From: Branchiostoma floridae
Taxonomy: Eukaryota; Chordata; Leptocardii; Amphioxiformes; Branchiostomatidae
DNA: 64,000 bases
Assembly: GCF_000003815.2 (NCBI RefSeq)
Contig: NC_049996.1
Location: forward strand, 4,351,482 to 4,415,481
Reading direction: 5' to 3'
Part shown: in pieces, positions 1-64,000 of the stretch
Position numbering within the stretch: position 1 is the stretch's first letter
Layout of the letters: every line of letters begins with the position of its first letter
Position numbers and translations under genes: made by a program
The notes under the pieces: generated by a model
What the model saw: the letters and a program-made list of their open reading frames with translations, nothing else
Database searches by the model: none
Told to the model about the DNA's origin: nothing

Positions 1-262
1 CTAAACTGAGTATTTGAATGACAACTAATTTGCGTTGGTAGAATCCATTGTTGCACAGTAAAACCCATGGTGAGTGTTTCCTTATGTTGGAACAAAGCTC
101 ATGTAGTTAAAAACTTCAATATGGATTACACCAACACACCCAGATGGAACTTTCATGCTAATAAACTTTGTTCCAACATAAGGAAACACTCACCATGGGT
201 TTTACTGTGCAACAATGGATTCTACCAACGCAAATTAGTTGTCATTCAAATACTCAGTTTAG
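1..262. repeat. Perfect 97-bp inverted repeat (fold-back element)
   Basis: Positions 1-97 are the exact reverse complement of 166-262, around a 68-bp loop. The left arm starts at the window edge, so the element may extend further. Each arm ends towards the loop with CTTATGTTGGAACAAAG, preceded by GGTGAGTG; the same tail occurs in the inverted repeat at 6338-6582. Perfect arms imply recent insertion or gene conversion. Confidence 0.9.
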
Positions 263-1123
263 TCTTATCATAAACTTTGCAACATGAAATCTGAGATACA
301 GATATAACCGTAAAACCATTGCTGTCAGAATACAACGTATGATGGAATTATCATCAAAACAAAATAGAGCACGTTTAGTAACGAACATTTTTCTATTCTA
401 TAACAAGGCCGCCTTGACAAGGGGCTATTTGTTTATAAAACCTCAAGTTTATGTGTGGATGTAATCTATGAATCACAGTCAAAGCTGCTTTAAAATAGAT
501 TGTGCATTTACTATTTCCTTTTGCTTTGCTAAAAGATTACGTGCAACAAGCCAAAGCTGGAAGTTCTTGAATGTAAGTTCATCTGTGACGGTAGTCAACA
601 ATATCTTACAATTTTAAGACTTTATATCCGTGCACAAAATAAAGCGTTTACCGGCAAGCTTTCGATCTGTCTTCTGATCCTTCTCAAGTTGAATTGACTT
701 AAAGCTGAACGTACTTAAGAGACTACAACATGCTACAAAAAGGATACATGTATAAAAACAACACCCGGAGTGAAGGCAAACGAACGTCTGCTTTGAAATA
801 CACCCGAAAGTCGGAAGTTAAAGTTAAAATGGCCACTTCTGCTCTGTCGTTCAAGAAACTGCTAGGAAACGGTAATCACTGCAGACCCCTGACCTCCTGA
901 CCCGGCACTAACTTTGATTAATGAGTTACGATTTTGATTTATGTTTATGTATATATTGTTATTTTGGTTTGTTCACTGTTCAGTTTATCTTATTTCTTTT
1001 TTATGCTATTTTGTGCATGTTATTCTCTACAGGGCATGCATGGAAAGCAGTGCGCAAATTACTGAGTGTGTCTACCTTGTATAAAGAAAACAGAAATAAA
1101 TAATAAATAGAATGACCCCTGAC
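263..1123. other. Phospholipase intron, no feature recognised
   Basis: AT-rich intronic sequence between the last visible phospholipase exon and the fold-back element. I see no coding exon on either strand. Confidence 0.5.
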
Positions 1124-4100
1124 CTTCTGCAGGGCCCTGATGTAGCCCTCTTTACTGCTGGGCCCCCTCAGCTGGTCCTCCAGAAGGTACGTGTTGTGAG
1201 AAGACGCGATGAAGTAGTGACTGAGCGGCTGGGTCATGTCCTGGTATACCTGGTCGTGCGCGTGATTATAGATGTCGCCGTCCTTCGACTCCAAGTACAG
1301 GGTGAAACCTGCAGAAAAAGTAACCGGCTCATTATGGTATTGCACCCAGGAAACTGCACGGAGTTGCTTCGACTGGTAAAAGCTAAGGGCACACCCCGAC
1401 GTAAGTAAGTGCAAATACGTGCTATCTACGTGCCAAAACGTGAGCAATCTTTCGGGATCCGTAAGCGGTAAGTACCACCTCCGTGAGTATCAGGCAAAAG
1501 GCACAATTTGCTTATATAAATCCTTCTACTCAAGTTAATTAAATTTGGTTCCCAAGAAAACAGAGTGAATGGAAAGAGTTGATAGACTATATCGTGTCAT
1601 ATGAGCCATACCTTGCAAACTTAATGAATCTCTCGCCTTGACGTCATCGATCTGTTCATACGTGTTGATGATCCTCTTGCAGGTTTCTGCATCTGCCTGT
1701 ACCTGTACGAGAGAGGGTACATAATCAGTATATATAGTCAAGTCAAAGAAACTTTACTAGCGTAGCAGACTTCATGTAGCATCATGACATGATCTGAAGT
1801 AGTCGCTAAAAGTACAGTATTTGATATAAATCTGTTAACATTACGGACAAAAATTCCTGAATTCCTATGCGCTACATTTCAAACATTATCTAAAATACAA
1901 TATTTAAATAGTCATTGATTTAAAAAAATTACAAACAACCATGCGGTTGGGCGAACATTGAACATTGTGTCTTGATTCAAGAGCATTGTTATGAAGAATG
2001 GTTTCTTCATAAAGGAAGGATCTTTTGAGTCTTTCAGCTCTGCATTTCGGAAGTGTACGGTGGTTGGACTTTCGTAATGTATAATCATCACATGCATGAT
2101 GCAGGGGTGCTTTGTCTCCTGTAGATGCAAATATCTAATTTCTACAGAACAAAGTCGGAGGAAGAGCCAATAAGAAGTCCAAACTCTTCAAATTACCTTT
2201 TGTTCCTGCGTAAGGAACTTGTGCAAGTCCTGCATTGTCAAAGTCCCTTGAGCCGAGGAGACCCTGAAGGTGAATAAAAAACATGTCACTTATCACGAGG
2301 TCTGTAAATACAATGAAACGCAGCTAAAAGTGCCTCGTAACCCTTTTTTTCATTAATAGTCAGAACATGGCAGCAGCCAGCTACATGTACTTGGAGGCCC
2401 CGGGTCCTGGCCAGGGTATCTCATTTAGGACTGCAGCGAATATCGAAAGAGACTTAGATTTAAAATGGGGGCAACGTGTTCGAGCAAGTTAAAGATTAAG
2501 GCCTAGCAATACCTCCCTATAATGAATTGATTTAATTAGATTTATTCGGCCGTATTGAAAGATGCAGCCAGGTCTACTGCTATTAAAACAGTTTAGGTGC
2601 ACTCTCACTGCACTTGCGTCACTCTTGCGTCACTGCGGGGTTCGTAAACATACTCACGAATTTCAGAGATAAAGAACGACCTTTCTTACTTTCTGTGTAT
2701 TTTGTCGTCTTCTAAGTCATACTTTTACGTATTACGCAATATATAAATCATAAAAAATAGGAGAAAATAACAAAACAGTGACACAGTGAACGAGCCCCGT
2801 AGTGACGCAAGCTTGAAGCAAGTGCAGTGAGAGTGCACCTTAAGGGAACCTGAGCACTGCCAAATTTGTCACAAGGGGACGACTGAACATGATGTACAGC
2901 ATAGTTGTTTCCTCATAAACTAACACATATATTACATAATGTTACCTGTTGAAGAGATCCTCCACCTCCTGACGGAAGGTCAGCTGCCTGTAGAGCTGTC
3001 CGAACTCCTCTAGGTCAAGGTCACCGTTCCGATTTTGATCCACTTCCTGTAGGTCATCGGACAACAATGAATTAGCATAGAACAACGAGTAATGACAATA
3101 GATTTTTCAAAAACAAAAGCATTGCAAGTACAAACGCAAACGTTCTGAAGCGAGAACCATGTTGCATGCTTTACGCCCAACATATAGACAAATATTCCAT
3201 TTAATATCACACAAAAGCAAATACACATAAGATAAATTTTAGTTTGAAAAGCTGAAGAAAGTTAAATGTTCTATTAAACACCCCCCCCCCCCCCTATGTT
3301 GTTATATAATGGCAAGTCAGGCATCGAAAGCTCTTGGTAATGGAATGAATTGCTATGAAAGAAAAAGGTAACAACCCCTACTCAATGAAGCTGATTATGC
3401 AATACTGAGTTTTTGAGACGTTCCCTCACCGTTACCAAAGAAGAAGGTGCAGAAGAAGGCCCAGCACCCGTTTCAAATGTTCTGTAAGGCTTTACTTCCA
3501 TATTACTACCCTGCACCAACTTATAAAGAAAAGCCGTACACAGTAACCAGGTTTCTAAAGAGACTGGTTGCTGAGTACAACGGTCGTGGCGAAAAAGAGA
3601 TACATTACAATCACCATACCAATGGTACGTGCGGTGACATATACGAGGGGGGTTCAATAAGTTCTTTGCCTCACCAAGAAATAACAAGCACAACTCAGAT
3701 TTTCAGGCACAACTTCATAGTATGAAGTCTTTTATCAATATCCTCCAAATTACAAATCATTGGAGTCATTACTTTCCAGGCATTCGTTTTTTCTAAATTA
3801 GAAGGTAAGTGGGGAGAAAAAGAAGGGTGAAGTGTGATCAGACAATTTGACCTCACACCTCAGGTTGCAGATCAATTGTCCACCTTTTTTTTTCCTTATC
3901 CTTTACCTAACGTTACTGGGTGTCGCCTGCAACATGATGATCACAATAATTTGAATTTTGGTACACATTTATATAAGACTTTATACATGTACGTGGGGTT
4001 ATCAATAAGTCCCCGACTTTACCGAGAAAAAATAAGCACAGCTCAGATTTCGAAGCATAGATGTCAAGTATAAAGTCTTATATAAATATGTACCAAAATT

Positions 4101-7100
4101 CAAATTAGTGTGATCATTACTTTGCAGGCGACACCCAGTAACGTTAGGTGAGGGAGAAGGAAAAAAACGTGGACAATTGACCTGACCTGAGTGTGTGGGT
4201 CAATTTGCGCTGCTGGAAGTTNNNNNNNNNNNNNNNNNNNNNNNNNNNNNNNNNNNNNNNNNNNNNNNNNNNNNNNNNNNNNNNNNNNNNNNNNNNNNNN
4301 NNNNNNNNNNNNNNNNNNNNNATTTTGACAACGTCTTTTGTAATTATGGCATGGGAAACTAGACCCACACATGTCTGATCACAATTCACACAAATTTTTT
4401 CTCGCCACTTACCTTCTAATTTAGGAAAAACGAATGCCTGGAAAGTAATGACTCCAATGATTTGAAATTTGGAGGATATTGATAAAAGACTTCATACTAT
4501 GAAGTTGTGCCTGAAAATCTGAGTTGTGCTTGTTATTTCTTGGTGAGGCAAAGAACTTATTGAACCCCCCTCGTACGTAACAGTGGTGACATATGCGGTT
4601 AACAACCCCAACCGTTTGCTTACCTCCTCATATTCAGATCAAAAGAATATTAATTATCACAAGAAAGAGATCTGTATTTCAAAGCCATTCTTAGTTTTTA
4701 TGAAGTGAAAAATACTCTTCTTGTCACATTTTTACAAGTTCTATCCTGGTACAATGCACTACTCAAAATAATGTGCAAAATGTAACAATTATATGCACAA
4801 GCATATTTCAGAAGAAACCAAAACGAGAAGAGGAGGCTGGAGGTTTGGAATGAAGTACAGTATAGCCTTAGAATAGTTCTCCTTTCCAAGTATGAAATAT
4901 GAATATGTAGATGTAACCTCATACCTGGAACCTCTCCTTGATATGAGAACTGCTGATTGGTACGTTCATCTTCTTCAGCAGGCTGGTCGCCTCCTTCAGG
5001 TCCAGCCGCTCGTTCTGGTTCTTGTCGGCAGCGTGAAAGAACTCTGATATCCATCTGTATAAAGCCATAGATAAGCATCTTGAGTAGATGGATTCATGTA
5101 AGAGATCATTCTTAAAGAAATGTATACTTACTATGGAAAGTAAATCGACAGTTTAGAGAGCAAGTATCAGCAGCAAGCTATCTGCGATAATGTAAAAATA
5201 TTGAATGATAAATCTAATTTGGGGCACAATCATCTTGGGCACGTTCAGTTGCTTAACACTGAAGCGGACTACTTTGTGACGGCGTGGAAGAATCCCATTT
5301 ACATCAAGTCCATCCACAATCCCACAGTTGTGATGGAGGGGATAGAAGCAACCAGGCACCTGTGGCCCACTTTTGCACTTAAAAGTCACGTGCCCAAAGG
5401 TGTGGGTCAATCACCATGAAGATGACCTTAAAGAGAACCGAATTTTCAGTATATTGAATTTTGTGTTGTGGGGGGGGGGGGTATTTAGAGCGACATAAAT
5501 CATAGTAACAAGTGCCCACAAGGTACTAAATACGGATACAGACTGGGTGATAGGAGCCCCTTAGCACCATGATGCTTTGAAAGACAGGAGTACATCTATC
5601 CTCAACATAAGTAAGAAAGACTTATCAATAAAAGAACCCGTAACTAACCTCTCCTTCTTGTGGACGATGGTCTCTCCTGTCCGGGACTGTATGAGGTGTT
5701 GGATCCCACGAACCCAGGTCTGTGCCGTCTCAGGGCTGTTACATATCAGGTCCAGGGTGGGCTGTAGAAAACAAGAAAGGCAATGATTGGTAACGTCCAT
5801 TGGTTAAAAACAATGGACATCGATGCATCAAAGCAATGAGTATACTGTATATTAAAATAATTGACACTAACCCACCAGGGTTATACACGTAATTGGTATC
5901 GAGATGGAATAAATCAAACATGTATAAGACTCAATTGATCGTATAGTAGTTTCTCGAAGGGAACGTAAGAACTACGCAGTTCCTTACACAGGGTGATAGA
6001 TACTGGCAGTATCTTAATGAACGTACAAGCGCTACACCAAAATCAACAAAGGGGATAAATGGTGAGCATATAGTCAATGATATTTTAAGAACTTACAGTC
6101 TGATCTTTATATGAGATGCTGAAACAGTTGGATGGTCCGACAGCCTTCTCCCTGTCCACACGTGAACTCCGTGACGTCAGCGTGCTCAGAAACACCTCCA
6201 ATATGTTGGATACGTCATCTGTAAGATTCAAACAGGTCAATAAGTCATTCTTCTCTCAGCCATGATAGAAAACAGGTTATCAACGTCAACAAAATGTTCG
6301 GAATGAAAGCTCATGTGTGTTGGTAAATTCCATAGTGAAAAAGTTTAAACTTTGTTCCAACACAAAATGAAACTCACCATAAATTTTCGGCCGAAGACTT
6401 CGACCTCCGAAGACTTAGACTTCGACCTTCGAAGACTTCGACCTTTATGATTCGCTGCTACCTGACGTCATCCAACAACTTCCGGATTAGTGCAGCGAGT
6501 CTTTCATCTGACGAAGGTCGAAGTCTTCGGCCGAAAATTTATAATGAGTTTCCTTGTGTTGGAACAAAGTTTAAACCTTTTCACTCAACAAAATGTTGTT
6601 TTTATTAGATGTAACAGATGTGTGTGCCTTCATTTGTTTGTAAATGTGTGTATAAACTACTATACAGTAGAACTGAGTATTGACATACAGTTCACAAAAT
6701 AGGTATAATACAATGTACACAGTTAGTACAAAGAAATCAAAGGGCACTTCAAAAGGTGATTTATAAGGTGGTGGTGATTATTCCGAAGGCTCAGAAGGAC
6801 AGTGACGGTCTCCTCAATTTGTACCTATGCTCGATAGGCCTTAATCTACAGGACAAACGTGAATTGAAAAACAATTGTTAAGAATAAGTTTATTTGTCAG
6901 AAACTGTAACATATTGTTGCAAATCCAAAAATGTTAGGAATTCCTTTTTCTTGATGAGATGATTGCTCTGATTGGTGACCACAGTTTGCGGATGCTTGAA
7001 AGGTCTGCACCTGGTTGGCTATTGGCTGACCAATCCTCGTTGTTCAAACTTGCTGCGTCATGAGATTTTAGCTTAATACATGTGATTATTAATTGCAGGC

Positions 7101-9807
7101 TACTAACTTCTATGAAGACTTGTGACTTATGTCACAGTGGTGATATGAAATGTTATTTTGAAGCAAGGGAGTTTGAATCATGCAGAAATGTTACTAAAAT
7201 GCACAGCTGGTAACTATTACGACACTGCTCTACAAAAACGGCCCTTTATCTGAGCTTTTGTTGCACTTGTTTCATATCATTTTAGTGATAGACCAATAAC
7301 CCAAGACCACCGAAACACCAGTAATGATTTTACCAGAAGTAAAAGACAATAATGATAATAATAGACAACAAATAGTTAATAGACAGTTAAGCACAGTTCA
7401 CGATGGATGAACTCAGGTTAATATTACTGACAGACAGGTGAATGTTAGTACACAGCACAGCTTTTACATAACACACCTCAACCGGGTTAGTAAAGCCACG
7501 GGAAAATTGGTCCAGGGAGCTGCCACTAACTTTTCTGTTAATGCTGGATATGAATTGTAGGATTTTCATCCCAAAGCCAAAAAAAAAAATCTGTGTATTT
7601 GACTTCGAAAATCTGCATTTTCCGTTGAACAAAATAAATGGAACTATGGAATGACTATTGAGATGACTACAATTTTTCTTCCAGCTGCTTGGTAATGTAA
7701 GTGCTCTTGTCACCAGGGCTTCATGTTGTCATTCTGGATAAATACAAAATTTGAGACACTGACTTTCTCTTTAATTCAATACTACCCTCCCCCGGCCAAT
7801 TTTCCAATTGCAGCTCTAAGACACAATACAGTAAAAGCCAAAGAGCAGAGTTGGTGGTTAGCCATTTTACTGGAAAGTGCATGACTGATTTTGACAACAT
7901 TGACCTACATTCGCACTTTTTTTCACACACAGTCTTCGCCAATGGTCTCTCAGTTAGGACATTCAGCAATCACAGCAAGACATTTTAAGACTTTATACTG
8001 CAAAATCACAAATTTAGGACACAAAGTCTTGATTTTATGGACGAAATTTACACTATATTATAAACATGTTGTCATCAAAAGCGATATTCTCCTACGCAAA
8101 GACATCCAAACGCAAACAGACCGCCTCTTGTCTGTACTCTGCTGTCTCAACCGTCACTATCAGTTCCTGTGGGCGTCACCACAAATCCGCTGTCAGTCAA
8201 TCAGAGATTAGGCCTTTCAGTTTTCAAAAGGGATCTCGCATATATAGGGTAAGGCCATTAATATGTATAATCAGGGTGGTCAGGAACTGATGGTGACGGT
8301 TGAAATAGCAGAGTACAGACGAGAGGCGGTTTACTGTTGCCGTTGCAATTGGATATCTCTACGTAAGAGAATGCGATAAAGAAGAATGCTGACACCCCGG
8401 AAACATGCTAATATCAATTGCTGTGAGCCAACTTGCAAATGTTGCATCTTTCATAAGATGACTATTTTATGTGAAAATATATCTCAGTAAGCAGTAATGT
8501 TAAGCTCTCCATAAAATCAAGTCTATGTGCTTTTAATCATTCGTCACACTGTTGTGAGAGAATCACGTGAACTAAGGGCTTTCCGTTATTGGTTGAGGCG
8601 ATGCGCAAGTCCTGGAAGACGTCAGTAAACCTCTACTTACATGCCTGTTCGGCTGGGAGTCGTTTGGTACCTTCAAAAACAAATTCGGCACATGTCACAA
8701 CTCTATTATTCCTAACGCTTGTTCACCTTTATCCGCGGGGTAACCTATATCCGTTGTTTTTAGATACAGGGTATTTAGGGATGTTAAAAGGACGGATGGT
8801 TGTTTCAAACTGCACTTTTTCCAAATATTGCAATTTGGAACCACCCTTCGTCAATGTGATAATCCTAAACACCCAGTTCTTAATACAACGGATATAGGTT
8901 ACCCCGCTGATACAGGTGAACAAGCGTTACATCAGTTCACGCAATGAGTCTCCAAACGTGAAGTTCTATTAATACTTCGTAATTCGTCCTTTTTTCACCA
9001 CCATGCTGATGACAACACATCATAACACGGACAGTCTACGTCACCCATGCTGATGTTACGTCACGCTTGCCACATTGATGACAGAATTTGTCAACTCGTC
9101 ATGCGTATGACATGATGTATCATGTTACATCATACATGCTAATGATGACGTAACCCCTTTCTCAGCGTAACGGTTACAAGTACGTCACAACAGTCATATC
9201 GATGATGAATCTATGACGTAAGCTTTACGTCATCCATGCTGATGATGATGATCACAAATGATGTGCGCATCCTGCCCATCATGATGCTGATGCCAAGCTG
9301 TCAATCATGATGACGTAGCGCACAGGCAGGGCTGAAATATCCTTTTTAGTTGCAACTCTTTTGTAGGTATCTGAAACGTAGCTCAGGCCTTGTCAGATAC
9401 AGCACAAGCAATATGGAAGACTGGATTTCTTGTGTGCATTGATCTCAGAGATTTTCTTGATCACACTCTGATTTATCAGACTGGTATAATCATTGTAAAA
9501 AAAACGTAAGAAAGATAAGCATTTCATGTCAAATGGTTAGGGTGCTCCAATGGATATAAAAATTAGCAATGAAAGGTTACTCCAATGTTCAAGCCCTGTA
9601 GTATTTGTACCAATAGTGTGAGATTGACACGTTACTTGTAGTACTTACACTCTGGTACGGCGCTGTGTCGGGTCGGGCTGTACACAATGCTCTCCCGGTC
9701 CTTCTGCAGGCGGTACGAACGCTTGAACTTCTTCTTCCCGGCGCGGAGTTTGGTCATGAGGGTCTCCTTCATCATGGCCTGGACACAGGCTTCGCCATCC
9801 ATCGGGA
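1124..9807 (-). CDS. PLCD (delta class): Phospholipase C delta-type, 5' part (eight exons in window)
   Basis: Hydrolyses PIP2 to IP3 and diacylglycerol at the plasma membrane (family knowledge). Exons in transcript order: 9649-9807, 6097-6218, 5649-5761, 4925-5054, 2946-3046, 2197-2263, 1612-1702, 1124-1308; all have AG/GT borders and compatible phases. From the ATG at 9802 they give 321 residues. Exons 1-3 form the PH domain ([24 protein letters not shown]). Exon 4 has EF-hand loop [12 protein letters not shown] and exon 5 has [12 protein letters not shown], both with calcium-ligand positions intact. Exons 6-7 are the EF-hand/X linker. Exon 8 opens the X domain with [12 protein letters not shown] and [12 protein letters not shown], including the first catalytic His. 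The rest of X, Y and C2 lies left of the window. The ATG follows a good acceptor (CCCCAG), so an upstream exon is likely and the true start is uncertain. The X-domain start looks closest to vertebrate PLCD4/PLCD1. Confidence 0.93.
2592..2843. repeat. MITE, family GGTGCACTCTCACTGC (copy 1)
   Basis: About 250 bp with inverted ends: AGGTGCACTCTCACTGC at the left, its complement at the right, bounded by TTTA/TTAA. Alignable copies lie at 15598-15810 and 50909-51162. They share the inner words ACTGCGGGGTTCG and TACGTATTACGCAATAT. TTAA borders suggest a piggyBac- or Kolobok-mobilised non-autonomous element (inference). It lies in a phospholipase intron. Confidence 0.85.
3642..4575. mobile_element. 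Nested fold-back mariner-type elements, with assembly gap
   Basis: Outer arms 3642-3845 and 4373-4575 are inverted copies; ends read TACGAGGGGGGTTCAATAAG with TA borders, as in Tc1/mariner elements. Inside is a second inverted repeat (about 3880-3985 against 4067-4170). The sequence from 3990 on, starting TACGTGGGGTTATCAATAAG, is itself homologous to the outer arm (shared words AATAAGCACAGCTCAGATTT-like and CATTACTTTGCAGGCG-like). A 100-base N run (4222-4321) sits in the middle, probably an assembly failure at the hairpin. No transposase is seen. Confidence 0.82.
4222..4321. other. Assembly gap (100 N)
   Basis: Run of exactly 100 N inside the nested palindrome. Confidence 0.99.
6338..6582. 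mobile_element. Inverted-repeat element with hammerhead-like core, Penelope-like candidate
   Basis: Inverted arms: the left reads outside-in as GTTTAAACTTTGTTCCAACA, then AATTTTCGGCCGAAGACTTC; the right is its complement. The right arm carries CTGACGA (6508-6514), a 7-bp stem and GAAA (6533-6536), see the ncRNA entry. The tail GTGTTGGAACAAAG is shared with the fold-back at 1-262 and, more divergently, with 27755-27800. Repeats with such cores in tail-to-tail array are known from Penelope-like retroelements; that assignment is inference. It lies in the intron between phospholipase exons 1 and 2. Confidence 0.7.
6503..6548 (+). ncRNA. Hammerhead-ribozyme-like motif
   Basis: Order seen: TTCAT (6503-6507, stem I 5'), CTGACGA (6508-6514), one A, stem II GGTCGAA/TTCGGCC with loop GTC (6516-6532), GAAA (6533-6536), a minimal stem III, UA as candidate cleavage dinucleotide (6542-6543), then ATGAG (6544-6548), which pairs with TTCAT. 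This is a type I layout. The extra A after CTGACGA departs from the canonical core and stem III is only one base pair, so activity is doubtful. Confidence 0.5.
6703..7730. other. Phospholipase intron, no feature recognised
   Basis: Intronic, AT-rich. I see no coding exon, no clear inverted repeat and no tandem array here. Confidence 0.5.
8023..8525. repeat. Long imperfect fold-back element
   Basis: AAGTCTTGATTTTATGGA at 8023-8041 is complemented by TCCATAAAATCAAGTCT near 8509. Further in, CCGCCTCTTGTCTGTACTCT (about 8121) is complemented at about 8304-8330, and the CCGTCACTATCAGTTCCTG words also pair. The arms are diverged, so this is an old non-autonomous element; no transposase is seen. 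Confidence 0.7.
8713..8929. repeat. MITE, family AACGCTTGTTCACCTTTATCC (copy 1)
   Basis: About 215 bp with inverted ends TAACGCTTGTTCACCTTTAT and complement; subterminal GGTAACCTATATCCGTTG is also inverted. Copies lie at 23954-24171 and 54205-54420 with the same length and the inner word ATCCCTAAATA. Non-autonomous DNA transposon; superfamily not determined. Confidence 0.85.
9035..9320. promoter_or_regulatory. Cluster of seven ACGTCA/TGACGT sites
   Basis: Hexamer ACGTCA (either strand) occurs near 9039, 9058, 9147, 9182, 9214, 9227 and 9311, mixed with CATGCTGATGA words. These are CRE/ATF-type half-sites (bZIP binding, established). By chance about 0.1-0.2 would be expected in 285 bp. It lies in the intron about 350 bp after phospholipase exon 1. 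It could be an enhancer or a decayed minisatellite whose unit contains the hexamer. Confidence 0.45.
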
Positions 9808-9837
9808 CTGGGGAGGGAAATATAGATGCATTGTAGC

Positions 9838-11300
9838 TAGGGGTGAGTACCGGTGTGACAGCGATCTCGCCCCCCCCGGGGGTGAGATCACTAGCGTTTT
9901 CGCCCCCCTTTAGCGTTTTCGCCCCCCCCCCCAGAGCAGCTGGTTACTACATATTACAGGTGCGCTACCTGGTACTATACTGCACCTGGGGAGTAACGTA
10001 TATGGTGTGTTACCTGGTACCTATATGGCACCTTATTACCGTACCGTAAGATGTCATACCTCGAAAGTCGATACTATATTGTTCGGTGCAAACAGGACAT
10101 TGAAATGAAAAAGACAATTTGCAGCTGAGGTGGCATAAAAACAGTGCTACTGCGAACGTATAAATCAACACCGTGTATGGTACGGAATACGTCAGCAATA
10201 TGTTTTCAATTTGTCACAGTGTTTTCTTTCTTGTGCTGAAAACATTTCCAAAGCACTAGCAAAATCACACGTGAATAATAGTTTCTCATTATAAACACTA
10301 TCTACGCGCAAGCTGATATAGCTGTTGCTAAATGCTACACAAGCACTGGTAAAGTACCAGTCTTAAGAAACACGGGTAAATGCATCAGATCCTAAATACT
10401 AGAAAAAACAGTCATGTTGGAGGTGAAGATATCCCTTGGCCAGGTGCATATACCAAAATGTGCGTTATTCTAATTAATACCTAATATTTGCATAATTAAT
10501 AAAGACATTACATAGTTCTTTTGTGGTCACTTCATGGTAGAGACTTCATATTGGAGATATATAGGTTGTTTGAGGACAGGTGAATACAATGAAATACATC
10601 TTATGTCAAGACTCAGGTATATGCAATAATGGGAATACAAGGGACCCAACCCTCCTTGTCTGAAACAAGTTCAACTATCTTATTACCATGTAATTACGTT
10701 AATATTGATACTATGAATGGAGTTATGTATCAAACTCGTGTACTTATATCATTCTGAAACTGCATTTTGTGATTTATACCAATCAACTTCTAAAATGTCA
10801 TGTAAACCCATTTTTTGGGGGGGGGGGGGGGCGAAATCCCTAAAGGGGGGCGAGGTAGGGGGGCCAAATCACTAGCCAGGGAGGGCGAAATCCCTAGTGA
10901 TTTCCCCCCGGGGGCGAATGTACAAATTCGGGGGACCAAATGTGGGACCTTTTTGGAAAATGGACAGATTATTTGATCCGGCATTAACACGTTTTGGGGC
11001 TTACCAGTCAAAGAAAATAACAAAAGCGAGGGAGAGGGGAGTCTATAATCATTTTTGCAAAGTTTCACAGTCAATCTTACAGCGACAGATAGCCTTGTGC
11101 GATTTTAAAACGCTAATGGTAGTCAAATACCCCACAAAACTGATTTCTTTGTAGCGAAATGGACCATTGTTTTTATTCCCGTACATTCCCAAGTTTTCAA
11201 ATACTGAATCAGATCGAGGTCCAGGTCCAGACATGGACCTGTTCCTCTGGACCTGAACCAGACATGGACCTGAATTTTCTGTACCGGTACCCACCCCCTA
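9838..11300. mobile_element. hAT-type non-autonomous element (copy 1) with nested element
   Basis: Begins TAGGGGTGAGTACCGGT, ends ACCGGTACCCACCCCCTA, and is flanked by a perfect 8-bp duplication ATTGTAGC (9830-9837, 11301-11308). An 8-bp duplication is the hAT signature. The hAT body resumes at about 10920; 9857-10918 is an insertion whose ends (9866-9932, 10820-10918) are inverted versions of ATCACTAG/CTTTAG plus TTTCGCCCCC words. Other copies: 30074-30507, 45787-46219, 63391-63801. The left end is 31 bp upstream of phospholipase exon 1. Confidence 0.88.
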
Positions 11301-11344
11301 ATTGTAGCCGTTGCTGACAGATTCCTACTCAAATGTCACAAACA

Positions 11345-11410
11345 CACACACACGCACACACACGTATATACACATGCAAACACAAAGACATGCAAACACA
11401 TCCTGTCCAT
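11345..11410. repeat. (CA)-rich microsatellite
   Basis: Interrupted CACACA/CACGCACA run. The short open frames across it are low complexity. Confidence 0.8.
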
Positions 11411-11529
11411 GGTGCTGAACACTATCCATACACACGCGCCAAAGCAAAGATGGACACACAAACCTTTAAATCCATACAAACAATTACTCAATGCTATCTT
11501 AGCTGGACTACGTGAACGACGATAATCTA

Positions 11530-11723
11530 GGGGGGTGGGGGACCACATCGGCCACATGGTGGTGGTGGATAGTCAGTCCTATAAGGGGCAGACACACTCG
11601 ACCACAGTGGTCGCAGGGGAATGCTTCGCCGAGGGCCTTGGCCACGACGGGGCGGTTCTTTCTTCTGCTGCGTTTCTCCTCTACGGATCTTCTCGAAGGA
11701 GGAGACTGACTGGCGGCTTATTC
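11530..11723 (-). pseudogene. Older LINE C-terminal remnant that served as insertion target
   Basis: Reverse strand reads EAFPCDHCGRVCLPLIGL followed by four His, a C-x2-C...H motif resembling the GRVCxSRIGLxSH end of some LINE ORF2 proteins (recalled family pattern). Upstream VSSFEKIRRGE lies in another frame, so the remnant is frameshifted. The part inside the target duplication reappears at 14436-14560. Confidence 0.5.
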
Positions 11724-14102
11724 CAGTCCAATGATCCAATCAGGCCGCGAGATATCAAACACCTGTTGTCCAAGAAGAAATCCAAGTCGGCACCTGGCCC
11801 GGACGGAGTAGGCTATGATGTCTTTAAATGCCTCCCTGCAACACACCACTTCCTCGCTACTCTTTTCAACAAGACCATGAGCCAAGAGCAGCCATGTAAG
11901 TCCTGGCAGGCTGCAGATACCATCAGCATTCACAAGTCAGGACCTACAGATGATCCAGCCAACTTTCGATTGATTTCATTGATTAGCACCACTGCCAAGC
12001 TCTATCACTCAATTCTTGGTAGCCGCATGATGGATTTCTTCGTCAAGAATGGATTCATCGACAGTGAAATACAAAAGGGATTCCTGGAGGGAGTATCGGG
12101 TTGTGTTGATCACTCATTCGTACTTAATGAGATCATCAGAAACGCCAGATCCGAGAAAAGGACAGTTCACGTAGCATGGTTGGACCTTCAGAACGCCTTT
12201 GGCTCTGTTCCACATGACCTGATCCACTTAGCACTACAGCGGTACCATGTACCACGGCATGTATGCAACTACATAAAGGCATTCTACAGTGATCTAACTG
12301 CTCAAGTGAGATGTCCCGACTTCTCTTCGGACCCCTTCCAGTTGAGAGTTGGTACGTTCCAGGGGGACACGCTGTCCGTAGCGATCTTCCTACCGGTCAT
12401 CAATCTTCCTCTGGAATACCTGCGCACTGAGGAATCACACGGCTATCAGTTAAGACACAAAACCCACATGCCCTTCGCATTCGCTGATGACCTGGCACTT
12501 ACCGTATGTAGGTCACGATCCATGCAGCGGATTATCAACACACTTGACCAACATCTCCGAAGTATCCACCTGACACTGAAGCCGAAAAAATGTAAAACCC
12601 TCAGCATCTGCAGTGGGTACGCCAAGGACATGTCTTTCTCAATCGGGAACCATCCTATGGATAATATAATCACATCCCCCTTCAAGTTCCTGGGCGGCTA
12701 CATTTCTGCTAGCGGGTCGTCAGGTCCTGTCTCGGACATCCTGAAGGAGACAATTATCGGGTCCAACACACAACATGGGATCATCATGAACGTGGATGCC
12801 AGCCCTGTACGTGGGGAGTACAAGTGTGAAATGTACAGGGTGTACATCCAAGGTGCCATCAGGTACCTCTTGACTGTTCACGATGTGTCCAGAACCCAAC
12901 TGCATGAAATCAGCCATAGTGTCACGCAGTACCTTAAGAAGTGGGCCAACATGAAGAAGTCTTCTGACCCGGGCATAATATACCATAGTCAAGGGCTAGG
13001 GCTCTCATCGGTCCAACAACTCTACATGCAACAACACGCCAACGTAATGGCCACTGTTCTAACGTCAGGTGATGACAGCGTCAGAAATGCCCTCGACGCG
13101 AAGGTCGAAAGGGAATCGGCATTCACGCGAAAGTCCACAGGAACGATGGAATGCTTTACCATCGCCGAACAAAGCCTAACAACATTGCGTGATGATGACA
13201 CTCACGATCAAGCAAACTCCCAACAAACAAAGAAGAAATTGTGCCAGGCAATCAAGGCCCGCTTACAAAAGGACAACGACAGTAAGATTGAGGAACACAG
13301 TAGTACTCTCAAAGTACAAGGAAGATGGACGGAACTAGTTGAGATAGAACAAACTGACATCAGATGGAGAAGCTCTCTGTACAATGCCCCGAGGGGAGTG
13401 TTCGAGTTCGCGCTGAACGGGATGACGAACTGGTTACCAACACGGGACAACTTAGTCCGCTGGGGAAAGCTGCTCTCAACAAAGTGCCCATTATGTCAAG
13501 GCCATCAGACCCTTCGCCATGTTCTCAATGCCTGTCCTGTGGCACTGACAGCCAGATACACATGGCGACACAACAGTGTGCTTAAGGAACTGGTTACGAC
13601 ACTACAAGGATGGTACTCCCTGTCTGATCCGCCGGTTACCATACGCTGTGATCTGAGTCCTGAACACCATGAGGGAGGGACGCACATCACAATACCCCCG
13701 GACATTCTACCTACACCACTTGTACCTGACATTACAATACAAAACTCAGCTCAGCAGAACTTGACTCTTGTTGAATTGACTGTTCCTTTTGAACAAAATA
13801 CCCAAGCAGCAGTAGACAGGAAAATGGCCAAGTATGAACACTTGAAGGAAGACATATACCTACATAGTAACTATAGTTCAACTGTCGTCACTATAGAGGT
13901 GGGCAGTAGGGGGTGGGTCAATAGTGATAATGCTAGAAAGCTGAGATCGCTATGCCCTGCAGCTGTACGCAATAAAGACGCCGAGGTCAGAAAGCTAAAG
14001 CGACGTCTAGGTCAATGCGCTTTGTGCTCCTCCTACGCAATATATTGTGCGAGAAACACCCCTGTGTGGGAGTCCCCATCTGGGTTATTCTCTACCAGAT
14101 GA
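11535..14102 (+). CDS. Reverse transcriptase plus restriction-like endonuclease ORF, 855 codons, 5'-truncated
   Basis: Copies element RNA into nicked chromosomal target DNA (target-primed reverse transcription, family knowledge). Reverse transcriptase blocks in order: SAPGPDGVGYDVF (about residue 91), NFRLISLIST, WLDLQNAFGSVPHD, VGTFQGDTLS, catalytic FAFADDLAL (about residue 315), KFLGGYIS. Near residue 650 is CPLCQGHQTLRHVLNAC, the C-x2-C-x7-H-x4-C motif that precedes the endonuclease in R2-like elements. Near residue 731 PDITIQ, ELTVPFE and KMAKYEHL match a PD-(D/E)XK restriction-like nuclease. About 63 N-terminal codons come from the flank and target duplication by chance, so the ATG is not native; N-terminal zinc-finger/Myb domains of full-length relatives are missing. 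The reading frame is intact, so the insertion is young. Confidence 0.92.
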   Translation: MGDHIGHMVVVDSQSYKGQTHSTTVVAGECFAEGLGHDGAVLSSAAFLLYGSSRRRRLTGGLFQSNDPIRPRDIKHLLSKKKSKSAPGPDGVGYDVFKCLPATHHFLATLFNKTMSQEQPCKSWQAADTISIHKSGPTDDPANFRLISLISTTAKLYHSILGSRMMDFFVKNGFIDSEIQKGFLEGVSGCVDHSFVLNEIIRNARSEKRTVHVAWLDLQNAFGSVPHDLIHLALQRYHVPRHVCNYIKAFYSDLTAQVRCPDFSSDPFQLRVGTFQGDTLSVAIFLPVINLPLEYLRTEESHGYQLRHKTHMPFAFADDLALTVCRSRSMQRIINTLDQHLRSIHLTLKPKKCKTLSICSGYAKDMSFSIGNHPMDNIITSPFKFLGGYISASGSSGPVSDILKETIIGSNTQHGIIMNVDASPVRGEYKCEMYRVYIQGAIRYLLTVHDVSRTQLHEISHSVTQYLKKWANMKKSSDPGIIYHSQGLGLSSVQQLYMQQHANVMATVLTSGDDSVRNALDAKVERESAFTRKSTGTMECFTIAEQSLTTLRDDDTHDQANSQQTKKKLCQAIKARLQKDNDSKIEEHSSTLKVQGRWTELVEIEQTDIRWRSSLYNAPRGVFEFALNGMTNWLPTRDNLVRWGKLLSTKCPLCQGHQTLRHVLNACPVALTARYTWRHNSVLKELVTTLQGWYSLSDPPVTIRCDLSPEHHEGGTHITIPPDILPTPLVPDITIQNSAQQNLTLVELTVPFEQNTQAAVDRKMAKYEHLKEDIYLHSNYSSTVVTIEVGSRGWVNSDNARKLRSLCPAAVRNKDAEVRKLKRRLGQCALCSSYAIYCARNTPVWESPSGLFSTR

Positions 14103-14560
14103 ATTTTAACTTGTTTAAGTGCAATATATCCTGTTTAAGTGCAATATATCCTGTTTAAGTGCAATATATCCTGTTTAAGTGCAATATATCTTGTTTAAGT
14201 GCAATATTCTTGTAAAAGCTACAGTGCAATATACTCTAAGATTGCTATGTAACGTTGTGCAATGCTATATGTATCAAAAAGTCGGATGCACACCTGATGT
14301 TTTACCTTGCGCCCTCCAGAATTGTTATTATTCTGAGTAAGGGGTCGGCCTAGGTTTCTTCGTCTTTTAAACTCATCTTGTATGTTGATTTTAAATGTGT
14401 TGCGTTTATATGTCAATAAAGATGATGTCAACCCCCGACCACAGTGGTCGCAGGGGAATGCTTCGCCGAGGGCCTTGGCCACGACGGGGCGGTTCTTTCT
14501 TCTGCTGCGTTTCTCCTCTACGGATCTTCTCGAAGGAGGAGACTGACTGGCGGCTTATTC
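11599..14560 (+). mobile_element. 5'-truncated R2/NeSL-type non-LTR retrotransposon with 125-bp target duplication
   Basis: 11599-11723 and 14436-14560 are identical 125-bp direct repeats. The sequence between them is a retrotransposon 3' part: reverse transcriptase, CCHC motif, restriction-like endonuclease, 3' UTR with 20-bp tandem repeats, and an end at AATAAAGATGATGTCAACCC without poly(A). Outside the repeats the flanks differ, so they are a target-site duplication rather than LTRs. The 5' junction falls just before the reverse transcriptase, typical of incomplete reverse transcription. Confidence 0.92.
14111..14214 (+). repeat. 20-bp tandem repeat, five units, in retrotransposon 3' UTR
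   Basis: Units of TGTTTAAGTGCAATATATCC, nearly identical, directly after the stop codon. Short tandem repeats in 3' UTRs occur in several non-LTR families; a role in reverse transcriptase recognition is possible but not shown. Confidence 0.9.
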
Positions 14561-14684
14561 ACGTAAATTTAATATTCATATCGAATAATGTTTTACTATT
14601 CAATTTTCACCGTTCACACACAGCACAATTGTTATCATCATCCCATATATTATTCACGTCGGTCGGCTCTTGGCACCAACCAAA

Positions 14685-15015
14685 TTGAGGACCGGAAAAC
14701 CCTAAACAAGTATTCCTTGCCAGTCGCGCCAAAGCTTAATCTTATTTTCTACACTATAGAATACAAATATGTCTGCGTTCACGATGCCAAACCTACAGAC
14801 CACTTACTGGGGTGACCTGAGGTCGTAAGATGGCCTCTGTAGTTCTCAGGACCGGAATCGAAAACTGTAAACTAGTATTCCTTGCTTTGCCAGTCACGCC
14901 AACGCCTACTCTTATCATGATCTCGATAGACTAGAAAATAGTCTGTGTTCACGATGCCAACTCTACAGACCCCTTACTGATATCGTAAGATGACCTCTGT
15001 AGTTCTCTGGCAGTT
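14685..15015. repeat. Two-copy tandem duplication, about 165 bp
   Basis: GGACCGGAAAACC...GTATTCCTTGCCAGTC...TTCACGATGCCAA...GACCTCTGTAGTTCTC is repeated once, diverged by indels (second copy starts about 14850). No coding potential seen. Confidence 0.8.
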
Positions 15016-15533
15016 ACAAATGCCGATTTACAGGATGACATCTAAAGTTACTTTCAACGCAAATCAGGATACAAAACTACGATATCGTGAAAATTTGACA
15101 TTTCTTTTCAATTATGACATATTAGTTGCCTTTATAGTACTGTTCCTTTAATGAATTAATTAGATGATAATTATGCAAATCAGACACAGAAGTTTAACAA
15201 TCGTCAAAGCTCTAAAAACCACAGTGTGTCGGTTTTGTTCAAAATGCAATGGTCTCAAATCTAATGAATTTTCCCATCTTTTCCTGGTGTTATAGAACCC
15301 AAACCATGTTTGATTCAGCGTCATTCGAACCGAACGTGTGTCTCTTTGAGTTCATCATTACCAATAGATTAGTGGTAATGTACTGAAGACGATTTTACCA
15401 TGAAACACCCCAAAATGACTCCGCGTACGGTTGCGACCATTGGTACTAAATCTGGGTCGCCCACACTTTTAATCACTATCGATCTTAGTGCATTTCAGAT
15501 TCAGAGCACGTCCGTTAATGTGTTCCGTACTTC

Positions 15534-15860
15534 CGCATTAGTGCTTACCAGACAGAGTGACTCAGAGTTCACTTGACTTCGTAAATGTAGTATATCACTG
15601 CACTTGGGGCACCAGTTGACGCGGCACTGCGGGGTTCGAAAGATTATCATTCAGAATTTTCTTACGTTTTGTGTATTTTGTTGTCTTCTAAGTCATACTC
15701 TTACGTATTACGCAATATCTGAGTTATAAATAAAATCGGCGAAAATCACACAACAGTGCCCCAGTGAACGAACCTCACAGTGCCGCACCGGTGCCCCAAG
15801 TGCAGTGAGATACAAAGCCTTGTAAACTCTGAGTCACTCTGTCTGGGAAGCACTAATGTT
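15534..15860. repeat. Extended palindromic MITE (copy 2 of GGTGCACTCTCACTGC family)
   Basis: The core 15598-15810 aligns with 2592-2843 (ACTGCGGGGTTCGA, TTACGTATTACGCAATATCT). Outer arms ATTAGTGCTTACCAGACAG (about 15537) and its near-complement (about 15842) extend the inverted repeat by about 60 bp on each side, absent from copies 1 and 3. Either the MITE sits symmetrically in another palindrome or this is a longer subfamily. Confidence 0.75.
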
Positions 15861-18800
15861 AAATTGAGTCATGCCCCCAAAATGGCCAGTACGCAGTTCC
15901 AGAATTGCAGTGTGTCGCCGCTGTGCTGACTTTAATGTAATAAAATCACCGTTATCAGTACTAATACATTACTGACGGATTAGACTGGGGATCGTAAAAA
16001 AGTATGGAAAACAATTTTTTTTAAAGAAACAATGTTTCCATTTATCTCTATAACGTTATTTATTCACAACACTGTGAAATATACAGATAGATATGGGATG
16101 CCTTAAGATTGGGATTGAAATACTAGTACACAAGCCGATCTCAACGGTTCTAAATCTAGACCAGTGCAAATTAGATATCGTCCCCCGATAGTGACGGACT
16201 GTCCCTTTGTGGCATGGCCTCTTAGATGTTATCGTTGGCATGGATTTCTAACTTCCGATGTTGGCCCGGTTGGGCTTAGGTCACATTTCCAGACCGGGGC
16301 CCGGCCGGGCAGCTTTTGGGAGCGAAGAGAATGGTATAAAAGACATAGAAATACACAAAATGTCAAAATAAGATTCATGGGCATGATATGTGTGTGATTT
16401 TTCGTTTCTTAAAACATCCCGGCTGGACCCGACTTAGAAATGTCATGACCTAAGCCTTATCGCATCGCTGACGTGCACAGAAGAATAACGGCTTTTAAAG
16501 TACTGTGACGAACTACTTTATGCCCCAAATACTATTGGGACGGGGTAGCGGATGAATACTACATGTCATGCGACCTTTCATAACTTAACAGTAAACCGCG
16601 CCAAGTTCAGTGGCCGGCGCCGCGACCATGGCGTGTCTGGCGCGGCCGGAATGTGACAGGAAACTGCCGCAACATGTGTCCGGGATGATACGATAAAGGG
16701 CTCCACTTGTTGATTTTTAAAAGGCGTTTGAAAGGAAGGTCGTAAAATCATATCATCTTATCCGTGTCGCTTTGTAAGTTTGACGAAAAACAACAACGTA
16801 GTAGCCAAGAAATTACGGTACGATGTTCACATCCTCTTTCTTTGAAAAGGTGAAAAATTTCGTTATTTACTAGTTCGTTCTGAATGCATACGTTTCTCAT
16901 GTTCTAACCGTAAACTAGTAATTCTGAATTTACCCATGACGTTTCATTTTTGTTGTTGAAAAATGCGTATGAAAACGCGAAATTGACACCAATGGAAATG
17001 AAATTGCACAACCACCCCAAATCTTTTGCGAGATTCGGTAACCCCTGATCTGTTTATGATTGACTCCCCAGCACTCATTAATCATTTATGGGAAAGCGTG
17101 GAAGGTTCGCTCTTAAAGTGGTCATAAAAAACTAACTGTGACGCAAGCCTTTCTACTTGATCGATTTTCATTGTCCCATAATTGAGTACATTTTTGTAAA
17201 TAGTGTTAAGGCCACAGCAAGTAAATTGTATGGAAAACAACCTCTGAAGACTCTAAATTCAAATTAATGAGGAAAAGGGCGAAAAAAGATGGGTAAAACA
17301 AGATATCTAGATTTTCAATAGGCACCATAAATCAGACACATAAACGTTATAACAAGAATTAAATCCACAAAAGTAAGTAGCACAGCTGTAAAACAGTAAC
17401 AGCGGTGGGTTTAAGAAGCGCCAAACAACTATGCCATTAGGCCGGCCAGCCTTTTGTAGTGTAGTGGTTAGCACTGTTTCTTTCTAGATCTGTTTCTACT
17501 TCTTTCTTGACGACACAGCCAACAAGTCTTATTTTTGTATTGAAGAGGTGCACAATGTGACACTAGTGTGGAAGACTGGTATCACTTACTAAGTTGATAA
17601 CCACAGCCATGGCTACCACAGAGATGCTACTTTTACTATCGAACTAGTTTCACTTCCACAACGACGGTCATGGCTATATGTGCCTCACTTGTGTCACCTC
17701 TGCAAGTACAACTTAAGGCTGCCACGTAATGTATTTTCCTATTTTCGTACTTTTTCGTCATGTTGACCATCTCGGGGGTGAGGATTTTTTTTTTTTTTTC
17801 AAAATCAGGGGAAAATTAAGGGAGGCGCTAGGCGCAAATGTCATCCATACGATTTACTTACTGTGTCGTAAAAGAGTTTCTTTTTATCTAAGATTTTGAG
17901 ACAAAAATGGCCACGGGAGTTGTCAAACTGAACATCTGACATTCTTAAGATCATTGCTCTTACAAAGTCCAGGTAAACAAAATAGGTGCAAGACGATAGT
18001 CTGAAAATAGTCTTAAAAATTAAAGCAAGTGCACAACATTGGGTATCTCATAACCCCTAACATAGCCTTTATTTTTTTAACAGATCCCGCCCTTACCCTT
18101 AGCGTAGGGACTTGGATATGCCACATCAATTGTTACTAGGTTACCTGAGCACATTGGGCCATAATGAAATCCCTTACACCCGTTCGCTATGGTTACCTGC
18201 GTAACAATTATTGTCGTTACCAACCTAACCAATTTAGGGACGAATCAGAAATGATAGGGGTGGGGGTCGTTTTTTTCAGACGACAATGACGACAATATAT
18301 ATATCACATTGTATTATATCATATTACATCATAATTTATCATATTATATTGTACAAATGCATTGTGTAATAGAGTGATTTTCCCATCCCCATTCACGAAC
18401 TGCAAAACCATGTACATAACACATATATTTAGATAGGTATCTCCTATTGAAAATGATATAGATATAGATATAGATTTAGGCAGATACGGAATTCAGACGG
18501 TTAACTAGTCCGATATACCCTTCGGAAGTATATACATATTCAAAATAAAAATAAAAATTTGAGGAAAGGTCATGCATTTTTCACACCTATCCCACGATCA
18601 CAAATGATCCGTCCCCAATACTAAGCTATAAATACATCCCTTTGAAACGTGGGTACAAAAGACCTTGAACGCTTCTATGGCGTCTCTGCAATGAAATGAA
18701 CTATGAACAGTAAAATCATTAAAACAAACATTTTAGCACACACAGAGTATCATTATTTTACTATCATACCACATATTTTGAGTGCCACAAGGAAAACCAA

Positions 18801-19300
18801 ACAAAAATCTGAATACTTATTGTGCATATTTTGAGTGCCAAAGCTAGTCGGGAAATGCTATTGTGTATGCATGAACACAAACATTCACATACATAACATT
18901 TAAGGCATTCCAGGACTCACAAAGCGGAAAACAATATTCATGACATGTACATATTTCATGATTCATGAACAGTGATAAACGTTTAAATCATGGTTTATGG
19001 GTTGTGGAATTTATGAGAGGAAATCGGACAATCAGAATTTCACGTAGTAGTAGTATTAGTATTGGCATTGCGCCAACGCTTGGCGTGGGTAGAAACGGCG
19101 AATGTTACAGTGGCTTGAGAGAGATTGTGACCCAGATAAGAACGAACTGCATGTTTTATTCTGCCGTACTAATTCTAATCCTTGTTTGACAGACAGAACA
19201 GATTTCTAGTTGACAAAATACTACGTACTACTCCAGGCTATGTTGCCAGACGAGTCTGCAGGCGTTAGAGACAACGTTAAACATCTGTTTGCAAATTAAG
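15861..19300. other. Gene-poor region, nothing coding recognised
   Basis: No ORF with recognisable protein features on either strand. Contents are AT-rich microsatellite-like stretches (18290-18350 ATATC/ATATT; 18450-18475 GATATA) and a homopolymer T run near 17800. A tRNA A-box-like stretch at about 17455 lacks a B box. Confidence 0.5.
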
Positions 19301-19304
19301 CCCT

Positions 19305-19640
19305 TAAGCGTAAGGACTGGCCCACTTGCTAATACAGCGTATTCGCTTGTTCAGTCCTCAAGTGATCTGGTTTAAATTTACGCCATGCAGTGTTGTACAA
19401 CGCTAGCATGGAAGGACACAGAAAATGTCATTTAGGCGTTATGAAATTGTTGAGAAAATCTGCTCGCAAGGCTGTTTATGTAGCGTGTTCGTTTGTTCAC
19501 CTCAAGTGTTCTGGTTTAAATTTTATTAATACGCCGTGCAGTGTTGTACAACGAACGCTAGCATGGTCCGAGAATGATACAGAAAATGCCATTTAGGCGA
19601 TGTGAAAATTGTTGAGAAAACCTGCTCGCAAGGCCACAAG
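19305..19640. repeat. Two-copy tandem duplication, about 165 bp
   Basis: The words TTCGCTTGTTCAGTCCTCAAGT and GTTTAAATTT...GCAGTGTTGTACAACG...AGAAAATG...TTTAGGCG...GTTGAGAAAA...GCTCGCAAGGC recur in the same order about 165 bp apart. Diverged copies; no gene recognised. Confidence 0.8.
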
Positions 19641-22180
19641 CTAATCGTTCCACAATTATGTACTACGAGACACGCCCATACTGTGGGACAAAAACAACAG
19701 CACAGGCCCCATGGGACTCTAACCGAGTACAGCACACCCAAATCATCATTTCAATCACACAGACAACAAGCGTAACACAGTAAATATCATAGCCACAACC
19801 AGGGCTTCCTACGGGGGTATGGAGAGTAGAATTCCAGTCCTCGGTATGGGGAATATTTATTCCCCCCAATGTTTACACCTTTAGTAATTAGTGGGATAAC
19901 TCTCCTGTGCACTGTGGATATTCTCTCAATAGCTAAAGCATAGTAACTCTTCTAGATATTAAAATAGAAACCGAATGTCGTGCTTACGTTTTTACTTAGT
20001 ACACCCTCTGTACGTGTAGGGATGTTAGCCATCCCTACGTTACGCCAACATACCAATACTACAAAGCTTAAATTATGCCGGTAGTGCCCAGCGTAGTACC
20101 AGTCTTAAATCATTTTACGTTTGCGCCTACGCTGTGCGTGCCACCACCTAATACCCTGCCTTAATTTCCCTGTATATTTTATACTTCCTATTCCTTTGTA
20201 CAATGACAACAGCAACCCTGTGTTATCACAAAGAAACGCTAGAACCCGTATCCCCTATCTTACCTCCCTGTCCCATCGCCGCCATCCTGAATGTTTGGTC
20301 CGGAAAGAGGGATAAGAAATAAGGCTGTGTTAAGGGTTTGCAGTATACAGTGCATTTAAAACATGTAGCGTCATAAGCCTTAGGTAGATAATTCCTTTAT
20401 GTTTACAACCTTTTATTTGTCTTTCGCTTAGTGGAATTATCTATTTTAGGCACTAAAATGGATGATTCTGTTATTATTTACGAATAATTAATATCCTATT
20501 CCACCTTGCCACAACCTCGAGCTCCCGGGCGCGTTCTTGACCTGTTACCCCAGACGAGTGTACGCACCCTTCCCATGGGCGATACCAAAATGACGTATTG
20601 GGGGTGCATCAGGAAAATTCAGAAGATTTATCGTTGTGCTCGGGTAAGCGTATAACTACTAAGGACGATTTATTACTGCTAGGACGACTCCATTGCACTG
20701 ATTCTACCCAGAACCAAAGAGATAACTAATCCTTTGAATTCGTAACCCCCCACAATTTGTAGGGTAAATAGTACATCCCTTTGTTTTACCAGGCTATTGA
20801 AAAAGCCACTCCCGTGAGAACAAAGGGCAACAAGCACCACAAATCAACATAACGATACATGCATGCACTCGGGTTCCCTCTGTCAATACACAAAATACAC
20901 AAAGTGCTTACAACGCAGTGACATTACAACATTCTACGTTTTTTCTTTAGATAAAACATCGTAGTCAGTATGCAATAACTTGTTATCAAATTTTAGAATT
21001 TTATATGATATGGTAAATACATAACGTTGCGCTTTATAACGAACTGAATAGCTGGATTATTATAAGATCCATTATGTTTTCACGGTATTTCGCTCAAGTA
21101 GTTCACAATGTTGAATTAGCTGGTCCTAACACATGTGCGGGTGAAACATAAATTTCGTTTTCGCTATAAGAACTTTGTAAAGAAGTGTCACGATTCGTCT
21201 CAATGCATAGAGAATACAACTTTACCTTTAAACAATGTATACTGCAAAGTTAAGAGTTAAGCCTTTTTGGAAAAGATCTTGTCCACACATTGGCCGGAAT
21301 ACATAAATGACCGATAGCACTTCGGGCACATGCATGACCTCTCGGACAATATGAGCCTCCAGGGTTTGGTTAAGTGGCTGGAGATCTGTTGTGTCCATTG
21401 TCTATGTGACATGTACGATAATTGTTACAACAAATCTCCTGACATGTTTGACCTACGTGTCCGAGAGGTTATGTTTTGCAAAGGAGTGAGTCTATTTCCT
21501 TTCAAAGAAGTCTGACCGATCGGCCAAAACTGTGTCAAGTTGCTACCACCTTGTATTGTAGCGAATTCAAAGTAAACATGAAAGATGACTAAAAAAAGAA
21601 AGAAAAAATAGCAAGAGAACAAACTAGCAAGATAGAAAGGGCGAGAAGAAAGGAAGGAAGGAGGGAGGGAAAAAAGAAACAATGTGTATTGAATGAAGAC
21701 ACCATGGTTTTATTTAGCCCCAAAGCCGAAGGTTCGCACTCAGTCATTTTTGTTACAACATGTATTGACAGTAGTGTTGTTACAGTATTGACAAGTGGAC
21801 ACTTGTGTCAACACACCATATATCACACAGGACATGTTACGCCCTATTAGTATTGGATGGGCAGCCAGAAGCAAACAAGCCTCCTTGGTTCAAGCATTGA
21901 TGACACATACATGAAATGTACTTTAAGGACAAGAGCACAAGTACCCGTCATTGTGTATTTTGGGGGTAATTAAAAGGGTAATATCCTACCGTGTATGGTG
22001 TGTTATGCCTGCAATTTCAGTTTGTATATGTGTGTGTAAGATGGGCGTGATGTAGAATGTAAGGCGAAAGTATATGAATCAAAGTATATGGCTACTTTTC
22101 CCCAAGTATGATTTTTTTAGAACAACAAACTCATTAACAGAAGGAGCCATTCCCCCCTTGCAGTCTGTACTTATTCCCTC
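19641..22180. other. Intergenic, nothing coding recognised
   Basis: Several short open frames, none with a recognisable motif. A short inverted repeat (GACCTCTCGGACA, about 21336, and complement, about 21458) and a purine-rich stretch (21590-21680) are the only structure I see. Confidence 0.45.
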
Positions 22181-22206
22181 TGCTTTGGATATGTTTCGCT
22201 CCTTTT

Positions 22207-22318
22207 GATTGGCCAATGGCTGCATATACCTTACTTTCGGGGCGGGTCATTAACCCTTGATTATATAGTAGTGAGATTGGTATAAATGCGCGTGACCTTT
22301 ACAGCTGACTAGGTGAGT
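22207..22318 (+). promoter_or_regulatory. Candidate promoter: CCAAT box, GC box, TATA box, splice donor
   Basis: GATTGGCCAAT (22207-22217), GGGGCGGG (about 22239) and TATAAAT (22281) are followed by AG|GTGAGT (22311-22318), a strong donor. The first downstream plus-strand coding exon, of the lipocalin, begins right at a CAG acceptor (24263), so a short untranslated first exon here is plausible. A rival TATATATA lies at 23423-23430, closer to the gene. No transcript evidence. Confidence 0.35.
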
Positions 22319-23679
22319 CGGCTGCAATTCCGCTTGATCCCGCATGACAACATTCAAAAGTGGGTATCACAATTTTTAAAAAGTAAAGTTTTTTTTTTTC
22401 CTTTTCAGTTATTTTGTAGAATGCAACCTCAGATTCAAAATATTGCTTCTCTTGTGCAACCTATTTTATTTCTATCCGCGTCAGTCAGATCAAAAATCCC
22501 CTTAGACAAAATCTGTGCCGTGTTAGCATAACCACTTAGGTATTTTATGATCGGTACAGACTGATCAAAGGTCGGAATGTGATAAACTGTGTACTGGGCG
22601 TCAGGGGGGGGGGGATTAGTAAGGATTATATTTTGAAATAAAGATATTTTATGCGTACAGGTTTCGAAATATTTTCCCCAATAAAATTTGATCATGTGTG
22701 TATCAAGATGTTTTAACGTATCTGAAAACACGTGACTTTTTGGTGAGAGGCAGAAATTTGGCGAGCAAAATCCAGCCCTCTACGAAGACTTGTGTTACGT
22801 AAGGAATGCAAATTTGGTTAGCCCCAAAACAATCACGTTCTTACATAACGTTTACATCAGCACAGGGCCGTGCTGCCAGTCTTGGTCAGGCACAAGAATG
22901 GAGGTAAATGTAAGTAAGAGACAAATTCCAATTTAATTTTTTTACGATACTACAGAACATACCAAACTGAGCGCTAATCCTTTAAAAAACACAATGTACT
23001 TCAACTAACTATCTTTCGCAGAGCTCGAGCAATGATTGCAAATTAATATGTATACGCAGCCAATAGTCTTACTGAATAAAACAAGTACTAGTACTGCCGC
23101 CAAGAGCTCTTTTTACATACGACTTAAAACGTGTCCTCTTGAGTCTGATTCTACGGAAGAATATATGGGGAAAAGTAGCGTCTTGTATGCCGTGTATGTA
23201 GTCGACTAGTCAAGTATTGGTCCAGACCATATCAAAGTCCATAAGAGTATTGGCATTTGAGTGGTTATGTAAAGTTTACGGGGAATAAGTCTTTCTCTTC
23301 TTTGACCTACCGTTTTGTACCTGGTTATCTAACCGGCAACACTTACTACATGTGCTTCTTTGGCCTCAAAGTTTATTACCTGGGCTGAAAGGATATCAAT
23401 ACGCAACTCATACGGACTTGACTATATATACGCATTCGTGTGACTGATCGCCAGAACAAGGCACGCACATCATACACCTTGCCTTATACACAAGTGAAGA
23501 ACAAATTAATGATGACACAAATCTTTACTGACAAAGTAGAAATGTGTAATGCTTATCATGTTTGACATGAAAGAAATACCGACATGGGCAACAAAACGTG
23601 AGACGACAGTCAATGTTTACTAACTTGTTAAAACATAACTAGCTGATTGCATAAATCCCAATCGACTACTAGTACACGA

Positions 23680-23895
23680 TCGCCAACCGTTGTTCCTTCT
23701 ACGATCACGAACGAAAAGATCTCTTCGAAGAGGCCACTATATTCTACCCTAATTTCTCTGCGTATAAAGAAAAAAGAAAATGACTCTCCTCCCAACATCT
23801 CAGAATCTACACGTTAAAGAAATGGTGAGATTCTTTGTCTTCCGCTGTAAGGAAAAAGAAGTCGGACCCAGCTTCAGTATGTTGGAAATTAGAGT
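23680..23895 (+). pseudogene. LINE 3' coding remnant, same family as 27978-28415
   Basis: Words CTACGATCACGAACGAAAAG, CTCTTCGAAGAGGCCAC and GTGAGATTCTTTGTCTTCC align in order with 28155-28310, where the frame encodes FHDHERKDLFQEATKFHP. Stop codons and indels break this copy. Confidence 0.7.
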
Positions 23896-23953
23896 TAGCC
23901 TTTAGAGTGAAACAAATTATTGCTATATTCTTCAACATTACTGTATTAGTCGG

Positions 23954-24171
23954 TAACGGTACTTCACCTTTATCCGCGAGATAACCTATATGCGTTGTTT
24001 TTGAAAACGGTGTCTTCAGTTATATCAACTTGGCGAACGTAGTTGGTTTCATATTGCCATGCAGCAATGTGTATTTTCAAAACATTGTCGTCGACGTGAT
24101 ATCCCTAAATACCCTGTTTAAAAAAACACGGATATGGGTTACCCCGCGGATAAAGGTGAACTAGCGTTTTA
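23954..24171. repeat. MITE, family AACGCTTGTTCACCTTTATCC (copy 2)
   Basis: TTCACCTTTATCCGCGAGAT at the left and CGCGGATAAAGGTGAA at the right; inner CATATCCCTAAATACCC-like word shared with copies 1 and 3. Ends 92 bp upstream of lipocalin coding exon 1, so it may lie in its promoter or 5' UTR intron. Confidence 0.82.
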
Positions 24172-24262
24172 ACCTTGTGACAAATCGACAAACACACCAA
24201 CACCGATGTAAACATTACAAATTTCAGATACAGTCAAGTCCACATTTTCCCTGTTTTTCCAG

Positions 24263-27200
24263 ATGAACAGATACACGACGCTCATAACGGTGGTTGCATT
24301 AGCGGTGGTGGCGGCGCTAGTCCCCGTAACCAGTGCCGGCCAATGTGTGGACGCCAAACCTGGCGCTAACTTCACCAACGAGCGCTACTACGGGCTGTGG
24401 TACGAGATCGGCAAGGTATGAGGGCATCTTTCCCACCCAAGAAAAAGAAACGCTTGGACGTTTTGTGATATGGTTATTCTTTTTCAATAGATCGAACATT
24501 GGTATAGAAACTGCATTTGCCTAACACGAAACTTACTAATCTATTTCACTGAAAAGAATTTCTTTTATATGAAAAAAATATCATGACTAGAAAGGCCGAC
24601 ATTTGCTTGAGAGCAAATACAGCATATTTCAGCCATCTCCTTCCCCAAGCAACAATGGACTATTCCAAAATCACCCATGTGCAAAAATGGAACTCTTCTG
24701 CTTAAGATGACTAAGCATCCTAAGCTACTAATTACACGTATGAGCAAAAATGAATCGTAGAACCCCCTTCCCTGCAAGAATGGACTCAAGTGCACCCAAT
24801 GTAGAAGGGTAAGATAGACCAGTCCAAAAACACTTCCGCTAAGAAATGGAATTTTGAATCATCAGCCGTCCAAAACTGAATTTGAAAGAAATCCCCCCCC
24901 CCCTTTGCAAGAATGGACTCTACCTGTTATACCCCTGTGCAAAGTGGAGCGATCCAAAAATACATCCGCTAAAATAGGACTTTGACATAATCACCAAAGT
25001 CCAGAAATACATGGCCTTTTCTATAATAAGCAACCCAGTCCAAAACTGAATTTTTTTAATAGTCCCCTGTGCATGAATGGACTCATCCATATTACATCAG
25101 GCTTGCTGATTGGCTGCCGAATCCTCAGGTACAGTCTTCAGGTGGGGTCAAGTTCCATTCAACAAATGGAATTCGGAATCATCACCCATGTCCAAAAATG
25201 AATTTTTTAAAAATCCCCCCTATGTGCAAAAATGGACTGTCCCAGCAGTAGCCTTATGTCAAGTGGATCAGTGCAAAAACACTTCCGCTAAAAAAAGCAT
25301 TGGCATTATCACCAAAGTCTTAAAGTAAATTTTAAAAAACACCCCCCTTACCAACAATGGACTCTTCCAGCAAAATAACCTTGCTCATTGGCTAATAATT
25401 AATTAGATTTACCTTGTCCCCCCAACCACCTGGAGGAACATGGACTAGGTAGGTATGTAGATGATTGGATCTACCAGAAACACCTGTGGCTTCCAGAATG
25501 ACCTAGAGGTCGTTGACCTCGGCACTTCCACCTCACAAATCCAAAATTCTCCCACAAAAACCTCCATAATGAGCCATTTTGAAGTGATTTATACCAAATA
25601 TTATGCATGGATCCTTTGAATAAGTACCTAGGGCACCTCTGTGCTAAATTTCAGGTCATTTGGATGTAATACCATGGTACAGGGGGCCTAAATATAAAGT
25701 TGTGGTCCAAAAATTGCAATAAAACCTCAATAAAATCATTTTAGAAGCAGATATGAATAAAATGAAAAAAACACCTAAGGGTATTGGCCCACTCTACCCT
25801 TGTGCCAAATTTCAAGTCATTCGGTCCAGGAACGACGGAGTTGATTCGATTTGAAGATTTGACAGGAGAAAGAAAGAAAGAAAGAAGAAAGAAACATTAC
25901 GAATACAATATATTTCACCATACCTATGGTATGGCTGAAATATAATAAAGGTATGTATTGACAATGCCAACCACTGTGATACGATGCTAAATAGTCTCTT
26001 CTCTTTGCGTTTAGATGAGATCAGACTAGTTATCTCAATTAACAGACTGCAGTACATCCTGCTGAAGCTAGGTGGCACTGTGATATGGTGACCATTCATT
26101 TTCAAGTTCATTACTTCTTGTAGATTTAAGCCTAGAAAATCATCCAAGATGATCCTTTGTTGTTTGTTGCTGAAAAGAAATATGTTTCATATGGCTACTA
26201 TATAAAGTGCCACGAATGGAATCATTGTGAAAATCATACAAATGGTATTCTGTACCGAAAAGAAACACATGTATTATGAATGTCATGTCTGTTATTTTAG
26301 ATCCAAACGGCCGGAGGGGCGTTCTTTGAGAAGGACTGTGTCTGTACCAACATCGCCATCAAAGCTGACCCTAGCGGGAATGAGGGAGACGCTATAGTTA
26401 CTAACAGCTGTAGGAAGAACACTCCACAGGGAAAATACCTGAACGCTACAGGTAAAAAACACCTGAACATGCACACCTGTCTGGTCCACATGTATCACAT
26501 CTGTACATGTACAACTGTCTGTTCCATAGGTAGCACACCTGTACTGTACACCTGTCTGGTCCACAGGTAACACACCTGTACTGTACACCTGTCTGGTCCA
26601 CAGGTAACACACCTGTACTGTACACCTGTCTGGTCCACAGGTAACACACCTGTACTGTAGACCTGTCTGGTCCACAGGTAACACACCTGTACTGTACACC
26701 TGTCTGGTCCACAGGTAACACACCTGTACTGTACACCTGTCTGGTCCACAGGTAACACACCTGTACTGTAGACCTGTCTGGTCCACAGGTAACACACCTG
26801 TACTGTAGACCTGTCTGGTCCACAGGTAACACACCTGTACTGTAGACCTGTCTGGTCCACAGGTAACACACCTGTACTGTAGACCTGTCTGGTCCACAGG
26901 TAACACACCTGTACTGTAGACCTGTCTGGTCCACAGGTAACACACCTGTACTGTAGACCTGTCTGGTCCACAGGTAACACACCTGTACTGTAGACCTGTC
27001 TGGTCCACAGGTAACACACCTGTACTGTAGACCTGTCTGGTCCACAGGTAACACACCTGTACTGTAGACCTGTCTGGTCCACAGGTAACACACCTGTACT
27101 GTAGACCTGTCTGGTCCACATGTGACATACCTGAAATGCACACCTGTCTGGTCCACAGGTAACACACCTGTACTGTAGACCTGTCTGGTCCACAGGTACC

Positions 27201-28716
27201 ACACTTGTACTGTACACCTGTCTGGTCCACAGGTAACACCCCTGTACTTGTAAACCTGTTGTTGTATACCTGTGCAAGTTCAGGTCAAAAGATTTTTAAA
27301 AAATCATGCTGCAGTACCGCGGGTGGCTTCAAGTTGACCTTCGTCTTCCCAACATCGATCCATATACCAAATATTATTACAAACCAGAGGGGTTCATACG
27401 TTATGCTGACCACAATATATGGAATCACAGATACACACACACACATCAAAAACATTGTCTCAATTTTCGATGGATGTAAGAAGACTTCCCATTCCTGTTC
27501 CCACCCAGCCAAACTGATCCAGGAGACAGTACCAGGGATATGGCAGGAAAGCTTCTTCCCCTTTGCTCCCACGGTAAGTACTTATCCATGCCAAAATCCC
27601 TGTAATTGTAAGTGTACATAGATGAGCAGGCATCTAAAAATACCCACTATCATTTACCTGTGCCCTGATCATATTCACAATTCAACTATCAATTTTCATT
27701 AATCTTGATATGACTAATGTTTGACATGATTGTTACATTCTGGACCAATGTTTGAACTGTCATTTCCAACACAAAAATTGGACTCACCCAAAATTTTCAA
27801 CTGTCCAACTTGTCTTTGTCAAGGAATGAGCAATCCACTGCCTCAACAGACAGGGGACGCCATAGGCTTTCTGTAACTTATGACCCACTGCTCACCAACC
27901 GAGTCACCTGTTGTATCTGCATTATACATGACATCACAAAAAAGGCAGAATGCTAATTCCTTGACAAAGACTGGGAGTTGGACAAACATTTTAGAAATTT
28001 GGATATGTCTGGTTATAGTGTTGGAAAATCCAGTTCAAAGTTGATAGAGAATGGCTTCTATCAAAACAAGTCTGATGTACTTTCATGTTTGCATGATCAA
28101 TGCACGTCAAACGTGGTGGAAGACGAAACACATTTTATGTCAAACTGCTCTTTCCACGATCACGAAAGAAAAGACCTGTTTCAAGAGGCCACCAAATTCC
28201 ACCCAAAACTTCCTCACATTCACCGACAAAAAGAAAACAATTCTCCTTCTAACATCACAAAACCCACACATGATAGAAAAGGTGGGATCTTTCATCTTCC
28301 ACTGTCTTCGAAAAAGGCATGGAACCCAATAACCCAGGATCTAGAGTTAGCTTTTACTAGCTTTAGACTAGACACTTGTGATATTGTTTTTACACTGTTT
28401 GAATCTCTTATGTGACCTGCAATTAGCCTACGGGCAACAATTTGCAATAAACTTTATTACATAAACTTTATTACATTCTTCTATGCCTGTCTCCCTTCAG
28501 CAAACCTACACCATCATCTACATTGGAGATGACTATGCTGTAGAGTATGACTGCGAGTCAGTGTTCGGCCTACTGAACTACTGTATCCACATCCTGTCTC
28601 GCAAACCCACTCAGGACCCAGGCCTTACCATGAAGCTCCTCCAGGGTTCCTTAGACATGGGGCTCAACTCGGAGAAACTGGACTACGTACAGACTCTGCA
28701 AGAGGGGTGCTGGTAG
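24263..28716 (+). CDS. Secreted lipocalin, apolipoprotein D type
   Basis: Small extracellular carrier of hydrophobic ligands (family knowledge). Coding exons 24263-24415, 26301-26451, 27509-27573 and 28501-28716 have consensus splice sites and closing phases, giving 194 residues. Residues 1-25 are a hydrophobic signal peptide (VVALAVVAALVPVTSA). The lipocalin GxW signature is YYGLWYEIGK (residues 42-51). Exon 2 carries CVC and NSC cysteines, exon 3 AKLIQETVPGIW and FFPFAPT, which match the AKL...F...P segment of apolipoprotein D, and exon 4 YTIIYIGDDYAVEYDC and HILSRKP, the conserved strand and R of the lipocalin core, ending EGCW. Exon 3 is only 65 bp; its start was chosen for the pyrimidine tract before CCCAG and the phase. 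Intron 2 is filled by a 37-bp minisatellite that begins at the exon 2 donor. Exact ortholog uncertain. Confidence 0.88.
24600..25390. repeat. Degenerate tandem repeat, unit about 130-165 bp
   Basis: Recurring words GCAAAAATGGACTCT, CCAAAAACACTTCCGCTAA and ATCACCAAAGTCC appear in the same order several times in lipocalin intron 1, with C-rich stretches between. No coding potential. Confidence 0.65.
25480..25955 (+). mobile_element. LINE/SINE-type 3' end with terminal hairpin
   Basis: Words such as AATTTCAGGTCATTTGG and AAATTTCAAGTCATTCGG lead to an AGAAAG microsatellite, ACATTACGAATACAATAT, then an inverted pair TATTTCACCATACC/GGTATGGCTGAAATATA. This AGAA-ACGAATACAAT-hairpin layout recurs at 3' ends of repeats in several invertebrates (from memory). 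No ORF remains. Confidence 0.55.
26452..27260. repeat. 37-bp minisatellite, about 21 units, each with a splice-donor consensus
   Basis: Unit CACAGGTAACACACCTGTAC plus 17 bp ending TCTGGTC. The first unit contains the true exon 2 donor (CTACAG|GTAAAA), so the array grew from the exon/intron border. Later units are nearly identical, with a TAGACC/TACACC variant. The period is not a multiple of three and the reverse strand lacks stops in all frames, giving three overlapping spurious minus-strand ORFs of 252-315 codons. Confidence 0.95.
27745..27990. repeat. Inverted-repeat remnant related to the 6338-6582 family
   Basis: TTCCAACACAAAAATTGGAC, then CTCACCCAAAATTTTC, match the arm tail at 6356-6400 (TTCCAACACAAAATGAAACT, CTCACCATAAATTTTC). 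GTCTTTGTCAAGGAAT (about 27812) is complemented by ATTCCTTGACAAAGAC (about 27956). Probably a decayed Penelope-like terminal unit. Confidence 0.55.
27978..28470 (+). pseudogene. LINE 3' coding remnant in lipocalin intron 3
   Basis: An open stretch encodes CTSNVVEDETHFMSNC and FHDHERKDLFQEATKFHP, the C-terminal zinc-ribbon-like end (C...EDETHF..C) common after LINE reverse transcriptases. The 3' end is GCAATAAACTTTATTACATA. No reverse transcriptase core remains. A second copy lies at 23680-23895. Confidence 0.7.
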
Positions 28717-29158
28717 ATATAGGAACTAGAAACCCAACATTTGGAAGCAAAAGAGGATATTTGGCAACTCCCCCAGTTTATTCTTGTTTCCCTGACTTAA
28801 AAATTTCAGCGACAAGATTGAAAATAAGGCCTCACAACAACTTGAATCTGTCTCTATTCGCTCCCAGTTACTGTGTGTACCAAGGTTAAGACTTTTCCAT
28901 GAATTATCTTTTCATACTGATATCATCATATATTTCAGGCTTGTAAATCAAATTGACTTATACATAGCTTAAAGGTATGTCAGATTACAGTATCCTAGTG
29001 AAAATGACAAGTTCATTTGCCTTCACATGTAGCTGTGACTTTTTCAAAAATAGTCTTACTTTATTGATTCTCAACATGAGGGGATATCATCAACAAACTC
29101 AAATGCAACGGGAGGTACTGACTTTAAATTATCTTTTATTTGCCATCTTTAAATAAAG
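28717..29158 (+). other. Lipocalin 3' flank / candidate 3' UTR
   Basis: AATAAA at 29152-29157, immediately before the gap, is a possible poly(A) signal about 435 bp after the stop. Nothing else recognised. Confidence 0.4.
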
Positions 29159-29998
29159 NNNNNNNNNNNNNNNNNNNNNNNNNNNNNNNNNNNNNNNNNN
29201 NNNNNNNNNNNNNNNNNNNNNNNNNNNNNNNNNNNNNNNNNNNNNNNNNNNNNNNNNNNNNNNNNNNNNNNNNNNNNNNNNNNNNNNNNNNNNNNNNNNN
29301 NNNNNNNNNNNNNNNNNNNNNNNNNNNNNNNNNNNNNNNNNNNNNNNNNNNNNNNNNNNNNNNNNNNNNNNNNNNNNNNNNNNNNNNNNNNNNNNNNNNN
29401 NNNNNNNNNNNNNNNNNNNNNNNNNNNNNNNNNNNNNNNNNNNNNNNNNNNNNNNNNNNNNNNNNNNNNNNNNNNNNNNNNNNNNNNNNNNNNNNNNNNN
29501 NNNNNNNNNNNNNNNNNNNNNNNNNNNNNNNNNNNNNNNNNNNNNNNNNNNNNNNNNNNNNNNNNNNNNNNNNNNNNNNNNNNNNNNNNNNNNNNNNNNN
29601 NNNNNNNNNNNNNNNNNNNNNNNNNNNNNNNNNNNNNNNNNNNNNNNNNNNNNNNNNNNNNNNNNNNNNNNNNNNNNNNNNNNNNNNNNNNNNNNNNNNN
29701 NNNNNNNNNNNNNNNNNNNNNNNNNNNNNNNNNNNNNNNNNNNNNNNNNNNNNNNNNNNNNNNNNNNNNNNNNNNNNNNNNNNNNNNNNNNNNNNNNNNN
29801 NNNNNNNNNNNNNNNNNNNNNNNNNNNNNNNNNNNNNNNNNNNNNNNNNNNNNNNNNNNNNNNNNNNNNNNNNNNNNNNNNNNNNNNNNNNNNNNNNNNN
29901 NNNNNNNNNNNNNNNNNNNNNNNNNNNNNNNNNNNNNNNNNNNNNNNNNNNNNNNNNNNNNNNNNNNNNNNNNNNNNNNNNNNNNNNNNNNNNNNNNN
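29159..29998. other. Assembly gap (840 N)
   Basis: Unbroken run of N; open frames across it are artefacts. Confidence 0.99.
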
Positions 29999-30073
29999 TG
30001 CCTCAGGTAACTCCTTCAGGTGTTGCCACTGGAGTACTTTGTTATTGCAGTTCATCTTGCAATCAGTGCACGA

Positions 30074-30507
30074 TAGGGCTGGGTACCGGTACTGTGTACC
30101 GTTACAAAACCGGTTTTTCTTATTGGACCAGTCCAGAAAAAAACGGACCTGAAAAAATTTGGTGGACCGGATGTTGGACCAATTGGAAAATGAACTGATT
30201 ATGTGATCAGACATTCACACGTTTTGGGGGTTATCGGTCAAGGTAAATAAAAAGAGCGAAGCAGAGTAGACTCTATAGTAATTCTTACCAACTTTTACAG
30301 TCAATTGTACAGAGGTAGCTAGTCTTGTAGGATTTTTAATACACCAGTGGGAGGCGACTACTACACAATACAGATTTCTTTGTAGCAAAATGGACCATTG
30401 TTTTGAGTATCGTCCATTCACAAGTTTTCACATACTGAATCAGGTCCAGGTTCAGGTCCGGACCTGATCCTCTGTAACTGAATTTTCTGTACCGGTACCC
30501 ACCCCTA
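30074..30507. mobile_element. hAT-type non-autonomous element (copy 2)
   Basis: Ends TAGGGCTGGGTACCGGTAC and GTACCGGTACCCACCCCTA; perfect 8-bp target duplication GTGCACGA (30066-30073, 30508-30515). Subterminal reiterated words: GGACC/CCGG at the left, CAGGTCCAGG/GGTCCGGACCTG at the right. Confidence 0.92.
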
Positions 30508-31100
30508 GTGCACGATGATGTGTACATAACAGTCACTGTTTATCGACACACTGTAGATGGTTCTCTGGCTTGTGTCTACTGTACTCAGCCCTTACTCAAA
30601 AACAATTAACATGTTACAAGTACGTTTAACTGTTGCTTGGGAACTTTTCAGTTATTGCTATGACAATGACCACAGCCGTTCTTGTAGTCCAGGTGTTCAG
30701 CTGATTCAGGTGTTGGCAATTATAGCTGTAAAAATTCAACAGGTGTTGGCAAACAGGTGATAGCAGAGCATGTGCTACACCTGAAGCTTGCCAGCTACAG
30801 TAGGTGCCAGGTGGCACTGAGACAGCTGTTACTTTTTTTTCTGCTCCATCTATGGCAACTGAAAATGATGCTTGTGAAAATGCAACTGATGAACAGAGTA
30901 TTTAATATAAACACAAAGTCCTGTGGCATCCATTCTGGTCTGTGCTGTTAGTACTTTTTGTAACCAGTCAAGATAATCTCTGAGAATTCATTCATTTACA
31001 ACAAATTTTCACTAACAAACCAAGACTACGTTTGTAATCTATGAAGGTGGCAAAACTCAGCAGTCCATGATGCTGAAAAACTCAGTACGCCGATGTTGTG
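30508..31100. other. Intergenic stretch with CAGGTGTTG words
   Basis: CAGGTGTT(G/C) recurs at about 30691, 30709 and 30741 and also at 30017 across the hAT insertion, suggesting a decayed minisatellite. No gene seen. Confidence 0.4.
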
Positions 31101-31106
31101 ACTCAG

Positions 31107-31112
31107 TTTATT
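31107..31112 (-). terminator. Candidate poly(A) signal of ZC3H15
   Basis: TTTATT on the plus strand (AATAAA on the minus strand), 110 bp after the stop codon. Confidence 0.55.
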
Positions 31113-31221
31113 TTGCGTCAATCAGTAATAAAGTAAAATTCAGTTCATCCGTATTCACAGCCTCTCTGAAATCTTGTTAAGAGTCCTTCCCTGTATTTTT
31201 CTACCTACATGCACTCCATGT

Positions 31222-33147
31222 TTAATCATCTATGTCTAAGGTGTCTAATTCTTCCTCGATTTCTAGAAGGTCGTCATCTTCGGCGTCAAAAAGGTTTTCG
31301 TCTATTGGCACGTCGTCGTTTGTCGGTTCTTCTACGGGACCATTGGACGGACCGTTGGTGACAGGGTTTTCAGTATCGGGAACGATCGCCGCAGCCTGGT
31401 CTAGTTTAGTGGATTCATCTGAAAGTAGAAAATTAATTTGCACAAGTCAGTATTCAGCAATCATGATTATACTGCTGCTGGGGTCCCTAATACATTGTAC
31501 AGGGGTAGGAAGCAGTCGGGTAGTCATCACAAAATCGTTGAAATCAAATAAAATCACTTAAACTGTTTTTTGGGGGTAAAAAAGACATTTAAAACTAAAA
31601 ATGAGGAAAAGTTGGAATGAGTAATTTAGTCCTTTAATAGGACTAGGCAATAATTCCTCAATTTCTGGAGAGGATTATGCATAAAGTTTGCCAAGCATCC
31701 AAAATCCTCAATGTCAACTCAAAAGTACATTAAGTCTGTTTTTTTTTACTACAGTACTAAAAACTAAAAGAAAAAAAAAAACAATACTCAATTTCAGCCT
31801 TAAACTTCCAGGAGAGCACATGTTGCCATGATGTTGGGTTTGGTTTTTCTTACAACACTACCAAAAACAGTGACTAGAATCTTCAATATTTGCTCCAAAG
31901 CTCAAGAATTCTGAAAGAGCCCACCTTGGGTTTGGAGGGGGTTGGGGTTTTGGTCCCCTCCCCCGGGTATCCTGTCCTTCCCAGCGACCGTCCCCGTCCC
32001 GTCGACTTCCCTCGCGGCCATCGCAAATGCCTCCAGGCTCACCTCCATGGCCTCAGTTTCATCCTAGAGGGGTAAAACATGACCTTTAACCTTTGCCAAA
32101 GACAGTAGCAACAGTCAATTTGTGCTCATTTTCCTTCATTACTACAAACAAGTACACACACAAATGTCTGACGGAATCTATCATAAAGATGACAATTTAG
32201 CATTATAAAAAAAAACTAAAAAAATACTCTCCAACCTTGGCAATAGTCCAGGTTAGGTAAGTGAGTCATTACTATATGCAGGTTCAGGTTTGAAAGCCAC
32301 ATATTATCAGTAGCCATGGGAAAAAAATCATCTTATTTTGATATCAAATCCTTTAGTGGTGCACCAACATACTAAAAGGATGAGGCTAGGAATTCAATGA
32401 CAATAGCCCTATTGTCCACAGAAAAGATACCCAGGCTACATGTACAAGTGTAAGTTAGGCCTAGGAAACTGAAATGCATGAGGACACTAACATATGTGAC
32501 TCCACAGCCAATCCAGAAAAAAGGTGAGGCTAAGCAGTTTTTTTCCAAGGGTAGGTCGAGAAACAGGAAACAACATTTTTTCCTAGGCCTTACCAATCTG
32601 CACACTGTACATGAGATGCCTCTGGGTACACAGCCCTATTGTTAACCACTATTGTTTCTGTACTGACAAACATACCTGCTCCTCCTCCTGTCTCTGGTGC
32701 ACATAGGTGGTCTCACCTCCCTCATCATCATCACCCTCCTCCACTAGCTCAGGTCTGAACTCAAACACTTCACGTCCTGACACCTGTCAATCAAACATCA
32801 ACATCATCATCATCATCATCACCCTCCTCCACTAGCTCAGGTCTGAACTCAAACACCTCACGTCCTGACACCTGTCAATCAAACATCAACATCATCATCA
32901 TCATCATCACCCTCCTCCACTAGCTCAGGTCTGAACTCAAACACCTCACGTCCTGACACCTGTCAATCAAACATCAACATCATCATCATCATCATCACCC
33001 TCCTCCACTAGCTCAGGTCTGAACTCAAACACCTCACGTCCTGACACCTGTCAATCAAACATCAACATCATCATCATCATCCTCCTCCACAAGCTCAGGT
33101 CTGAACTCAAACACTTCACGTCCTGACACCTGTCAATCAAACATCAA

Positions 33148-33185
<38 letters not shown>

Positions 33186-36100
33186 CCCTCCTCCACAAGC
33201 TTAGGTCTGAACTCAAACACCTCACGTCCTGACACCTGTCAATCAAACATCAACAGTCAGTACTTGGCTATGTGTTTTTGTGTCAATCATTGTATTGATG
33301 TCAACTTTGTCAGAATCCCAGATGTACAGACAGAAAATATTTGAGACATTTCATTTCACTGGCGTCATGCGTTTTCTGTGTGTTATACTCTTACCATGAG
33401 GGTCTTGCCAGATTTGAAGTCTGCCTTCTTCTTGGCCTTGTTGTCTTCCAGTTTTTTCTTCTTCTCCTGGATTTTCCTCTTCTTCCATGCAATGAAGGTC
33501 TCCAGAGTTACCCTGGTGGTGTCTGGACCTAAGGCAGCTCTCTATAGTATAGGCAGAGGGAATGTAGAATCAATACACAGAGAAACTGTGGAGCCATTCT
33601 AACATACGGTAGAATTCTAAGTATTAAAAGTCAAGTAGCAGGGCTCGAAATTCATTTTTGGGATTAGGTGCACTGGTGCACCCAGCTTAAAAAATTGGGA
33701 GCACCAAAAGTTTTTTGGGTGCACCACTTAAATTTAGTAATAACCTAACAATAAAACTTCTATCAAACTCTTAAACAAGTTTCATAACAGACATTTTTAT
33801 TATCTTTCTAACACTTGGATGTCAAGAATATGATGTATACTAGTATACTTTGATACCTTTACATACATAAACATAAGAAAATATTTGGGTGCACCCACAC
33901 AAAATAATTGGGTGCACAGCTTCAATTTTGGGTGCACCTGGGTGCACATACACCCAGTATTTCCAGCCCTGAGTAGTAACAGTCAGTCACTCACATATGC
34001 ATGTACATGCTCATCTTAAATATTTCATCTATCTAGTCTGAGTATCTAACCATTGGGGCACCATAGAAAATTTCACAGCCAGTTTTCTCCAACCCTCTTG
34101 GTTGTTTGGTTCTTCCTTGGTTCTTTTTCTCAGTGCTTCATTTAAAGCCATACTGTACTCCAGAGGAAAGGGTTCCAGTTCTGCTAGTAATATTTTTCTG
34201 AATCCCAAAATGTAAATGTATCGACCACTTGACATTGAACCTGGACAAGGGAGCAGTTGCATTATAAAGCATCAACCCCTTCAAATACTGTAAATGCAGA
34301 AATGTTCGCGGTGGATTAATGTTTGCGGTTTTCCCGGTGACCACTTCACCGCGAACTTTAAACCACCGCGAACATTTTTCTATCATGGTATTAGACTGCA
34401 GTCTATGGTGTTACCGCGAACTTAAAACCACCGCGAAAAGTCCTTTCCCCCGCTACCGCGAAATTAAATCCCAGCGAACTTAAATGCATTTACAGTACCC
34501 TCCAACCTACCCTGACAGTGACATGTGGTCGTACCTCTTCTTTTACTTTATCTTTAGAATGCAAGTTATCTATAAGTTATAACTAATCTGTGTGCAAATT
34601 TGGCACCTTGCACAAGTTACATAAAAAAAACAAGTTGATGTGGGTTTGATAGCCAGGTGAACTGCCATTATTTACTAAAAATGATGACAACCTACCTCTC
34701 TCTCAATGAGTTCTTCCAGTGAGATCTCGTCCTTCTTTTCCAGCTTGTTTTCCTTCTTCTTCAGCACAAATCCAGGCGGGAGGGCGTGTCTGTAGATACA
34801 GGACTCTCCGTTGGGACAGCTCCAGAACCAGCCATACTTCTCCTGCTCTATAGCTTCCAGGAAGTACTTACATACCTACAGGGGAACATGTACAATACAC
34901 ATTGCCACACTTCTCTTGTTCTATAGAACCTGACCACTCCTCCTGCTCTATAGCTTCCAGGAAGTACTTACATACCTACAGGGGAACATGTACAATACAC
35001 ATTGCCACACTTCTCTTGTTCTATAGAACCTGACACACTTCTCCTGCTCTATAGCTTCCAGGAAGTACTTACATACCTGCAGGGGAACATACAGAAAATA
35101 CATTTCTACAATATACTTCCCTTAATCTTTATAAACTGCCACACTTCTGTTATTTTATAGAACCTGCCTCATTGCCTCTACAAAACCTGTTACCAGAGTT
35201 GTAGCCAGCCTGAAATCCTTTTCCATCCCCTTGATTTTTGAAACCTGTTGGGCGTCCAAGGTGCAATGCTCCTAGGGGTGTCCAGGAGCGTGCTCACCTG
35301 GAAAATTTTGAAATCTAGACCCTCTGAAATGCTGTTTCCTTCATTTTGAGGTGTAGATTTTGCTGGTAGATGAAGCTGTTCAACAGCATCTGTTTTGTTA
35401 AAAATTACACAAGGGAGATATTATATCTTTACATACAGAATTTTGTCCATCACAGAGGACGGGATGAGCAAAATGTTTTTCTGTCCCCCGCTGCAAAATT
35501 CCGTCAAAGGATGGGTGCTGGCTAGAACCCTTCTTGTCACACTTAGAACTCTTGTTCTAAAGAACCTGTCACACTTCTTTTGTTCTATAGAACCTATCAT
35601 ATTTCTCTTGTTGGTCTACACTATATAGAATCTGTCACACACTTCTCTTCATCTGTAGAATGCTCCTCTTGTTCTACAGAACCTGTCACTTTCTATTGTG
35701 CAATAAAACAAGTCACTTTTCTATTGTGCAATAAAATGTGTGACTCTTCTACTGTGAAATAGGACTTGCCACGTTTTTTCTTGTTCCATGTATGTTTAGG
35801 AACTCCATCCACACTGTTGTACTTACAATCTTGGTTTCGTTGCCCTTCTTCTTGTCAGCTTCCCCATGTTTCTGGTTCACCACCTCCTGCAGTTTGGCCT
35901 CATCCCAGTTCTCCATAGTGTCTGAGGAAATAACCAGATAATTACACAGATACTCAAGGATACTACACATTTTAACTTGATATTGGATGTGCAGTAAACA
36001 TTTATCTGCATGGAATTGGTAATTTTTCACACAATTTGACATACATGGGTTAATACAAAACTCATACAAATAATGGCATCAGCAATCTCCTGACATGCCC

Positions 36101-39100
36101 TTGGGGAAAGACACTTAACAGAACTTTCCTCACTTCACTCAGGTGAAGATGAGTCCCTAGTTGTGGTTGGGATATTTAAATGCAGGTCCCGTGTTTTAAG
36201 ACACACATCGAGCACGTTAAGGAGCCCACCACACTTATCGAAAAGAGTAGGAGTTCTCCTCAAACTAGAGTTATGCTGGTTTTCTACACACAAACATACA
36301 AACACCACAGAAAATATAAAACTTCTTGGCGAAGGTAATTAGTTTTTATGGATATACAGCTTGCACTCTTCAATACATTTCTGGAATGTTACTCTATAAG
36401 GCAGTTTGCCACCAACCAGGTGTGCAATACAAACAGCTAATATTTGATGAAAATCTATACACTATATAATATAGGGTGGCCATTTACACATAATATATAG
36501 TGATTCCTACACCCCGATCCCACCTACATGTTTATTCACTGAATCAGCATACCTTTCTCCAGATCCTCGTCCCTGACATCCACATACAGACTCCTCTTCT
36601 CACTTTTCCTCTCCATACTCAGGTCATGGGAGAACTTACACTTGTCACCCTTCTTACACAGGCCCTGCTTGAAGAACGCACACACCACGGACTTTGGGTC
36701 CACTCCTATGGACGAAGTTACAGATGGTCAAAGTTGGTCTTAATCAGTTCAGTCTTAATACAATTTACACAATACCAAGAAACACACATAAAACAGATGT
36801 AAAATATGGAAACAATGCAAAGACTGTAAAAACAGTACTGTAATTCCTGACTTTTTCAATGTACTTCTATGTTCACGGTTTTCACTGTGATGACTGTAAC
36901 GTGAAGCTATCATTACTGATAACAAATAATATAAGACTAAGAGACTCTTTCGTGTGCAACTGTTGCCACCGTGAACATTCAGTACTGAGAGTGAGAACAA
37001 GTTAAATTTTCTCAGTCAGACTGCGAAAGTTTGGTACCGAGAAAAATAAGTGTATTACAAAAATTTGCCAGCTTTCTTCAAATGTTTCTATCTTAAAGTT
37101 GTAACTTTTCTCTTATTTAGACCTTGACAAAACTAGATTCCAGTTTCTCAAATAAACAATCCAAAGGCTTATCTGCATATGACAATGCACGAAGTATGTT
37201 TACAGAAAAGAATCTTGAGAAAAGAATCATGCTTGGTACAACACAGCTCTGTCTCCAACTTTAAGCTTAATTTCTTTTCCAATCCATCATTGTTCGAGAG
37301 CCCACTTTGTTAAATCTGTCAATTGAAGCTGACTAAAAGTAAAAACACATTTTAATCAGTTTCATGTCAGAAAACTCAGGTGGGGTGACATTTTTGTTGG
37401 TCTCATCAAACAAACTTCCATCTCTGAACACATGCCTGGTACAATGTTTGAACCCTCACCTTTCCCTAACTTCTGCTGTGTAGCTGCAGGTCTGAAGAGC
37501 TTGTTCAGCTCCTCAGCTTCCTTCTTCTTCTTCTCCTTCTCAAGTTTCTCCTGCTCCTTCTTCTCCTGGAGTTTCCGCATGTCCTTGGCCGTGCCTCCGA
37601 CCTTGACCTGGTGCGTGACATGCTGGATGAACTTCTGCTGCTTGTTGCCCTTCTTGTTCTTCAGACCAAAGGTTTTATCCTGGAAAAGGTATTCATGGTC
37701 ATAAAGTTACCATTAATCCACCAATCAATCCATCAATCGTCTGCCTGCTTATCATTCCTGGTCATAAGACCAAGCTTTATCCCTTAAGAGCAGTGTTTAA
37801 TATCATAACAATTGCAAAATAATGTATAGATGACGTAATTCAGCCATTGTTTTTTTGTCAAAACAATTTTTTTCATTCTTTCATTCACTGGGATTTTGTG
37901 GATGGGTATGTTTAGATCAACACTGCATCTCCTACTAGGCTAGTGAAATTTCTCAACTTAAAAGTTAAAAGGTTTTATGCTGAATATCAGCACTCCCATA
38001 GAATTATTCAAACTTTCAATCAAAGCTGGAATTGAAGTGACCTTGCCCTAATACCCAATCTGGGTGGTTTGAGGGAGGAATAATATACACAGTGTGTTGT
38101 GCTCCAAATCTGATTTACCTTCATCAAAGAATATTCATGATGTCACGTTTACCCAGAGTGGGAAGTAACGCACAGGTTCTGAAATCCTGCTCTAAAGATT
38201 CTGAAAATCATGATCAACTGTTTTTTTTTTCAGTTACTGTAGAAGATGTATTGTTCTGCCAATTCATTCTAGTGATGCCGAGTGAAGAAGATAACTCGTG
38301 ATCGATGTCACAAAACGTCTGGCAGCAAATCTTAGATCTTTTATCCACTTGTACTTATACTAGACATTGATTTTGCTTTTAAACATTTTTCTACCTAGCC
38401 TAGTTGTCTAAATTTCATAAGCATTCTAAACTTTTGTGCCTCAAGACATCATAGGAGTAAGAACAAAATTTTGGACAATAGGGATTCTAAAAATAGATAC
38501 ACACATTTACATGCATGTCAAATGGTGTCAATGTTCTCCCTTTGACATAAAAGATTGTTGATGGACACAAAAAGCTGGTTGTTCCTTGCCATTGTTAAGC
38601 CACAGCCTTGTTGTCCATACAATTTGTGTCAAAAATTGTTTTATAAAAAAAAGTTATAAATTTCGTTGACGTAAGCAAAACAGCCATGACGTGATGTGTT
38701 TGAGAATATCTAATATTTATTTTGTTTCAGTATCCAACCAATGGCGATGGGCTTCACAGTGCACGGGGAGGTCGGATTGTCAATGGGTTGGTAACGTAAT
38801 TATGTAAGATTTGTGTCGGATTTTCACATTCAGATTTTCCGATGTTGGATCCGACAGAAATCCAGAAATCAGGCCAAATCAATGGCGCCCGCCCATTGTT
38901 TTTCCGTCAGTCTTCCGATGCGTTCCCAATAGATGTTGGAAATGTGTCGGTTTTAACGCACCGACTGGAGGTCACTTGAGGTCATGACAGGCGTCAGGCC
39001 CCGATAACAGGATAATGTAGGAATATCTCGATATGAATAAACGAGCTACAGAGTTGATACTGTTTTGTTGAATACATATTTCCATTTATGTTACATTNNN

Positions 39101-42100
39101 NNNNNNNNNNNNNNNNNNNNNNNNNNNNNNNNNNNNNNNNNNNNNNNNNNNNNNNNNNNNNNNNNNNNNNNNNNNNNNNNNNNNNNNNNNNNNNNNNNNN
39201 NNNNNNNNNNNNNNNNNNNNNNNNNNNNNNNNNNNNNNNNNNNNNNNNNNNNNNNNNGATGTGCTGTCACGGAAGAACCGATTTATCTAATATTATCTAT
39301 GAATTTATCCGTTTTGTTCCTGTTGAGTTTGATTTCCTGTTGATTTATTAATGTTTCACTGTTTTTCTCAAAAGTTTGTTTTGTCACTTTAACACTAACT
39401 CTCTAATACTAACACTAATCTAGGAACTAACACGTTTCGAAAGTTAACATGAACTCAGCCAAAGACAGTCCACACAGACTATAGTTATTAACAAGATAAT
39501 AGACTGGATATTATCACTTGATAAAAAAGACAAAGTCAAGCATTGGCCAGACCATACGAGTAGAAGACGGATCAACCTGACATCGCTATGGAATAAGCTT
39601 CCTCGGACTTGCTTCCCCATGGGTACAATCTGAAACTGTTTAAGACGTTCGGACTACCGGTGGCTGACTTGGTAACGGTGTACTGTGGATTTATCAGGCC
39701 TATTCTGGAATATTGTGCACCAGTGTACCACAACAGTCTTACAAGCAAACAGACCGCAACCTTGGAACTTGTACAGAGACGCGCCTGCCGAACAATTCTC
39801 GGGCGACACTACACTGACTACTCATCAGCCCTGCAACAGTGTGGACTTGAAACACTGGAGGAAAGAAGAACCAACCTCTGCCGAAGGTTTGCATCCAGTA
39901 TGCAGAAGTCAGAAAGAACTGCACACCTGTTACCGCAAACCCGTGGTCAGACGCATGGCCGTAACCTGCGGAATTCACAAACACTGACCGTACCTACCTT
40001 CCGCACTACATGATTCCGCAACAGTCCTGTACCATCAATGCTAAGGCTTCTCAACGAGAAAAAATGACAATGTTTATGAACAGTAAACTATGTATGCTTT
40101 TATTCATGTTAAATGAACTATCCACTTTAAGTTTAACAGCAATTCTCTCCGAGATCATTTGTTTTAAAGTGCAATCACGTGCTAGAAATTGATTGTGTAT
40201 GTTAATTATATTAAGTAAGCAGAGATTTTAATGTACAACAAGTCACAATTCAGCCCCTGGCTGCCAGTACTTTGTTTTACTAATAAACCATTTTTGATTG
40301 TTTGATTGATTAAGTCAAGGGTTAACAGACATCTTTCACAATACAGTATTATAACCCAAAACGTTTGAGTGGCTCCATGAGCCTTTGCGGTGAATCCTAT
40401 ATATATATATGGCCTCCTTCGGTCATATGGCCTCCTTCGCCCCCCCCCCATCTACCCAGGTGAATCCTAAGTAAATAAAAAAAAAGATAACCACTGTCCG
40501 ATAATTGGTAGTATTTTTTCTGAATCACCGTAGTTTAAAAATACTGTGCGTCGAAATGGGTCCATGAAAGCCATGAAGATATTTTCACGCAAGTGGATGA
40601 CATAACGATTTTATAAAAGATGTGTCATCGGTAACGGCCATGAAATGCGCTTCAAGTTTCTGCCGACGTTTTGCATCTTCCGCAATACGTCCTGCAATCT
40701 TCCGCAGAATTAGAACACGTAACGTTAAAAAAAATTCTGGACGTCCCGCAATCATCTGCAAAAATTGTATGAAAGACGCCAGAAGGTTTCCGCATACGCA
40801 AGAGATATGTTGCACATGTACATAGTACAATAGTAGTTGAAGGTAGGAGGTCCATAACAGATCAGTCAGAAAACATTTTTATTTCCCAAACAAAGGTGCT
40901 TTAATCAAGAAAGTGTGGTGTTCATTTTTTGGTCCATCTATCTATGATAAGCAACTGGGTTGACGGCTCAGCAATAGAAAATGCTCATTAACTGGACCTC
41001 ATTAACATAATTTATCAAAAGGTTTGTATTCATTGAATTGCTCTGATAATAAACATGATTTGTGAACAGGTTTGGCGCACGATGAAATATACGCAATTGT
41101 TCTTGTCAAAATCACTTAAATCAGTTTCTTTTTTTACAGTTTTGTGAAAAGGTTATGATATGGCTATTTTAAGAACCACATTCAAAGTATGCAAGCGTAG
41201 ACAACTTAGTACATGAGTGGTGTGTACATCCTTGAGTTTTCAGGATCTCATTAACATAATTTATTAAATGTTTTTATTTATTGAATTCCTCTAATAATAA
41301 ACATGTTTTGTGAATGGGTTTGACGCACCATGAAATATACGCGATTGTTCTTGGCAAAATCACTTAAATCAGTTTCTTTATGAACAGTTTTGAGAAAAAT
41401 ACATAATGTGGCCATTTTATAAACCACATTCTAAAGTATGCGAGCATAGACAACTCTCTGCATGAATTATGTGTTCCACATCACCTGGGGTAGCGCATAG
41501 TGTCACTAGTAGCAGTCATTCACGCTGATGAAGTTAATCTGAAGCGTGATGTTTGCTCTATCCTGGCTTGGTCACCTAGATCGCCATTCTGCTAGGGGAA
41601 GCATTCGGGCCTACCCTATATACCTTTCGGGGAGCTGTCCAGCTTGTCTTCAGACTGACTCTAGAATTTGTTTTGTTTGACTACCCCAACAAAAAGGGAG
41701 TCAAAACAAACTCCTTGGTCAAACCAATGTGTTTTGCCCTTCGGGAAAACATTAAAAAATAATGTTGCATCAAGGGGTAACTCACATTTTCTGGGTTCAA
41801 AGTGATCGTCTGAAGTTACCTTTTTTCTTTAATTATTCATATTCTTAACGCCACAGCTGAGAAAACAAAACAAATCGTGACGATCACGGATGTCAATCAT
41901 TCAGTAGCCATGGTAACCAATAAAGAAGCTATTCGTCACTCAGTGGCGTTGCCATGGCCACATCCAAGCGGGGAAATCCCATCTGCCACGTTTGTTAACT
42001 TGTTGTCTAGGTGACCTGCATCGGAACTCTGTAGGAAAAAAAAACCGACATGAATCCATTAATTGTCGTCGGAAGGCCATCAGATTAATGTCGGAAGTTA

Positions 42101-42745
42101 AAAGTCCATCGGATAAGTGCCGTTATATCATTGGAAAATCGACATTGGAATACGGTTTTCCAACGAAAATCCAAAGGGCAAGACGGATCACCGTAAATTC
42201 CGCCGAAAAACCATCATATTCCCACATGCACGCGCCGATGTTTTTCCGACATTTTTCTTGGGTAAACCCCACCTCCCCGTGCACTGTGCTTCCACTTAAC
42301 CTCTGTGAAAAATGTAAAGCTAATTATTGATAAATCTATTGATTTCTTGATTAGTGGGAGGGGGGCATTATAAGAAATCTCTGATTTTCCAACTTCCTGA
42401 AAATTTCCATACCGGGATTTGATGATGTTCTCCGACTAATTGTATGATAAAACATTACAAGGTTAAGAGACACAGATCCATACGCAAGTCATAAACAATT
42501 TTGAACACCACAAAAGGTAAGCTAAGATACATCGAAGCTCTGTATACAGAACAACATAGAGGAAAAGTCTGGAAAAATCCAAGGCATGCCGCAACCGATC
42601 GACCGCCATACTGTCACATAAAATACTAGTATTCTGGAAGAAAAGACGTGAAATCTTCACTTACCTCGATAATTTTGTCCTTCTTCTTGTCTTCTGCCTT
42701 TTTAGACTTGGCCGCGCCGCTGTTGCCCCTGTTTTTGGGCGGCAT
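31222..42745 (-). CDS. ZC3H15: Zinc finger CCCH domain-containing protein 15 (DRG1 partner)
   Basis: Binds and stabilises the translational GTPase DRG1 on ribosomes (family knowledge). Nine exons: 42665-42745, 37460-37679, 36553-36705, 35827-35921, 34696-34875, 33395-33541, 32676-32783, 31925-32063, 31222-31418; phases close to 439 residues, near the family length. N-terminus [16 protein letters not shown], then a Lys/Glu-rich coiled coil. Finger 1 (exon 3) is C-x7-C-x5-C-x3-H ([19 protein letters not shown]). Finger 2 (exon 5) is C-x17-C-x5-C-x3-H, ending [11 protein letters not shown]. Exon 6 carries the DRG-binding (DFRP) segment [14 protein letters not shown]. The acidic tail ends [20 protein letters not shown], characteristic of the family. 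Exon 8 may run longer ([16 protein letters not shown]) than in vertebrates. Exons 5 and 7 have tandem copies of their acceptor and 5' end upstream. Intron 1 holds a 3.5-kb transposon and an assembly gap. Confidence 0.95.
32729..33250 (-). repeat. Six-copy tandem array of exon 7 acceptor plus exon head
   Basis: A unit of about 85-105 bp carries the splice acceptor (TGATTGACAG on the minus strand) followed by about 60 bp coding [19 protein letters not shown]. The copy at 32729-32783 is in the functional exon; five more lie upstream in the transcript. Copies differ in a CAT/ATG trinucleotide run (longest near 33150-33185) and in a few bases. No upstream copy has the exon 3' half. Confidence 0.93.
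33639..33971. mobile_element. CAGGG/CCCTG element with GGTGCACC words (copy 1)
   Basis: Starts CAGGGCTCGAAATTCATTT and ends TTTCCAGCCCTG, with 5-bp target duplication AGTAG on both sides. Both ends are studded with GGTGCACC/TGGGTGCAC. An inverted copy is at 53733-54026. Non-autonomous; ends resemble hAT, but the duplication is 5 bp rather than 8 bp. Confidence 0.85.
34286..34497. repeat. MITE, family TACTGTAAATGC (copy 1)
   Basis: Inverted ends TACTGTAAATGCA...; inner words CCACCGCGAAC / GTTCGCGGTGG. Copies at 49927-50130, 52043-52237 and 62055-62273. TA borders fit a Tc1/mariner-type MITE. Confidence 0.88.
34838..35090 (-). repeat. Three-copy tandem array of exon 5 acceptor plus exon head
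   Basis: A unit of about 100 bp contains (minus strand) CCCCTGTAG|GTATGTAAGTAC and 30-40 bp coding [12 protein letters not shown]. Copy 1 is the functional exon border; two more lie upstream in intron 4. The spacer TTGTTCTATAGAACCTG continues as a degenerate array to about 35770. Confidence 0.92.
35193..35531. mobile_element. AGGGCT-TAGCCAGC element, CCGTC words (copy 1)
   Basis: Left GTTGTAGCCAGCCTGAAAT, right GGGTGCTGGCTAGAACCC. A close copy in the same orientation is at 53005-53343 (shared ATCTAGACCCTCTGAAATGCT-like and ATTACACAAGGGAGA words) and a longer relative at 48600-48936. Non-autonomous. Confidence 0.75.
35535..35770. repeat. Degenerate 30-bp minisatellite in ZC3H15 intron 4
   Basis: Repeats of CACACTTCT.TTGTTCTATAGAACCTG, increasingly diverged, flanking the CAGGG-type element at 35193-35531 and continuous with the exon 5 array. 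Confidence 0.7.
36090..36275 (+). mobile_element. SINE-type repeat body (copy 1)
   Basis: GCCCTTGGGGAAAGACACTT, then TCCTCACTTCACTCAGGTG, resembling the conserved GCCTTGGGCAAG.CACTT segment of L2/MIR-like elements, followed by GCACGTTAAGGAGCCCACCA. Copies at 47595-48145 and 51845-52035. The tRNA-like head is missing here. Confidence 0.55.
39098..39257. other. Assembly gap (160 N)
   Basis: Run of N in ZC3H15 intron 1. Confidence 0.99.
39540..40315 (+). pseudogene. LINE (CR1/RTE-like) 3' coding remnant and 3' UTR
   Basis: The frame from 39609 reads [20 protein letters not shown], then [31 protein letters not shown] and LLPQTRG, the conserved C-terminal segment after the reverse transcriptase. 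The N-terminal part is missing. The 3' end at about 40265-40315 is TAATAAACCATTTTTGATTG followed by TTTGATTGATT repeats, a typical LINE tail. Confidence 0.85.
40985..41475. repeat. Two-copy tandem duplication, about 245 bp
   Basis: CTCATTAACATAATTTAT..., TGAAATATACGC.ATTGTTCT, CAAAATCACTTAAATCAGTT and AACCACATTC.AAAGTATGC recur in order, the second copy starting at about 41250. Diverged; lies inside the 38755-42288 element. Confidence 0.85.
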
Positions 42746-43565
42746 TTTGAAGAAATTCTTTCGCGCAAATTTGTTTCAGTCTTTTGACGCAATGTGCAAA
42801 GATGGCGGACTTTTCGACTATCCCAGCATCCTCTTCTGCGGAAGAGACCACCTTGAACTCTATAGGGGTGTTTTGAATAGATCCAAAAAATTGAGAAAAT
42901 ACAAAAAGTTATGATTTATGTAACAAAAAAAGCGTCACTTTGATGTGTTAATATATTCCTTCCTCCCTCATGAAAATCTTTTATGTGATTTTCCTAAGAT
43001 ATTTTCTTTTCTACAATTGACATTTTCTACATATCTATTCAGTTCATTGTATTTATAATAAATATGAAGAACTGAATAATATGTAGAAAATGTAATTTAC
43101 CTATAACGGTGGTGATTTTTATAAAGAAATACCCCCCTAAGTAATATCATTATTTGATCCACTTTTTTTGGAAGAAACGAAGTTAAGTAACATAGAGGTG
43201 CTTTCCAAAATATTATTCTCCACAACATTGATAAATACTCACTTTATATCAGTTATATTTACAGTAAATGTATTCATTAGTAACTATATATATGTTTCAT
43301 ATAAAACTGAGTCATATTTTGGTTTCCATATAAGTAATTTTCTCACCTATAAATTATTGATCTCTCCTAAATCGATTTCCCGCCCTCCGGTCAGAGGTTA
43401 CCAGACATGCGCAGTACCTTTCTAAGAGCCAACATGGCGCTCCGTCCAAGTCGGAAGAACTTCGGACCCAAATAAGAAGCTCTTAAAGAGATCTCCCGCA
43501 CTGCAAGTCCGGTTTGGCAATTCCCGGAGAAAGTCAGGGTCAAGTGGCACCCAGGAAAGTGAAAG
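42746..43565. promoter_or_regulatory. Divergent ZC3H15/DNAJC13 upstream region
   Basis: CAAAGATGGCGG (about 42797, YY1-type motif near a start site) lies 50 bp upstream of the ZC3H15 ATG. CATGCGCAGT (about 43407, NRF1-like) and CCAACATGGCGCTC (about 43431) precede a GC-richer stretch ending GTGAAA|GTGAGT (43564), a candidate untranslated exon 1 donor for DNAJC13. An inverted repeat ACATTTTCTACATAT lies at about 43020-43095. No TATA box, as usual for housekeeping genes. Confidence 0.5.
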
Positions 43566-44254
43566 TGAGTGTTGCTAGCGACGTGTACACCTGTTGTTTT
43601 GGCCAGGTAATGTTAGGATGTAGCGGTGTAGAATCATGATCATGTGAGGGGGTGGGGTCAGATGACTGCAAATGGTACCTGCAGAAAAAAATCCCGGAAA
43701 CACATCATAAAAGAACGTGTTTGTGACATTCTAAGAGAAAACCTGAGCGGAAAACCTTATAGAAACCTTACTTATCTAATGTTAATGACATGCGAGGTAG
43801 AATTTTGTACTGAAAGGCCCAGCTTCAAATATTATAGTGTATTCTATAAACAGTGATGTCATAAATTATGCTCAACGCCACTTAATTTAGTAGGTCAACA
43901 TCGTCTTAATTGTTGTAACATAATTTTGTTATATCCACCAATTTGAAATGTAAGAGTTGTTTATGTTTACACTTTTCGTGGCTTTTAGACAAATGCATAT
44001 TTACACTATAAGTTATAACTGAATGTCAAAACATTTTACTTTTGTTATCACAATCAGCATGAACCAAATATGTGCTTTGCGATCAAAGGCAAAGTTCAAC
44101 CTGCTATTATGTATCTGTGTGGTCCCTTGTTTTTTTTTTTGCCTGTATGTATATATGTTTTATTCTCTATCAATTTTTCATGTCTAGTTGGTTGTTTAAA
44201 TGTTTTGAACTACCTAAAGTATCAGTGATTCTGTTAGACAATGAATATATTTCC

Positions 44255-44470
44255 AATAAGCCCTTTCACAGAGGTTAGGACGCATGTGTGGCGACAGGAT
44301 TTCTAGGTAATATGTCAATGATTAAGGTGCCGAAATTGAAAACAAAACCCGTCTGGACATTGTTACGCAAATAGAAACAGTGGTCGAGACAAGAACTGTT
44401 TAAAATTTCGGGGCCTTTACCTTTGACATATTACCTAAAATGCATCCTGATCTCTGTGAAAGAGCTTATT
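44255..44470. repeat. MITE with AATAAGCCCTTTCACAGAG ends
   Basis: Inverted ends AATAAGCCCTTTCACAGAG and CTCTGTGAAAGAGCTTATT; inner TAGGTAATATGTCAA is also inverted. Single copy in this window, in DNAJC13 5' intron. Confidence 0.85.
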
Positions 44471-44946
44471 TGCAGTTTATGAGTCAAATATGACAGATGC
44501 ATGTAACAAAGTGTAAAGAGTTATGGTCTTTATGGCTGTTGTTAAATTGTTTTATCTTGTTACGGTGACCGAATTTGAAGGTATAAGAAAAGGCTGCTTA
44601 AAAAAAAAAATGAAGCAATACTGTATTCAAGTCTCTGAGTCTGACTCTTATAGTGGTCTATTCTAATACTTTTCATCAGTGACACTGAGCAGAGCTGTCC
44701 ACAAGATCAAAGACATTCATTTACATGGATGGAGATGTAGATGAAAATCATCACTTTATATGATGTGTGTTTGCTTTTCACTTCCATAGACCCCTACTGA
44801 AGAGATCTCAGCAGTATAAGAAAGCCCTGCATTGGACTTGGAGGCTGATGACATACTTAGAGATGTAACCAACATTGACATATTATCATGGTTTGTTTGA
44901 TGATGTTCTTTGCTGATGTTGTTTATTTTGTTTCAGTCCAGCCAGA

Positions 44947-47900
44947 ATGGCAGACAAGACAGTTCTTGTAGAGAACAAGGATGTGGCCTCCTACTTCACT
45001 ACTAAACACTCATGGAGGGGCAAGTAAGTGTCTAAAGAAGAAGGGAGGGGGGCACACTTATGTATTATAGATATCACATACATGTTATATAACATCAGGG
45101 TTGTCAAGGTACCAGGAATTTTTCACAGTGTAAGGGGTAAGTGTACTCCCCTAAAAAGTTTAAAATTTACCACTGAAACACTATTTCCTGTATTTATTGG
45201 GCTATAATTTATGAAATAAAGTCAAAGCTTTCAACGTTAACGTTTCCTACAAAACAGCACCCGAGCGCTGGCTTGAACAGTGGGCATGCCACCTGTTCAA
45301 AGATACAAATGTACATCCACAGAAAACATGTAATAACCTGACTGGTCCATTGATGAGGTTAATTCCTTTTCTGCATATTGCTAATGATTACACAAACTGC
45401 ACATTCTTTGAAGGGCTAAGGACTGTTCATTAAAACTAAAAGTGATTTGTTTGTATGAAATTAAAGAGGTATTTTGATTTCTAATTCTTGCCAGTTATCT
45501 GTGTCCCCAGTTGTAGGTAGTCCTTTTGGCAAGCCTACATATTTGTTGGATGTTAGCAATTAGTATGTACATTTGTATACTTAGCCAACCCATTCTGTCA
45601 GTAATGTGTCTGTGACTTTCATTGATTCAGGTACAAACGAATCTTCTCTGTGGGCACAAAAGGCATCACCACATACAACCCACAGACTCTGGAGGTCACC
45701 AACCAGGTACAGTATGTCTAACATTGGACGCACATGATGTCACGTCTTCAGGGATGTCTCCAGGACCCGTCCTTTTGTCTTGGGACTAGGGCTGGGTACC
45801 GGTACAGAAAATTCAGGTCCATGTCCGGTTCAAGTCCAGAGGATCAGGTGCAGGTCCGGACCCGAACCTGGACCTGATTCAGTATGACCAAGGAGGTTGA
45901 AAGAGGCTCCTTGGTATGACTCATATCAATGGTCCATTTCACTAAAAAGAAATCTGTTTGGTGGAGTATTAGACTCATACTGGCGTTTTAAAATCCTACA
46001 ACGCTAACTGCACCTGTTCGATTGGCTGTAAAACTTGGTAGAAATTACTATAAACTCTATTCTACTTCACACTTGTTATTTTCTTCCACCTACAAGTGCC
46101 AAAACGTGTGAATGCCTGATGAAATAATGTGTTAATTTTCTAATCGGTCCAACATTCTGGACCGGTCCAATAAGAAAAACCGGTTTTGTACCGGTACGCT
46201 GTACCGATACCCAGCCCTACCTGGGACAGAAATTTGCTTCAGAAAAAGAATTCACCCTATCCATCCCCAAAATTTTAACTTAAATGACATGAAACTGATG
46301 ATAATAGTGTGTATGTTCCTAAGCTTGAAGAATGACAGATTTAGCAACAAAAATTCATAACATTGTCTCCCAAACAATGAGTGGGACACACAGAAAAAAA
46401 TTCAAAACTGGAGACAGCATTACTTGTCTTGTATTGTAATATTCACTTCCATGAAAATTGTCTGGTAGTATTAGTTTTGCTAGGAATGTGTGTTTGCTTT
46501 TGGCGCTATATCTCCCCAATGCTTTGAGCTATGGCAATATGATTTCATATTTGGTACATGAGTAGGTATTGTTGACCCTATAGTCAAGTATATTTCTAAA
46601 CTCCTACTGGCTGACCTTGGTAATGCAGCAAAACTTTATGTTTTTGTATCTTCAGCCATGGACATGTTATGGTCTGGATTTTTAAAGTTTTTTCCTTCAT
46701 GTTTCTGTTTCTGTGCTATATTAGTATATATATATATACCTTACCAATAGGTGTTGCCTGCAACATTGCACTATTTAAAGACTCAATACGATATAATGGT
46801 TTGGGCTTCGTGATGTTTATCATAAAGTATTGCTTAGCAAGCATAGATTTGGATGGCTTTCCCCAGCTCTATAATATGATTTTGGTACAATGTGGTTTAC
46901 GAGTCCAGGATTGTGAGTGTCATGAATTTTTGATAGTAATGTTGGCCATTTGTTCATCTTTTCTCCAACCCCATCTGTTCGTGTGGACAAAAGGGCGGAT
47001 CAGTCTATTATTACCTGAGGGGGGAGCATAACCCTCACCTCATATTCCCTTGGTGTTGTTGTTGTTAGAGTTTTTCCTGTTGATTGGTACAGCTATATTT
47101 TAGAGGGTACTAGTACATGTATCACTGGCAAAAGACATTGGATGGTTGTCAGAAACATCTGACTGTTTTCAAAATCATGTCCAGTTGCTTGTCGAGTAAC
47201 TGCTTTTTAGCATATCTTATTACCTGGATGTCTAAACTTCATAACACATATACATGACATATATTTTTGTATGTTTGTAGCGTATAGTATAATCACCTTT
47301 AGGCATAATACCCCACTTAAGTAGTATGTATATGCTGCAAAAGGCCCACCTGTATAAGGTTTGATACTGAGTTAAGTAAAGGAAATAAGAGTAAAAGGCA
47401 TTCCGAAGGGCACAACATTGATTTGAACCCTGCATGGGATTTGAACCCTGAACCTTTCAACCTTAACTTTAACTACCTTAACTGCTAGTACTAGATCACC
47501 TTGCCATCTTTGTGTAGGAAATTTTCCCAACCATTTACTGTTGGAGTATGTTGACCCTGTATGTTGAACCTGTGGGTTCATGTGGAGTAACAACAGGGTG
47601 TTCGGCCTAGAACCCAGAGGTACCGGGTTCCAATTCTGTCATGCTATTGATCTTGTGCCCTTGGGAAAAGCACTTTTCACAATTTTTCTTAGTCCACCAA
47701 AGTGTAAAAATGGATGGTACCTCAGGGTTGAACAAGTTTTCTAAAATCCACTTGTCCTATCGGGCAAGCAGATAAAAAATGTACTTGCCCAAACCAATTT
47801 TTCACTTGCCCAAAATTCAAATGTCACTGTTACTAGTATATGCATTTTCACTTCCAGCAATGGAATTCTCTGTAGACAATTGCTTGATGTCATGACTGTA

Positions 47901-50900
47901 AAAAGTAACAAGTATATCAAAATTGTACTAAAATCAATGGAAAAAATCTTACTTGCCCGATCGGACAAGTTGGGTAGGACATGCACTTGCCCGAACAGCA
48001 CTTTCACTTGCCCTGGACAATAGGGCTAGTGGACTTGTTTATCCCTGTACCTGACTTCGGTTGGGGAGGTAAAAGGCAGTGGAAGGAAAGGGATTGTCTC
48101 CCCCTTCCAGTACAATGCCCAAGTCACAGTGGATAACAACCCACTACGGCCTCAAAAAGATTATGGGACTACCTACAATACATGTTGATCTTATGTTTTC
48201 CCCCCCCTCCTCCCACAGTGGGCGTACTCGGACTTTGTGAGCATCCTGCCCAGCCCCAAGGCAGCGAGCGAGTTCATCATCACCATGAAGAAACAGAACA
48301 AGAAGAACGACAGCATGCGCTTCTCCACGGATTACAGGGCAGACCTTATCACCGAGGCACTGGTTAGTGAGCATAGTCTTCATTAGTACCTGTCTATCTT
48401 TATAACCGGTATAACCGCCGTTCGGCGTAACACACCAGCTTCGCAGGCACGCAGCACGGCAGCAGCTGGTTATATTACACCAAACGACCTGTCACACCTA
48501 ACTTTTGCTATCTGCCCACACACAAAAGCTTTTCATCATATGCTCTTAAATTACAAAGTTCTCTGGTCACATCTATAGTCATGCCTTGTTACTTGTCAGC
48601 AGGGCTTTAGCCAGCTCGAAATTTTTTTCCGTCAGCCAATTACAATCGTCGCGAAAAACGCGAAAATTAATTAGAAGGACTGAACTGAGACCTTGAAAAA
48701 CGGGTTTTAATGAGATTATCATATGCGAAAGGGCGCCGACACACATTGTCAACAATCATAACAATAGCAAAACAAACAGTGTGTGGCTTTTACGGCCGTG
48801 GACGGCGTCCCCAAGCCGCCTGTAGCTTCCACCAAGGATTTTTTTGTCCGTCAAGGTTGACAGATTGGTTTTAAAATTTTTCCGTCAGACGCAGCAAATT
48901 TCCGTTGACGGAAAAACGGACGCTGGCTAGAGCCCTGCTTGTCTGTCAGTAACTGTGTTTAACTAGGAGCATGCAAAATGTACATGCATGGCACTATCAT
49001 TCTTGCCTCAATCAAAGACACATTCCATACATGGAAAGAAATGCACTGTACACAAGATACGGATTGAAGAATTGAAGTGATAATGTTTTCTATGCTCGTG
49101 TGATATATTGTATTGTTTGTTTGTTTGTTTATTTTTTATTGTAGTAAAACACAGTGTTTGTTCTGTTTTACAGAGATTTAGAAAGCAGTTTGCAGACTCA
49201 AAAGCTCAGAGTGAAAAGGTAGGTGGCCATCCTAAAACATCAAGCAACATACAATGTAAATCTGCGCATTGAATTTTTAACAATTTAATGGTAACTTAAA
49301 GGTATAAGTCAAGGTTTTCTTAAGATAAGTATTGAAGACCTTTTTGTTTCATGATCTTGATATTGTTATATTTGTATTTCTGCAGAGGTTCAATGCCTAC
49401 AAACACCACTGGAGTGATAACAGGGTACAGATACTTCTGGAGGTGAGTGTTTAGAGTTGGGAGTAAGATATATCACTGTATGTTCTATTAGTAGAGTGAT
49501 CTAGAAAAAAACATTGTACTCTTTATGCTGTTGTTTTGACAGACAGGCTTGCCATTTTGTTAGTCTTTTTGGTTGCCTCAGTCCAGGGTACTGAATTGCA
49601 TAACATTTATGAAATTGGTATTAATTTTACAAGGAAAACACGAATCACTATGCAAAATTGTAGAAATTTTATGGTCTTTAAAGTCTTATGGGATATGCAC
49701 AAATTACTAATATTTATAGATGTGAAATACACAAATCTTATTGAATTTGCAGTCTTTCATGGAAACTAGCCAAGGGTGATTCATGCATATCCCCATAGAC
49801 TTGTATGGTTTCGGAGAGTGAATCATACATTTTCCATGAAATTTGTATGAATTTCACAAAGTTCTTGCTTAGGCACCTCTGCAGTCACTGATACTCTGAG
49901 TCACTAGCTCTTCTGTTTAAGATACTTACTGTAAATGCATTTAAGTTTGCAGAGATTTAATTTCACGGTAGTGGGAAAGTGGACTTTTCGCGGTGGTTTT
50001 AAGTTCCCGGTACCACCATGCACCATGCACTCTTACTGCCATGGAAAATGTTCGCGTTGGTTTTAAATTCGTGGTGAAGCGTAAAAAACGCGAACATTAA
50101 ACCACCTCGAAAGTTTCTGCATTTACAGTACTGTAACAGCATTTCTGTGCAAGTTATGATTTTCTTTGCATGATGATATTTAAAAATAAAACAATTTTAC
50201 TGCCTGTCCTGTCTCCAGGTCACCGCTGGGTCATTGAACCAGGTTGACCCTGCCACCAACAAGGTCCTGTGTTCATATGACTATAAGGACATGGAAGGGG
50301 TAATTGAGGTGAGGGGTCTTTTGTTTTGCCATCCAATCTACATGTACGATAAATGGAGTTTACATTGTTCACGTATGTTTGCAAGGGTTTAATCTTGAGC
50401 TAGGGAGAACTTGTGTTGCAATGTTGATTTTGATCCTTGGTGCATATATGATTCTTGCTTCAAAAACTAATGGTAATGCACTGCACAACCTAAGTTTAAA
50501 ATTACTGGTAAGTTGCACTAAACAAAATATGATTGCACAACACAACTGGGCAACAAAGTATTTTGATCTCAGGCTAGTTGTTGATAAAAGGGGCATTCCA
50601 CTCCAGAAAGGGGTGGTGTTTTCCAATAGATAAATGTGCCAATGAATACATAATCAACCAAATTTTGTGGAATTCACATTGCGCGATGTGTGTTTTGTAA
50701 AACAAATTATGACACTCACTAAACCCATGCAAACCCTACCCATGCATTCCCTATAGACACTTTGTTTATCATAGTACATACTTTCGGAATAAATGAGGAT
50801 CGCTAAGCACACCGAGAAGGCAAATTGCTCATAAGATTGCTCATTTATTACTTCCTAAAATTAATATCTATCAGAAAATAACACTCCCGTGTGGAGTGGA

Positions 50901-53900
50901 ATGTCCCTTTAAAGGTGCACTCTCACTGAACTTTTGTCAAGCTTGCATCACTGCGGGGTTCGAAAGATTCTCAAGGAATCTCAGAGATAAAGAACAAATT
51001 TTCTTACTTTTTGTATATTATGTTGACTTGTCTTCTAAATCATACTTTTCCTTATTACGCAATATCTAAATTATTAAAAAATTGGAGAAAATAACAGTGC
51101 CGCAGTGAAGGAACCCCACAGTGACGCAAGCTTGGCGCAAGTGGGGTGAGAGAGCACCTTAACAAAGATGTTTCAGCAAACCATGAAAACTTGTTTTTTT
51201 TTTTTTTTTTTCTATTCAACAAAACAAACGTATGAAAACCGTCCAGCAATTACAGAATAAGAATGTATGAATAGAATATCAAACAAAGAAGTGTGATTAT
51301 GAAATAATCATCTCCAGCGGAAACATATGAAACAAGAATATGCACAGAAATGTATGAAATAATATAAACAAACTTTGCAATTTACATATCTAAATAAACA
51401 AAGATTAACTGAACAGAAACGTACGAAATGATTATAAGAAAAACGTATGAAATCAGATTATATCAGCAGAGATTATGAAATAATCTATGAACAGAAAAAT
51501 TTGGAAATAATCATATGCACATAAAATGATCATAACAAGAACTATATGAAATAATCATATCAAACTGAAATATATGAAGTGATCATAATAACTTGTTTGT
51601 TTCTCTCAGGTGTCCGACTATCCGGGTGGATTCTGTCTGATTTATGGTGGGTTCAGCAGATTGGTAAGTTTCTTCCTGACATACATATTTTCATACTGAA
51701 CTCTCATGTTGGTTTATTGTGAGCCCTTTATATGCATTTGGGCAATGATGGTCTAAGTGTAGACAGTAAAGGATTATGAAGATGTAACTTTTAAGGTACA
51801 TGCAAAATTTGTCCCATAGCTTGTTTGACGCTGTAAGGGTATTGGGTTATTTTCCACTGTATTGGAAGGCAGAGCCCATCCTCCTCTGTCTACTGCTCAT
51901 TTACTTCCCCAATTGAAGTCAGGTACCCATTTTGTCAACTGGATGGAGTTGTTAAAGTCTTGCTAAGCGTCTTTCCAAAGTGCACAAGATTAGTGATGAG
52001 CCAGGATTTAAACCCACTGACCTATATGTGTACTGGGCTAAATACTGTAAATGCATTTAAGTTCGCGGGGAATAATTTCGCTGTAGTGGGAAAGTTTTAA
52101 GTTTGCGGTAGCACCATGCACTATAGTAGTCTCTTACTGCCGAGGAAAAATGTTAGCGGTGATTTTATGTTTGCGGTGAAGTGGCCACCGCAAAACCCGC
52201 GAACATTAATCCGCCATGACATTAAGCATTTACAGTAAACTGGAGTTATGCCACATGACCCCACAGTTTGGAAAGACAATACCATCAAAAGAATAATAAA
52301 CTAGACAAAGATATTCACAGAACAACAAAGACAGTCATCTATAACAATGCTCTTAGGATTGTGTTAGGTTATCGAACGAGTGATAGTGCCAGCCAAATGT
52401 TTGTGACACATGGGATTGATACTTTTGTAGCTAGAAGGAGAAAACTAACGCAAGCATTTGTACAACGCATCGCCACATCTAATAACAACATTATCTCCCG
52501 GTTTTTCCACTCAGATGCCTTCTTCCATAGCAAATTCTGGACACACTATGTGAATCTTGTTTACAAAAGCCCCGGCTAATTCAACTTTTTTATTGTACAT
52601 TAAGTGTATGTGTATTGTTGTATTGTATGTTTTTATATCTATTATATATGTGACATGGGCCAAGAGCCTGAAATAAAGTTGAAGTGAAAGAAAAAACAAC
52701 ATTTATTACCTTCCAGCACCTTTTTGCATCTGATAAGAAAGACGACATCATCAAAGCGGTGATGGAACACGCGGGAACGTACGTCGGGCTCACGATTAAA
52801 CGGAGGAAAGACCCCATCGTCCAGGACCAGTTCACCTCGCACCGACTGGGCAAGTACAGCGGAGATGAACACATCACCTCGCTGGCCGAGTTTGTGGTCC
52901 AGAAACATTCACAACGACACAGCGTGAGTTGGATCAAACTGTTTGATAAATTAGTAGAAGGGAACTTTGGTGTGAGACACTGCTTCAAGTTAGCAATTTC
53001 TGAACCAGGCTACATGTAGCCAGCCTGAAATTATTTTTTGTCCCCATCAATTTTAACTCCAATTGTTCCTAGGGATTCTGGGGTCATGCTCCACAGGAAA
53101 ATTTTGAAATCCAGACCCTCTGAAATGCTATTTCCTGCATTTTAAGTTGAAAATTTTGCTGGTAGACTAAGCTGTTCAATGCCATCTATTTTGGTGAAAA
53201 ATTACACAAGGGAGACATTTTTTAAATCTTTACATATCTTCAATATTTCTCGGTCACAGAGGACGGAATGGGAAAATTATCTTCCGTCCCGAGCTTCAAA
53301 ATTCCTTCTAAGGACGGAAGGACAGGTGCTGGCTACAACCCTGTTCTGTACTAAATTATGTCACATTCACAATTACAAGGACTGTCTAAACTAAAGACAC
53401 AGTTGTTTAAAGCTGATCTATATTGAGTACAGAGACTTAGGAGTGAGATACTGATAAGCAAATCATAATCACTCTGAATCTTGTGGCTATCTGAGTTAGA
53501 GACAGGAAGTGAAGGATCTTTGTTGGAAAATACTTTCTAAAGAAAACTCTGTCATCTCACATTTTTTTTGGTTATTGTCAAATGTATGCATTGACAGACT
53601 CTTTTACAACTGTTAGCATATTATGAAATGATGATTATTGAGTTTTCTTTGAATGGTGGTACATTTTTATGATTTTTAACCTTTGGTATCATTATTCTGA
53701 AGAAGAAAACTGCACTCTTTCATCTGCATGTACAGGGCTGGAAATACTGGGTGCATCCAAATTGGAGCTGTGCACCCAAATATTTTCTTATGTTTATGTA
53801 TGTAAAGATATCAAAGTATACTAGTACACGTCATATTCTTGACATCTAAGTGTTAGAAAGATAATAAAAATGTCTGTTATGGTACTTGTTTAAGAATTTG

Positions 53901-55498
53901 ATAGCTTGTAACTAAGTTTTATCATTAAATTATTTAAGTGGTGCACCCAAATTTCTTTCGGTGCACCTAATATTTTAAGCTGGGTGCACCAGTGCACCTA
54001 ATCCCCAAAATGAATTTCGAGCCCTGATGTATTTTCGCTGACCATATGTTATTTGCCTGCCTGTACCATGCAGGACCCAGTGAAGAGAATCTTCTGCCTG
54101 ACAGAGACGTGTATAGTGGAGAGAGACCCAGCCTCTTACAGCATCATCACTCTCAGGCCATTATGTGATGTACGTAATTCACCCATGTGTTGTACATGTG
54201 CATGTAACGCTAGTTTACCTTTATCCGTGGGGTGACCTTTATCCGTTGTCTTTAAAAAAAGCACATTAGGAGTATTAAGTCTGCTGACAGTGGTTTCGAA
54301 TTTGCATTATTTTCAAAATTCGATTTGAAACCACCGTCCGTCGACTTCATATCCCTAAATATGTTTTTCTTACAAACAACGAATATAGGTTACCCTCGGA
54401 TAAAGGTGAACCAGCGTTACATTGTATTCTTATAAAAACTGGGGTAAGTACGTAGTGCTTATCAGTAGGCTAGAACAGAAGAAATCGAAAGTTGAAATTT
54501 GTAACTTTCATTCAACACAAAAGAAATTTGCTTACCTCAATCTTTTTGTCGCTCATACGTCAACCTTCCTCGTGATTGGTGTGATCCAATTACTCAGAGC
54601 ACGTGACTCAAGTAACAGGGCTCCAGACTAACTTTTTGGCCTAGGAGCACTGCGCTCCTAACCTCTAAAACTTAGGAGCACCAGCAAAAATCTAGGAGCA
54701 CCACTATAAAAATTGGTTGTAGAAGCAAAAAATCTAATAATCATTGTTGATAACCTGGAATAGCATATTTCAATACAGTAATATAAAAGTGAGGTGAATA
54801 TAAAAGAAAAAACAATCTTGCTTTAAATATGGTGAAAGGCCTACATTGATGTGGTGGTTCTTGGGGATAGGAGGACAAATCACATAATTTTTTTGCTACA
54901 GACGGCTGCTTTATTCAGACTCGACTCTTGTACCTCCAGCCTTGTCAGGCATGACAGTCACTGTTGACGAACAAGTTTTAAATGCCGAAAAAATGAGTTA
55001 ATCAAACTTGCAACATAAGGATTATCAAAATACTGGCACGGAACGATATGATGATGATCAAAATGAATTCAATACTGAAACCAAGTTACACAGACAAAAA
55101 AGTAATTATGCCTTCTTATTGTAAGAACAATAGAAAAATAACTGATTAATCCCAAATTACCATTTAAATTGAAAAAAAAAAAACACAAATAAGTATAAAA
55201 GTACAAGTGTGTGACAAAATGGGTGAAATTGAATTGAAAATAGAAATAGTGCAGGCCGCTCTCCAACACCAAGATTGTACCTCAAGAATGTTTTCTTTCC
55301 AAGTTTATTTATCCTACCATTTTTTTTATAAATGCCTACTTGTTCACAGGGCTGCAACATTGTTGTCTAAAAAGTCATGTTACATAAGTTTTGTTACTGC
55401 CTACTGGACCTCCACTTACCGTGCTGTCATAGCATATCATACCATACCATACTATACCAAGGAGGTTATTTCCTATACATGAAATCTCCTTGGCCAAA

Positions 55499-55533
<35 letters not shown>

Positions 55534-58500
55534 TGTATAGTCTCAAATTTCCCTATCTGTTTGGACAAAGGGACTGAATAAAGGTCCAGTAGAAATACAT
55601 TTTTAAACCTCCTTGGTGCATGTAATTGAAGACAGACAGACACATGGCAGACCTTAATGAGGTGTGACCCCCCTGCTGACCATCCCCGTCAGGGGAGGAA
55701 ACTAACACCTGGCAGGGCCATCTTTCCCTGCAAAGATTCTACTTGGCTGGATGATAAATGATGATTAATTGTAATAGGTCGCACTGTGCGACTGTGGTTA
55801 CAGATCTGGTCGCACCAGGGGAATTCTACTCGCATATGCGACCAACTTGGTCGCAGTCAGGAGCCCTGAGTAATGAAATGTAATTATTGCCCGGCAAGTG
55901 GCCATACGTTGGTTGAGTGTTACCTGTCGGCCTCATTTACCTCCCTCACTACGTTATCTGGTTTAGTGTCCATCATTAGACTTTGTGCTTTGTCCAAGGT
56001 AATGAAATGTCCCGGTGATTTAACATTAATGTGATGCAACACCTCCAACGAGACCGAACCCAGTCTCCTGTGCTCCAAAAACCTAGTCTTAAAGTTTTTA
56101 TATAGGTTGGTGATCATGTTAAGCTGAATGGTGGTTATAGTGGCCATACATTTATTTATTTCCAGCACTTAGCCCACATCAACGGACAGCAGAAATATGT
56201 TTAATCAAAAACATACAGAATAACACGGATACAGAAGTTAGATATGTATGAGTTTCCATGGGCAGGCAATGTGAATCTCCCAATAAACAATTTAAAATGT
56301 AAATGTAATTTGTGTCTTGATCTGTTGAAACTCTGATATACTTTGTATGTATTTAATGCACTACACTGTACACCAATATGGTGTCATGATATCATGTTAC
56401 CAATGGAACATGTATATATTTTTCCCCCAGGTGTTTGCAATAGTGAGAAGCCAGGTGAACCCACAGGTCTTCACTGTGGAGTATGTGAAGGGAGCCACAC
56501 GGCAGTACAGCTCAACGGACAGGTCAGGATGAAAAAAAAAACATCAACCTTGTCATCCTATTTTAATGTCTAGCTGACAATAAGCTAACCTCCCTGGTGT
56601 ATGTTGGTCAAAGCACAAACCATTGTTGCCAGGTCCCTGGTTGATTTTAACTGTGAGTTTAAAAAATCAAGGGTCCCAGCTGTGTCCCAAAATAGTCCTG
56701 TAACCACAGGGTTTCCCTTGGTGCTATGCAGGGGTCACTTCTGCCCTGCTATTGTTGGTCACATGACATGCACAGTACTGGAAAGGGTTTCAGTACTAAG
56801 GACAGGATGTTAATCTGTAGTCCACAGTTCATTGTACTTGTCAAAAAGAGCTAGGGGAATTTGGGAAGGGTGTCAGTACTAAGGACAGGATGTTAAGAGG
56901 TGGTCCACTGTTCTTTGTGTTTGTCAAAACGAGCTTGGAGAATTCTTTCTTTCCTTCTTTTTACAATGAAATTGTACATACCATGCATACGTAGTGTTTG
57001 TCTCCTCTGTCATGACCAGTGCAAGACCAGTTAACTAAACTGAGTTAGGTATTGCTAACTTTTACTTCTTCACAACTTTACCTTTTTACATTCCTTTAGA
57101 GACACGTTGATAGCCAGTATGCTGGATGGTGTACGTGCGTCGGGTAATCGGGACGTCTGTGTGAAGATGACCCCTACTGACCGGGGTCAGAGGTTAGGAC
57201 CCCTGTTCACCCCTGTGGATGAGGAGGTGGAGAGTTTACATCTCAAGTTCCTGCAGCAGCCGCCAAGTAAGGAAACATGTCTTAGACATTGTGTCTTAAT
57301 ATATTTTGATGAAGGTTAGACATCCAGGTAATAAGATATGCCAAAAAGCACTGTTACACACACACATGAGATGCTAGGATTTGAGAACTCTCTCCAATAA
57401 GATTTCTCCAGTGTCTGATGAAAGACACCGGATGGTTGTCTGAAACATCTGACCATTTCCAAAATCATATCCAGTTGCTTGAGTAACTGCATTTGGGCTA
57501 TCTCCTATATTATTTCTGGCAAATAGGTTATAGTTTGCAAGTGTACATTGTATATATAGTGTCTGTGTTGGTTGGTTGGTTGATTGTTTTTTGAGTGATT
57601 TTTCTTCGGTTATTGACTTTATGTTTGGAGTGTTTTTTACTATGAACAAGATGACTCAAGAAGTTATGACTAGTGTACTGTAATTACATGTAGGTGATAT
57701 CAGGGAAAGAAGTTATGGAAAGATCTTAACGCGGACCTAAATCTAGTTGTAGATACAAATTGTATGTCAGGGAAGCTATATAATTATGATTTCTGGTTTC
57801 TGGTCTGTTTATGACGTTGTTTCTCTCTCCTCTCCAGATGCCAAGTTCTCAGAAGCTGTGTACAGATTCAACAACAATGTTTCCTACAGCGGGCTGCTGC
57901 ACGCAGTCACTGCAGATGTGAGTATGAAACAGTAGGGGTCTCTGCCTTTGCTATCCTCTATTGTTTTTTGTTTTTTTTGTGTGCTATGCTTGCACTCAAA
58001 TATTCCGTAGTATGCCTTTAAGCAAGGACCCTGGTGCACCTGTACAGGGCTGTATTCTGTCCATATACAACCCCTAATTCAATTGTTAGCAGCCAATCAC
58101 ATTGCCTCTTTACAATAGGCAATGATGTGATTGGCTAGTAACATTCCTACAGCAGCATGTAACCATGGAAAAAGATTTCAGATTTCAGATTCAGCTTTAT
58201 TGGTTCTTGGCATGGCAAATGACGTTATAAATGTCACATGAAATGCGCCAAAGAATTACATTTCATAAAATCTTAAAAGTTGTTACAATTCACAAACATA
58301 CATAATCACATTTAGTTTTTAAAAAACCTAGACACTGGATTAGATATAGCAGTGGGGGAGAGACAAAGTGAACATAACTATGTCAGCAACAATAACGTAC
58401 GTAGAATTTACTGCATGTATATATGAATACAGGGATTGAAATACTTTTTTTTTGCTACATGCAAAATTGTAAGTTGGCAAAACATTTACGGGCAATTTGA

Positions 58501-61500
58501 AAAATTTACATGCAAAATACGACTACTCAGTGATTGCGACGAGGGACGCTAGCTTGAATCGGCGAATTTAATTACATCTAGTGAAGCTACCGAAGAAAGA
58601 TACCGACAAAAACAAGGAAGGAAAAAGACAGACGTCCATATGTTGTTCTGTCTAAGAGTAGGGTGTCTAATTCCTGAGAGTATTTTTTACGGCCAGGTAT
58701 TTTCAACATGCAAGATTGCAAGTTCATAATATTTTTACGTGCAAATCTCGAAAATTGTGTGCAAATTGCAAGTTAAGTAATGTGTATTTCGAACCCTGTG
58801 AATATATGAAACCACATGCAGTTGTTGGATGAACTGAAAGTGAAGCTATGACTCATGTCAGTGAAAGGGAGGTACAATGTACAATGTTAATCACGGTAAA
58901 GAGAAAGAATAGGAAATAGAAAAATGGAAAAATATGATGAAGCAATTTTTGAGGAATCCCTTTTTTGATGAATCATTTGATCAAAATCGACCGGTGAAGT
59001 TAAGATTTGAGATTTAAGATAAAGAAGTATCATATTTTTTTTCTGTGTTTCCTGTTCTTTGTCTTCTGTTAGGCACCTAATCCCTGGGCCGAGGGCACGC
59101 TACTTTCAAGGATAAACAACGTGAAATATTATTTGGGGCTACCTTGGGCAAATACCCACACTTTCATTTTCTCTTCTTTTGATTTTTTTTTGCTTGATGA
59201 GCACTTTGAAAATGAATGTTTTGGATAAATTAGGAATATTTGGAAACATGGGGTTAAAAATGATTTTTTTTTTGGCCAGCATGGGAATGTTTTGGGTTGC
59301 AGGAATTAAATAATAATATCCTCAACTGTAGCAAGAAATGTGAAATTGCAGGACTGATGGAATGCTGGGGCCATTGAACAAAACTTAAAGATTGTTACAC
59401 ATGCTACTACATTGTGTGTTCTTATTATAAACTTTAAGCTAAGTAACAACTTGCACACTGAGGTACTTGAGACAACATTTTGTGGAGAAAATATTGAGAG
59501 AAATTTAAAAACTAAATGATGTTGGCTGTCTTTGTAAATTTGAAGGTCTTTTTGTTTTCCAGGGTTTCTTTGCAGAGAACAAGGAAAAGTTGATCCACAT
59601 CGCCATCACTGTTCTACTGGAAAGGGAAGGTGGGTTGGAGTCTATTAGTACTTACGTGTACATGTTTCTGGCATTATTCCAGCTCGGCAACGCCTCTCTT
59701 ACTTTTCAGTCTACCCTAATTCCAAGCTATAACCTTCTAGTAGGGGATACCAACTATCAAATCTTCATTTTTCTAAATTAAAGGCAATGCCATTTTTGAA
59801 CATCAAAACTAGTGTTTGGATACAAAATGTGCCAGAAGTTGAGAAATTTACAAAACATTTCCCAAAAATTGTAACAACTTTGGTCCTAACGTTCTAATCT
59901 GGTACAGTATTCGAATTGTTAACAGCAGTGCACTTGACACACTCAAGCTAGTATCTTTCAATTGTTCTTTGGAAGCATGACATTGTGTGATGACAGTAGA
60001 AGCCCTGTTATCACTTTGTCTGAAACAACTGAGTGTATGAAACGTTATTGCAGCCCAGGTATAACATGATGATAATAATAGAGGAAGGAAAAAAAAAACT
60101 GAGTGTGAGGCTTTCTGTGCTCCTATCCCCGAGAAACTGAAAACTTTAAGATAATGAGTAAATGACTGTGAAACTTAAGGTTTAATGATAGAATTATTGC
60201 CTTTTTTTTAATACAACTGTATTTTCCCTATCCACAGGAGACCAGACCACCCTCCCAGCAGAGGATCTGGAGAGCCAGTTCCATGCCCTGCGTCGTCTGG
60301 TCGCATCTAAGGCTGGCTTCTGTGCCTTCACTACATTACCAAAGTCAGTAACTCTTGACTAGATACATGATATATTGGAAAATAGTTTCATCAGGTTGAT
60401 AGAATATAGGATAAAGGAGAAATTCTTTGTACACTACCAGTGGGTACTTACATAGCTTACATTTCGATGTCTCTCAGACACCTTCGTCAGAGCTTCTAAC
60501 TGGAGTTCTGATGCTGGAGTTCTGACGCTTAAGCTCTGACGAATTGTTCCAGAGATGATCAAACTCTAGCTATGTCATACCCCAATGGCTTGTGTACCAA
60601 GAATTTCTCCTTTATCCTATACATGATATAATTATAAGTTACCAAATGCACAGGAGACCAAAGTGCCGACCTTTGTGGGGAAATTTTATCATCACCCAGC
60701 AAAAATAAGTCTTGAACATTTGGTTTGAAAGAAACTCTCAGAATGTTGGATTTTAATCAAAAACATCTTAATTGCATCTTTCTTTCAGAAAATTTCCTTA
60801 AAATTGAAGAAGAACTTTATTGTGCAACAATTGTAACAGGTACAATGTATGGCAATCTGTGTATACATGGGAAATACACAAATACAGTCAAAGTTTTTCT
60901 TAAAGACAACTCATTGGAGTCAAATCTGGTTTATGTTGACAAGTGGTCACTATATACAATGTTGTTTAAATGCATTGGACACAGCTTGTGTCAATTGGAA
61001 AAAGTAAAGGGACTGCTCGAAAGTGGTCACATTGGCCATGACATTTTGGTGATACTTTTAAGTGTAGTGTAGTTTACCCTGATAAGATCTCACCTAAGTC
61101 TAAAACTATTTTCTGTGCCAGGTTCCGTGAGAAGGTAGGCCTGAAGGTGGTGAAGGCTCTAAAACGGAACGACACCGGAGTCATCCATGCTGCCATCGAT
61201 ATGATGGGGGCGCTCATGCAGGTGGGTTTGGTCATGTCGGCATGGCAACAACATTTTTTCTTCTTCTGCTGTACGTTGACTTGTCGAGTAGTCACTTTGA
61301 CTTTGTTTTACTAGAGGGATATCAATTTTACCGTATTTTTCCTTTAACTGATTACGATAAACTTTTTTTACATCTAATCATAATCTAAAGTGCGTGTTTC
61401 CTCTCTGTTATCCTGGTCTGTCTAAAATGTATCTGTCGCAGTGTAAGACGTTGTAATGTGGATGAAGAAAAGAAAGAATTATAGTGTCATATTGTACAGT

Positions 61501-64000
61501 CTTGTCCTGACTTAGTTAAACCCACTTCCAGTCAATGTGCGATGACTGAAACTTTAAACATGGACAGTTGAATAAATTTCTTGTTTTATCAGATTTGCAC
61601 ATCCAAGGGCATACATTAAGTCACTGTGTACACTGTCCAGTTTTAAACAAGCCATCTCAAACATTGTCATCTAGACCTCTGACCTCTAGACACTGTGCTA
61701 TATTGTAAATACTTTGTGATTGTTGTATTTTTTAAAATGTATGTATTCATGTTGATTGTCATGTTGATTCATGTTGATTGAACCTTAGAAGATTAGCCCG
61801 TGAGGGCTAAAAGGTTTCTTAATAAACAACAATAAACAACAACAAGGGATGGTACAATCTAGATGGCAGTCTAAAATGTTGCAACTTAATAGAGTCATTG
61901 TTCTGTTTTAGCCCATGCACGATGACTATGACTTGAGACAGGAACAGCTGAACAAAGCCTCCATCCTGTCCTCCAAGAAGTTCCTACAGAGTCTACTGGA
62001 TGTGTTTGCTGCCCATGTGGTGAGTAGTATATATTTTGTACATAGTTTATGTAATACTGTAAATGCAGAAATGTTCGCGGTGGATTAATGTTCGCGTTTT
62101 TTGCGGTGACCACTTCACCACGAACTTAAAACCACCGCAAACATTTTTCTATAATAATTATGGTATTAGACTGCAGTCTATGGTGTTACCGTGAACTTAA
62201 ATCCACCGCGAAAAGTCCTTTTTCCGGCTACCGCAAAATTGAATTCCCCGCGAACTTTAATGCATTTACAGTAGTCAGTGGCAGCTGTTAGTTTGTTTCT
62301 GTAGCAAGAATAAATTTTACAAGCATACACTCAGGGAGTAATTGCTGGCCTTTTCCCCAGTTGAAGGTACATGTATGTCTAGTTTTTAACATGTACAGAA
62401 GTCATGTACTTACTAATGGCTCATAGCCAGAATGCTGGCAGAATCCCCAGAATTGTGCAGAATTGGCCTTCTTCATGGAGACATCTAATTGCAACCTATG
62501 TAATTATTCAAATATTAATTCATCTGGTTAATCTATTTTGAAATAAATTAAGGTTTTCTGGAATTAAAGTTTTCATCTGGAATTATACTGTTGCCTGTTA
62601 CAATAGACCACAGAATTAACAGGATAACATCGCGCAATCCTCTGCTGCAGTAGAAATACGTTCCACTCGGCCCTTTGATATTGTACATACACAGTTTGTT
62701 CTTTTGTCCCCAGCCAAGAGGGACTGGTGCCCTGGTCATATCCGCCATGTTGGACTTCCTGACCTTTGCCCTCTGCGCGCCGTACAGCGAGACGACGGAC
62801 GGGACGTACTTCGACAGTTTGTTACAGATGGTCGCAGACATGGGGAGATCCATATTCAAGCTCTTTCAGGTCAGGATACTCTTATTGGGTTCATACTACA
62901 TCTATTTTGTGCTGTAGAGGGTGATGTGAAATTTAGATAGTTACTAATCTGTATAATGTTGGTTTTCGATAGATAGTAGTATAGAGTGTGCGATCCGACT
63001 TTTGATGGATCATACTAGTATTACCCAGCATTGTAATGTGTCTTGTCGCGTGATAATCAAATTGAGTATCATACTATCATCAGGTATGTCACAAGAGAAC
63101 TCCAAAGCAAGATCTACCTAGTTGAAAAGTAGCTAACTTTGTGTGAAATCATTTGAATATTTTGCCAAAAGTATTGATAATTTAACAGCTCAACGTCTTA
63201 TCTTCTCTTAAAGTTGATTGTTCATTCATTAAAAGTGGCACTTTCTCTGCTGAGCACTAATCATTTATAAGGAGTCTCAGAATGATAAGTCAAGATGAAT
63301 ACACACTTAATCAGAGGACTAGCCTGCTGCAAATGATTGCACATAAGTTGTGTTGCCCAAGGGCTATTTAAACAGGAATTGGTGCCATACTAGGGGTGGG
63401 TATCGGTACGTTGCACCAGTACAAAACCGTTTTTTCTTATTGGACCGGTCCAGAAAAAACGGACCTGGAAAAATTAGGTGGACCGGATGTTGGACTGATT
63501 GGAAAATGAACAAATAATATGAGCAGGCATTCACACGTTTTTGGGCATACCGGTCGAGAAAAATAACGAGCAAAGTAAAGTAGGGTCTATAGTCATTTCT
63601 ACCAATTTTTACAGCCAATCATACAGAGGCAGTTAGCCTTGTAGGATTTTAAAATGCCAGTGGGAGTCGAATACTACACAAAACAGATTTCTTTGTAGCA
63701 AAATGGACCATTGTTTTGAGTTTTGTCCATTCACAAGTTTTCAAATACTGAATCAGGTCCAGGTTCTGGACCTGAATTTTCTGTACCATTATCCACCCCT
63801 ATGCCAGTATTAACCATATGGTGCAGAAAGGGCTTTACGTACAAAGTAGAACTGTTACACTACCTAGCTAACTGACTTATGTCTGTGCTTGATGTTTTTC
63901 TAGCACCCCTCCATGGCCATAGTAAAAGGTGCAGGCCTGGTGATGAAGTGTTCATGTTTATCTGTACTTGTGCAGCACCCCTCCATGGCCATAGTAAAAG
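44947..64000 (+). CDS. DNAJC13: DnaJ homolog subfamily C member 13 / RME-8, N-terminal part
   Basis: Endosomal Hsc70 co-chaperone that controls clathrin and retromer/SNX traffic (family knowledge). Coding exons: 44947-45023, 45631-45706, 48219-48362, 49174-49218, 49386-49442, 50219-50308, 51610-51663, 52717-52923, 54074-54169, 56431-56522, 57100-57266, 57838-57917, 59563-59629, 60238-60343, 61122-61221, 61912-62019, 62714-62869, then exon 18 at 63904 and/or 63976. Exons 1-17 give exactly 574 codons with all phases closing. Residues 20-29 (KHSWRGKYKR) match the N-terminal phosphoinositide-binding segment reported for RME-8. Other family blocks: [69 protein letters not shown]. The J domain lies beyond the window (family length about 2240). 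The ATG exon follows a TTTCAG acceptor, so exon 1 is non-coding. Confidence 0.95.
45787..46219. mobile_element. hAT-type non-autonomous element (copy 3, reversed)
   Basis: TAGGGCTGGGTACCGGTAC to TACCGATACCCAGCCCTA; target duplication CTTGGGAC/CCTGGGAC (7 of 8). Opposite orientation to copy 2. A small hairpin ACCAAGGAGG/CTCCTTGGT (about 45887-45917) replaces part of the subterminal region. In DNAJC13 intron 2. Confidence 0.9.
47110..47240. repeat. Repeat fragment shared with 57314-57505
   Basis: GGATGGTTGTCAGAAACATC, CCAGTTGCTTG and GAGTAACTGC, then GCATATCTTATTACCTGGAT; the last word occurs inverted at about 57316-57342. Fragment of an inverted-repeat element. Confidence 0.7.
47595..48145 (+). 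mobile_element. tRNA-derived SINE split by a later insertion (copy 2)
   Basis: Head: GTACCGGGTTCCAATTCTG, a tRNA B-box-like sequence. Body: GTGCCCTTGGGAAAAGCACT and CCACCAAAGTGTAAAAATGG. It stops at GGATGGTACCT and resumes at 48048 with TACCTGACTTCGGTTGGGGA; the minus-strand copy at 51845-52035 has these joined (GGGTACCTGACTTCAATTGG). Confidence 0.75.
47723..48047. mobile_element. CAGGG/CCCTG element with ACTTGCCC words, inside a SINE
   Basis: Starts CAGGGTTGAACAAGTTTTCT and ends GGACTTGTTTATCCCTG, with TACCT duplicated on both sides. ACTTGCCC (or complement) recurs many times near both ends. Non-autonomous. Confidence 0.88.
48600..48936. mobile_element. CAGGGCT-TAGCCAGC element, CCGTC words (copy 2)
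   Basis: CAGGGCTTTAGCCAGC to GCTGGCTAGAGCCCTG, with CCGTCA/TGACGG words towards both ends. CTTGT occurs just outside each end, but three bases off on the left, so the duplication is uncertain. Confidence 0.8.
49927..50130. repeat. MITE, family TACTGTAAATGC (copy 2)
   Basis: TACTGTAAATGCATTTAAG to CTGCATTTACAGTA, opposite orientation to copy 1; in DNAJC13 intron 5. Confidence 0.88.
50909..51162. repeat. MITE, family GGTGCACTCTCACTGC (copy 3)
   Basis: TTAAAGGTGCACTCTCACTG to GAGAGAGCACCTTAA with TTAA at both borders; same inner words as 2592-2843. In DNAJC13 intron 6. Confidence 0.86.
51215..51600. repeat. Degenerate minisatellite TATGAAATAATCATA
   Basis: Repeated A-rich words such as ATGAAATAATCATATC and GAACAGAAACGTACG fill the end of DNAJC13 intron 6; no inverted ends. 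Confidence 0.7.
51845..52035 (-). mobile_element. SINE (copy 3, minus strand)
   Basis: Minus strand: GGGTTTAAATCCTGG (B-box-like), CTTGTGCACTTTGGAAAGAC, AAATGGGTACCTGACTTCAA. It gives the uninterrupted form of the SINE split at 47595-48145. Confidence 0.7.
52043..52237. repeat. MITE, family TACTGTAAATGC (copy 3)
   Basis: TACTGTAAATGCATTTAAGT to GCATTTACAGTA, next to the SINE copy in DNAJC13 intron 7. Confidence 0.87.
52260..52695 (+). pseudogene. LINE 3' coding remnant in DNAJC13 intron 7
   Basis: The frame from 52268 reads [20 protein letters not shown], then [20 protein letters not shown], the C-terminal NNALR..LG....SAS.MF pattern of many LINEs. The 3' end CTGAAATAAAGTTGAAGTG lies 25 bp before the exon 8 acceptor. 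No reverse transcriptase core. Confidence 0.8.
53005..53343. mobile_element. AGGGCT-TAGCCAGC element, CCGTC words (copy 3)
   Basis: Close copy of 35193-35531 in the same orientation; ends CAGGCTACATGTAGCCAGC and GTGCTGGCTACAACCCTG. In DNAJC13 intron 8, starting about 80 bp after exon 8. Confidence 0.78.
53733..54026. mobile_element. CAGGG/CCCTG element with GGTGCACC words (copy 2, reversed)
   Basis: CAGGGCTGGAAATACTGGG to GAATTTCGAGCCCTG, target duplication ATGTA on both sides. Inverted relative to 33639-33971, with matching interior (TATCAAAGTATACTAGTA). Confidence 0.88.
54205..54420. repeat. MITE, family AACGCTTGTTCACCTTTATCC (copy 3)
   Basis: TAACGCTAGTTTACCTTTATC to GATAAAGGTGAACCAGCGTTA; inner CATATCCCTAAATA. 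In DNAJC13 intron 9, 36 bp after exon 9. Confidence 0.86.
54616..55868. mobile_element. 1.25-kb CAGGG/CCCTG element with two different word arrays
   Basis: CAGGGCTCCAGACTAAC to CAGTCAGGAGCCCTG, target duplication AGTAA on both sides. The left end repeats TAGGAGCAC(C); the right end repeats GGTCGCA. A smaller inverted repeat, ACCAAGGAGGTT/AACCTCCTTGGT (about 55457-55617), is nested inside with an (AT) run. No transposase ORF recognised. Confidence 0.85.
56775..56955. repeat. Two-copy tandem duplication, about 90 bp
   Basis: GTNTCAGTACTAAGGACAGG, ATGTTAA, GGTCCACTGTTC/AGTCCACAGTTC and TTGTCAAAA.GAGCT recur once, in DNAJC13 intron 10. Confidence 0.8.
57314..57505 (+). repeat. Inverted-repeat element fragment with partial hammerhead-like core
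   Basis: TAGACATCCAGGTAATAAGA at the left is inverted at 47200-47235. CTGATGA (57415-57421), an AGACA/TGTCT stem with a CC/GG extension and GAAA (57442-57445) form a hammerhead-like core, but no stem I partner is seen. Confidence 0.5.
58166..58429 (-). mobile_element. LINE 3' UTR fragment, minus strand
   Basis: Minus strand ends CCAATAAAGCTGAATCTG followed by repeated AAATCTG, a typical short-tandem LINE tail. No coding part. In DNAJC13 intron 12. Confidence 0.65.
58430..58798. mobile_element. CAGGG/CCCTG element with ATGCAAAATTG words
   Basis: CAGGGATTGAAATAC to GTATTTCGAACCCTG; GAATA flanks both ends (allowing one extra base). Subterminal words CATGCAAAATTG/ACGTGCAAAT recur at both ends. 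Confidence 0.8.
60405..60625. mobile_element. Inverted-repeat element with hammerhead-like core (second family)
   Basis: Ends GGATAAAGGAGAAATTCTT and complement. Both arms contain a CTGACGA ... AGCTATGT arrangement in opposite orientations; the minus-strand one (60454-60494) is the better preserved. Probable Penelope-like tail-to-tail terminal units. In DNAJC13 intron 14. Confidence 0.68.
60454..60494 (-). ncRNA. Hammerhead-ribozyme-like motif
   Basis: Minus strand: AGCT (60494-60491, stem I), CTGACGA (60490-60484), one A, stem II GGTGTCT/AGACATC with loop GAG, GAAA (60465-60462), TG, candidate cleavage dinucleotide UA (60459-60458), AGCT (60457-60454) closing stem I. Same layout, including the extra A after CTGACGA, as at 6503-6548. 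Activity unproven. Confidence 0.5.
61690..61850 (+). mobile_element. LINE 3' UTR fragment
   Basis: ATGTTGATTGAACCTTAGAA, GATTAGCCCGTGAGGGCTAA (small hairpin) and TTAATAAACAACAATAAACA, a LINE-like tail. In DNAJC13 intron 15; its upstream extent is unclear. Confidence 0.55.
62055..62273. repeat. MITE, family TACTGTAAATGC (copy 4)
   Basis: Same orientation and very similar to 34286-34497, including TATGGTATTAGACTGCAGTC; lies 36 bp after DNAJC13 exon 16. Confidence 0.9.
63391..63801. mobile_element. hAT-type non-autonomous element (copy 4)
   Basis: TAGGGGTGGGTATCGGTAC to ATTATCCACCCCTA; flanks TGCCATAC/TGCCAGTA only partly match as an 8-bp duplication. Same orientation as copy 2. In DNAJC13 intron 17. 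Confidence 0.88.
63904..64000 (+). repeat. 72-bp tandem duplication of DNAJC13 exon 18 acceptor and exon head
   Basis: CACCCCTCCATGGCCATAGT starts at 63904 (after TTTTCTAG) and again at 63976 (after CTTGTGCAG). The first copy encodes [15 protein letters not shown] and then diverges into acceptor-like sequence; the second is cut by the window end. The 72-bp unit keeps the frame open. Confidence 0.9.

Follow-up and report, generated by a model that had tools for sequence, protein, structure and literature searches.

The inverted repeat at 6286-6597 poses two questions: what kind of element left it, and whether the hammerhead-ribozyme-like motif that it carries is, or ever was, a ribozyme. The window in what follows is the whole stretch of 64,000 nucleotides of Branchiostoma floridae DNA that was analysed, and positions are those of this stretch.

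Anatomy of the palindromic insertion and its relatives

The inverted arms are confirmed by two overlapping segment pairs, 6334-6365 with 6554-6585 (97% complementary) and 6362-6409 with 6512-6559 (90% complementary), and the 261-nt strand folds with an MFE of -129.5 kcal/mol as against -51.0 in shuffles. The arms proper (6334-6409 and 6512-6585) belong to a larger unit. An exact 13-bp direct repeat, TCAACAAAATGTT, occupies 6286-6298 on the left, 35 nt outside the left arm, and 6585-6597 on the right, where it adjoins the arm end; 6286-6597 is a single insertion with this target-site duplication at both ends. Among 1500 random placements outside tandem repeats, a duplication score of at least 11 was reached in 6 and of at least 13 in 1; under a simpler null that included tandem repeats, a score of 11 was reached in 11 of 572. 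The space between the left duplication and the left arm is filled by a one-sided tail of 35 nt (6299-6333, minus strand), which belongs to the left-pointing arm, reads outward as ATGGAATTTACCAACACACATGAG... and is identified by the tails of genome relatives. The left pLTR arm (6334-6439, minus strand) points left and is without CTGANGA, its stem II region being an expanded short repeat, and the right pLTR arm (6491-6585, plus strand) points right and bears the hammerhead-like motif. Between them the centre of the palindrome still reads, in frame, a PLE-like C-terminal peptide: 6440-6490 (plus strand) holds the last 16 codons and the stop of a Penelope-like element (PLE) reading frame and resembles the ends of the endonuclease frames of relatives.

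The palindrome has at least 91 matches in the 513,431,437 bases of its own genome (the best 40 of 357 candidates were scored), many genomic places yielding one match per strand, and 34 regions were retrieved around the best places. The duplication test covered 13 arm pairs, the search pattern having found one arm only in the other 21 of the 34 regions. All 13 pairs have a one-sided tail that begins ATGGAATTTACCAACAC... or close to it, as judged by eye from the ends. A duplication of 10-17 bp accompanies 11 of them (10 exact, one with one mismatch) and sits 31-37 nt off on the tail side in these 11; of the two pairs without a duplication, one lies in a region (L152) that ended too early to judge. 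The outer ends stay constant across arm-to-arm spans of 217 to 1301 bp. The longer interiors encode a ...SYIGETARSLRTRFMEHKRR... frame that ends like the peptide at the window centre, and some relatives encode the end of a PLE protein with a GIY-YIG-like endonuclease and the same terminal peptide as in the window. Searches with the frames of this first family gave zero Pfam or PHROGs matches and nothing relevant in the PDB; its longer candidates L205 and L206 are N over much of their length.

Penelope retrotransposons are described with a tail of 30-40 bp on one side, pLTRs in inverted, head-to-head order and duplicated target sites (excerpts of PMC3846280 and PMC11167929). The palindromic arrangement, which a preliminary description from the letters alone could not place, thus finds its match in the described head-to-head pLTRs with one-sided tail and target-site duplication (excerpts of PMC3846280). 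The Penelope of Adineta vaga shares inverted pLTRs, truncated inserts, a duplication and a 31-bp tail at one end; its duplications are of 8-10 bp, whereas those of the amphioxus families are of 10-17 bp (excerpts of PMC3846280). The word "hammerhead" occurs 0 times in PMC3846280. The guess that the element was Penelope-like has been upheld by the genome copies, with their PLE frame ends, one-sided tails and duplications. We are highly confident that 6286-6597 is a decayed, non-coding PLE insertion of the GIY-YIG type in which head-to-head pLTRs, one of them tailed, meet where the reading frame ends. Its anatomy, its family, the conservation of its core and its linkage to a PLE reading frame are matters of direct observation. 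An odd eukaryotic palindrome is therefore an identifiable trace of Penelope-like transposition. Element and motif are of a known kind, and the two families described here have not been matched to a named one.

A further palindrome at 1-262, with arms of 102 nt that are 98% complementary, shares with the 6286-6597 insertion, in a different order, the tail sequence and an arm segment, GGTGAGT...TTGGAACAAAG; the tail (6299-6333) is similar to window positions 14-51 and 112-152. It is probably another insertion derived from PLE ends.

The hammerhead-like motif and its conservation

The whole motif (CTGACGA with an additional A, a 7-bp stem and GAAA) lies at 6508-6536 on the plus strand. It is preceded by the 5' strand of stem I, CTTTCAT (6501-6507), and consists of the core CTGACGA (6508-6514, with C3 U4 G5 A6 N7 G8 A9 all present), the extra A at position 10 (6515), stem-loop II with 7 bp and a 3-nt loop (6516-6532), and GAAA (6533-6536, with G12 A13 A14 at 6533-6535), which opens the cleavage-site region at 6533-6543. 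A15.1-U16.1 and H17 are present at the cut site, which reads GAAAAUUU in the window copy. The motif departs from the type I hammerhead in two places: the extra A stands between A9 and stem II, where the rule is zero insertion, and stem III falls short, two nucleotides standing between A15.1 and U16.1.

In the window the composite of CTGANGA, one extra base, a stem of at least 5 bp and GAAA is found at three places (6508 and 57415 on the plus strand, 60490 on the minus strand), as against a mean of 0.05 and a maximum of 1 in 200 first-order Markov sequences; the motif with one extra A thus recurs beyond chance. The same composite with 0, 2, 3, 4 or 5 inserted bases is absent from the window. 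Relaxing the scan to at most two core mismatches yielded one more match, against an expectation of 1.8 at two mismatches. Taken by itself, the closing stem I of the window copy is less strong as evidence (P = 0.021 relative to random 5' flanks).

Conservation was assessed in 45 segments, namely the BLAST matches in the 34 regions that span the motif (matches that do not span it were dropped and left uncounted). The core was located by a required A and the GG after it; all 45 segments passed, with none lost, and all 45 carry the extra A. CTGANGA is intact in 41. Stem II keeps its 7 bp in 36, and 42 have a stem I of 4 bp (CAU/AUG and a U-G pair), with the putative cut after GAAAAUUU. A hammerhead core leaves position 7 alone free, and this is the sole core position that varies at 15% or more (T in 31, A in 10, C in 4). 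Of the remaining 13 core columns 0 vary to this extent, as against 10 of the 111 that lie outside the motif; the resulting P of 0.0008 against random columns is indicative only, because the 45 copies are related and neither columns nor copies are independent. Of the ten that vary, five belong to the final nine columns of the arm, the least certain part of the alignment.

The relatives also bear on the place of cleavage. The preliminary description had stem I close at UA (6542-6543) followed by AUGAG, which pairs over 5 bp with UUCAU ahead of the core. This UA|AUGAG site is found in 0 of 45 relatives, which read ATGGTGAG or differ from it by one place; one relative does have AUGAG, preceded by UG, which does not qualify as a cut site. 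The cut site of the first family probably lies 3 nt upstream of the one first proposed, with a stem I of CAU/AUG plus U-G, so the putative cut in the window copy would come after 6540 (GAA-AAUU-U) in the family register and after 6543 in the earlier one. Two G-to-A differences from the relatives break the family-register stem I of the window copy, leaving 2 bp, and the 5-bp register stems from those same two differences. The genome-wide comparison that had been suggested thus gave a divided answer, with conservation of the core but not of the stem I pairing in question. What stands is the central claim of a hammerhead-type core in a mobile element: its parts lie where they had been placed, the composite exceeds chance and the core is intact in most relatives.

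The Rfam search that had also been suggested returned zero hammerhead matches, both in the whole window at the gathering threshold and, at E up to 10, in four short stretches that included the intact second-family motif described below. A canonical hammerhead was rejected on the outcome of these searches. In MFE folds of both window copies stem II is formed and stem I is not. The window copy is very likely inactive, with stem I broken in the family register, no core in the partner arm and a long palindrome that would sequester the motif. Intact copies of the family may well cleave, a prediction that we favour somewhat.

A second family and the extra A

The minus-strand composite at 60490 belongs to a second PLE insertion (60363-60633, minus strand), with a duplication at 60363-60376/60619-60633, arms at 60405-60621, a one-sided extension of 28 nt at 60377-60404, and a motif whose core runs from 60490 to 60484 with the extra A at 60483. 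BLAST gave 28 rows for this family; its arms were recognised by AGAAGCT, required without change ahead of the core, so that copies altered there are uncounted, and 28 of 28 arms so found have the extra A. The cut-site segment GAAACGUA is present in 26 of the 28, as is ACGU after GAA; the self-complementary ACGU would suit a stem III common to two copies. One region of this family, L177, has same-strand motif copies at 3159 and 537, the ends of a 2.6-kb unit, around two frames. Direct-orientation pLTRs flanking a frame are seen here in the second family and were not seen in the first. An L177 frame matches the Pfam GIY-YIG family PF01541 weakly (E 0.0019, 18.9 bits, against a curated cut-off of 22.6). 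YVDD and GTAMGSPVS were recognised by eye in two separate L177 frames, YVDD in the one that matches GIY-YIG; the reverse-transcriptase profile RVT_1 gave zero matches to these frames at E up to 1. The first-family protein is 40% identical to the L177 frame (E = 2e-75 in a single comparison). The second family is distantly related to the first and has the same anatomy and the same extra A. Stem I pairs within the families despite differing sequences in four of the six arms tested, two being unpaired.

The tails of the second and first families are not significantly similar. A tail common to all families of the window was considered and rejected: B and A are similar (P <=0.001), and D is not significantly similar to either.

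The extra A, which had been called non-canonical, is no peculiarity of the window copy. It is constant in 45 first-family and 28 second-family copies, across elements whose proteins are just 40% identical, and this constancy is the one point that may exceed the literature consulted. PLE hammerheads are minimal variants from which helix III is absent (excerpts of PMC6155905 and PMC7761336), and minimal variants appear in PMC7229834 as well (excerpts). The amphioxus motifs resemble the PLE hammerheads of Lunse et al. 2017 in pLTR location, type I order, lack of helix III and high copy number (excerpts of PMC6155905, PMC7761336 and PMC7229834); the extra A after A9, constant in the amphioxus motifs, may set them apart. 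An extra A10 between A9 and stem II is found in the plus hammerhead of chrysanthemum chlorotic mottle viroid (CChMVd), where it slows cleavage only moderately (excerpts of PMC3705267); this viroid is unrelated to PLEs. In the genome, a hammerhead-like pattern that ends in CGAAACGTH and lacks the extra A has 42 exact matches as against 9 in a backward control. These include several kinds of stem, some resembling second-family copies minus one A, and they weaken an absolute rule of the extra A.

Two distantly related families in one genome thus have a motif that keeps an extra nucleotide rejected by standard filters; PMC3088659, for instance, excluded matches with any core mutation unless activity was measurable. 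Should the extra A prove necessary, a large class of retroelement hammerheads may be escaping present-day searches. A bolder form of this idea is that the pLTR motif is a separate hammerhead subclass, with an obligatory A10, unrecognised by Rfam in the stretches tried and working only as a dimer of tandem pLTRs or when bound by the PLE protein; we regard this as doubtful.

Alternative readings and a model of insertion

An insertion that is short, palindromic and non-coding could be a DNA-transposon MITE with terminal inverted repeats in which the hammerhead-like sequence is accidental, and several other palindromic repeats of the window suit that description. Of the 18 palindromes listed in the window, only two reach a duplication score of at least 11, and both carry the motif; moreover, the extension is one-sided, the duplications vary in length between 10 and 17 bp, and the spans differ while the outer ends stay constant. 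PLE-like protein ends encoded in the interiors of relatives largely refute a MITE, which we consider extremely improbable. An animal retrozyme is equally improbable; such elements are small, tandem and non-autonomous, carry a canonical type I hammerhead and propagate through circular RNA. The type I order of parts, the size of about 250 nt and duplications longer than 4 bp would fit (cf. excerpts of PMC7229834), against which stand the extra core nucleotide, the absence of helix III, and arms that are inverted and, in relatives, enclose PLE-like coding sequence, whereas the tandem units of a retrozyme would be head-to-tail and non-coding.

A PLE pLTR whose motif is not a ribozyme is the more serious rival. 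The series CUGANGAA-stem-GAAA would then be a protein-bound RNA hairpin or a stop/start signal of the frame. The extra A, a stem III of one pair and a short stem I are poor for catalysis, Rfam finds nothing in the stretches tried, the folds give stem II only, and catalytic mutants of the PLE PAc (Poseidon of Anolis carolinensis) left insertion in vitro unaffected (excerpts of PMC11167929). The variation nevertheless obeys hammerhead rules: position 7 varies while other core positions hardly do, the cleavage-site U-H is kept in both families, and stem I mostly pairs within families though its sequence differs between them. PLE hammerhead self-cleavage has in addition been reported (Lunse 2017; excerpts of PMC11167929). 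On this evidence we think a non-ribozyme role unlikely, and prefer a PLE pLTR with a minimal hammerhead-like motif.

PAc too has a hammerhead at the junction of pLTR and frame, one that cleaved only with added protein (excerpts of PMC11167929). Its tail lies in an AC-rich region between two reverse-transcription start sites (excerpts of PMC11167929), and the window tail also holds ACCAACACAC. The PAc frame starts at stem II (excerpts of PMC11167929). The role of PLE hammerheads is still termed a mystery (excerpts of PMC7761336).

We propose that each pLTR of the element originally bore an outward-reading minimal type I hammerhead-like motif, its extra A following A9 and its stem III all but absent, and that the head-to-head structure would have arisen by target-primed reverse transcription with template jumping or self-priming. 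In the steps drawn from excerpts of PMC3846280 and PMC11167929, a tandem PLE transcript would be reverse-transcribed at a nick, starting inside the tail region, where two possible start sites would give ends with or without a tail; template switching or self-priming would produce the head-to-head pLTRs, and repair of staggered nicks the target-site duplication. In tandem full-length elements the motif would cut multimeric transcripts at each pLTR, acting probably as a dimer or together with the PLE protein.

Searches elsewhere and other features of the window

One arm-derived pattern gave 0 matches in viral contigs, and plasmids gave zero matches. The pattern CTGANGAAGG...CCGAAACG met 112 stretches in viral contigs, one with a stem of at least 6 bp, a count that has no null and neither supports nor refutes the reading of the motif.

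The plus-strand composite at 57415 sits in a repeat at 57299-57503 with CTGATGA+A, a stem and GAAACATC, in which stem I was not found; 47131-47251 is a copy of this repeat with a mutated core. A further palindrome, element C (27736-28053), has degenerate cores (CTTGACAAAG) in both arms, stem I pairs of 8 and 4 bp, and no convincing duplication (7 bp). It was left out of the counts for its degenerate core, its unclear duplication and a right arm that enters a frame at 27957-28412. This frame (plus strand, 152 aa) opens in the arm of element C and contains VEDETHF...C; Pfam and the PDB gave zero matches to it.

Among the coding regions, an 855-aa frame at 11535-14102 (plus strand) matches RVT_1 (E 8.5e-22) and, weakly, zf-RVT, and is probably a non-LTR retrotransposon. 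Frames at 1004-1489 (minus strand, PI-PLC-X) and 52672-53016 (plus strand, RME-8 N-terminal family) are probably host gene exons. A tandem array at 26448-27259 is open in several frames. Other palindromic families are represented at 2592-2843/50912-51160 and at 8713-8929/23955-24168/54202-54422, and a four-copy repeat lies at 34286-34497, 49927-50130, 52043-52237 and 62055-62273, three of its copies being palindromes with ends TACTGTAAATGCA...TGCATTTACAGTA.
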